Positions 1-41,126 of a DNA stretch of 41,126 nt are shown here, piece after piece. Position numbers and translations under genes: made by a program. This stretch comes from Salinivibrio proteolyticus (GTDB lineage Bacteria; Pseudomonadota; Gammaproteobacteria; Enterobacterales; Vibrionaceae), in contig NZ_MUFP01000021.1 of NCBI RefSeq assembly GCF_001996165.1, positions 7,157 to 48,282 of the forward strand, given 5' to 3'. How positions within the stretch are numbered: the first letter of the stretch is position 1; every line of letters starts with the position of its first letter. The notes beneath the pieces are model-generated. The model searched no databases, was not told the origin of the DNA, and saw only the letters and a program-made list of their open reading frames with translations.

Positions 1-1280
1 CCCGTCATTTTGTGCGCGGCTTCCCAATTGATAACCGCCTTCGCCATCTGAACGTCACATTGAAATTCAAAATGCCAGTTGAGCTGTCCGGCAATGCGCT
101 CAACAAGCTGTAGGCCTAGACCAAATCCGATCTGATTCTCATCCACGTCTGAATCAATAGGGTTGGCAATCGAAAACTGCCCGTTGGTGATCTTAATCTC
201 AATCGCGCCGGGCGCACTGTAGGTGAGCGCATTGCGAATCAGGTTGGTACCCGCAATACGAAACAATTCCCTCTCAATAGAAATAGGATCACTGTGATTA
301 TCGATATGGACAGTCACTGGCTTATGCGCTGCAAGATACGCCAGCTCATCCATGAGGGTTGCGCAGAGCGATCCTAGGTCGACCTTTGATTGGCGAATCT
401 TATCTGGATGTTGCCGTGCCAACCAAAGCAGTGATTCAGACAGTGCCATCATATTGGCGTTGGCACGCGAGGCGCGCTGCAAGGCCGGATAACTGGCATC
501 CTTGTCATCGATACGCAGTGACAAAGTATCCAAGGATGCTTGTATAATCGCCAACGGCGTACGCAGTTCATGGCTGGCATGCTTTAAGAACTGCTGCTCC
601 CGTTGATTATGCTCACGCACCTGTTGCAGCGAGGCCATCAAGTGGTCGGCGATTTGGTTAACTTCACGTACCGAAAAGCGCACATCGATGGCTTGATCAG
701 GGTGTGTTTTTACCCGCGCCGACCATGCCACCAACTCTTTGAGTGGCTTCAATGCATTGTTAAACAACAGCCCAATCACGGTGACAAGCACCAGCATAAA
801 AGCGGTAATTAACACGCTGGCATCGGCCAACGAGCGCTCGACAATCATGGCGGCTAATGCCTCGATTTTTTCTGCCGCTTCAAACTCGATCAAGTACAGG
901 CCTTGGGATAGGTGCTGATCGGAGTACAACAAATAACCATACTCTCGCGCGCCACTGTCATTGATGCGCTGAATTTCAATTGGATCATCGGGCTGTATCG
1001 GCTCTGAGGAAAACAAATCACGCACCGATGTCGGGATAGCCTGCCAATCTCGATACGCACTGACAGTGTCACTTTGGGGTAATGGGTAGTTAGGATCGGC
1101 GGCCAGCTTCTGCTCTAGCTTGATAGCATCGAGCCGCATGTAGTTTTTGCCTGCCTGACTGATTTGATAAAAGCTAAACACGGTGACAAGTGCCAACAAC
1201 CCGATAAAGATCGCCACCGCCATGAACACAAGCTGGCGACGCGATTGTGCCGCGAGGCTTCGAACAGGGCTTTGGCTCAT
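1..1280 (-). CDS. Sensor histidine kinase, C-terminus cut by window edge
   Basis: Membrane sensor kinase, partner of the response regulator upstream. The reading frame opens at ATG 1280 and is still open at base 1 (about 426 residues visible). It has an N-terminal membrane segment (about residues 18-38), a periplasmic stretch, and a second membrane segment near 150-172 followed by a HAMP-like linker. The H-box reads KHASHELRTPL with the phosphoacceptor near His237, and the ATP-binding N-box contains NLIRNAL. A glycine box, GFGLGLQLVERIAG, follows. The usual DxGxG (G1) box is not evident: SIANP stands in its place, a short-lid form I recall in some Vibrio kinases. ATG overlaps the regulator's TGA by 4 bases (ATGA), showing translational coupling. 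The stimulus is not identifiable. Confidence 0.9.
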   Translation of the reverse strand, partial: MSQSPVRSLAAQSRRQLVFMAVAIFIGLLALVTVFSFYQISQAGKNYMRLDAIKLEQKLAADPNYPLPQSDTVSAYRDWQAIPTSVRDLFSSEPIQPDDPIEIQRINDSGAREYGYLLYSDQHLSQGLYLIEFEAAEKIEALAAMIVERSLADASVLITAFMLVLVTVIGLLFNNALKPLKELVAWSARVKTHPDQAIDVRFSVREVNQIADHLMASLQQVREHNQREQQFLKHASHELRTPLAIIQASLDTLSLRIDDKDASYPALQRASRANANMMALSESLLWLARQHPDKIRQSKVDLGSLCATLMDELAYLAAHKPVTVHIDNHSDPISIERELFRIAGTNLIRNALTYSAPGAIEIKITNGQFSIANPIDSDVDENQIGFGLGLQLVERIAGQLNWHFEFQCDVQMAKAVINWEAAHKMT

Positions 1281-1951
1281 ACCGGCGCGGCCTCAGAAAG
1301 GGACAAACCAATACCGACATGGGTGTGGATCAGCGTTTTAGCAAAGGGTTTATCAACCACTTTACGCAAATGGTGAAGGTGCACGTTAATGGTTCCTTGG
1401 CTCACATCATCGCTGGCCCAAATCGCCTCCTCAATATCGCTTTTGGACACCACAGTGGGTGAGCGGCGAGCGAGTAGCAACAGAATGTTCCAACCGATAG
1501 GGGTCAGCTTAAGCGGCGTATCACCGCGCGACGCGATATGCTCTTTGGGGTAAATCGTCAGATCAGCAATGGTGATACACTCTCGTACCGGTTGATGACG
1601 TCGATGCAAGGCCTGTAAACGTGCGAGCAACAACGGCATGGTGCAAGGTTTGACCACATAATCATCTACACCGGCGCGAAAGCCCTCAAGCTGGTCGGTG
1701 TCCGCACCGCACGCGGTCAGCATTAACACCGGAGTATCAATCCCCTGCTCACGCAACTCACGACAAACCGCCATACCCTGAACGTTGGGCAGCATATTGT
1801 CGAGTATCACACAATCAAACGTCTGCTGGCTGGCAAGCTGGATCCCCGTTTCGCCGTTATAGGCAAAATCACAGTCGATATTATGCAGCTCTAAATATTC
1901 TGACATCGCTAAGCTGAGATCGTGGTCATCTTCAATGATGAGTATTTTCAT
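1277..1951 (-). CDS. OmpR-family response regulator
   Basis: Cytoplasmic two-component response regulator of 224 residues, usual length for the OmpR/PhoB family. The receiver domain occupies about residues 1-115, with acidic pocket EDD at 7-9, phosphoacceptor Asp51 in ILDNMLP, Thr79 and Lys101 (VVKP). The C-terminal winged helix (about 125-218) contains the GTINVHLHHLRKV recognition region. The wing ends HVGIGLSLS instead of the usual RGVGYRL, so the DNA contact may differ from model members. It is the first gene of a two-gene operon with the histidine kinase, with a 4-base overlap. Target genes cannot be told from the window. Confidence 0.93.
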   Translation of the reverse strand: MKILIIEDDHDLSLAMSEYLELHNIDCDFAYNGETGIQLASQQTFDCVILDNMLPNVQGMAVCRELREQGIDTPVLMLTACGADTDQLEGFRAGVDDYVVKPCTMPLLLARLQALHRRHQPVRECITIADLTIYPKEHIASRGDTPLKLTPIGWNILLLLARRSPTVVSKSDIEEAIWASDDVSQGTINVHLHHLRKVVDKPFAKTLIHTHVGIGLSLSEAAPV

Positions 1952-2037
1952 GCGGCGTGCTCTTCTATCCGTGTCGTTTTTAATCTACACGAATCCATTG
2001 GATAAAATACACCCCACTCTATTGATCTCGTCCGATA

Positions 2038-2062
2038 CAAAAAAAGCGCCCGCAGGCGCTTT
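2038..2062 (-). terminator. Rho-independent terminator of the PfpI/Hsp31-like gene
   Basis: GCGCC-CGCA-GGCGC hairpin flanked by an A-run on the left. Read on the minus strand it is a stem followed by a long T-run, just downstream of the stop at 2085. Confidence 0.8.
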
Positions 2063-2084
2063 CATCGAGAGACTATCATATGAC

Positions 2085-2774
2085 TTACTTTAGCAATGCC
2101 AACACCGCATTGACGCAGGCTTCAGATGACACTGGATTTTGCCCTGTCACTAAGTTGCCATCAGTAACCACATACGAGGTAAAGTCATCCGCTTTCTCAT
2201 AAAGACCGCCGTTTTCTTTGAGCATGTCTTCGACTAAAAATGGTACTACCTCGGTTAAGCCAACGGCAGCTTCTTCGCTATTGGTGAAACCAGTAACCCG
2301 TTTGCCTTTCACCAGTGGCTCGTCACGATCTGAACGCGTATGACGGAACACAGCAGGGCCGTGGCATACCGCACCAACGGGTTTGCCCTGATAGTAGAAG
2401 GTCTCAATCAACTGACGAGATGTCGGGTCTTCCGCCAAGTCCCACAATGGACCGTGTCCACCGGGATAGAAAATCGCATCATACTCATACGCATTCACAT
2501 CGCTCAGCGTGACGGTGTTATTAACCATATCTTGCAACTCCGCATCGCCATCAAACCGGCGTGTGGATTCCGATTGCGCATCTTCCGCCTCGCTGTTTGG
2601 GTCAATCGGCGCCGTTCCGCCTTTAGGGCTCGCGACCACAACGGTTGCCCCTGCATCTTTAAACGCGTAGTAAGGGGTGGTGAACTCTTCAAGCCAAAAG
2701 CCTGTCTTGTGCCCCGTCTCGCCCATGGCATCGTGAGATGTCAGCACCATCAAAATTTTGTGTTGTTGCATCAT
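2085..2774 (-). CDS. DJ-1/PfpI family protein, Hsp31/glyoxalase III-like
   Basis: Class I glutamine-amidotransferase-fold protein of about 229 residues. The nucleophile elbow is AVCHGPAVF (Cys137, His138), and a conserved acidic residue lies in TGFWLEEFTTPYYAF (Glu29/30). PGGHGPLWDL is a further family signature. This is the Hsp31/glyoxalase III-like branch, whose members act on methylglyoxal or as stress chaperones. The exact activity is inferred. An AAGGAG ribosome site lies 2 bases before ATG 2774 and 5 before ATG 2771. Either could start; a frame extension to 2822 lacks a site. Divergent from the NlpE-like gene, with its own terminator. Confidence 0.85.
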   Translation of the reverse strand: MMQQHKILMVLTSHDAMGETGHKTGFWLEEFTTPYYAFKDAGATVVVASPKGGTAPIDPNSEAEDAQSESTRRFDGDAELQDMVNNTVTLSDVNAYEYDAIFYPGGHGPLWDLAEDPTSRQLIETFYYQGKPVGAVCHGPAVFRHTRSDRDEPLVKGKRVTGFTNSEEAAVGLTEVVPFLVEDMLKENGGLYEKADDFTSYVVTDGNLVTGQNPVSSEACVNAVLALLK

Positions 2775-2895
2775 CGCTCCTTGTTGTTTGACGCGTTCAT
2801 TGACCGCTTTGCTATTCGGCAACCTTGTTACTAACGAAGTAAATCCCAGTTTTGATCAGTTGACGGTTTCTTTACTTTCATCGAATAACATTGAC

Positions 2896-2910
2896 TTAAG
2901 CCTAGCTTAA
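2896..2910. promoter_or_regulatory. Perfect inverted repeat in divergent promoter region
   Basis: TTAAGC-CTA-GCTTAA lies between the divergent PfpI-like gene and the NlpE-like gene and overlaps a TTGACT that could serve as a -35 for the plus strand. Position and symmetry suit a repressor operator. The binding protein is unknown. Confidence 0.35.
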
Positions 2911-3017
2911 CAATGACACCACCCTCCTGTCTGCCGCTACAATGAGTACATCCATTGAGGGCAACGCCCTCATCACGTTTAAAGTAATCATGTATCGAAC
3001 ATGCAAAAGAGGTCATC

Positions 3018-3548
3018 ATGAAAAAGGCATTTGTACTAGCACCACTCGCTCTTGTCGCTGTTTTAGTGGGCTGTGAGCAACAGGCCAATGACAAACCTGC
3101 AACCGAGACGCAAGTTGAAAACGCAGTAGAAAATGTTCAAGCTGGCGCAGAACAAGCAATGGATAGCGCCGAGAATGCGGTTGATGCAGCAGGCGATGCT
3201 GTCAACGAAATGGTTGATCACCACAATGCAAAACTATCACTAGATTGGAATGGTACGTATCAAGGTGTCGTCCCTTGTGCTGACTGCGAAGGTATCGAAA
3301 CCAGCCTGACACTAAACGAAGATAACACCTATGTATTAACCAAAACTTATCTTGGTAAAGAAGGTGAGGCATTAAAAGAGGAAGGGACCTTTACTTGGGG
3401 CGACATGGGTACCATCGTCACCCTCCAAGGCCTAACCGACACGCCTAATCAGTTCTTTGTTGCAGAGAACCAAATCATCATGCTCGATATGAACGGTGAG
3501 CGTATCGACGGTGATTTAGCCGACATGTATGTGCTGAAAAAACAATAA
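3018..3548 (+). CDS. NlpE-like copper-resistance/envelope-stress lipoprotein
   Basis: Outer-membrane lipoprotein of 176 residues. A type II signal peptide ends in the lipobox LVGC (Cys19). An Ala/Glu/Asp-rich linker follows (about 25-70), in which a heptad-like Ala pattern suggests a helical spacer. The C-terminal NlpE N-domain (about 75-176) has the signature YQGVVPCADCEGIETSL with its CxxC pair, and ends VLKKQ. In E. coli NlpE senses envelope defects and copper and activates Cpx. This copy holds only the N-terminal NlpE barrel, as many short Vibrio NlpE-like proteins do. AGGTC precedes the ATG. A hairpin follows the stop. Confidence 0.85.
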   Translation: MKKAFVLAPLALVAVLVGCEQQANDKPATETQVENAVENVQAGAEQAMDSAENAVDAAGDAVNEMVDHHNAKLSLDWNGTYQGVVPCADCEGIETSLTLNEDNTYVLTKTYLGKEGEALKEEGTFTWGDMGTIVTLQGLTDTPNQFFVAENQIIMLDMNGERIDGDLADMYVLKKQ

Positions 3549-3560
3549 GCACCGTTTTAA

Positions 3561-3584
3561 GCACCCAATCAGCAGGTTGGGTGC
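3561..3584 (+). terminator. Hairpin downstream of NlpE-like gene
   Basis: GCACCCAA / TTGGGTGC stem with an 8-base loop, 12 bases after the stop. The T-tail is weak (TATTAG), so termination is likely but not strong. Confidence 0.5.
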
Positions 3585-4023
3585 TATTAGTGCAATCTGC
3601 TGCCTAAGACTGGTTCAGTGCTTTGTAAGAGCGCTGTGCCAGCTTTCACCCTATGACCATATCCGCCTTTCGTTATTTTCTCCTCGCCCGGTTTTGTGCT
3701 GTTAATAACAGTTGTCACATTAGTGACAAAATTGTTTCTAACAAAACTTGACGATATTTCACTCTATGGTGTAACCCTTAACTAGAGGCGAAACAAAACC
3801 TTATCCTGTTGTGGAAAGCAGTGCGCCATTGTCGACAAATTAGACAATGAAAATCAGAGATGTACAGCTGTTCACACAAGCGAGCCTCCTCCGTTTGTTC
3901 GATAACAAGACCGAAAAACGGCACCTTTCTGTACCGGTAATCGCCTTTGATCCAAGTTCGATTACCGGTCAGTAGTACGTTTTAGTAGCGCCACAGTCGT
4001 GGTATTGGACAGGAGTCATGCGT
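3585..4023. other. Intergenic region and promoter of doeAB(X)
   Basis: About 440 bases with no convincing gene on either strand. It holds the inverted repeat at 3712-3729 and a TTGACG at about 3748 that may be a -35. The ribosome site AGGAG at 4011-4015 belongs to doeA. The length fits a regulated promoter with a long leader. Confidence 0.5.
3712..3729. promoter_or_regulatory. Perfect inverted repeat, candidate operator upstream of doeA
   Basis: TTGTCAC-ATTA-GTGACAA, 7-base arms with a 4-base spacer, about 300 bases before doeA. DoeX (Lrp/AsnC family) is encoded in the same operon and is one candidate binder, but no site comparison was possible. Confidence 0.4.
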
Positions 4024-5211
4024 ATGAGCGACGTTGTATTGAAGTTTTCATACGAAGAATACAGCGCCCGTTTAGCGAAGGTTCGCTATGCGATGGAAGA
4101 GCATGAGATTGATACCTTGTTGGTCCATGATCCTTCAAACATGGCATGGTTAACAGGCTATGACGGTTGGTCGTTTTATGTGCCCCAATGTGTCGTGATC
4201 GGCGCGACAGGCGACCCTCTTTGGTTTGGTCGCATTCAAGACGCCAATGGTGCATTACGCACTGTCTACATGAGTGCAGAATGCATCACCTATTACCCTG
4301 ACCACTACGTAATGAATCCCCCGCTCCACCCCATGGAGTACTTGTCTAACTATGTACTCGCTGAGCGTTACTGGGATCGGGGGCGGATCGGTGTTGAGAA
4401 AGACAACTATTATTTCAGTGCCACCGCGTTTGAATCATTAAAAGAAAATCTCCCGATGGCAACCTTGGTCGATGCGACTGGGTTGGTCAACTGGTGTCGT
4501 GCGGTGAAATCCGATCAAGAACTGACCTATATGCACACCGCCGCCCGCATTGTAGAAAACATGCATCGTGTGGCCTTTGAAATGATTGAACCCGGTTTAC
4601 CCAAACACCTACTGGTGGCCGAGATTAATAAGCATGCGGTAGTCGGTCATGACGGTCACTTCGGTGACTACTCAGCCATCGTCCCCATGCTACCCTCTGG
4701 CGGTGATGCCGCCGCCCCTCATCTCACGTGGGATGATCGTCCGTTTAAACGGGGAGAAGGCACCTTTTTTGAAATTGCCGGGGTGCATCGGCGTTATCAT
4801 TGTCCGCTCTCTCGCACCATTTTCTTGGGCGAACCTGGCTATGAGTTCCTACGTGCAGATGAAGCCTTGCAAGCCGGTATTGAAGCTGGACTCGCCGTCG
4901 CCAAGCCCGGTAACACCTGTGGCGACATTGCCAACGCGCTCAATGATGCGTTGTTGCGCTATGGGTTTGACCGAGAAGGCGCACGGTGTGGATACCCGAT
5001 TGGGCTGAGCTACCCACCCGACTGGGGAGAGCGCACCATGAGCTTACGCCCCAGCGATCAAACCATTTTGCGTGAGGGAATGACGTTCCACTTCATGCCG
5101 GGACTGTGGATGAAAGATTGGGGGATGGAAACCACAGAAAGCATTGTGATCACCCGAGATGGTGCGCAAACACTATGTGATTTGCCCCGTCAGCTTTTTA
5201 TCAAGCACTAG
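4024..5211 (+). CDS. doeA: Ectoine hydrolase DoeA
   Basis: Cytoplasmic enzyme that opens the ectoine ring to N-acetyl-2,4-diaminobutyrate, the first step of ectoine catabolism. It has the M24 (pita-bread) peptidase fold. DoeA-type signatures include DPSNMAWLTGYDGWSFYV, GRIGVEKDNYYFSA, APHLTWDDRPF, RYHCPLSRTIFLG and SYPPDWGERTMSLR. The length (395 residues) is that of the family. AGGAG at 4011-4015 is 2 bases before ATG 4018 and 8 before ATG 4024, so the second ATG is preferred. First gene of doeA-doeB-doeX, 158 bases before doeB. Induction by ectoine or its breakdown product through DoeX is expected from Halomonas, not seen here. Confidence 0.93.
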   Translation: MSDVVLKFSYEEYSARLAKVRYAMEEHEIDTLLVHDPSNMAWLTGYDGWSFYVPQCVVIGATGDPLWFGRIQDANGALRTVYMSAECITYYPDHYVMNPPLHPMEYLSNYVLAERYWDRGRIGVEKDNYYFSATAFESLKENLPMATLVDATGLVNWCRAVKSDQELTYMHTAARIVENMHRVAFEMIEPGLPKHLLVAEINKHAVVGHDGHFGDYSAIVPMLPSGGDAAAPHLTWDDRPFKRGEGTFFEIAGVHRRYHCPLSRTIFLGEPGYEFLRADEALQAGIEAGLAVAKPGNTCGDIANALNDALLRYGFDREGARCGYPIGLSYPPDWGERTMSLRPSDQTILREGMTFHFMPGLWMKDWGMETTESIVITRDGAQTLCDLPRQLFIKH

Positions 5212-5369
5212 CGGCACCTCTCAATCAATTCAGTATGGGCACAGCCATTGTGTCCTTTTCTATTCAGCCAAGTGGGTATTTTTGGCTACACTGATAACGT
5301 AATGATTTAACATCAAACTTTACCGTGATCAGCCGTATAACATGCCAAGACACATCACAAGGAGAGGTT

Positions 5370-6365
5370 ATGGAGCCTACCGCGATTGAAGCCACCGTCG
5401 ATTTCCATGCCGATGGCGTGCAACACGGCTTTCTTAAACTGCCTCACTCGCACGACCAATCTGCTTGGGGCTGTGTCACCATCCCCATTACCGTGATCAA
5501 AAACGGCGAGGGAAAAACAGTACTGCTGACTGGCGGTAATCATGGGGATGAATATGAAGGGATCACCGCGCTGCTCAATACCTGCCATCAACTGATGCCA
5601 AGTGATATTAAAGGGAGGGTGATTATCTTACCCATGATGAACGCGCCGGCCGTGATGGCAGGCACACGCACGTCACCTTGGGATCAAGGCAATATGAATC
5701 GCGCGTTTCCCGGCTCCCCCACTGGCAGCGTCACCGAGCAGATCGCGGATTACTTCACTCGCTATTTGATCCCACAGTGTGATACAGCACTTGATATTCA
5801 TTCGGGTGGAAAAACCTTAGATCTTATTCCCTATGCCGCGTCTCACCGTTTAGAAAATCTGCAACAAGCGGAAGCCTGTGCAGAGGGCGCGCGCTTGTTC
5901 GGTGCACCTTATCAAGTACAGACCACCGAAATGGATGCCACTAGCATGTACGACACCGCAGTAGAGCAACAAGGCAAGATTTTCGTCACCACCGAGTTAG
6001 GCGGCGGTGGCACCAGTACACCGGAATCAATCGCAATCACCCAGCGTGGTATTCATAATTTCTTGGTCTTTTCTGGCGTGTTGCAAGACGACTATCGCCA
6101 TCCCCCTGTGCCTCCCATCGCACTGGAGTTGCCTGACAAGCATTGTTACGTCCAAAGTGAACATGCCGGCATCATTGAATTCTGTGTACACCTCGGCGAT
6201 CCCATCAAACGTGGCGATTTGATCGGTAAAGTACATAACATCGAACGGACAGGAACAGAGCCCGTTCCTTACTATGCCGAGCGTGATGGCATTTTGCTGG
6301 CCAAGCGCCACCTCGGTCGTATTTACATGGGCGATACCTTTGCCGTTATTGCTGAGCCTGTTTAG
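5370..6365 (+). CDS. doeB: N-acetyl-2,4-diaminobutyrate deacetylase DoeB
   Basis: Cytoplasmic zinc hydrolase of the succinylglutamate desuccinylase/aspartoacylase family that removes acetate from Nalpha-acetyl-2,4-diaminobutyrate, the second step of ectoine degradation. Zinc ligands are visible as GGNHGDEYEG (His58, Glu61) and DIHSGG (His144), and TTELGGGG carries the likely catalytic Glu. The C-terminal part (about 255-331) is the lipoyl/biotin-like beta barrel usual in this family. Length 331. ATG 5370 follows AAGGAGAGG, which decides it over an upstream frame opening at 5325. Ten bases separate its stop from doeX. Confidence 0.92.
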   Translation: MEPTAIEATVDFHADGVQHGFLKLPHSHDQSAWGCVTIPITVIKNGEGKTVLLTGGNHGDEYEGITALLNTCHQLMPSDIKGRVIILPMMNAPAVMAGTRTSPWDQGNMNRAFPGSPTGSVTEQIADYFTRYLIPQCDTALDIHSGGKTLDLIPYAASHRLENLQQAEACAEGARLFGAPYQVQTTEMDATSMYDTAVEQQGKIFVTTELGGGGTSTPESIAITQRGIHNFLVFSGVLQDDYRHPPVPPIALELPDKHCYVQSEHAGIIEFCVHLGDPIKRGDLIGKVHNIERTGTEPVPYYAERDGILLAKRHLGRIYMGDTFAVIAEPV

Positions 6366-6375
6366 CGGAGGCGCC

Positions 6376-6867
6376 ATGAAGTTGGACAAATTTGATATAA
6401 AAATCCTTCAAATCCTCCAGCAAGATGGAAGGATCACCAAGTCTAACCTTGCCCAAGCGATTAATTTATCGGTCAGCCCTTGTTGGGAACGCGTCAAACG
6501 CCTCGAGCAAGCAGGGATCATTGAAGGTTATGGCGCACGAATTAACCCTGATGCGGTGGTTAAGTTAAATACCGTGTTAGTCGAAATCACGCTTGGTCAG
6601 CACGATGTCGACAGCTTTCAACGCTTTGAGCGCGCCATGCAAGCCTGTGAAGATGTGAAAGAGTGCTGGGCCACAGGCGGGGGGATAGACTACATCGTTC
6701 GGCTTGGCGTGACCGATATTGACTACTACCAACGGCTTATCGACAACTGGTTGACTGACAACTTAGGCATAAAACAGTACTACACCTATATCGTCACCAA
6801 GCAAGTCAAACGCCCTGCATTGACATTACCACTCGAAACACCCGATATCGCCGCCAACAACTATTGA
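6376..6867 (+). CDS. doeX: Lrp/AsnC-family regulator DoeX
   Basis: DNA-binding regulator of 163 residues. The N-terminal helix-turn-helix (about 5-50) is typical of AsnC/Lrp proteins: LDKFDIKILQILQQDGRI, then NLAQAINLSVSPCWERVKRLEQAGII. A ligand-binding RAM domain follows (about 65-150). It sits directly behind doeB with a GGAGG site, the arrangement of doeABX in Halomonas, where DoeX controls the ectoine degradation genes and responds to pathway intermediates. The frame extends upstream to 6274 inside doeB, but the ribosome site favours 6376. Here it may control both halves of the split locus; that is an inference. Confidence 0.9.
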   Translation: MKLDKFDIKILQILQQDGRITKSNLAQAINLSVSPCWERVKRLEQAGIIEGYGARINPDAVVKLNTVLVEITLGQHDVDSFQRFERAMQACEDVKECWATGGGIDYIVRLGVTDIDYYQRLIDNWLTDNLGIKQYYTYIVTKQVKRPALTLPLETPDIAANNY

Positions 6868-7003
6868 TAAATGTATAATTTATTGGGATTTTTCCGGACT
6901 AACATTTAACTTTTCAGCAACATAAAAGCAACTGTTTCATGATTGCTTGATAAGTCTATCATTCTAGACATGGCGATTACACGACTCACGCTGGCTTAAC
7001 TAG

Positions 7004-7052
7004 CCTCTATCGGGAAGACATTAATGTCTTACTCACTCACTGTAGATAGAGG
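7004..7052 (+). promoter_or_regulatory. Leader hairpin that covers the protease ribosome site
   Basis: CCTCTATC (7004-7011) pairs perfectly with GATAGAGG (7045-7052), which contains the AGAGG ribosome site 6 bases before ATG 7059. Within the loop lies a perfect 16-base palindrome, AAGACATT/AATGTCTT (7015-7030). Transcribed, this would form a nested structure that hides the ribosome site. It could control translation by temperature, a ligand or an antisense RNA. The 16-base palindrome could alternatively be a protein operator. Confidence 0.45.
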
Positions 7053-7058
7053 ATAATA

Positions 7059-8828
7059 ATGAATAAGTCAGTTATGCTATCCGTCAGCGTTGCGCTTCTT
7101 AGCGGCATGGCGCTTCCCACATCAGCGGCAGACACACTTCCAATTCCCGCTCCCATTAACATCGCAAGCCAGTACAGTCTCCAAGCCGATTTAGCGCCTC
7201 CGAAAACATTTCGTGCTACAGCACTCGGTGAAACGTATCAAAACAGCATAAAAATACATCAAGCAGACGCCGCCTTCGTCAAGGTACACTTCGCACAGTT
7301 CTCACTGCCTGATGACGCTTATGTTGATGTGACCAGCGCCGATGGGACTGAAAGCTACCGCTATAGCAATCAAGCCAATGGCAAACGCACATTTAATCCC
7401 ACTCAGGGTGACGATGGCGTGGCGCAGTTTTCGGCCATGTCCGTCCACGGCGACACAGCAATCGTGACGCTCGTCCTTCCCACAGGTACCCAATGGCAAC
7501 CTCAGCATGCGCTGAGTGTCGATCGTTACCAAGCGGGTGATCCGGAAAATCTGATGGCGGCAGCTCAAGACGTAGGAACGCTATCGACGTGCGGAATCAA
7601 CGAGCGTAAAGATGTGGCATGTTGGCAAGATAGCCATCCAGAGGAGTATGAGCGCAGTCGCCCTGTCGCACGCTTGCTTATGAATGGTAGTGGCCTGTGT
7701 ACTGGCTGGCGCGTAGGGCCAGATAATCACATGTTCACCAACAATCACTGTGTTGAAAGCCAGTCTGAGCTGACGAGCACGGAAATATGGTTTAATTATC
7801 AGCGTCCAAGTTGTGGCAGCGGCACCATCAATGACATCGTTAAAGTCACAGGGGATCAGCTACTCAAAACCGATTATACCCTTGACTACACCCTGTTCAG
7901 CGTCAATGACTTCGCACGAATTGCTCAGTTTGGTTATATGGGCCTTGATGTACGCATGCCACAAGTTGGCGAAACCATCTTTATTCCTCAGCACGGCGCC
8001 GGAAACCCGAAAGAACTTGCTATTGAAAGTGACCAAAACAATGGTGGGATTTGCCAGATTGATGTCGCAGCGACCAATGGCCGAGGCACAAATACAGATG
8101 CGGGTTACTTCTGTGACACCACAGGCGGTTCATCAGGTTCTCCGGTGCTGGCAAGCAGCAGCCGCAACGTGATAGCCCTCCACCACTTCGGTGGCTGTGA
8201 GAACCAAGGGGTACGGATTGATAAAATCTGGCCACAAGTCGCCGGTGAGTTTAATAATGTCCCGCCACAAGGGGATCATCAAGCCGGTGGCGCGCCTGTG
8301 GCGGTTTTCAACGGTCAATGTACCGCACTTGGCTGTGAGTTTGATGCCAGTGGCGCGAGCGACACAGACGGGCAAATCGTGAGCTATCAATGGGATTTCG
8401 GTGATGGTTACCAAGGCAGCGGTATGACAGCGTCGCATCAGTACGGCGCCGCGGGCACCTATTCCGTCACTCTCACCGTGACCGACGATCAAGGCCTCAC
8501 CAGCTCTGCGAGTAAAAACTTCACGGTGGGTAGTGACAATGACTACCCTAAAACTGATCTGAGTGGCGATCGCAGCAGTTGGCAATACTTCTTATACACT
8601 GCACCGCAAGCGGGCACTGCCACCATTCGTATATATGGCGGAACCGGTGATGCGGATTTATACGTTGAAAAGGGCACCAAGCCAGATCTCAACCAGTTTA
8701 GCTGTCGCCCTTACACCAGTGGTAATAATGAAACCTGCAGCCTTGATGTCAACGCGGGCGATGAGGTATTTATGGGCATTCGGGGATATCGGCCCTTTAG
8801 TGGCGTCACCCTCGATGTAAACCAGTAA
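7059..8828 (+). CDS. Secreted trypsin-like serine protease with PKD and PPC domains
   Basis: Exported endopeptidase of 589 residues. Signal peptide about 1-24 (ends TSAA), pro-region about 25-175, and an S1-type protease domain about 176-400 resembling lysyl-endopeptidase-like bacterial proteases. The apparent triad is His230 in TNNHC, Asp276 in TLDYTLF and Ser359 in TTGGSSGSPV. A PKD domain (about 412-492, SYQWDFGDG) and a C-terminal PPC domain (about 497-589, GDADLYVEKG) follow. PPC regions are often cut off after secretion. Several Cys pairs suggest disulfides. It has its own leader and terminator, so it is a separate unit inserted between doeX and doeC. Cleavage specificity cannot be read from sequence. 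Confidence 0.9.
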   Translation: MNKSVMLSVSVALLSGMALPTSAADTLPIPAPINIASQYSLQADLAPPKTFRATALGETYQNSIKIHQADAAFVKVHFAQFSLPDDAYVDVTSADGTESYRYSNQANGKRTFNPTQGDDGVAQFSAMSVHGDTAIVTLVLPTGTQWQPQHALSVDRYQAGDPENLMAAAQDVGTLSTCGINERKDVACWQDSHPEEYERSRPVARLLMNGSGLCTGWRVGPDNHMFTNNHCVESQSELTSTEIWFNYQRPSCGSGTINDIVKVTGDQLLKTDYTLDYTLFSVNDFARIAQFGYMGLDVRMPQVGETIFIPQHGAGNPKELAIESDQNNGGICQIDVAATNGRGTNTDAGYFCDTTGGSSGSPVLASSSRNVIALHHFGGCENQGVRIDKIWPQVAGEFNNVPPQGDHQAGGAPVAVFNGQCTALGCEFDASGASDTDGQIVSYQWDFGDGYQGSGMTASHQYGAAGTYSVTLTVTDDQGLTSSASKNFTVGSDNDYPKTDLSGDRSSWQYFLYTAPQAGTATIRIYGGTGDADLYVEKGTKPDLNQFSCRPYTSGNNETCSLDVNAGDEVFMGIRGYRPFSGVTLDVNQ

Positions 8829-8840
8829 TCACTCCTTCCT

Positions 8841-8868
8841 TAGGCGCACCCTGCGGTTGGTGCGCCTA
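8841..8868 (+). terminator. Rho-independent terminator of the protease gene
   Basis: TAGGCGCACC / GGTGCGCCTA, a perfect 10-base stem followed by ATTTTG, 12 bases after the stop. Confidence 0.85.
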
Positions 8869-9083
8869 ATTTTGCAAATAACGACACCTTATATATCGCC
8901 ATTTATCGCGCTCAATCGGTATTTTTGTTATCACCAGAAAATTTTCTTCTGCCTTTCCCTCGTTTCAGAAAAAATTTTGCCGATCGCCAGTTCTAACAGA
9001 AAACCTGTCGCGTGCACTTTGCATACAGTGAATGTAGGCAAGCGCTGATAGGCAGCGTCGCTGCTTTACGATGAGGAGTGTGT

Positions 9084-10643
9084 ATGACCGTATTCCAATC
9101 ACGCGATCTTAACTACACAGGTACCGCCGCGAATGCTCTGCGTCACGACGTGGCCGGTAAAGCAAGTTCAGATGTACTCGCGTATCTCGACGATCAGCGT
9201 TTATTTCGACAGCTCGCCTACTGCAATGGCAAGTGGATGAATGGCAACGCCGATACGCCCGTGTTGAATCCAGCCACGGGAGAAATTCTGGGCTATACCG
9301 CCTCACTGAGCGCTGCACAAGTCAATCAAACCATCGACGATGCGCAAGCGGCATTTCATCTGTGGCGTGCGGAGTCGGCCGAAACCCGCGCGGAACGCTT
9401 AATGCAATGGCATGACTTAGTGATGGACAACCAACACGATCTCGCGCATTTGATGGTGCTCGAGCAAGGCAAAACACTTCGCGAAGCCGAAGGCGAAATT
9501 GCCTATGGTGCGTCTTTTATACGTTGGTTTGCTGAAGAAGCGAAACGTGCCTACGGCGACACTATGCCTAGCCATATTCCCAACGCTCACCTTGCGACCT
9601 TACGTGAACCCATTGGCGTTGCCGCTTTGATCACCCCGTGGAATTTTCCCAGCGCAATGATCACGCGCAAAGCGGCAGCGGCACTCGCTATTGGCTGCAG
9701 CGTGATCGTTAAACCTGCGGAAGAAACGCCCTTCTCCGCCCTCGCATTGGCCGAGCTTGCGGAACGCGCAGGGATCCCAGCCGGTGTATTTAACGTGATC
9801 ATGGGTGATGCCCCCATGGTTTCAACTCAGCTATGTCAAAGCGACAAAGTCAAAGCGATGAGCTTTACCGGCTCAACCCGTGTCGGCCGTCTGCTGCTCG
9901 AGCAAAGTGCTCACACTGTGAAAAAATGCGCCATGGAGCTTGGCGGTAATGCGCCCTTTATCGTCCTGCCAGACATGGATATTCAGCAAGCGGCACGTGC
10001 CGCCATCGATGCGAAATTTCAAACCTCAGGACAAGACTGCCTCGCCGCGAACAAAATCTTGGTGCCAAGTGACAAGTACCAAGCCTTTGCGGATGCCTTT
10101 GCGGCATTAATGGACGAACTTGAAGTGGGTAACGGCTTGTTACCCAGCACGGATATTGGTCCATTGATTTCCTCTCGCGCGGTGGATAAAGCGCAAGCCT
10201 TAGTGGATGACGCCATCGCCAAAGGCGCCACCGTGGTTGGCGGCAAGCTTAACCCAAATCTCGGCGAAAACTTCTTTGCACCCACCCTGGTCACCAAAGT
10301 GACACCCGATATGTTGGTGTATCAAGAAGAAACCTTTTGCCCTGTGGCCGTGATCATTGCCTATGATGATCTCGACCAGGCCATTGCCATGGGCAATGAC
10401 ACTGAATACGGCTTAGCCGCCTATGTCTACGGTAATGATATTCGTGATATTTGGCGCTGTCTGCGCGGTCTTGAAGTCGGCATGGTCAGCGTTAATTCAG
10501 TAAAGATGACCGGACATCCTATTCCCTTTGGCGGTGTCAAACAATCAGGCTTAGGCCGTGAAGGGAGCCGTTACGGTATCGACGAGTTTAGTGAAATTAA
10601 ATACTACTGTTTGGGTGGCCTGCCCACCGTGAGCGGCAGCTAA
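9084..10643 (+). CDS. doeC: Aldehyde dehydrogenase DoeC (aspartate-semialdehyde to aspartate)
   Basis: NAD(P)-dependent aldehyde dehydrogenase of 519 residues, close to succinate-semialdehyde dehydrogenases. Catalytic residues are visible: Asn187 in TPWNFPSAM, Glu285 in MELGGNAPF and Cys319 in TSGQDCLAANK, with cofactor motif FTGSTRVGR. Placed next to the DoeD-type transaminase and near doeABX, it is best read as DoeC, which oxidises aspartate semialdehyde to aspartate in the last step of ectoine degradation. GAGGAG sets ATG 9084; a GTG at 9078 overlaps that site. About 32 bases separate it from doeD, so the two are co-transcribed. Confidence 0.85.
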   Translation: MTVFQSRDLNYTGTAANALRHDVAGKASSDVLAYLDDQRLFRQLAYCNGKWMNGNADTPVLNPATGEILGYTASLSAAQVNQTIDDAQAAFHLWRAESAETRAERLMQWHDLVMDNQHDLAHLMVLEQGKTLREAEGEIAYGASFIRWFAEEAKRAYGDTMPSHIPNAHLATLREPIGVAALITPWNFPSAMITRKAAAALAIGCSVIVKPAEETPFSALALAELAERAGIPAGVFNVIMGDAPMVSTQLCQSDKVKAMSFTGSTRVGRLLLEQSAHTVKKCAMELGGNAPFIVLPDMDIQQAARAAIDAKFQTSGQDCLAANKILVPSDKYQAFADAFAALMDELEVGNGLLPSTDIGPLISSRAVDKAQALVDDAIAKGATVVGGKLNPNLGENFFAPTLVTKVTPDMLVYQEETFCPVAVIIAYDDLDQAIAMGNDTEYGLAAYVYGNDIRDIWRCLRGLEVGMVSVNSVKMTGHPIPFGGVKQSGLGREGSRYGIDEFSEIKYYCLGGLPTVSGS

Positions 10644-10675
10644 TTAAGGTTTGCGTAAGGATAAGGAGACTGATC

Positions 10676-12079
10676 ATGCGTCCAGAAACGAAAGCTTTGT
10701 TGGAAAAAGACAGAAATACCGTCTTCCACGCATCAACACACTTGAAGCAGTACGCCCACGGCGAAATGCCTGGCCGAGTGATTGAGACAGGTAAAGGGAT
10801 TCGTATCACCGACTCAGAAGGTATTGAGCTGATTGATGGGTTTGCGGGCTTGTATTGCGTGAACATTGGTTACGGCCGCGAAGAAATGGCCGATGCCATT
10901 TATGAGCAAGCCAAAAAGCTCGCTTACTATCACACCTATGTGGGCCACACCAACGAAGCACTGGTGACCTTGTCTGAGCGACTCATCAAGATGGCGCCGG
11001 GCATGAGCAAGGTGTATTACGGGATGTCAGGCAGTGACGCCAATGAATCACAAATCAAGCTGGTGTGGTACTACAACAACGCTCGCGGCAAACCCGAGAA
11101 AAAGAAAATCATTTCTCGCGATCGCGGCTATCACGGCTCCAGTATCGCATCCGGGTCGTTAACAGGGCTTCCCTTGTTCCATGCGCATTTTGATCTGCCC
11201 ATAGAGCGTATCAAGCACACCATGGCACCCTACTATTATCGTCGTGAAGACAGCGGCATGACAGAGCCTGAGTTTGCACAACATTGTGCCGATGAACTCG
11301 AGAAAATGATCCTTGCGGAAGGCCCTGATACCGTCGCCGCGATGATTGCCGAACCCGTGCTTGGCACCGGAGGCATCGTACCGCCACCAGAAGGTTACTG
11401 GACCGCAATTCGCAAAGTGTTGGATAAATACGACGTTCTGCTGATCGCCGATGAAGTGGTATGCGGCTTTGGCCGTATTGGCAGTGACTTTGGCTCGATT
11501 TACTATGATATGAAGCCTGATCTGATCACCGTTGCCAAAGGCTTAACGTCCGCTTATCAACCCCTATCTGGGGTGATGATCGGTCACAAGGTGTGGGATG
11601 TGCTGGAAGACGGTACCGATGCATGGGGAGCCATTGGTCACGGGTACACCTATTCAGGCCACCCACTGGGCGCGGCCGCCGCGCTATGTAACTTAGACAT
11701 CATCGAACGCGAAAACCTTACCCAAAATGCTGCAACCACGGGTGAGTACCTGCAAATGAAGATGCAAGCCGCTTTTGCGGATCACCCATTGATTGGCGAT
11801 AGCCGCGGAATTGGTTTGCTCCATGCGCTCGAGTTCTCTCCCGATCGCGCCAATCGTAGCCACTTTGATCCCAACCTGAAAGTGGGACCACAAGTTGCTG
11901 CCGCGTGCTTGGAGCAAGGCTTAATTGCCCGTGCGATGCCACACGGCGATATTCTCGGCTTTGCGCCACCTTTAGTGGTGACACCCAACGAAGTCGATGA
12001 AATTGTCGCCAAAGCAAAAGTGGCAGTCGACAAGGTGATGGATAAACTGGTCACTAGCGGACAATGGCAACCGAAGTAA
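10676..12079 (+). CDS. doeD: Diaminobutyrate transaminase DoeD (class III aminotransferase)
   Basis: PLP-dependent class III aminotransferase of 467 residues. Motifs seen: substrate loop YGMSGSDANESQIKL, RDRGYHGSS, cofactor Asp259 in LLIADEVVCGFGRIG, and Schiff-base Lys288 in TVAKGLTSAYQPLSG. The family includes omega-transaminases of many substrates. The placement after doeC makes conversion of 2,4-diaminobutyrate to aspartate semialdehyde the likely role. AAGGAG lies 8 bases before the ATG. The gene ends in a bidirectional terminator shared with the converging transporter. Confidence 0.85.
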   Translation: MRPETKALLEKDRNTVFHASTHLKQYAHGEMPGRVIETGKGIRITDSEGIELIDGFAGLYCVNIGYGREEMADAIYEQAKKLAYYHTYVGHTNEALVTLSERLIKMAPGMSKVYYGMSGSDANESQIKLVWYYNNARGKPEKKKIISRDRGYHGSSIASGSLTGLPLFHAHFDLPIERIKHTMAPYYYRREDSGMTEPEFAQHCADELEKMILAEGPDTVAAMIAEPVLGTGGIVPPPEGYWTAIRKVLDKYDVLLIADEVVCGFGRIGSDFGSIYYDMKPDLITVAKGLTSAYQPLSGVMIGHKVWDVLEDGTDAWGAIGHGYTYSGHPLGAAAALCNLDIIERENLTQNAATTGEYLQMKMQAAFADHPLIGDSRGIGLLHALEFSPDRANRSHFDPNLKVGPQVAAACLEQGLIARAMPHGDILGFAPPLVVTPNEVDEIVAKAKVAVDKVMDKLVTSGQWQPK

Positions 12080-12103
12080 CAGAGCATCACCACCGCTAAA
12101 CGT

Positions 12104-12133
12104 AAAAAAGCGCCGATAATCGGCGCTTTTTTT
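12104..12133. terminator. Bidirectional terminator between doeD and BCCT gene
   Basis: GCGCCGAT / ATCGGCGC stem with A-run before and T-run after, so it works for both convergent genes. Confidence 0.85.
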
Positions 12134-12153
12134 ATCGATGGCGTATACCACGC

Positions 12154-13698
12154 TTAGCTTGCTGTCGCAGGCTCTAGCGCAAGATTCGCTTCTTTCTCTT
12201 TTTGCATTCGCATCACCGCTATTGGGCCAGTAATGAAAGTAAACGCAATCAAGAAAGAGACAGGCACAGCTGTGATCACAATGAACGACTGCAACGCATT
12301 CAAGCCGCCTTCACCGGCCAGCAAGAGCACTCCGGCTACCACGCCCATGATAATCGCCCAGAATAGGCGATGCGCGCGTGTCGGTTGATTGTCACCAGAG
12401 ACAGCCATCGCAATGGAATACGCCATGGAGTCACCTGTGGTCGCCACAAAGGTGGTGGTCAACAGCATAAAGGCTGGGATCAATACCACGCTGTACGGCA
12501 ATTGTGATAGCGACGCAATCAAGATCGCCGGCAAACCCGCGTCCGCCATTGGACCGGAAATGCTGCCCGGAGACTGCAACTCATAGAAAATACCCGTACC
12601 ACCCAGTACTGAGAACCAGAAGTTAGTCGCAATCGGTGCACAAATCGCAACGGCAAAGATCAGTTCACGAATAGAACGGCCTTTCGAGATGCGTGCAATA
12701 AAGATGGCCATCATGGGTGCAAAACCAATGAACCAGCCCCAGAAGAACCAGGTCCACCATGCATTCCAGCTGCCGTTATCGGTGTTGAGTGCCAGCGTGT
12801 GCATGTTGTTAAGGTAATAGCTAAAGCCAGCACCAAACTGCTCAAAGATAAAGCCCGTTGGACCCAGTACGATCACAACAGCAAGCAGCACGGCCGCACC
12901 AATCACATTCATCCGGCTTAACCATTGCAGACCTTTATCCATTCCCGTAAAGGCGGAAATAGAGTAAATCGCCACTACCGCGGCCAAGATCAGCATTTGC
13001 ATCGACATGGTGTTCTCGATACCGACAAAGCTTTCCAAGCTGTAACCCAACTGGGTGGCAAGGAAGCCAATCGGACCAATCGTGCCCGCCGCAACGGCAA
13101 TGATAGAACACGCATCAATCACAGAGCCTAACCAGTGATTTTCTAGCTTGTCACCGAGCAGCGGATATAACAGCGCACGAGGACGCAGACGCACGCCTGC
13201 TTGGTGGTGGGCATACATCAGCACGATGGTCGCCAAGGTGCCCAACACCGCCCAAGCTAAAAAGCCCCAGTGGAAGAAGCTTTGGCTTAACGCAGGGGCG
13301 ACCGTTTGCATCGCGCCGGCTTCCATCTCACCTAACGCCGGAGGAGGCGTCATAAAGTGGTAGATGGGTTCAGCCGCTGACCAAAAAACACCGCCGCCCG
13401 CAAGCAGGGTACACATGATCATAGCAACCCAGCGGAAACGGCTCATTGAGACTGTATCGGTGGCACCCAGTTTCAACTTACCAAATTTACTGCCGCCAAT
13501 GGCTAGCGCCAGCACGAAATTGATCACCATCAGCCACTGCCACCAGTAACCAAAAAGGTTGGCAGATTCAGCAAACAGCGACTGAATCACAGTGGAAAAA
13601 TGTTCGAGGTCAAACAGGGCAAAGGCAAGGAAGAGAGCGACAAAGCCGATAGTAAAGACGGCAACAAGTCGATCGTTATTTTGTGTAGATTTAAGCAT
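12154..13698 (-). CDS. BCCT-family compatible-solute transporter
   Basis: Inner-membrane sodium- or proton-coupled transporter of the betaine/choline/carnitine family, about 514 residues with twelve predicted membrane segments. Family signatures are GGSKFGKLKLG near the N-terminus and WWTWFFWGWFIGFAPMMAIF followed by IARISKGRSIREL. N- and C-terminal tails are short, unlike the long osmosensing tails of BetP-like members. Position facing doeCD suggests it imports ectoine/hydroxyectoine or betaine for use as nutrient. The substrate is inferred. ATG 13698 is preferred; the frame can extend to a GTG at 13731 without a clear ribosome site. Confidence 0.88.
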   Translation of the reverse strand: MLKSTQNNDRLVAVFTIGFVALFLAFALFDLEHFSTVIQSLFAESANLFGYWWQWLMVINFVLALAIGGSKFGKLKLGATDTVSMSRFRWVAMIMCTLLAGGGVFWSAAEPIYHFMTPPPALGEMEAGAMQTVAPALSQSFFHWGFLAWAVLGTLATIVLMYAHHQAGVRLRPRALLYPLLGDKLENHWLGSVIDACSIIAVAAGTIGPIGFLATQLGYSLESFVGIENTMSMQMLILAAVVAIYSISAFTGMDKGLQWLSRMNVIGAAVLLAVVIVLGPTGFIFEQFGAGFSYYLNNMHTLALNTDNGSWNAWWTWFFWGWFIGFAPMMAIFIARISKGRSIRELIFAVAICAPIATNFWFSVLGGTGIFYELQSPGSISGPMADAGLPAILIASLSQLPYSVVLIPAFMLLTTTFVATTGDSMAYSIAMAVSGDNQPTRAHRLFWAIIMGVVAGVLLLAGEGGLNALQSFIVITAVPVSFLIAFTFITGPIAVMRMQKEKEANLALEPATAS

Positions 13699-13804
13699 TA
13701 GTTCGCTCACAAGGTGTGTGAGGGGCGGCACTCTATCAGTGTGGCGAACGAATGACCAGCATAAATTGCATCGAACACTAACGATAAAAACGTGACAGAC
13801 ATCA

Positions 13805-13834
13805 CCTATTCAGCCGTGGTGCGGGCTGAATAGG
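13805..13834. terminator. Strong hairpin upstream of BCCT gene
   Basis: CCTATTCAGCC / GGCTGAATAGG, 11 perfect pairs with an 8-base loop, between the stop at 13873 and the BCCT start. The minus-strand T-tail needed for the 143-residue gene is missing, so this could be a terminator or an operator. Confidence 0.4.
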
Positions 13835-13872
13835 TTTATGACATTTTTATTAACTGAGCAAAATTCGACCCG

Positions 13873-14304
13873 TTAAGCCGGTTCTTTGTCTGACGCCTTG
13901 CGCGATGACTTGCCGGTTTCCAAGATCTTCTTATGCAATGTCACCGCAGCACGATACAACTTGGGGTGAACCTGCGTATCAGTTTGCTTTGCGCGATTAC
14001 ACTTTGATATCACGGCTGCAGTAAGACAGGCTGCAACCTTGAGCTGTCCAAGTTGAAAGGCATAACTTGCGGTTTTAATCGCCATAAACACAGATTGGTC
14101 ACTGTACTTATAATTGCGTGCCGCAAACTTTTCAAAGCGGAGAAAATCCTTGTGATAATTTTTTAAAATGCGATTAACGTGGCGGTCGTAATAGTTCTTG
14201 TACTTGGCGTAACTGCCTTTGCGGTTACTGGCCATGATGTCCCGAACCCAGACAACTGACTGCAGTTGTTCTTTTTCGAATAAGCCACTCAGCCAGGCAA
14301 ACAT
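13873..14304 (-). CDS. Hypothetical basic protein, 143 residues
   Basis: Not recognised. It has a hydrophobic start (MFAWLSGLFEKEQL), then a Lys/Arg/Tyr-rich stretch (about 27-70, with SYAKYKNYYDRHVNRILKNY) and a helical-looking second half ending in a charged tail. No signal peptide or membrane segment is clear. GGAGG lies 4 bases before ATG, so translation is credible, and base composition matches neighbouring core genes. It stands alone between the BCCT gene and another small gene on the same strand 188 bases away. No function proposed. Confidence 0.65.
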   Translation of the reverse strand: MFAWLSGLFEKEQLQSVVWVRDIMASNRKGSYAKYKNYYDRHVNRILKNYHKDFLRFEKFAARNYKYSDQSVFMAIKTASYAFQLGQLKVAACLTAAVISKCNRAKQTDTQVHPKLYRAAVTLHKKILETGKSSRKASDKEPA

Positions 14305-14492
14305 GCTACCTCCATACTGCTAGCTTAACGGCTCTATTCTACTTATTTCGTGCTACTAAGCTACGGGAAGGTGCAAATAACCCCTTGATTGGTCGTTATT
14401 TAATCAATTTTGCGAGGCGCAGTGAGTAATAGACGATTGAATAGTCGGGAAAAGAGGACGCGAGGGACTCCTCGTGTTGAATGAACGATTCA

Positions 14493-14792
14493 CTACGCGC
14501 GGGTGTTAATGGTGATCGTGTAGGTATCCTCTGCCGCCGGAAGCATATGCAAGATTTGCTCGCCCAAATCGGGGTGCGAGAGCAAGTAATTACCTTGTGG
14601 AAAGCGGGTATCCTCTGGGCCTTTCAACACTAAGCTAAAGTTTTCCACCAATTGATCATCAATGGTTTCACCGTTGCCCTCATGCTCATCGATGCGGATT
14701 AGGGTCATCGCATATTCCGTGTCTGTGCCATCAATCAAGGTAATGGTTTGATCGATAAGCGCTTTAACGTGCTGACAAGATAGTACATTCAT
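14493..14792 (-). CDS. DUF6916-like small protein, 99 residues
   Basis: Acidic soluble protein. The central pattern, FSLVLKGPEDTRFPQGNYLL followed by SHPDLGEQILHMLPAAEDTYTITIN, resembles the DUF6916 domain, recalled as a short beta-rich family of unknown function (F-PQG-Y-LEHP-LG). The match is from memory, so the family label is tentative. GGAGG lies 4 bases before ATG 14792. It is probably a single-gene unit. No role can be assigned. Confidence 0.6.
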   Translation of the reverse strand: MNVLSCQHVKALIDQTITLIDGTDTEYAMTLIRIDEHEGNGETIDDQLVENFSLVLKGPEDTRFPQGNYLLSHPDLGEQILHMLPAAEDTYTITINTRA

Positions 14793-14957
14793 AACACCTC
14801 CCTGCGACCCTAGACAGGGTTCGTGAGTCTCTTTATCTATCTACCTGTAAATAAGGTTAGAATAAAAATTCGTCAATGCACAACAGCTTAGCAAATTTTC
14901 TGCACATTTATCGAGCAAAGCCTCTGTTCAAGACATTACCCCGTCCCAAAAACACAA

Positions 14958-14979
14958 AAGGCAACCCCATGGTTGCCTT
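14958..14979 (-). terminator. Terminator of the 26-residue mini-gene
   Basis: AAGGCAACC / GGTTGCCTT, 9 perfect pairs with a 4-base loop. On the minus strand it is followed by TTGTGTTTTTGG. It lies 20 bases past the mini-gene stop. Confidence 0.65.
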
Positions 14980-14999
14980 GTTGCTTACGGTTGGACAAA

Positions 15000-15080
15000 T
15001 TAACTGCGCGTTTTAACGCTACGTGCTTTATCCGTTTTAGATTTGTAGTAATACCACAAACGTCTACTTTTATTGTGCAT
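15000..15080 (-). CDS. Possible 26-residue very basic small protein
   Basis: Reads from ATG 15080 to TAA 15000: a short peptide starting MHNKSRRLWYYYKSKTDKAR and ending in KTRS, with ten Lys/Arg residues, a Trp-Tyr-Tyr-Tyr core and no acidic residue except one Asp. GGAGAGG lies about 6 bases before the ATG, and a terminator follows the stop, so the unit has the parts of a real gene despite its size. It could bind RNA, ribosomes or membranes, or be a leader peptide. I do not recognise it. Confidence 0.5.
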   Translation of the reverse strand: MHNKSRRLWYYYKSKTDKARSVKTRS

Positions 15081-15430
15081 CGAACACCTCTCCTATCAGA
15101 TTAATGAACGATATTTATCGCTATGGTTATTGCACTCGTTCAGCAATAGCACGAACAGTGCGGAACTTAATAAGCACTCGAGATGAGCGCTGAAGCGCGA
15201 TGATTCAACTGTCAGCCCGAACACCTTTGCAGGGCATTGCACGTCTACTTACTGGGGGAATGGACACACCGCCACCCCCTCAGTCATAAACGTAAAGTGT
15301 TGAAAATCACGTTATCTCTATTCTTATTACAAATACTTGCAGAAAGCAACCTTGTTCACGTGTACTCAACGGATAACCCGCTGAGACGTTGCGGGAAGCT
15401 TGTCAGGGGAGGGAGAGTGCTTGCGACAGA

Positions 15431-15454
15431 GTGGGTTGCCTTTCGGCAACCCAC
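15431..15454. repeat. Perfect 10-bp hairpin with TTTC loop
   Basis: GTGGGTTGCC-TTTC-GGCAACCCAC. Very stable, without a T-run on either side, and 9 bases from a second hairpin. Confidence 0.6.
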
Positions 15455-15463
15455 AACAATAAA

Positions 15464-15485
15464 AAGCCGCTCAATTGAGCGGCTT
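15464..15485 (-). terminator. 22-bp perfect palindrome with minus-strand T-run
   Basis: AAGCCGCTCAA / TTGAGCGGCTT preceded by AAA, so the minus-strand transcript would end stem then TTTTT. It fits a terminator for a minus-strand transcript starting somewhere in 15500-15860, where no protein gene is seen. Confidence 0.55.
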
Positions 15486-15865
15486 CGCGGATGGATTCCT
15501 TTGTTGGTCGTTGGTCAATGAAACTTGTTGTTGCACTGCCCCGCTTGCTCACTATGTTGAGCGTCCTAACCGCATGGTCTTGTGTTCAAATGCCTGGCTG
15601 GCGGCAAACAAGGTGTCTTCATGGGTTCCTGACATCAACGGGGGCTTAACTCTTTTTGGCGCGTCACTGCGCGCTGATCATTTACCAAATTGTGTGTCAG
15701 CTAGGCTGACAATTTCAGTAAAGCACAGTTTTTCCCCCGCGCCACTGCATGGCGTTTAAACTGTGAACACTGTAATAAATCCGACATAAACTGCGATTTC
15801 GCACAGCATACCGGCCCAATTTATGCCACCGTTCGACACCAAAAATAAAAATGTTCTCTCACCAC

Positions 15866-15880
15866 TAGACGACCGGTCTA
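15866..15880. promoter_or_regulatory. NemR-type operator upstream of nemR-like gene
   Basis: TAGAC-GACCG-GTCTA, a perfect 15-base site repeated exactly at 16633-16647. It overlaps a weak -35 (TAGACG), 17 bases before a possible -10 (TATGCT, 15889-15894), so the repressor would block its own promoter. Confidence 0.8.
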
Positions 15881-15901
15881 ATCTTGATTATGCTAGTCGA
15901 C

Positions 15902-16507
15902 ATGAAATCGAGCAGCACTCATGAAACGACCAGTCATAACGCGACCCACCAGCACCTGTTGGAGACGGGCGTGAGCGTGATGGCACAATTTGGTTTTAGC
16001 GGCGTTGGCCTAAGCGCCATCCTCAAACAAGCGGGCGTACCCAAAGGGTCTTTTTATCACTACTTTGCGTCGAAAGAACAATTCGGCCAAGCCGTGTTAG
16101 ACCACTATTTTGCTTGCTACATTGCGGATGTGAATCGCTTACTGACAGATAGCTCGCTCTCTCCCATTGCACGTGTGCACAGCTACTTTAGTCGCTGGCA
16201 AGCACAATACTGCAGTTTGGATCCGGTGCAAACGTGTTTGGTCGTCAAGCTGAGTGCAGAAGTTGCGGACTTATCCGAGCCAATGCGGCTGGCACTGCGT
16301 GATGGCACAGATCAATTGATTGGTTGCTTGGCGACTACGCTCGCCCAAGCCAGCGGTCAGTTTAATAACCAAACGGCGCTGACCACCGCGACAACCTTAT
16401 ATCAACTGTGGCTCGGCGCAAGCTTACTGACCAAGCTGCATCGTAACGACAGTCATCTCGCGCAAGCGATGACCATCACTGAAGAAAAGCTCGGACTGAT
16501 CGATTAA
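15902..16507 (+). CDS. nemR: NemR-like TetR-family repressor
   Basis: TetR/AcrR repressor of about 201 residues. The N-terminal helix-turn-helix contains AILKQAGVPKGSFYHYFASKEQFG, the pattern of E. coli NemR. The C-terminal ligand domain has TCLVVKLSAEVADLSE and LYQLWLGASLLTKL, again NemR-like. NemR is inactivated by electrophiles and hypochlorite through Cys oxidation; Cys residues are present here (for example in YCSLDPVQTC). ATG 15902 is chosen, but ATG 15890 and TTG 15884 are in frame. No ribosome site is visible, and the promoter proposed above would give an almost leaderless mRNA. The gene is followed by a terminator, then yqhD and curA. Confidence 0.8.
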   Translation: MKSSSTHETTSHNATHQHLLETGVSVMAQFGFSGVGLSAILKQAGVPKGSFYHYFASKEQFGQAVLDHYFACYIADVNRLLTDSSLSPIARVHSYFSRWQAQYCSLDPVQTCLVVKLSAEVADLSEPMRLALRDGTDQLIGCLATTLAQASGQFNNQTALTTATTLYQLWLGASLLTKLHRNDSHLAQAMTITEEKLGLID

Positions 16508-16597
16508 TCCTGTTGTGCTCTATCCAGCATGACAGTAACCAATAAATAGCAGTTGATGCGTGGCGGTAACACAGGTTGCTACCCCACCATCATCCCG

Positions 16598-16619
16598 AAA
16601 CCCGCCAAGGCGGGTTTTT
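16598..16619 (+). terminator. Rho-independent terminator after nemR
   Basis: AAACCCGCC-AA-GGCGGGTTT followed by TT: a strong stem with T-tail separating nemR from the yqhD promoter. Confidence 0.8.
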
Positions 16620-16632
16620 AACCGGCATTAAC

Positions 16633-16647
16633 TAGACGACCGGTCTA
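16633..16647. promoter_or_regulatory. Second NemR-type operator, upstream of yqhD
   Basis: Identical to the 15-base site at 15866-15880, with matching flanks (ACTAGAC...GTCTAAT). It lies 52 bases before yqhD, and TCTAAT inside its right end could be a -10. Confidence 0.8.
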
Positions 16648-16698
16648 ATTTAAATAAACGCTTGATACCATCAAGCACAATAAAAGGAAGGATGAGCA

Positions 16699-17856
16699 AT
16701 GAACAACTTTGAGTTCTACAATCCCACACGTATCGTTTTTGGCGAAGGTAAGATTGCCGAGCTGGATCGGCTCATCCCGGCCGATGCCAAAGTACTCGTG
16801 TTATTCGGTGGCCAAAGTGCACGGAAAACAGGCACCTTGGATGAAGTGGAACAAGCATTGGGTCAGCGTCAGTTTGGCCTGTTTGGTGGTATTGAACCCA
16901 ACCCACGCTATGAAACCTTGATGAAGGCGGTCGAGAAAGTGAGCGCTGAAGGCTATGACTACCTTCTCGCCGTGGGCGGAGGCTCAGTGATCGATGGCAC
17001 CAAGTTCGTTGCCGCAGCCGCGAAATATGACGGCGACGCGTGGGACATTCTCACCAGCATGGGCGGCAAAGTAGAAGCGGCACTGCCATTTGGCACCGTG
17101 CTCACCTTGCCGGCAACCGGCTCAGAGATGAACAAAGGCTCGGTAGTGACTCGCGAGTCAATGCAAGCGAAACTGCCGTTTATGAGCGAGCTGGTGTTCC
17201 CGCAGTTCTCGGTATTGGATCCGGTGAAAACCTATACTTTACCGATTCGCCAAGTCGGTAACGGCGTGGTCGATGCGTTTGTTCACGTGGTGGAACAATA
17301 CCTGACCTACCCAGCCAATGCGCCGGTACAAGACCGATTCGCCGAAGGCCTACTACAAACCTTGGTTGATTTGGGCCCACAAGCGCTGGAAACACCAGAA
17401 GACTACAACGTACGTGCGAGCTTGATGTGGACAGCCACCTTAGCGCTTAACGGCTTGATTGGCGTGGGTGTACCGCAAGATTGGTCAACCCATATGCTGG
17501 GTCACGAACTGACCGCCCTGCATGGTTTGGATCACGCACAAACCCTTGCCGTGGTGCTGCCTGCAATGCTCAATGAGAAGTTTGAGCAAAAACAAGCCAA
17601 GCTCGCACAATTTGCTGAACGTGTTTGGCATATTAACCAAGGCAGCGAAGCCGAAAAAGCGCAACAAGCGATTGAGAAAACACGCGACTTTTTCGAGCGC
17701 ATGAACGTGAAAACGCGCATGAGCGATTACGATCTGGATGAAGCCGCGATTGAGCCCTTGATTGAAAGCCTGACTCAACACGGCATGACCCAGCTCGGTG
17801 AACATGGCGATGTGACGCCGGACGTTTGCCGCCGCGTGCTTCAAGCCGCGCTGTAA
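16699..17856 (+). CDS. yqhD: NADPH-dependent aldehyde reductase YqhD (iron-type alcohol dehydrogenase)
   Basis: Cytoplasmic reductase of 385 residues that turns toxic short aldehydes (for example methylglyoxal, acrolein, butanal in E. coli) into alcohols with NADPH. It matches E. coli YqhD through its length. Motifs: GGIEPNP, the nucleotide loop AVGGGSVIDGTKF, TLPATGSE, and metal ligands Asp192, His196 (VDAFVHVVEQ), His265 and His279 (HELTALHGLDH). AAGGAAGG precedes the ATG. It is under a NemR-type operator and is followed after 70 bases by curA, so the two form an electrophile-response operon. Confidence 0.93.
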   Translation: MNNFEFYNPTRIVFGEGKIAELDRLIPADAKVLVLFGGQSARKTGTLDEVEQALGQRQFGLFGGIEPNPRYETLMKAVEKVSAEGYDYLLAVGGGSVIDGTKFVAAAAKYDGDAWDILTSMGGKVEAALPFGTVLTLPATGSEMNKGSVVTRESMQAKLPFMSELVFPQFSVLDPVKTYTLPIRQVGNGVVDAFVHVVEQYLTYPANAPVQDRFAEGLLQTLVDLGPQALETPEDYNVRASLMWTATLALNGLIGVGVPQDWSTHMLGHELTALHGLDHAQTLAVVLPAMLNEKFEQKQAKLAQFAERVWHINQGSEAEKAQQAIEKTRDFFERMNVKTRMSDYDLDEAAIEPLIESLTQHGMTQLGEHGDVTPDVCRRVLQAAL

Positions 17857-17926
17857 TCGCCGTTTTATTTCATGATGAGGCGTGCTAAGCCAGCCGCCTC
17901 TTTTCCCATCTCCAAGGGAGGAATCC

Positions 17927-18949
17927 ATGTCAGCATTAACAAATCAACGTTTTGTTCTCGCATCGCGCCCAGTTGGCGCACCCACAGCCGAGAACTTTCG
18001 CTTAGAAGAAGTCGCCATTCCCGCACTGGGCAACAAGGATGTACTGATTGAAAACCATCACCTATCAATTGACCCTTACATGCGCGGTCGAATGAGTGAT
18101 GCCAAATCGTACGCAGAGCCGGTAGCGATTGATGGCCTGATGGTCGGTGCCACCGTGGGTAAAGTGTTGGAATCTAACCACGCCGATTACCAAGCCGGCG
18201 ATTGGGTACTGGCTTACAAAGGTTGGGAAACCCATTCCGTGGTCGATGGCGATACCCTGCTTAAACTTAACCCCGATCTCGCGCCGGTTTCATACGCGCT
18301 TGGGATCTTGGGGATGCCCGGCTTCACCGCCTACATGGGCTTATTAGATATCGGCCAGCCCAAAGAGGGCGATACCTTGGTGGTGGCTGCCGCAACCGGC
18401 CCCGTTGGTGCGACCGTCGCACAAATAGGTAAGCTGAAAGGCTGCCGCGTGGTAGCGATTGCCGGTGGTGAAGACAAATGCCAATACGCCCGTGAACACC
18501 TCAGTGTTGATGCCTGTATCGATCACAAAGCCGATAACTTTGCCGAGCAGCTTGCCAAAGCCTGCCCACAAGGCATTGATGTGTACTTTGAAAACGTCGG
18601 CGGCAAGGTATTTGATGCGGTGATGCCACTGCTTAACACCGGCGCACGCATTCCCGTGTGCGGCTTGGTATCACAATACAACAACACCGCCCTGCCAGAA
18701 GGCCCAGACCGCCTTTCTCAGCTGATGGGAACCATCTTGGTTAAGCGCCTAACCGTGAAAGGTTTCATCATTTTTGATGACTACGCACACCGTTATCCTG
18801 AGTTCGCTCACGACATGGCCAAATGGGTCGGCGAAGGTCAAATCCATTACCGTGAACACGCGGTGGATGGCTTTGAGCAAGCGCCTCAAGCACTCATTGA
18901 TGTACTCGAAGGCCGAAACTTCGGCAAGATGGTCGTCAATATTAAATAA
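17927..18949 (+). CDS. curA: CurA-like NADP-dependent oxidoreductase
   Basis: Zinc-free medium-chain dehydrogenase/reductase of 340 residues (leukotriene B4 dehydrogenase-like). It closely follows E. coli CurA/YncB in signature blocks: SIDPYMRGRMSD, GMPGFTAYMGLLDIGQPKEG, AAATGPVGATVAQIGKLKGC (NADPH site), ENVGGKVFDAVMPLLNTGAR and GRNFGKMVVNIK. E. coli CurA reduces curcumin and alpha,beta-unsaturated ketones. GGAGG before ATG 17927 decides the start over an upstream frame at 17882. Second gene after yqhD, ending in a strong terminator. Confidence 0.9.
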   Translation: MSALTNQRFVLASRPVGAPTAENFRLEEVAIPALGNKDVLIENHHLSIDPYMRGRMSDAKSYAEPVAIDGLMVGATVGKVLESNHADYQAGDWVLAYKGWETHSVVDGDTLLKLNPDLAPVSYALGILGMPGFTAYMGLLDIGQPKEGDTLVVAAATGPVGATVAQIGKLKGCRVVAIAGGEDKCQYAREHLSVDACIDHKADNFAEQLAKACPQGIDVYFENVGGKVFDAVMPLLNTGARIPVCGLVSQYNNTALPEGPDRLSQLMGTILVKRLTVKGFIIFDDYAHRYPEFAHDMAKWVGEGQIHYREHAVDGFEQAPQALIDVLEGRNFGKMVVNIK

Positions 18950-18989
18950 AGTATCCGCGCTTTATTTCGTCATACCGAAAACCCTGCCT

Positions 18990-19017
18990 CCCCCTTAGCG
19001 ATGGATAGCTAAGGGGG
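18990..19017 (+). terminator. Rho-independent terminator after curA
   Basis: CCCCCTTAGC / GCTAAGGGGG stem followed by six T residues. Confidence 0.88.
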
Positions 19018-19058
19018 TTTTTTATACCCGAGTACAGTGCTGACCCCGCGTAATTCTT

Positions 19059-19075
19059 TGGCATTACAAATGCCA
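19059..19075. promoter_or_regulatory. Perfect inverted repeat upstream of sensor kinase
   Basis: TGGCATT-ACA-AATGCCA, 7-base arms, about 130 bases before the kinase start. A candidate operator; the binder is unknown. Confidence 0.3.
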
Positions 19076-19204
19076 TCATCACAAAGCCTAAGCAGCCAAC
19101 TACACTAAAGGGACGACTCGACTATCGTCAGCATGATTTGGCAGGGCTGGTCGCAGGTGCTTGGTTTTTATCTGCGTCAGCTGAGAAAAGAGGATGTATC
19201 GACA

Positions 19205-21169
19205 ATGGCCAAAACCGCTCTCATGATCCGTCATCAGATTAACCTCGGATTTGCAGTGGTTCTGGTGTTGGCGCTACTGACTATTTTTGCGGTGCTGGAA
19301 TGGAAAGTAAAACCCGATCTGATTGAGCAGCGACAAGAGCGGATCAGCCTCAACCAATATGCATTAATTGACTTACTCGATGCCAAGCTTGGACAGATCG
19401 AGCTTTTAACCAGTACGATCGCTTTAAAGGGTACCAACCTTCCCAAAGACGAGGTGCTATTCCGCAGCCTCTTCCCTCCACTCTTTAACAATCATGGCGA
19501 TCCTACCATTGCCGGTGGCGGGATCTGGCCGGAGCCCAACACCTTCACTCCCGGCGTAGAGCGGCGTAGCTTTTTTTGGGGCCGCACAGGACCCGAGATG
19601 GAATACTATGATGATTACAACGATCCTGATGGCAAGGGCTACCACAATGAAAGCTGGTACCTAGTAGGAAAACAGGCGCCTAACGATCGCTGCAGTTGGT
19701 CGAACGCTTATATTGACCCTTTTACCAAAGAGCCGATGATTACCTGTACCGTACCCATGAAAGAAAATGAGCGCTTTGTTGGGGTGGCAACGGTCGACAT
19801 GAGGCTGGATGGTATTGCCGACATTCTGTCTCGTTATGGTAAAGAAAACGACGGCTATGTGTTTGCCCTAGATGCTAATAACAAAGCGATTAGCTACCCC
19901 GAATCGGCGGTAACATTTAACCCATATCGCAATACCCTGCTAACGGCTACCGAGTTAGAGCTGCAACTCCCTTGGCTGCAAGAAGCGCTGCAAGCAAGTG
20001 AATCCCTCCAAGATAGTCGACTGATTACAATAGAGAGCGACGGCGTGCTAAACGAAGCTGCCTACGTTCATATTATTAAATATCCTCAAGTCGATTGGGT
20101 GATTGGTCTCGTCGTGCCCAAAAGCAAAATGACAGCGGCTGCCGATAGCATGGGACTGTTCCTGATGTTCGCCATTGGCGGACTGCTGCTTGTTGTAGGG
20201 ATTATCGCCGCCATTACAGCCCGAAATCTGCTGGGTAAAATTCAGCAAACCACCACGCAGATTTGGGAGTTGATAGAAGGGGAAACCACCCAAGAATTGA
20301 CTGTCGACAACATGAACGAAGTCGGTGAGCTGCGCCAAGCGGTGAATGCCTATGGTGATAAACTCAAGTCACTATTAACTCGCCTCGAAGCGATTCAAGA
20401 TGAATTAGTGCAAAACGAGAAACTATCGTCCTTAGGGTCGCTCGTGGCTGGGGTTGCCCATGAACTGAACACCCCCATCGGCAACGCACTGATGTCGGCG
20501 ACCTCCATTCTGGGAGTAAAACAAGAATTTGTGCACAAGCTCGAAAAGCCGATTACCCGCGATGACCTTAACCAATTTCTCACTCACGTTGACGAAGGTA
20601 CGCGCATTGTTGAGCGCAATATGGCGCGCGCGTCCGAGCTCATTCGTGCGTTTAAACAACTTGCGGTTGATCAAACCAGCGATCTGCGACGAGAATTCGA
20701 CTTACACCATCTGGTCAATGAGGTCCTATTGTCGTTACGTCCTACGCTCCAACGTTTACCACACCAGATTGATGTCGATATTCCTGACAACATGCAGCTT
20801 AATAGCTATCCGGGGGCTCTCTCGCAAATATTGATCAACTTGATCAACAACGCACTCATTCACGCCTTTGCATCGAAAGAACAAGGTCGTATTCAAATCT
20901 ATGCCACACAATCATCAACCGATTTAGTGCACATCACCGTCCGTGATAATGGGGCAGGCATGAGCTATGACGTGAGAAAACGCATCTTTGATCCTTTCTT
21001 CACCACCCGCCTCGGCCAAGGCGGCTCGGGCCTTGGCCTACATATCACCTTTAATCTTGTCACCAGCGTGCTTGGCGGCCGTATTGAGGTGAAAAGTGAA
21101 CCGAACAAAGGAAGCCGTTTTACGATCACTATCCCAAGCACTGCCCCTGAGCATGAGGATGTATCGTGA
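19205..21169 (+). CDS. Orphan sensor histidine kinase with periplasmic cache domain
   Basis: Inner-membrane kinase of about 654 residues. A membrane segment (about 12-34) is followed by a large periplasmic domain (about 35-300) with cache-like features (YHNESWYLVGK, NAYIDPFTKEPMITCTVPM, DMRLDGIADIL). A second membrane segment (about 315-340) leads to a HAMP linker and coiled coil. The H-box is SLVAGVAHELNTPIGNAL with His419. The ATPase boxes are complete: NLINNALIHA, VRDNGAGM, DPFFTTRLGQGGSGLGLHI. No response regulator is adjacent, so its partner is elsewhere. ATG 19205 after AGAGGA is preferred over a frame start at 19133. Ligand unknown; small organic acids or amino acids are common for such sensors. 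Confidence 0.88.
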   Translation: MAKTALMIRHQINLGFAVVLVLALLTIFAVLEWKVKPDLIEQRQERISLNQYALIDLLDAKLGQIELLTSTIALKGTNLPKDEVLFRSLFPPLFNNHGDPTIAGGGIWPEPNTFTPGVERRSFFWGRTGPEMEYYDDYNDPDGKGYHNESWYLVGKQAPNDRCSWSNAYIDPFTKEPMITCTVPMKENERFVGVATVDMRLDGIADILSRYGKENDGYVFALDANNKAISYPESAVTFNPYRNTLLTATELELQLPWLQEALQASESLQDSRLITIESDGVLNEAAYVHIIKYPQVDWVIGLVVPKSKMTAAADSMGLFLMFAIGGLLLVVGIIAAITARNLLGKIQQTTTQIWELIEGETTQELTVDNMNEVGELRQAVNAYGDKLKSLLTRLEAIQDELVQNEKLSSLGSLVAGVAHELNTPIGNALMSATSILGVKQEFVHKLEKPITRDDLNQFLTHVDEGTRIVERNMARASELIRAFKQLAVDQTSDLRREFDLHHLVNEVLLSLRPTLQRLPHQIDVDIPDNMQLNSYPGALSQILINLINNALIHAFASKEQGRIQIYATQSSTDLVHITVRDNGAGMSYDVRKRIFDPFFTTRLGQGGSGLGLHITFNLVTSVLGGRIEVKSEPNKGSRFTITIPSTAPEHEDVS

Positions 21170-21398
21170 CAAAACACCGTATAGAACCGTGAAAAGAACA
21201 TGTTCCGTCATCGCGTATTTTTATGTTGCAAAGCCAAAAATCTGTGTCATTAATACGGGTCTCAACGCGACAGTAAGTTGGCGGTAGAAAACTCACCGAC
21301 TAGCATTAACGCAATGAATCTTAGTTGCTTCATCCATTCGGCCTAGGCGCTAGCACATAGGCAATTTAACAACTTTTCTTTTCAACTAAGGTGACAAT

Positions 21399-22367
21399 AT
21401 GCTGCTTGCAACGTTGGCGATTATTGCTGGGTTTGCGCTTCTGATATGGAGTGCAGAAAGGTTTGTGGAAGGCGCGGCGGTGAGTGCCCATTATGCGGGG
21501 ATGCCGCCTTTATTGATTGGCATGCTGGTCGTGGGCTTTGGTACATCCATGCCAGAGATTTTAGTGTCAACCATGGCCGCATTCGATGGCAACTCTGCAT
21601 TAGCGCTCGGCAATGCGCTGGGCTCCAACATTGTCAATATTACCCTAATTCTCGGGGTAACGGCCCTGATTGCGCCCATTGCGGTCCATTCCACCATCGT
21701 CCGCACAGAGCTACCCATTCTTTTAGCCATTACCCTCGTTATCGGGGCAATGCTATGGAACTTCACGATTAGCTTCTACGAGTCTTTACTACTCATCGCC
21801 GGTTTCTTGCTGCTGACCGGCTGGTCGGTGTGGCGTGGGATGCGAACCAAAGAAGATACCCTCGCCACCGAGATGGATGCCAAGCTCACTCAGCAAACTC
21901 TCTCGCTGAAAAAGGCAATAATGTGGCTAGTGATCGGGCTCGCACTATTAGTTGTTAGCTCACGCATTTTGGTGTGGGGTGCCGTTGAGATCGCCCACCA
22001 ACTGGGCGTTAGCGATCTAATTATTGGCTTAACCATAGTCGCATTAGGGACCTCCCTGCCCGAGTTAGCTGCCTCGATCATTGCCGCCCGCAAAGGAGAG
22101 CACGATATTGCCGTGGGCAACGTGGTAGGCTCCAACATTTTTAACTCCCTCGCCGTGATTGGTATTGCCGGCGCCATCGAGCCAATTCGTGACATCGCAG
22201 AAGAAGTGTTCTGGCGAGATTGGATGGTGATGCTCGCCATGACCGTACTCTTGCTGCTAGTCTCAATGCGGTTTGGCAAAACGCGAGAAATCAACCGCGC
22301 CGAAGGGGGATTACTGTTTATATGCTACGTCAGCTACACCTGCTTGCTGATTTATGCGGTGCGGTAG
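21399..22367 (+). CDS. YrbG-type calcium/sodium:proton antiporter
   Basis: Inner-membrane exchanger of the CaCA superfamily, 322 residues with about ten membrane segments in two inverted halves. Both alpha repeats are intact: GFGTSMPEILVSTMAA with GNALGSNIVNITLILG, and ALGTSLPELAASIIAARKG with GNVVGSNIFNSLAVIG. The acidic residues of these repeats bind the cation. E. coli YrbG is the nearest relative by pattern. AAGGTGAC precedes the ATG. It is a single gene with 229 empty bases before it and a hairpin after it. Confidence 0.9.
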   Translation: MLLATLAIIAGFALLIWSAERFVEGAAVSAHYAGMPPLLIGMLVVGFGTSMPEILVSTMAAFDGNSALALGNALGSNIVNITLILGVTALIAPIAVHSTIVRTELPILLAITLVIGAMLWNFTISFYESLLLIAGFLLLTGWSVWRGMRTKEDTLATEMDAKLTQQTLSLKKAIMWLVIGLALLVVSSRILVWGAVEIAHQLGVSDLIIGLTIVALGTSLPELAASIIAARKGEHDIAVGNVVGSNIFNSLAVIGIAGAIEPIRDIAEEVFWRDWMVMLAMTVLLLLVSMRFGKTREINRAEGGLLFICYVSYTCLLIYAVR

Positions 22368-22392
22368 GAGGTTACCACCCTCGGCGAAGAAC

Positions 22393-22425
22393 ATGTCTGC
22401 GCATAAATACATTGTGCGCAGACAT
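22393..22425. terminator. Hairpin between antiporter and Crp/Fnr gene
   Basis: ATGTCTGCGCA / TGCGCAGACAT, 11 perfect pairs with an 11-base loop, between convergent genes. There is no clear T-run, so efficiency is uncertain. Confidence 0.5.
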
Positions 22426-22437
22426 TGGTGTGGTCTC

Positions 22438-23118
22438 TCATTCATTCGCATCAATAAATGCTTTTAGCGCCCGCTCGTCAGTGATCTCTAAGCCATTTTC
22501 TGTTTTGGTAATAAGTCCCCTTTCAATCAGTTCTTTCACTGCTCGTCGGTAGACGCGGCCTGAAGTGCCAAACCGCTCAGCCTCTTGGTTGACTCTGTCA
22601 AACCCGCCCAACAAGGTATTGGTTTGGCTCCTGATTAAAAGGTCATAAGCGATGTTGTAAGTAATGGGATGCAACAATCGGTTGGTGTAGATAGCCATAG
22701 AGTCTTGATAATCTTCAGCTAACGCTGACGCAAAAAACACCATCATTTCAGGCTGCTGTTGCAGCTTTTCCGTTAGCGTTTGAATACAGATGACATCAAC
22801 CTGCATATGCTCGTCTGCTATCACACTCCATTGGCAAGGCGATTGAGTGAAGTACTCCATTTCACCATAAATATGGTAATCGCAGTTTGCCTCACCGAGT
22901 TGAAAACGTCGCCCATTCGCCGCCAATATACTCATCGAGACTCGGCCCACCGGCACAACGTATAAATGCTGAAGTTCCTCACCTTGGCGAAGAATCGCTT
23001 CACCTACATCAAAGTAACGCGTACTGATTTGACACTGATAAATCAAATCACGAAAAGCGGCATTATTTTTCTCAAGGTATGTTTTGAAGCGACCGGTTGG
23101 ATAAGGCCCGATTTTCAT
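22438..23118 (-). CDS. Crp/Fnr-family regulator, YeiL-like
   Basis: Transcription regulator of about 226 residues. A cyclic-nucleotide-binding-type beta roll (about 30-135) contains FDVGEAILRQGEELQHLYVVPVGRVSM. A C-terminal helix-turn-helix follows (about 165-215: ERFGTSGRVYRRAVKELIERGLI). It lacks the N-terminal Cys cluster of Fnr. Its layout recalls E. coli YeiL, whose gene lies among nucleoside-use genes. It stands downstream of pnuC and a nucleoside phosphorylase, so control of that operon is plausible. ATG 23118 follows AGAGCAGAGA; an ATG at 23157 would overlap the inverted repeat at 23141-23158. Confidence 0.8.
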   Translation of the reverse strand: MKIGPYPTGRFKTYLEKNNAAFRDLIYQCQISTRYFDVGEAILRQGEELQHLYVVPVGRVSMSILAANGRRFQLGEANCDYHIYGEMEYFTQSPCQWSVIADEHMQVDVICIQTLTEKLQQQPEMMVFFASALAEDYQDSMAIYTNRLLHPITYNIAYDLLIRSQTNTLLGGFDRVNQEAERFGTSGRVYRRAVKELIERGLITKTENGLEITDERALKAFIDANE

Positions 23119-23140
23119 TCTCTGCTCTCTCAGAAAACCT

Positions 23141-23158
23141 AATGACAACGATGTCATT
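23141..23158. promoter_or_regulatory. Perfect inverted repeat upstream of Crp/Fnr-family gene
   Basis: AATGACA-ACGA-TGTCATT, 7-base arms with a 4-base spacer. The spacing is that of Fnr-type half sites. It lies 23 bases before ATG 23118, so autoregulation is likely. Confidence 0.5.
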
Positions 23159-23185
23159 TTGATTGTACCCCGTCACAACCAATAA

Positions 23186-23211
23186 AAAAGCGACATTGAC
23201 CTGCCGCTTTT
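23186..23211 (-). terminator. Terminator of the pnuC-phosphorylase operon
   Basis: AAAAGCG...CGCTTTT stem with a run of A on the left, which reads as a T-run on the minus strand, 47 bases after the phosphorylase stop. Confidence 0.7.
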
Positions 23212-23257
23212 ATACACATTGATTGATGACGAAAAAGTAACTGAGGCTATAACATGA

Positions 23258-23989
23258 CTAGCTCTGAGCAATAAGCGCTTCTAACGCCGTGGTTGCCGCA
23301 AGCCTTTCACCTTCCATCATCACTCGAGTCTCATCCACATACTGCCCAATGCCTTCTTTCACATCTTGTTGATAGAGCACGACATTATTTAAGATCGACG
23401 CGACATGGAGGCCTCGTAACCGACCCACCGCCAACAGGGCAGAGGTTTCCATATCAGCACCTAACACGCCTTTCTGGTTCCAGAATTGGCATATCGCTTC
23501 TTCATTATCAGTATAAAAACTGTCATGAGAGCGAACTACGCCGAAATGATATCGGGTGGCTTGCGTAGAGAGATAGCGCTCGATTTCCTTCAATAGTTGA
23601 AGGCTTGCATAGGCTGGGTAAGCTGCATCCACATAGGCCTTAGAACCGCCCTCATCCCTTACTGCCCCCTCCGCGACAATCAGCTCTCCAAGCTTAATTC
23701 CGGCTTGCATCGAGCCTGCAGAGCCAACGCGTATTACATGGCGAGCACCGCATTGCTTTAACTCTTCAACCGCAATGAGCATGGATGGCGCACCGATCCC
23801 CGTACTACATATAGAAACCGATTTCCCCTTGTAATTGCCTGTAAAAACGCGATATTCGCGATTTTCAGACATCATTTCTGCATTATCCAATAATGCGGCA
23901 ATACGATTGGCACGATCGGGCTCGCCACACACAATCACGCGAGGCGCAATTTGTGTTTCATCAACACCAATATGAGGTTGTTTGACCAT
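23258..23989 (-). CDS. Nucleoside (uridine-type) phosphorylase
   Basis: Cytoplasmic PNP/UDP-family phosphorylase of about 243 residues that splits a nucleoside with phosphate into base plus ribose-1-phosphate. Family motifs: CGEPDRANRIA near the N-terminus (phosphate loop), STGIGAPSMLIAVEEL, IRVGSAGSMQ, and GADMETSALLAVGRLRG (substrate ribose site). The ADMETSALL block suits uridine phosphorylases. AGGAG ending the pnuC frame lies 8 bases before ATG 23989; a GTG at 24004 also exists. Operon with the PnuC-like transporter upstream, suggesting uptake followed by phosphorolysis. Confidence 0.85.
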   Translation of the reverse strand: MVKQPHIGVDETQIAPRVIVCGEPDRANRIAALLDNAEMMSENREYRVFTGNYKGKSVSICSTGIGAPSMLIAVEELKQCGARHVIRVGSAGSMQAGIKLGELIVAEGAVRDEGGSKAYVDAAYPAYASLQLLKEIERYLSTQATRYHFGVVRSHDSFYTDNEEAICQFWNQKGVLGADMETSALLAVGRLRGLHVASILNNVVLYQQDVKEGIGQYVDETRVMMEGERLAATTALEALIAQS

Positions 23990-24000
23990 AAATACGCTCC

Positions 24001-24735
24001 TCACGCTGCCGCAGCTTGAGTTAATGTTTTATCGTCATTCCGTTTTGCGCTACGAGCCCATTCCCGTGTGCCATTGGCAGCAATGAACATTAAGATTGCA
24101 TACTGCGCAGACATTGCATAAACACCTTGTGTCGCGTAAATGCCCACACTAATAACGTTAATAACAACCCACAGAATCCAATTTTCCACGTATTTGCGCG
24201 TCATCAGCACTTGAGCAACAACAGACAGCACCGTCATCGTGGCATCCCAGAATGGGAACGCATCCGGCTCAAGCACGGGAGAAGCCAGGTTTGAGCCTAA
24301 AAGGTTTAAACCATCAACAGTGAAGCTTGCGAGCGAAAAGAAAAATGTATCGATATAGATGGTTAGCCAGGTTATCGAAATCACACTGACTGCCGCTGTC
24401 GCAATGAGCTTCTGCTTACTTAACCAACGCACCTCTAGGGTTTCGCCTCGCGCATTAGGACGGGTCCATGCGTACCAACCATAAATGTTGGCACAAAAGA
24501 AAAACAGTTGAAGCAGCAGTAACCCATATAACTGAATTTGAAAGAATATCACCGCAAACAGAGTGACATTAAGCAAACCAAACAGATAGTTAATCGTTTT
24601 CTCTTGGCTGGCAAACCAGATACACAGTAATCCAAAAACGGTTCCGAACGCCTCAATCCAACTCATCGCATAACCGTCTCCGAGTGGAATATTGACGAGG
24701 GTGTTATTAATGTCGAGCAAAGCAAATAGACTCAT
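24001..24735 (-). CDS. PnuC-family nucleoside/vitamin transporter
   Basis: Inner-membrane facilitator of 244 residues with seven or so predicted membrane segments. PnuC features include WIEAFGTVFGLLCIWFASQE in the first helices, a Trp-rich NIYGWYAWTRP, and VLMTRKYVENWILWVVINVI. Classical PnuC carries nicotinamide riboside. Here the gene is coupled to a nucleoside phosphorylase, not to NAD genes, so it may be the nucleoside-carrying type (PnuN-like). That is an inference from context. Its TGA overlaps an in-frame GTG of the next gene by 4 bases (GTGA). Confidence 0.85.
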   Translation of the reverse strand: MSLFALLDINNTLVNIPLGDGYAMSWIEAFGTVFGLLCIWFASQEKTINYLFGLLNVTLFAVIFFQIQLYGLLLLQLFFFCANIYGWYAWTRPNARGETLEVRWLSKQKLIATAAVSVISITWLTIYIDTFFFSLASFTVDGLNLLGSNLASPVLEPDAFPFWDATMTVLSVVAQVLMTRKYVENWILWVVINVISVGIYATQGVYAMSAQYAILMFIAANGTREWARSAKRNDDKTLTQAAAA

Positions 24736-24815
24736 GGTGAGGCCTTTATTATTTTGTTGAGATTGTGCTTATCTTAGGGGCGAACAGCAGATAAAAGGAG
24801 GACATTTGTCCCCTC

Positions 24816-25064
24816 TTGGCTGAACTCGATCATAGTTCAGATGAATATATTATTTTTGCTAGAAAAGGGCACGACACTTTGTCTGATGAGACGCCTACCG
24901 CGGCAGCGCTAGAAGCAATGCGCAACGCGAGTCTCATCGCTATCCAATCCCTCACACCTATTGATTTCACACATAGTTACACAACGGTGCGCTTTTGCGC
25001 TTTACATCGATTGCGGGTCGATGAACACTGCTTGGCAGAGTATAATGACACCGATATCACGTAG
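24816..25064 (+). CDS. Doubtful small ORF, 82 residues
   Basis: Open frame between pnuC and the VC0807-family gene. It has a mixed polar sequence without membrane segments and is not recognised. A strong AAGGAGG at 24795-24801 lies 14 bases before the TTG at 24816, too far. An in-frame ATT at 24804 is at 2 bases. There is no ATG nearby, so either a rare start is used or the frame is chance. It ends 15 bases before the next gene, which would fit an operon. Confidence 0.3.
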   Translation: MAELDHSSDEYIIFARKGHDTLSDETPTAAALEAMRNASLIAIQSLTPIDFTHSYTTVRFCALHRLRVDEHCLAEYNDTDIT

Positions 25065-25079
25065 AGTTAGTCACACATT

Positions 25080-25775
25080 ATGAGCAATACCACCGCGAAA
25101 AAGCCGAGCCCCCTGTTTGAAATCCTGTTCAACGTTTTCATCCCCTCGATCATCCTGATGAAGTTGAGCGGCGATGAATACCTAGGTACAGCCATGGCAC
25201 TGGTCGTCGCTTTAGCCTTCCCTCTCGCTTACGGCGGGATGGATCTGGTCCGTAACCAGAAATTCAATTTTATCGCAGCACTGGGCTTTGTCAGCGTATT
25301 ACTGACAGGCGGAATTGGCCTACTCGAGCTCGATACCCGTTGGCTAGCCTTAAAAGAGGCGCTGATCCCCGGCCTTATTGGCTTAGCGGTATTAGGGTCA
25401 ACCTTTACCCGCTATCCACTGATGCAGAAGTTAATTCTGAATGACACCGTGCTCAACCTCTCGTTGATCAATCAGCGCTTAAAAGAGAAAGGGCAATCCG
25501 ACGCCTTTGATCGCTGCTTGATGTGGTCAAACTACCTGTTCGCCAGCACCTTTGTGTTCTCATCGGCGATGAACTACTTCCTTGCCACGTGGATTGTCAC
25601 CAGCCCTGCCGGCACGTCCGCGTTTAATGAAGAGCTAGGCAAAATGACGCTGTACAGCTACCCGATGATTGCTATCCCTAGCATGTTGATGATGTTCGGC
25701 ATCTTTTACTACATTTGGCGTCAGATACGCGCGATGACATCGCTTGAAACAGAGCAAATTTTCCACCTGAAATAA
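25080..25775 (+). CDS. VC0807-family inner-membrane protein
   Basis: Membrane protein of 231 residues with about six hydrophobic segments. Blocks such as NVFIPSIILMKLSGDEYLG, GFVSVLLTGGIGLLELDTRW, LIPGLIGLAVLGSTFTRYPL and ATWIVTSPAGTSAFNEELG recall the Vibrio VC0807 family, whose function is unknown. The charged loop around residues 120-155 is probably cytoplasmic. No partner gene is evident. It ends facing the TIGR02450 gene across a shared terminator. Confidence 0.75.
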   Translation: MSNTTAKKPSPLFEILFNVFIPSIILMKLSGDEYLGTAMALVVALAFPLAYGGMDLVRNQKFNFIAALGFVSVLLTGGIGLLELDTRWLALKEALIPGLIGLAVLGSTFTRYPLMQKLILNDTVLNLSLINQRLKEKGQSDAFDRCLMWSNYLFASTFVFSSAMNYFLATWIVTSPAGTSAFNEELGKMTLYSYPMIAIPSMLMMFGIFYYIWRQIRAMTSLETEQIFHLK

Positions 25776-25812
25776 CAAACGCCACGCGCGCCGTTTCAAA
25801 AACAGATAAAAA

Positions 25813-25835
25813 AAGGGAGGATAGCCTCCTCCCTT
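25813..25835. terminator. Bidirectional terminator
   Basis: AAGGGAGGA / TCCTCCCTT stem with seven A residues on its left, giving a strong T-run for the minus-strand gene. Confidence 0.8.
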
Positions 25836-25841
25836 GCGTTA

Positions 25842-26057
25842 TCACTTCCACCCTTGACGCCACTTCTCGTCACTTTTGAGCTCACGCCAGTCAATCGGAT
25901 ATTCTTTTTTCGACAGCACCGACTCGAGCACGCATAGCACCACCACACCGTCTTCATCATACTCAACGTCAGAGACGACAAAGTGCTTCTCGCGATTAAT
26001 GGGTTTGACCGCCGTCCACTTACTATTGCGTAACTTGGCTGGATTAATCTGGTTCAC
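25842..26057 (-). CDS. TIGR02450-family Trp-rich small protein
   Basis: Soluble protein of 71 residues. The pattern NPAKLRNSKWTAVKPINREK, KHFVVSDVEYDEDG, and the C-terminal IDWRELKSDEKWRQGWK match the TIGR02450 family of small Trp-containing proteins, common in marine gamma-proteobacteria and of unknown function. GTG 26057 gives the usual family length; an ATG 13 codons upstream (26096) would add an atypical N-terminus. The gene stands alone, with a terminator directly behind it. Confidence 0.8.
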   Translation of the reverse strand: MNQINPAKLRNSKWTAVKPINREKHFVVSDVEYDEDGVVVLCVLESVLSKKEYPIDWRELKSDEKWRQGWK

Positions 26058-26147
26058 GACTGCCCCGTTAGATACTGCATCGGTTAAACATAACAATATC
26101 TAGTACGAACGAGGTTCGGTTTGGTTCAGTGGTTAGGGTTGGAGTAA

Positions 26148-26177
26148 CTCGTTCCCACGATGGAGCGTAGGAACGAG
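26148..26177. repeat. REP-like palindrome, copy 1
   Basis: CTCGTTCCCACG-ATGGAG-CGTAGGAACGAG with one mismatch. It resembles the GTTCCCACGCTC...GTGGGAAC palindromes scattered through gamma-proteobacterial genomes. A second, shortened copy lies at 27398-27419 in inverted orientation. Confidence 0.6.
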
Positions 26178-26211
26178 AGTAAAGCGTCTCAAGTCAGTTT
26201 TTGGTGTTGCG

Positions 26212-26637
26212 CTACTGTTCTTCTGCGAGCACAGCAACTCTTTCCAAATCCCGACTCGGGAAGTCAGGATCGACATACACATACATACGACTGATGAGCT
26301 CTTCATTAAACTCAAATACACTACAAAAGCGCCCCGTAGACACCTTGTTATCCGGCCAAGGGGTGCCATCACTCATCACACCGCCCTCTTGCCCTTCGAC
26401 AATAACCTTGTTACCAGCCGTTGTGATTTCAAAACCCTCAATATCGTGCCAAATACTTGAGAGCGAGCTACCAATTCTATTGCCAAACTCAACCAGCGCG
26501 CTTTTCCCTTTCGCTTGGCCAAATTTAGGGAAATAGAAATCCACATCCTCAGAAAATAAATCCAAATAGCTAGAGTCTCCTGCATCTATTTTCTGGAAGT
26601 ACTGAATAACTCGCGGCACTAAGTTTTCTTTATTCAT
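26212..26637 (-). CDS. SnoaL/NTF2-like protein
   Basis: Small alpha+beta barrel protein of about 141 residues. Features are an N-terminal helix LVPRVIQYFQKIDAGDSSYL, then DLFSEDVDFYFPKFGQAKGK (typical NTF2-like start with Asp and the PKFG turn), a central strand region, and the C-terminal SRMYVYVDPDFP. NTF2-like proteins act as small-molecule isomerases, hydrolases or binding proteins; no substrate can be named. ATG 26637 gives the family length; an ATG at 26655 is also in frame. It lies between REP-like palindromes together with the next gene. Confidence 0.7.
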   Translation of the reverse strand: MNKENLVPRVIQYFQKIDAGDSSYLDLFSEDVDFYFPKFGQAKGKSALVEFGNRIGSSLSSIWHDIEGFEITTAGNKVIVEGQEGGVMSDGTPWPDNKVSTGRFCSVFEFNEELISRMYVYVDPDFPSRDLERVAVLAEEQ

Positions 26638-26799
26638 CTCTACATCTACATCCATTTATAATCCAGCATCTAGGCGTTAAGCTAAAAAAACACCTATATT
26701 TTATGCGACTTTTATCACCAAAATCACACGCACCCTGCGAACCTAGCTCTTTCGAGACAGCTATTCGTGGCGCGAATTCTGAGCGAACTCTGTAACCTG

Positions 26800-27378
26800 C
26801 TATTCAACACAAGCTAACACTGACTTGTACGCTTTTCTAGCCTCATCGCTTAAAAAGCGATCCATGCTCTGAAACAACGCCCACAGTTCAGCGCCGTGCT
26901 GAAGCTTGAAATCATTGCTGCTATATACAAGTTCTAGTTCGTTAGCGACCGTTAACTCACAAAACAGCCTCGTCATCTCGCTTTCAAGTTTGAAACATAA
27001 ACCACTAAACCTGTCTTTAAACTCTATCTCAGCCCTTTGAGCGAATTGAGGAAAAACATAGTCTCGATCACATGAACAATATAAATAGACTAACGCCTCT
27101 TCTTCCCGCCCAATCACCTGTGCGATTTCTTGGCGCTGTTCCAGTGAAACCATTTTCTCATCGAAACCCGCCGTACCATACGCGGCATGAAAGAGGCCTG
27201 CTGTTTGAAGTAACTCGCCGCTCCCCCAACGGGCTAAAAGGCTCGCCGTTCCTTTTAAATGCGATTCCAAAGACCCATTGAGATGTTGAAAGTCTCCTGC
27301 ACCAAGTTGTTGAAGAGCCCTAAATTTGTCCATAAAGCGAATCCCTTGTACTAAGCCATAGTTGACGGTCTGTTTCAC
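26800..27378 (-). CDS. DUF6817-like (HD-related) protein
   Basis: Soluble protein of 192 residues. The N-terminal half reads HLNGSLESHLKGTASLLARWG and then LLQTAGLFHAAYGTAGF, which fits the DUF6817 pattern, a family that looks like a divergent HD hydrolase (His-containing helices, AGLFH-YGT). Metal-binding residues cannot be confirmed without a structure comparison. The C-terminal half (about 110-192) is helical and charged. The upstream base sequence is a shortened REP-like element. Function unknown. Confidence 0.65.
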   Translation of the reverse strand: MKQTVNYGLVQGIRFMDKFRALQQLGAGDFQHLNGSLESHLKGTASLLARWGSGELLQTAGLFHAAYGTAGFDEKMVSLEQRQEIAQVIGREEEALVYLYCSCDRDYVFPQFAQRAEIEFKDRFSGLCFKLESEMTRLFCELTVANELELVYSSNDFKLQHGAELWALFQSMDRFLSDEARKAYKSVLACVE

Positions 27379-27397
27379 ATAGCGTTATTTCCTTTCC

Positions 27398-27419
27398 CTC
27401 GCTCCTGCGTGGGAACGAG
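27398..27419. repeat. REP-like palindrome, copy 2 (shortened)
   Basis: CTCG followed by CTCCTGCGTGGGAACGAG: matches the opposite strand of copy 1 (26148-26177) with about seven bases of the left arm missing and two changes. Confidence 0.5.
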
Positions 27420-27587
27420 AAAAGTGTCAGACGCAGCGCCTACCTATGCACTTTCGAGCTATATGTCACAGGATTGGCAGGCAGCGGTGAGACCGCAGTA
27501 AGAGACCTTCTATATGTGTTTGCCGTAAGCAATGACTTAATGGCGGAAAGGACAGAACGAAGTAGACGACTTTGTTGTTCGAGAGCA

Positions 27588-27606
27588 TTGGCTGCTGCGC
27601 AGCCAA
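27588..27606. repeat. Hairpin at left end of cassette array
   Basis: TTGGCTGC-TGC-GCAGCCAA, 8 perfect pairs. It could be part of a worn attC of the first cassette, which should lie here, or a terminator. Confidence 0.35.
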
Positions 27607-27646
27607 GAAATGCTATTGCCTATTGACCGGAGAAGGGCTCATATGT

Positions 27647-27653
27647 GTTAGGT
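27647..27653 (-). repeat. Core site GTTAGGT of the left-most cassette
   Basis: It is the complement of the ACCTAAC at 28261, as expected for the two ends of one cassette. A full attC to its left is not clear. Confidence 0.45.
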
Positions 27654-27657
27654 AAAT

Positions 27658-28245
27658 TTAGTAAAGCGTACGATTACCCAAAACTACAAAGTCTTTTTGA
27701 GCCTCAACGAATGTTCTACCTGCTTTATTTATTTCCATGGCTTGCTTTTTCTCATGCGGCTTAATTGGCTTCTCTTTATAGCCAACACCATAAATGGAAA
27801 TACTATCACTCATTGGAGGGTTCATGGGGACAGTATATTTTGAAATTAAGCCAGCAAACTCAGATGCTGTATCGTGCGCATGTAAATACGAGTGGTTAAG
27901 CACCTGATCTGAAAATTGAAAATCTACTCCGTTGCCTTTCTCCACAAATTGGCACAATGAGTTCCAAGTTGTTATATGTAGAGGGGCTAAGAAATCATGT
28001 TGCTCAAGCATGTCAATCAAGCCAGAAGTAAACATTTTGTCTTTATATAACTCAAACAATTCAACATCTCTGGTATTGGGTGGTGTTTTGACGTCAGAAG
28101 ACTTATTCCTTCTGTAAACTTCGAGTGCAACAAGCACTAAACCTAATCCAACGATTATGGCTTCATAGTTACCATCTGGATTAGCTACCCACATTCCAAC
28201 CAGAACGCTTGAAGCTATAAGGACTAACAGCTCTATAATAATCAA
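27658..28245 (-). CDS. Cassette protein, membrane-anchored, unknown function
   Basis: Protein of 195 residues. The N-terminus holds two closely spaced hydrophobic helices (about 2-20 and 27-43) and then a basic YRRNKSS, so residues about 45-195 should be cytoplasmic. That part is mixed helical and ends VVLGNRTLY. There are no known catalytic motifs. AT-rich, between cassette core sites at 27647 and 28261. Its place beside the STAND NTPase cassette gives no proof of shared function, because cassettes are inserted one by one. Not recognised. Confidence 0.65.
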   Translation of the reverse strand: MIIIELLVLIASSVLVGMWVANPDGNYEAIIVGLGLVLVALEVYRRNKSSDVKTPPNTRDVELFELYKDKMFTSGLIDMLEQHDFLAPLHITTWNSLCQFVEKGNGVDFQFSDQVLNHSYLHAHDTASEFAGLISKYTVPMNPPMSDSISIYGVGYKEKPIKPHEKKQAMEINKAGRTFVEAQKDFVVLGNRTLY

Positions 28246-28260
28246 CGTCTAACCTCATTT

Positions 28261-28330
28261 ACCTAACGCCGCGCTCACCGGAAAATTGGAGCGAAGCGTA
28301 AATTTTTCCGAGTGCAGCGCCTTGTTATGC
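28261..28330 (-). repeat. attC site of the STAND NTPase cassette (70 bp)
   Basis: Cores ACCTAAC and GTTATGC enclose a near-perfect stem: GCGCTCACCGGAAAATT on the left pairs with AATTTTTCCGAGTGCAGCGC on the right, with a few extrahelical bases as usual for attC. Confidence 0.85.
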
Positions 28331-28367
28331 GATTCTTTAGACGACTACCGAAAGACACTTTGATTGC

Positions 28368-31300
28368 TCAATTTGTTGGCTCTTCTCTGTTGCACCATAT
28401 ACTGCCTACAGGCTTGCCATCTTTATACTTAAACAAGCCGCTATAAACCAAACGACCAAAAAATTGACTTGCTCCAGAAGAAAACATCTGCTTCTCTCCG
28501 CCTATTAACCAGACGATCTCCATATCATTTTCATCAAGCCATTTCTGTAATTTCTCAGTACGCATTAACGCATATGAAGGGCCGTATTCTTCTAGGCTTG
28601 GATCAAAAAATACAGACTGCTCCTTGTGCTCCCATCGCCCCCATTGACCGGGAGGTCTAGCCAAGTCCATTTCCTCAATCAACTCCTTTGCTGGCATATG
28701 GAAGTAAAGTGAACTATTGAGAGAATAATCGTTACCGCCATCCTCCCATTCGTATTTAGCAAATGGAATAAGGTGTTCGACTGCAATCTGTTCCCTAAAG
28801 ACCTCTTCTGGTTCCCTCCATCCAGAAAGGTGGCGATATATTGGATGCCAAGGATATTCGCCTAAAAAGCCCTCGTGTTGCGTTGATGGTGCGCTGACTA
28901 TATCGGGATCACAAAGTGTTTTTCTCTCAACTCCTTTAGCTAAAGAATCAAAAGCTCCTTTACGGATGAAGATAGAATTAATTCTGAACCACCCATCAAG
29001 ATAGGGACTTTCGATATTATCATCTGAATATTTCCTATTTTCAGACCAAAAGCCGCGTAAAACCAGCCAATTAGACTTGTCGGCAGGCATCGTCCTTTGC
29101 AGTAACTCAGAGAATTCAGGCAAAACATCTTCATCCCACAAAAAGTTAGTCTTGGCTGCCAGGTCATTTTCATTTGGGAATGGGAAGTTATAAGGTTGCC
29201 ACCAAGTACACTGCTTGTTGTGATAGGTTTTGAATTCTCCGGATTGTCTTGCCCAGATAGTAGGATCAATATCGCGTTTGTATATTTGCCAAGGCCCTTC
29301 ATAAATATCATCATCGGGAACATCGCTATAACCTCGATTAGTCCAATGGTAGTTATCAGAAAGTCTGGCCAAAAACTCATGGAAGGCCATCCATTGGTAT
29401 TTTTTCCCAACACGCTCCATTGCTCCACCACTGGGACCACCACCCCTTCCGTGTGAGCACATTCTTTCAAAATCAGCAAATAGCTCTTCAGTCCATCCAA
29501 ACTCATGGGCTCGTTTACAAACCCATCTTTGAGCCCATTTCCTACTAAAGGCAGCAGGTCTATCGTTACTTACTCCAGAAACCCAGCGATAATACTCTTG
29601 TTGCTCTTCATTGAGCTGTGCATTTACTCTGCTATCAAACTCTTCTTGTTCTTTCCTTCTATCTTCAAAGCTGCGTTTATACTCTTCAGAATCATACTCA
29701 ATTCTTCTAATAGCCTTTAATAACTCTTCTGGTGAAGCTGAAGTGTCACTTACTGGTATTGGTTCCAGTTTTTCCAAATATTCTTTTTTCACATCGTCAG
29801 TTAATAGTTCGCGAGCAAATCGCTCCTTGATCTCATAACCATTCTCTATTTTTGGTAAGGCTATAGGTGTTGAAGACCAATTATGAACACAGCCCATGGT
29901 GTAGTTTCCAAAGTCACCCGGAAAACCCATTAAAGAACTTTTGATTCTTGATGAAAATTCATCTCCAGCTATGCCTTCTATCTCTTTTTTGGATGGATTA
30001 TCCAGTTTTTGGCTACTCTTATAAGGTGGCCTGAATTGTTCAGGAGGAATTTCTACCGAAAGTACTCCAATATGCAAGGCATACTCTAAAATCCCGCGAG
30101 CATAATCTCTAAGCAGAATATGCGGCGTTGGCTCACCATCCTTAAATATCAATTCAAATGTGGTGCTCGCTATACCCTTAATAACATCTTCTTTGTCGGT
30201 ATTGCAAATGACACCATATGCAACGGCATAAAGCCTCTCGCTTAAGTACGTATCCTCTAGATTCGAGAACTCATTTAATAAGTCTTCAACGAGATGGGGG
30301 TAAGAAGAAATAATTCTGACCAGGGATTTTGTAGATCGATCTCTTATTCTTCTATTCGGGCTAGTCAAAAACCAAATAAGGGTAATAGCACAGAGCCTAA
30401 TTCTTTCTTCTTCGACAGACTCAATTTCACCAGAATGTGCCCACTCAATAATTGTTCTAATGATGGATTCATATTCATCATCTTCTTCAGAGCTATCACC
30501 ATACGCTATGCGTATAGACCAAAAGTGGTCTCTTTCGGCAATCTCTTTATTCATAAGATTTCGATGAAGCAACTCAGCATTCCATGGGTGATTGGGTTCC
30601 GTTGACAATTTCAACAAAATATCCAATGCTGGGTGACTGTAGGAATGACCTTCTAAGTTATTTAAAAGCTCCAGAGTTCTTTCAGAAAAAGAGCTTGGAC
30701 TCCTCCATAAAACAGTATTCTGAAAAGTCTCATCAAGCTGCCACTTCCCAACTTCAATATCATCAGGCAGCAAATCCTCTAATTCCATATTGAAACGCTC
30801 TGCAATAATGACGGCTAAAGCTTCGAATATCCCAGAAAAGCGGTAGTAACCATTATCTTTGAGTAATTGCCCTATAGAACCCCCATCTAAAAATGCTGCT
30901 TCAATATTATTTACCCGATTTACTAATTCCTGAGCAATAAAATAATCACTAAATCGTTCATATGTAAATCTGACAATAAGATTTCCACGCTGTTCAGCTT
31001 TATAAGACACATCCTCAGAAAGAATGCCCTCATCGATCAATATGTCGAAAAGGCTATCCCCATGATTTGGGTTTGGATCGTAATTATTAATCAGTTTTCT
31101 AACATCTTGCTTCGGAAGGCCTTCAAGATTATCTGGCAATAATTTTGAAGCTATATCAATAAGTATGGACTTAACGATATTCTCTTGCGGATTGAATCTT
31201 TTCTTTCTCGCCACAATCCTTTCAATGCTATCAACATAAAAATCAAATAATGAGGTAACAGAGTTCAGACCTTTTGGAAATGAGGTTAGCTTATTTTGTT

Positions 31301-32897
31301 TAAGCGCTTGGCAGCATGTTTTCAAGAAAAGTGGATTTGTAAATTCAGGCGCTAATATTGGTGCGCTTGGTTTTGATATGCCTTGCTGGGAAAGAAATTT
31401 CTCCGCAGCCCTATGCTCATGCCCTCTAAACCCATAATGTCCTATGCGAGGCAACAAGCTTTCGCCTGCACTATCGGGAAGAATGTAACTTAGGTAAGTG
31501 CTACGGCAACTAAACAGAACGGCAATATTTGGAAATCGTGATAAATCCGATAAAAACCCTGTTATTTGGTTATGCCAGTCATCTCTGTTATTTCCTTCAT
31601 TGATAGCATCAATGACAATGAGTGCTCTCTCTCCAAATGCTTCCCCTGCTGCGTCTATAGCTCCTAGGATTTGGGAATTTCTATAGTTTTGTAAGTCCAA
31701 TGATTCTTTTATAAAACTACTTGGGTCCCCACCTTGATATTGAGCACCCAACAAAAATAATGTAGGTAAATTCATGTCAATTCTATGCAAACTTAAGTCA
31801 CATAGGAGGTGTGATTTACCTATTCCAGCTTCCCCGTAAAGAAGCGCAGCTTTCGTATGGGATGAAATGGCTTTTTTTTGTTTGATGAAAGATGCTAGAT
31901 CATCTATTGCACCATCTAATCTATATAGGTTACTTCTAGAGTTTTCTTTTTTTTCAGACCAATCAATTTTATCGATTGCATCTTTATAGACATCGGCATA
32001 TAGCTTAGAGAGCCCTTCTAGTAAAGAGCTTATACTTGAGATTCGATTGTGGAAATCTTTGTGCGCAACTCCTTTACCAAGTTCATTCAAAAAATCATTA
32101 AGCTGTTCATCCAAGCTTTTTACTATTTCGCCATTTAATAATGTGCCTTCAGTGGTGCTTTCTTCATTCAAGAAAGAAATTACATCTAAACTAGCATCTT
32201 TTAACTCTGCTCTCCTTTCTCTTAGAAGCTCCCACCATGAGGAGTTTAAACATAGACCATCGAAACTACTTGCAATGGGAAGATCAACGTGAAACTGAGG
32301 TGTGTACCTGTCTCCCAAGCTAACCTGTGACCTTTTTGCGATGTTTTTGAATACATCTAACCCGAGAAATGGTTCGTTAAACCAGTACAGCGATCTACCA
32401 GAGTAAAGGGGGTCATCTATCGTAAGAAAATTAGTAATCTCATGCTTACCCCAGTATGAAAAATCTATTTCTCGACCTAGTACTTGTGCTTGGTTTTTCC
32501 ATTTTTTGACATGATCTAGCCACTCATCTTCAACAGAAACTACTTGTTTCCCACCTTTTCCTTTCTTTCTGCTATCAGCTTTATCTAAAGGTAAACAGAC
32601 AATATAATGTGTTAACTTGGGATGCTTTTCTAAGGCTGTAGTAAAAGATTCATCTATTTGTTGCCAACGGGAGGAATTCATTCCATCTAAAAAATATTTA
32701 GCTTGCCAACATATCTCCGAGTCATCTCCAAGAATCCAGTAACATTCAACACCGGCATCACCTCCAGCGCCATCCTTCTTAACAAACCGCTTTCCATCAT
32801 CTGGTTTTTGAAGGTGGGCAATTTGGCAAATCAACTCTTCAAAGCCTGAGTTTTTACTACCATCATGTGTTCTAATGTGAGAGAAGTTAATTTCCAT
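28368..32897 (-). CDS. Avs-like STAND NTPase with N-terminal nuclease domain
   Basis: Very large protein (1509 residues), probable anti-phage sensor. Residues about 1-130 look like a PD-(D/E)XK (Mrr/Cap4-type) nuclease: Glu20 in [14 protein letters not shown] with Asp47 and Glu51, and WQAKYF with Gln65 and Lys67. A linker follows. The P-loop NTPase has Walker [13 protein letters not shown] (Lys361), Walker [12 protein letters not shown] (Asp430) and LFSCRSTYL as sensor. The remaining thousand residues, helical and Trp/Tyr-rich toward the end, would be the recognition part. Avs proteins bind phage terminase or portal protein, then assemble and activate the nuclease. Which Avs type this is cannot be settled here. 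An integron cassette of about 4.7 kb is unusually long. Confidence 0.8.
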
Positions 32898-32978
32898 ATA
32901 TAAACTCTTAAATTTACTAAATATTTTTTGACTGGTTATAACCCCAGGTCTTATTCAATTACCCAGTAGACTTGCAAC

Positions 32979-33027
32979 GCATAACGCCCGCAATCACGCG
33001 CTTGTCGCGTGAATTGCTTTGTTAGCA
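32979..33027 (-). repeat. attC site of the HIT cassette (49 bp)
   Basis: Very short attC. Cores GCATAAC and GTTAGCA surround the stem GCAATCACGCG / CGCGTGAATTGC with loop CTTGT and one extrahelical A. Confidence 0.85.
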
Positions 33028-33041
33028 TACTTCTTCAATGC

Positions 33042-33443
33042 TCATAGTTCTTTAAGTGATTCTCTTAGTTTATCCATAGTTTGAATTCCAAGTTCACTAC
33101 TAACCCAACCGTACTGGTCGCCATGGAATCTAGGGAAAATATGCAAATGGTAGTGGTCGAGCTCGTTGAAATGAGGGGCCTCTCCATTGTTTTGCATAAA
33201 GCCTATACCATCGGGATTGAACTTAGCTTCTATACGTTTATATAAATCTCTTGCAACGTCGGTGATCTCTAAAAACACAGACTCAGGCAGGTCAATGAAA
33301 GTACGGTATTGAGTCTTAGGACAAATTAAAATGTGTCCAAAGTTGATTGGGTCGTGGTCCGCAAAAGCTATAACTTGGTCAGATTCGTAAACGATGACCG
33401 AGTCAATTTCACGATTAACAATTTGTTCGACTATCGTAGTCAT
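33042..33443 (-). CDS. HIT-family hydrolase (cassette gene)
   Basis: Histidine-triad protein of about 133 residues. It contains the catalytic HYHLH (His97, His99, His101) in LDHYHLHIFPR, and the usual upstream blocks ESDQVIAFADHDPINFGHIL, LICPKT and IGFMQNNGEAPHF. HIT proteins hydrolyse nucleotide-linked compounds such as AMP-lysine, ApnA or nucleoside phosphoramidates. The substrate here is not known. ATG 33443 gives the normal N-terminus; a TTG at 33458 is in frame. The gene is the only one in a 0.48-kb cassette. Confidence 0.88.
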   Translation of the reverse strand: MTTIVEQIVNREIDSVIVYESDQVIAFADHDPINFGHILICPKTQYRTFIDLPESVFLEITDVARDLYKRIEAKFNPDGIGFMQNNGEAPHFNELDHYHLHIFPRFHGDQYGWVSSELGIQTMDKLRESLKEL

Positions 33444-33462
33444 CTGAACGCCTATCAAAGTA

Positions 33463-33588
33463 TGCTAACGCCTTGTTAAGGTGTGAGGCACGCAATACCG
33501 ATACTACCGCATACCACCTTAACCACTAAAACCAACGCATAGTAAAAATGCCAAGCGTGCCGAATCACTCTTGAACAATTTGTTATAC
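33463..33588 (-). repeat. attC site of the DUF6602 cassette (126 bp)
   Basis: Cores TGCTAAC and GTTATAC. Left arm GCCTTGTTAAGGTGTGAGGC then ACGC pairs with right arm GCGTGCCGAATCACTCTTGA then ACAA. Size and right-arm pattern are like Vibrio repeats. The stop codon of the gene lies inside the GTTATAC core. Confidence 0.85.
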
Positions 33589-34437
33589 GATTTTTCTACT
33601 TTGCCCCAATAGTGATATGGGAAACTTTTTTGCCTCTAGGCTTTCCCCAACTGAACCATAAAAGTAATCACAAGGGTTATAGTCAACTAAAGGAGCAACG
33701 CGCAAAAAGTTAAGAAGTTCAAAAGTAATTTCTAACAATGGAGGGGTGTAATTTTCAGCTTTAGCATCCGAAATAATAAAACCATATGCCTTAGTGGGAA
33801 CTGCTGTTACCGTAAAATTTTCCTCGATATACCTGAAAGATGACCCCCTCACATCTACATACATATTTGGCCACTCTGACATATCAGGATTCGATTGAAA
33901 AAAATACTGAAAAGCCTCCATTAAAGACTCTGTCGACAACGAACTCTCTGTTAGAATTGCACCAAATATCTGATGTTCAAACCTGTCAGGATGAACTTTT
34001 CCGACATTTCTCCCACCACTAATAATACTATTAAAACCATTATTGGTTCGGTCTAAGCACTTGACTGATTTTATATTTTCAAGAGCCTGATTTAGTGTTT
34101 TATTACTATTTATCGAAGCTTTTACTTCAATTACAGCAACTACAGACTCTGCCATAAAATAATTGACATTCCCAACAGTAATTACCGGATGATAATCATC
34201 TCGAAAGATCAACACATCTATCTGTTTACTTACTCCACCTCTAGCATCAATTACAAAGCCTGTACCAATCTTCACGCTCTTTGGAATAATTGCTCTAAAG
34301 TAATCTGTGATGATTTGCTCTCGCGCTCGACCACTTTCTGCTGGATGCTCTATTAATTTTGACAGCTCAAGCTTTTCAAGCACCTCTTTATTTAAGCTTT
34401 TAATAACCTTTTCGATAAACGGTAAAGGCATAAACAA
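33583..34437 (-). CDS. DUF6602-like protein, putative PD-(D/E)XK nuclease (cassette gene)
   Basis: Soluble protein of 284 residues. The segment HPAESGRAREQIITDYF, then GTGFVIDARGGVSKQIDVLIF, then ESVVAVIEVKASI recalls the DUF6602 family and has the layout of a PD-(D/E)XK nuclease: Glu40, Asp74 in the QIDVLI strand, then Glu104-Val-Lys106. Such domains are often found near defence genes, yet no partner enzyme is present in its cassette. CAGGAGG lies just upstream of ATG 34437; ATG 34431 is an alternative. The TAA overlaps the attC core, so the cassette is compact. AT-rich. DNA cleavage is an inference. Confidence 0.72.
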   Translation of the reverse strand: MFMPLPFIEKVIKSLNKEVLEKLELSKLIEHPAESGRAREQIITDYFRAIIPKSVKIGTGFVIDARGGVSKQIDVLIFRDDYHPVITVGNVNYFMAESVVAVIEVKASINSNKTLNQALENIKSVKCLDRTNNGFNSIISGGRNVGKVHPDRFEHQIFGAILTESSLSTESLMEAFQYFFQSNPDMSEWPNMYVDVRGSSFRYIEENFTVTAVPTKAYGFIISDAKAENYTPPLLEITFELLNFLRVAPLVDYNPCDYFYGSVGESLEAKKFPISLLGQSRKIV

Positions 34438-34448
34438 CCTCCTGAATC

Positions 34449-34576
34449 GTATAACGCCGCATTAAGTGGTGAGCAACGCTAACCACCCGACCTAAACCAT
34501 TGTGACATAGACACTTAAACCGAAGTAAGACGAAAACACCAAGCGTTGGGAATCCGTCTTAAATGCTTTGTTAAAC
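34449..34576 (-). repeat. attC site of the 137-residue cassette (128 bp)
   Basis: Cores GTATAAC and GTTAAAC. GCCGCATTAAG on the left pairs with CTTAAATGCTTTG on the right, and CCAAGCGTTGGGAATC matches the right arm of the 33463-33588 site, so the two are related. Confidence 0.85.
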
Positions 34577-34984
34577 GTTTTTTTCAGCAATCACAATTAA
34601 GCTATCGGTATACGAATATCCGTAACCATAACCGAAGCTAGCACCGCCTGAAACCGCTTCTGTATTGCCCATAATACGAGCTGAACTTGAAATACCTTGA
34701 GCTTGGTACTTAAAATCATAGGCTCCCGACATAACCGGGGTAACAGATTGAACTTTATAACCTTCACGATTTAGCGAATTAATAACTTGCTCTAGATCTG
34801 TAGCTAATCGATCTGTATCAATTTCACAATCAGACCATCCTGTTTGCTTCCATTGTTTTTCTTTCCGAGTAACTTCTTTCTGCCCACCAAATAAGCCAGT
34901 CTTAGTTTCCCCTGTTGGAATTTTAACAGTGACTTCTTTACCTAGCGCAACAAAATAACTTTTTACTAAAACAACCTTATTCAA
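34571..34984 (-). CDS. Cassette protein of 137 residues, unknown function
   Basis: Soluble protein, not recognised. Sequence in order: a strand-rich start (VVLVKSYFVALGKEVTVKIP), a Lys/Gly-rich middle with FGGQKEVTRKEKQWKQTGWS, a helix around residues 60-75, and a Gly/Tyr-rich segment GGASFGYGYGYSYTDSLIV near the end. The Gly/Tyr patch is unusual and could be disordered or a glycine loop. It starts with TTG at 34984 after AAAGGAG (8-base spacing), with no ATG alternative. The stop TAA lies in the attC core at 34570. Single-gene cassette. Confidence 0.65.
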   Translation of the reverse strand: MNKVVLVKSYFVALGKEVTVKIPTGETKTGLFGGQKEVTRKEKQWKQTGWSDCEIDTDRLATDLEQVINSLNREGYKVQSVTPVMSGAYDFKYQAQGISSSARIMGNTEAVSGGASFGYGYGYSYTDSLIVIAEKNV

Positions 34985-35028
34985 TTTAAGTACTCCTTTA
35001 CGTTTTAAGGATCTGTGAATCGAGAAAC

Positions 35029-35077
35029 GTTTAACATTGTATTAGTGCGCACGCACGATTTCCCAAAACCGTTATAC
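35029..35077 (-). repeat. Right-end cassette boundary, probable worn attC
   Basis: GTTTAAC (35029) matches the complement of GTTAAAC at 34570 as the other end of the 137-residue cassette. GTTATAC lies 36 bases further. The inside shows little pairing, so the site is probably truncated or decayed, or is the trace of an attI. Confidence 0.4.
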
Positions 35078-35540
35078 GCACTCTTTTCTATCTAATAGAC
35101 TGTTATTATTAGAATTTCTCACCTCTAGTGGATACTGCTCTTCCGCGAAAGTGTGCATGCCGCCTATCCCGGCCAAGGCGTTCACATTATCCCCAAACAT
35201 AAATCTGTAACTATATGACTAATAAGCTTTTTTAATCATCCATTCTGGGATAGTGTGAATCTGTCACAGATAAACGTGCACGCTTTTGCCTGTATCTAGC
35301 CGATAAGCTGGTTAAGTATCCAGTGTTTAGCCACACGCTACCGCCGATCAGTTGTCGGCACCTAACACGCCATTTATTGGCTATTTTGCCTACTAGTGTA
35401 TCAAGCGCTGTGTTGCTTTTCGTGCGCCATTGTCCAAAGTGTTAGCCAAGCCTTGTTTTGTTAGATTGGTCCCAAAAAGGCGAGTCGTAATCGCCTGATT
35501 CGGGTTTGAACGTTGCGAGTTATTTTGATTGAACGAGATT
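35078..35540. other. Non-coding region at right end of array
   Basis: About 460 bases with no convincing gene; a 64-residue minus-strand frame (35393-35587) has no support. It contains the attC-like 35360-35466, GCCGA...TCGGC near 35354, and an ATCTGT-C-ACAGAT palindrome near 35263. It may be remnants of lost cassettes. Confidence 0.45.
35360..35466 (-). repeat. Possible degenerate attC
   Basis: ACCTAAC and GTTAGAT 107 bp apart, with TTGGCTA inside the left end pairing TAGCCAA inside the right end at matching distance. It lies left of the PfpI-like gene, where that gene's attC would be if it were an old cassette. Confidence 0.3.
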
Positions 35541-36158
35541 TTAGGTAGGAAGAGGAGTGACTTTTGCTGACTGAATTGTTTCTTCAATCAGTGCTTCATA
35601 TGTTGCTGCTTGTCCAGCCGGGAGCAATTGACGATGCATTTCTCGGCGCACGTTTGTATCAAATAAGCGTTCTGCCACCCATCCGGTTAGATAAAGTGCC
35701 GATAAACATCCACCAGCCGTGGCGATGTTGCCATCAATCACTAACGGCTGGTCTTGCACTTCTGCGCCCATGGCTTCAAGCGCAGGTTTAGCATCGGGAT
35801 GCGTGGTCAGTTGACGCCCGCCTAACAACCCTAATCGATACAAAATAAAGGAGCCTGCACAAATCGAGCCGATAAGTTGGTGATTGGGATTAAGCGATAG
35901 AGCTTTCATAAACGCATCGTCGTTTAATGCGGCAGGTACGCCTTTATAGCCACTGGTAATCAATACAACATCAGCTTCACTTGCTTCACTGAGTTCCCCA
36001 TCTGTTGTTACCGAGAGCCCAAGCGTCGATGTGTGTTCGGATTTGGTGCCAAGTACGCGTACATTCCAATGTTGAGGGAGACGTCCAAAGATATCGCGCA
36101 TGAGAAAGAAATCGATGTCGGTAAACGCATCAAATAGCACAATCGCAACGGTATACAT
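35541..36158 (-). CDS. DJ-1/PfpI family protein
   Basis: Protein of 205 residues with the class I glutamine-amidotransferase fold. The nucleophile elbow is GSICAGSFILYRLGLLGG (Cys100) and a conserved acidic residue is near Asp16 (TDIDFFLMRD). TTHPDAKPALEAMGAEVQ and GNIATAGGCLSALYLTGWVAE are typical of the isonitrile-hydratase/AraC-partner branch, but no DNA-binding domain is attached. Enzyme activity unknown. Base composition is like the core genome. Unlike the Hsp31-like copy at 2085-2774, this one is short and lacks the insert around the His. Confidence 0.82.
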   Translation of the reverse strand: MYTVAIVLFDAFTDIDFFLMRDIFGRLPQHWNVRVLGTKSEHTSTLGLSVTTDGELSEASEADVVLITSGYKGVPAALNDDAFMKALSLNPNHQLIGSICAGSFILYRLGLLGGRQLTTHPDAKPALEAMGAEVQDQPLVIDGNIATAGGCLSALYLTGWVAERLFDTNVRREMHRQLLPAGQAATYEALIEETIQSAKVTPLPT

Positions 36159-36225
36159 AATATCCTTTTACATTATAGCCAGTGATTTCAATAAGATATC
36201 ATGATTTACGATAAAAGGAGAGCAA

Positions 36226-36252
36226 ACCACCGCATAACATGTATACGGTGGT
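36226..36252 (-). terminator. Hairpin after fghA
   Basis: ACCACCG / CGGTGGT, 7 pairs with a 13-base loop, 15 bases past the fghA stop. On the minus strand the following bases are TTTGCTCTCC, so the tail is weak. Confidence 0.5.
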
Positions 36253-36266
36253 GAGGAGCATTTACC

Positions 36267-37103
36267 TTACCGCGCAAAGCGAGTGGCGTGGAAGGCGAGG
36301 TGTTCATCAATAAACGTACTGATGAAAAAGTAGCTGTGGTCGTAGCCGGGTTGCATGCGCAAGGTGAGCGGAGAGTTGTGTTTCTCGGCCGCTTGTTTCA
36401 GGGCTTGCGGGTTAAGCTGCTCGGCCAAAAAGCCGTCTTTGTCGCCTTGGTCCACCAGCATCGGCATGGCGGTGGGGCCTTGGGCGAGTAACACGGTGGC
36501 ATCATAGGCTTGCCATGTTTGTTCGTCATCACCTAAATAGGCGCTAAAGGCCTGTTTGCCCCACGGGCACTCGGTGGGATGACAAATCGGGCTGAACGCG
36601 GAAATGCTGCTGTAGCGTGATGGGTTACGCAAACCAATCACTAGCGCGCCGTGGCCGCCCATGCTGTGTCCGGCAATTGCGCGCTGGTTGTTGACCGCAA
36701 AATGCGATTCAATGAGCTCCGGCAGTTCGTGCGCAACGTAGTCGTACATCTGGTAGTGCGACTGCCATGGCGCTTGGGTGGCATTAACATAAAACCCCGC
36801 CCCTTGGCCGAGATCGTATTGATTGGCGTCGGCTACGCCCTCGCCGCGTGGGCTGGTGTCTGGCGCCACAATCGCCATGCCTAAGGTGGCGGCTTGTTTA
36901 AACGCGCCGGCCTTTTGCATAAAGTTTTCGTCGGTGCAGGTTAGGCCCGAGAGCCAATAAAGCACAGGCACGGGTTGTTTTTTCGCTTTTTCGGGCAAAA
37001 AGATCGCAAAGGTCATTTTGCCGTTGGTGGCGCTAGAGTCATGCTGCCAACGTTGGTGCCAACCGCCTGCGACTTTGTTTTCGCTTATTTTTTCTAGTTG
37101 CAT
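36267..37103 (-). CDS. fghA: S-formylglutathione hydrolase
   Basis: Cytoplasmic esterase of 278 residues, usual for FghA/FrmB. It hydrolyses S-formylglutathione to formate and glutathione, the second step of formaldehyde detoxification. An alpha/beta-hydrolase triad is visible: Ser147 in AGHSMGGHGAL, Asp223 in DQGDKDGFL and His256 in GYDHSYFF. YWLSGLTCTDENFMQKAG and PDTSPRGEG are family signatures. Encoded 38 bases behind the glutathione-dependent formaldehyde dehydrogenase, so the two form an operon. Confidence 0.94.
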   Translation of the reverse strand: MQLEKISENKVAGGWHQRWQHDSSATNGKMTFAIFLPEKAKKQPVPVLYWLSGLTCTDENFMQKAGAFKQAATLGMAIVAPDTSPRGEGVADANQYDLGQGAGFYVNATQAPWQSHYQMYDYVAHELPELIESHFAVNNQRAIAGHSMGGHGALVIGLRNPSRYSSISAFSPICHPTECPWGKQAFSAYLGDDEQTWQAYDATVLLAQGPTAMPMLVDQGDKDGFLAEQLNPQALKQAAEKHNSPLTLRMQPGYDHSYFFISTFIDEHLAFHATRFAR

Positions 37104-37141
37104 GGTTATTTTACCGCCGCGTTGCCACGGCGGCCGTCCTG

Positions 37142-38308
<1,167 letters not shown>

Positions 38309-38377
38309 TCATGAGAATAATTTTTGTCACGCTATACTAGCTAAGTTGCTTTTCGTTATAATCCAGCAAATTTGAAA

Positions 38378-38402
38378 ATTATTATTTCACTCACGTAATA
38401 AT
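38378..38402. promoter_or_regulatory. Candidate LysR operator between lysR and frmA
   Basis: ATTATT and AATAAT half sites face each other in the 146-base divergent promoter region (ATTATT at 38378 and 38381, AATAAT at 38397). The T-N11-A type symmetry and position suit the adjacent LysR-type regulator. Confidence 0.4.
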
Positions 38403-38436
38403 ACATTGTCCGATAATATAGACAGGATAGACAGTC

Positions 38437-39330
38437 ATGGCGCCCCATTGGGAAGGATTAAACGAATTTTTAGCGGTGGCTGAGCACGGCAGTTTTACTC
38501 AGGCGGCTTATAAGCTCGATACCAATGTGGTGGCGGTAAGCCGACGAGTTGCGGCGCTGGAAGCCCATTTGGGGGTGAAGCTTTTTCATCGTACCACCCG
38601 TAAAGTCACACTAACGGATGAAGGAGAGCACTATTATCAGCGCTGCCGTCCGCTGATGGCCGCCTTGCAAGAGGCCGAGCAAACCATTACCCAATCGCAA
38701 GCACTCCCCACCGGATTACTGCGGGTGACGGCGCCAGTGAATTTTGGCGAACAATATATCGCTCCCCTGCTGGCCCCCTTCTTGAGGCAATATCCTCATG
38801 TGTCGGTGGACTTGCACCTGACCAATCGTCGAATTGATTTAATTGAAACTGGCACCGATGTGGCGATCCGTATTGGTCATCTCGCGGATTCCAGTTTGAA
38901 AGCGAAGCGCTTAGGTTCACGACGGCTCACCATTTGTGCCAGCCCGGCGTATTTGGCTGCACACGGCCGGCCGCAGACGCCGAGCGATCTCAATCGCCAT
39001 GTTTGTTTGGTTGGCTCCAACGAGCACTGGCATTATCAAGCGGGCAATAAAGTCCGCACCCTCACGGTTTCGGGGCGGTTGCGCTGTAATTCTGGCGTGG
39101 CGTTACTCGAGGCGGCCAAGCAAGGTATTGGCCTCGCGCAGCTGCCGCATTATTACGTGCAAGAGGCATTAGCCGAGGGGACATTAGAAGAAGTATTGGT
39201 AGATTATCGGATAGAAGAAGAAGGTATTTGGGCGCTTTATCCACGCGGACGTCAGCTTCAGCCCAAAGTGGCGGCGTTATTGGCGTATTTAGCCCAACAC
39301 TTGCCCACGCAACCCGCCCCTGATTTTTAA
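38437..39330 (+). CDS. LysR-family regulator of the formaldehyde operon
   Basis: LysR-type regulator of 297 residues. The N-terminal winged helix (about 5-65) reads LNEFLAVAEHGSFTQAAYKL then VVAVSRRVAALEAHLGVKLF and HRTTRKVTLTDEG, and a substrate-binding domain follows (about 90-290, with LLRVTAPVNFGEQYIAPLL and IRIGHLADSSL). It is transcribed away from frmA-fghA, the standard layout for a LysR regulator and its target, and a role in sensing formaldehyde or a glutathione adduct is inferred. ATG 38437 is the only good start. Confidence 0.88.
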   Translation: MAPHWEGLNEFLAVAEHGSFTQAAYKLDTNVVAVSRRVAALEAHLGVKLFHRTTRKVTLTDEGEHYYQRCRPLMAALQEAEQTITQSQALPTGLLRVTAPVNFGEQYIAPLLAPFLRQYPHVSVDLHLTNRRIDLIETGTDVAIRIGHLADSSLKAKRLGSRRLTICASPAYLAAHGRPQTPSDLNRHVCLVGSNEHWHYQAGNKVRTLTVSGRLRCNSGVALLEAAKQGIGLAQLPHYYVQEALAEGTLEEVLVDYRIEEEGIWALYPRGRQLQPKVAALLAYLAQHLPTQPAPDF

Positions 39331-39356
39331 CCGCCACTCTGGAACCCGCTAAAAAA

Positions 39357-39379
39357 ATCGCCAGCACAAGGCTGGCGAT
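39357..39379 (-). terminator. Terminator of the chemoreceptor gene
   Basis: ATCGCCAGC-ACAAG-GCTGGCGAT, with seven A residues to its left that read as a T-run on the minus strand. It may also serve the converging lysR gene. Confidence 0.85.
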
Positions 39380-39406
39380 CGGATCACGGTGTTCAAAAAC
39401 GGTCGA

Positions 39407-41011
39407 TTAGTCACGCGACGCGCGCAATGACGTGTCCGCTTTGTTAATCGCTGAGACTTTAAACGCGCCCACATAGTGATCGAGGGTGCGTGCGAGCCCT
39501 GCTAAATCTTGGCTACTCGCTTCTAGGCTATGGCTATCATCTAGCCCGGCTTGCGCTGCTTGGTTAACCGTATCCATGTTGACGTTAATTTCATTGGCTA
39601 CGCTTGATTGCTCTTCGGTCGCCGTTGCCACATGGGTGTTCATATCCAAGATGGTGCTCACTTGCATCGCGATGCTTTCTAGCGCCGTCAGTGCTTGCTC
39701 GGTCGCGCGGTTCCCTTCGCTGGTGAGAGCTTTACTGGTGTCCATTGCCTCAACCGCGTTTTTCGCTTCTTGCTGAAGCTGATCAATGGTCGATTGAATT
39801 TCTTCGGTTGATTGCGACGTTTTGGTCGCCAGACTGCGCACTTCGTCCGCCACTACCGCAAAACCACGTCCCGCTTCGCCAGCGCGCGCTGCTTCAATGG
39901 CTGCGTTCAAGGCAAGCAAGTTCGTTTGCTCTGAGATGCCACGGATCACGTCCAAAATTGAGACAATCGACTGGGTGCGATCAGCCAGCGAGGTGATCAC
40001 AGTCGACATATTGTCCATCTCGGTGTCGAGTTGGTTGATGGTCTGGGTCGCTTCGGTCAAGGTTTGCTTACCGGCTTCGGTTTCGCTGTTGGCTGACGAA
40101 GCTGAATCTGCCGCATTCGAAGCGCTTTGTGAGATCTCATTAATGGTAGCGATCATCTCATTCATCGAGGTCACGACCAGCAGCGCTTGCTCGCTTTGTG
40201 ATTCACCACGTTTTAGCGATTGCGCGGCTTTATCGCGCAGCGACTCGGCTGAACGGCCAAGCTCTTCACCGGTTTCCACCACATGCGCAATGATTTGGTC
40301 GATTTTTTCAACGAAGGTGTTAAAAGCCACCGAAATACGGGTGATCTCGTTGTTGCCAGTGACAGGCAAGCGCACAGTCAGGTCACCGTCCCCTTTCGAG
40401 ATATCCGCCAGCGCGTGCTCAAGGCCTTTAAGCGGCGCGAACAGTCGGCCCAATAGCCATACCAGCACAAGGGTACAGGCAATAAAAATCAAGCCAATCG
40501 CGGTCAGCTGCGCAATCGCAATGCCATTGGCAGCGCTATCCACTTCTGTAATTGGGATCCCTACATCAAACGCGCCCCACAGGCGGCCATCGACGTAGAT
40601 TGGCATCATGATGTCGTACACCCATACATCTTGCACATCAGCGTACCAGCGCGAATGCTGCGGTTGGCCTTGGCCGGCCCCCGCCACTGTGTAGCTGTCG
40701 GTGTAGACTTTGCCCAGTTTCTGCGTATCACTGTGGGCAATGGCTTTGACGTTTTTATCAATGACGACGGCATAGCTGATGTCACTGCGTACTTTGAGAC
40801 CGCTGACCATTTCCTGTAAATCGTCGGTTGGCGTTGACGAGTTCGACAGAATGTATTCGGCGCGATCCGCAAGCAGCTCTGCCTGCGCTTTCGAGCGCTT
40901 GAGAATGATGTGGTCGATTTCATCGTGTGAGATAAAAGTTGTGGCGGTGATGCTGGCAATTGCCGCCACCGCAAACATGGCACACACCACGATTAAGATG
41001 AGTTTTTTCAC
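39407..41011 (-). CDS. Methyl-accepting chemotaxis protein with periplasmic cache domain
   Basis: Inner-membrane chemoreceptor of 534 residues. Transmembrane segments lie at about 3-25 and 165-190, enclosing a sensor domain of about 135 residues ([36 protein letters not shown]), which looks like a single-cache domain. A HAMP linker (about 191-243) is followed by the signalling rod with the conserved tip [20 protein letters not shown] near residue 360. No C-terminal CheR/CheB pentapeptide is visible. GFDVGIP in the sensor recalls cache motifs. The ligand is unknown. Single gene with its own terminator. Confidence 0.92.
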
Positions 41012-41048
41012 TACGCTACCTTACTGGCAATGGGAGGGGCGGAAACCG

Positions 41049-41126
41049 TCAACGTCGGCGTGCAATAAGCCGGTAGCCTAATTCGGCCAAAAGGGGCGAG
41101 AGACGGCTGACTTCCTCTCTGTACAT
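41049..41126 (-). CDS. Possible C-terminal end of a gene cut by the window edge
   Basis: An open minus-strand frame enters at the right edge and stops with TGA at 41049. The 25 residues visible (ending LAELGYRLIARRR) are too few to identify. An ATG begins exactly at the last base, so it could also be a tiny frame by chance. Confidence 0.25.
   Translation of the reverse strand: MYREEVSRLSPLLAELGYRLIARRR

Follow-up and report, generated by a model that had tools for sequence, protein, structure and literature searches.

Clusters of attC sites that lack an integrase are known as CALINs, and defence genes carried as integron cassettes have reportedly been described by Darracq 2025, Kieffer 2025 and Getz 2025. 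Excerpts of published work put the median coding sequence at 362 bp for sedentary integrons and at 575 bp for mobile ones (PMC5371416). In the section of a review devoted to chromosomal integrons, defence genes are presented as streamlined and small, with larger multi-gene systems notably absent (PMC12409362), while excerpts on Xanthomonas cassettes report restriction-modification, Kiwa and Shedu genes (PMC12444791). As for the Avs proteins, Avs1-3 are described as sensing terminase, and a Klebsiella Avs2 as sensing both terminase and Ksap1 (excerpts of PMC12724215 and PMC12931631). An Avs cassette is not described in the titles and abstract openings of the papers listed on defence genes or Avs in integrons; earlier mention by Darracq, Kieffer, Getz or Gao is possible.

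Our analysis of a 41,126-nt stretch of Salinivibrio proteolyticus DNA (hereafter the window) makes it likely that an Avs2 immune receptor, a nuclease that would sense terminase, is stored there as a single integron cassette that was delivered by an integron integrase (IntI) and is now probably fixed (Table 1). Like the reported integron defence cassettes, it holds an anti-phage gene bounded by attC sites, but those are small, whereas here one 4.5-kb gene occupies a 4.7-kb cassette; the exceptional size noticed in the first-pass annotation of this DNA is thus real, and the whole gene lies in one cassette. As in a CALIN, several attC sites occur without an adjoining intI, but here the array starts at an attI-like site, and Avs2 is its fourth cassette, with three others between it and that site. 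The NucC-like protein encoded in one of the neighbouring cassettes has no match in NCBIfam.

Table 1. Features of the Avs2 cassette and its surroundings in the window.
Feature	Position	Strand	Remarks
avs2 ORF	28368..32897	-	1509 aa, ATG start, no interruption
N-terminal effector, residues 1-175	32373..32897	-	predicted PD-(D/E)XK nuclease fold
STAND NTPase and helical region, ~residues 330-660	30918..31910	-	borders approximate; weak Pfam NACHT/AAA_16, below cut-off
C-terminal sensor, residues 829-1499	28401..30413	-	fold like Avs3; 9o4e aligned by sequence
Avs2 gene cassette, 4718 bp	28267..32984	-	between two G^TT exchange points; attC both sides
attC of Avs2 cassette	28261..28330	-	score 16.0; bottom-strand fold
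attC of preceding HIT cassette (5' border of Avs2 cassette)	32979..33027	-	score 17.5
attC	33463..33588	-	score 15.0
attC	34449..34576	-	score 16.0
Gene after Avs2 cassette, 195 aa	27658..28245	-	no family match (Pfam, PADLOC, NCBIfam)
HIT-domain cassette gene	33042..33458	-	Pfam HIT 5.7e-20
NucC-like PD-(D/E)XK nuclease cassette gene, 284 aa	33583..34437	-	PADLOC NucC 1.3e-26, PD_DExK 1.7e-33; Pfam DUF6602
First cassette gene, 137 aa	34571..34984	-	no family match (Pfam, PADLOC, NCBIfam)
attI-like site ending ...GCGCACTAATACAATGTTA	35032..35101	-	no intI beside

The first-pass annotation had taken a single 1509-residue gene to encode an Avs-like STAND NTPase whose head has a nuclease fold. 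The reading frame is intact, all of the residues it named are present (D47, E51, Q65-A-K67, K361 and D430), and the reading agrees with the Avs2 profile matches and an Avs4-like head fold. Its further view, that the protein could not be assigned to a known Avs type, did not hold once the profile searches it had proposed were run: judged by its matches in PADLOC, NCBIfam and the PDB, the protein is an Avs2 (AVAST type 2), and a new Avs type was dismissed. PADLOC model PDLC02164 matched end to end (1753.2 bits; residues 1-1508, profile 2-1500 of 1504), and the top six PADLOC models were all Avs2, from 1753 down to 715 bits. NCBIfam Avs2 (NF041813) gave 983.3 bits, about 17 below its curated cut-off of 1000, with profile positions 3-1316 of 1317 covered; the same profile scored one relative over the cut-off (L051, 1048 bits) and another under it (L048, 963.6 bits). 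The solved Avs2 structure, PDB 9o4e, is homologous over residues 190-1499 (E 3.3e-144), with low overall identity. Membership in Avs4 was ruled out (13.7 bits with NCBIfam Avs4, whose cut-off is 1500, over residues 48-123 only), Avs3 models were absent from the PADLOC and NCBIfam matches up to E 10, and Pfam gave nothing above its cut-offs for this protein. The Avs2 region is foreign in composition, with a GC content of 39.6% versus 50.6% for the window outside 25001-36200. Values of dN/dS of 0.10 against L048, 0.12 against L049 and 0.17 against the C-terminal part of the related locus L050 (saturated against L051) indicate that the Avs2 family is under purifying selection.

The Avs2 architecture is complete in one chain, comprising the N-terminal effector, a STAND NTPase with Walker A (GEAGIGKSH, residues 355-363, with K361) and Walker B (IDAINEG, residues 429-435, with D430), and the C-terminal sensor. 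The head is predicted to be a PD-(D/E)XK nuclease whose closest counterpart is the Avs4 head: the top PDB match of its AlphaFold2 model (pLDDT 91.7) was Avs4 (8dgf_B; Z 13.4, 143 residues aligned, 2.9 Å), and a profile of aligned Avs2 heads found Avs4 as its sole match among PDB sequences. Each of the 39 aligned heads carries E20, D47, E51, Q65 and K67. Because homology to 9o4e is detected only from residue 190, and because the head profile finds only Avs4 in the PDB, the effector may not be the same as in the solved Avs2, which also differs from the protein described here in that the latter sits in an integron cassette.

At the other end of the protein, the tail model most resembles terminase-bound Avs3 (8dgc_A; Z 13.5, 443 residues aligned, 6.2 Å), a match just 1.0 above the next one, which covers the NTPase. 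The structural comparison with Avs3 and Avs4 that the first-pass annotation had called for returned both proteins, one for each end. The solved Avs2, 9o4e, does not figure among the fold matches listed for head and tail, which carries no weight. What it had regarded as a peculiarity, a Trp/Tyr-rich end (W+Y is 9.2% in the last 509 residues versus 5.1% in the first 1000), is shared with relatives, 19 of 25 of which have at least 7% in the aligned tail (range 5.3-10.0%), and there is no sign of a new phage target, because the closest tail fold is that of terminase-bound Avs3. It could still be argued that the protein recognises a ligand other than terminase, for example a Ksap1-like protein, the portal or some further phage protein, and that a tail fold says little about ligand: a Klebsiella Avs2 is reported to bind Ksap1 as well, and defence systems that sense proteins may respond to more than a single trigger (excerpts of PMC12931631 and PMC12724215), the protein shares little overall identity with the solved Avs2, and its tail matches one part of Avs3 by fold. 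We consider this unlikely, as the top match covering the tail is the terminase-bound Avs3, and the match to Avs4 lies over the NTPase part. If the protein works as its family does, the sensor would bind a protein that the phage makes as it infects, the terminase large subunit being the likeliest candidate; protomers with bound ATP would then oligomerise, and DNA cleavage by the nuclease heads would halt the infection at the cost of the cell.

The cassette borders were mapped with an attC scorer written for this analysis, distinct from IntegronFinder and tuned on sites of the window and the genus. Downstream of avs2 lies its own attC, and upstream lies another in the same orientation; all four sites are on the minus strand, as are the genes, and fall in consecutive gaps. 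We counted the cassette ends from the G^TT triplets, which we take to be the exchange points. The two flanking sites, whose cores had been recognised in the first-pass annotation, score far above resampled DNA: four sites of score at least 15 were observed versus 0.033 per 41 kb expected from 150 first-order Markov resamples of the window. Three further places in the window score 11.0-12.0, which is background-like, a stretch at 35360-35466 that had looked attC-like by eye failed the scorer, and for the 195-aa gene after the cassette no attC of its own passed. Two stricter attC finders recovered one and two of the four sites; relaxing the outer bases brought in all four. Rfam, which may hold no attC family, had no matches in the window at its gathering thresholds. 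When folded as single-stranded DNA, both flanking sites show R and L stems together with extrahelical bases on their bottom strand (z -2.4 for 28261 and -4.4 for 32979, against 100 base shuffles), with less clear folding upstream (-1.5 for 34449 and -2.2 for 33463). In another genome of the genus, G092, the array next to an intact intI includes an attC that matches positions 32982-33026 in 45 of 45 bases.

BLASTN aligned positions 28264-32988 with 2284-7009 of L050, a locus in a Pseudomonadaceae MAG, at 91.4% DNA identity, and on either side the homology stops at the exchange point. The L050 attC 3' of Avs2 (6940-7012, score 11.5) is a diverged copy of the window attC, and the L050 attC on the 5' side is itself similar to that of the Avs2 cassette (84% over 69 columns). 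Since the reading frame of avs2 in L050 changes near residue 420, this MAG copy may be broken or mis-assembled. In Methylophaga (L051), an Avs2 at 54% protein identity also has attC on both sides (scores 16.5 and 14.5). A reading in which the attC sites are chance hairpins and avs2 came by ordinary homologous or illegitimate recombination could appeal to the weak folding of two of the four sites and to the tuning of the scorer, but it is hard to reconcile with four same-strand sites in consecutive gaps where 0.033 were expected, with L050 homology that stops at both exchange points, and with the attC flanks of L051, which lay outside the tuning set; we regard it as highly improbable. Because a near-identical cassette in an unrelated bacterium ends at the integron cut points, this large immune receptor appears, from the sequence comparison, able to travel by integron recombination.

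The Pseudomonadaceae array also appears to contain a 6.8-kb unit that includes type I restriction-modification and Kiwa and has TnsE as a neighbour.

Among the 80 relatives listed, out of 490, the Avs2 cassette is an exception, as attC sites on both sides were seen only in L050 and L051, and on one side in L058; L048 and L049 (78-79% relatives) have no attC scoring at least 13. The host range is patchy, with Avs2 in one of the eight genus genomes, and 15 of 329 Vibrionaceae genomes match at all, the others at 29-33% identity where the aligned stretch is long and no more than 41% where it is short. Matches in plasmids (76 of 72,556 records) are all below 60% identity. Matches also came from 2 of 50,697 phage records and 10 viral-contig loci, their best segments reaching at most 29% identity, and thus no phage-borne close relative was found.

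The attI-like site at the head of the array was identified by its likeness to sites beside the intact intI of genomes G091 and G092 and may be regarded as a candidate. An attI-like site and an attC array are present, and an intact intI beside the array is absent: tblastn of IntI against the window gave a best E of 6.2, which is not significant, and a TIGR02249 profile search of the 51-contig assembly found nothing over the cut-off, with only a broken intI fragment on contig C7. (A 4726-bp gap between attC sites on C7 is probably an artefact of sites missed by the scorer.) An integrase would have taken the Avs2 cassette out of an array and integrated it at this locus, using either attI or a junction between attC sites, and the three cassettes preceding it would be later arrivals. 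As no intact integrase was found in the assembly, this copy is probably stranded and its cassette now fixed, although in an assembly of 51 contigs an intact intI could be missing. The first-pass statement that the protein is movable by integron recombination is supported by the L050 copy and its borders, but not as to present-day mobility.

A stronger version, compatible with an integron origin, is that the cassette is a relic, neither mobile nor expressed now. The integrase search fits this, as do the three cassettes separating Avs2 from the attI-like site and the lack of any sigma-70-like promoter found at the 5' end of the cassette, and expression of avs2 from fourth place is uncertain. The intact reading frame and the purifying selection on the family argue the other way, although neither dates the last use, as does the possibility of an intI missed by the assembly. 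We see such a relic as a serious possibility, if a little less probable than its opposite, and retain the reading of a receptor delivered as a cassette and probably fixed.

Unexpectedly, all eight genus genomes examined contain attI-like sites, two to nine in each. At 20 of the 21 sites examined, the same 70 bp are followed by abrupt divergence; 17 are followed by attC-like sites and two have an intact integrase adjoining. This could tentatively suggest that the genus runs a dispersed integron, with no genome carrying more than one intact integrase gene and with several attI-like docking sites over both chromosomes, many of them leading short arrays that would need to be served in trans, and that whole large defence systems (the 4.7-kb Avs2 and the 6.8-kb type I RM and Kiwa unit) move between families as single cassettes. 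If active, dispersed attI sites with few integrases would change the picture of the integron as one locus. The natural attC pair 4.7 kb apart offers a ready test system, and sharp cassette borders around a 4.5-kb NLR-like receptor in two families would show that the size of a cassette is no bar to large single-protein immune systems.

The large gene of the window could be assigned to a known family. Its ORF encodes 1509 uninterrupted residues, and those singled out by the first-pass annotation are all present at the positions it had given them. The six top PADLOC models for the protein are all Avs2, the best scoring 1753 bits across residues 1-1508, and NCBIfam's model for Avs2 scores it at 983.3 bits, some 17 below the cut-off of 1000; on two relatives, L051 and L048, the same model gives 1048 (over the cut-off) and 963.6 (under it). 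A phmmer search of PDB sequences at E <=0.1 returned a sole match, Avs2 9o4e, over residues 190-1499. Together, the PADLOC, NCBIfam and 9o4e matches place the protein in Avs2 or a closely related sister group, so that the type, previously left unassigned, is a known one.

The predicted structures resemble other Avs proteins at either end. In the model of residues 1-200 (pLDDT 91.7, built with 39 aligned heads), the closest fold is the Avs4 head, 8dgf_B (Z 13.4, 143 residues, 2.9 A), and the rows below it, at Z <=9.2, are for the most part restriction enzymes or other nucleases. Run against PDB sequences, a head profile found Avs4 alone, weakly (E 0.011). Residues E20, D47, E51, Q65 and K67 are identical across all 39 aligned heads. 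The model of residues 311-1509 (pLDDT 84.4) is closest to terminase-bound Avs3, both by Foldseek (E 3.0e-7) and by VIA-align (Z 13.5, 443 tail residues, 6.2 A); for the NTPase part of this model, the next VIA-align row stands at Z 12.5 and Avs4 at Z 11.0. Because helical repeats can reach Z ~13 through common arrangement, we regard the predicted Avs3 likeness as supportive, not proof. PMC12724215 and PMC12931631 describe terminase sensing by Avs1-3, and sensing of both terminase and Ksap1 by a Klebsiella Avs2.

As the first-pass annotation had proposed, attC sites flank the gene on both sides. They were scored with a purpose-written scorer built from attC anatomy, with 0.033 sites of score >=15 expected by chance per 41 kb (150 resampled windows). 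All four window sites lie on the strand of the genes. When folded as bottom-strand ssDNA, the two flanking sites show R and L stems with extrahelical bases; folding is less clear for 33463-33588 and 34449-34576. GC content is 39.6% in the Avs2 cassette vs 50.6% in the window outside 25001-36200. According to PMC5371416, the median CDS is 362 bp in sedentary and 575 bp in mobile integrons, and excision tests used inserts of 60 to 3,060 bp. A review, PMC12409362, describes integron-borne defence genes as pared down in size, with larger systems of several genes conspicuously missing.

Features of the window (plain coordinates) and of the large unit in L050
Feature	Coordinates	Strand	Score or source
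Avs2 ORF	28368-32897	minus
Avs2 cassette (4718 bp)	28267-32984
attC	28261-28330	minus	16.0
attC	32979-33027	minus	17.5
attC	33463-33588	minus	15.0
attC	34449-34576	minus	16.0
NucC-like nuclease cassette	33583-34437		PADLOC NucC 1.3e-26
attI-like site	35032-35101	minus
190-bp stretch	27464-27653
L050 unit after Avs2 (6.8 kb)	L050:~7007-13800
attC	L050:6940-7012		11.5
attC	L050:13729-13800		15.5
HsdR, HsdM	within L050:7007-13800		Pfam
HsdS, KwaA, KwaB	within L050:7007-13800		PADLOC

The NucC-like cassette lies two places before Avs2, and Pfam found no cyclase in ten neighbouring ORFs. The 190-bp stretch, which holds no ORF >=80 aa, has two further copies on contig C7 of its own genome (G000) and one near the array of G092, another genome of the genus, all at 96-97% identity; it may represent a small transposable element or else a large recombination site.

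Scanning genome contigs gave at least 490 relatives, the best 80 of which were used, and the nearest among these is L050, from a Pseudomonadaceae MAG. L050 matches window 28264-32988 at 91.4% across 4732 alignment columns, with both alignment ends <=4 bases from the exchange point, and attC likeness aside, the comparison, which covered 13 kb of the window, found no further L050 homology beyond the Avs2 cassette. The attC preceding Avs2 differs between the two; in L050 this upstream site is similar to the attC that belongs to the Avs2 cassette itself (84%, 69 columns). This pattern is what a single-cassette transfer between two arrays would leave. The 3' attC in L050 scores only 11.5. The L050 avs2 is in two frames, split near residue 420. 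Its stretch L050:2375-6900 is 83% identical to the window Avs2 over residues 1-422 and 93.5% over 416-1509, a step that perhaps reflects intragenic recombination.

L059, from Rhabdochromatium marinum, shares the 5' part of the window cassette (86.7% over 2020 columns), the likeness starting at L059:5969, exactly at the G of GTTATGC; its contig ends within avs2, and no attC of score >=13 was found on it. This copy would be either the first cassette behind an attI or inserted at a non-classical site. Avs2 has an attC on either side in L051 (Methylophaga aminisulfidivorans, 54%; 16.5 and 14.5) and on one side in L058 (56%; 15.5). Across the loci of the best 80 of at least 490 relatives (1.27 Mb), the five plus-strand sites of >=15 all lie in L050, L051 or L058, with no minus-strand site of >=15 and four at 14, so that a score of 14 alone is unreliable. 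No attC >=15 flanks avs2 in the remaining 77 loci within the flank each carries. dN/dS of the window avs2 is 0.10 vs L048, 0.12 vs L049 and 0.17 vs the C-terminal part of L050; synonymous change is saturated vs L051. In L062:8001-11042 (Thiomicrorhabdus MAG), an 80%-identical Avs2 ends near residue 650, and the gene behind it encodes an IS481-like transposase (215.5 bits vs a cut-off of 224).

Next to Avs2 in L050 lies a candidate single unit predicted to carry type I restriction-modification and Kiwa, inside which no plus-strand attC of >=8.5 was found. KwaA and KwaB fall short of the NCBIfam thresholds (48.2 vs 100 and 20.5 vs 200), and a TnsE-like gene follows on the opposite strand. Xanthomonas cassettes described in PMC12444791 include restriction-modification and Kiwa.

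The window array begins at 35032, with a start resembling the site that adjoins the intact intI of G091 and G092, two genomes of the genus. In the whole G000 assembly no intI exceeded the cut-off (3/8 genus genomes have one), and the only trace is a broken fragment on C7 (L006:1374-1681) adjoining an attI-like site and cassettes; the window array is therefore without a visible integrase. Allowing <=2 mismatches, a 19-base attI core is present 43 times across 8/8 genus genomes, 2-9 per genome, and its reversed control not once; with <=1 mismatch it occurs in 8/321 family genomes outside the genus, a count uninformative on other attI sequences. We examined 21 of the 43 sites, in 20 stretches (G091 6/6, G092 6/6, G000 7/9, G096 2/6). 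Within <=1.7 kb upstream (less at stretch ends), intI was intact at two, broken at two and not found at 17. Correctly oriented attC >=13 follow within <=6 kb at 17 of the 21, resampled DNA giving 0.41 per 41 kb on both strands, or ~0.03 per 6 kb and strand. These 17 include G091 C2:222k, whose sole match lies inside a stretch homologous to a window gene and is doubtful, G096 C6:2035k, with two weak matches only (13.5), and both C10 sites, which have one attC in common; two of the four sites lacking attC are near contig ends (C19, C31). About 70 bp are kept at 20/21 sites, the second C10 site excepted, and divergence sets in directly behind the GTTA, the pattern expected of an attI exchange point. 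The esterase gene adjoining the window site is matched in 8/8 genus genomes, and the attI-like stretch is kept beside it in three of four relatives inspected (G091, G092, G093); G096 has part of the leader only, with other contents in between. No IntI match was found in these four stretches. The simplest reading is that the dispersed sites represent several old integron platforms having lost intI, which may be served in trans.

Counting its own genome, Avs2 is present in 1/8 genomes of the genus, and any match at all in 15/329 of the family and 5/369 of a class sample. Judged by sequence, the window gene is a true Avs2 inside a true, unusually large integron cassette, of predicted function and trigger and putative present mobility. 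Comparative evidence points to transfer of this cassette; the kind of protein and the kind of carrier are both known, and it is their combination that is unusual.
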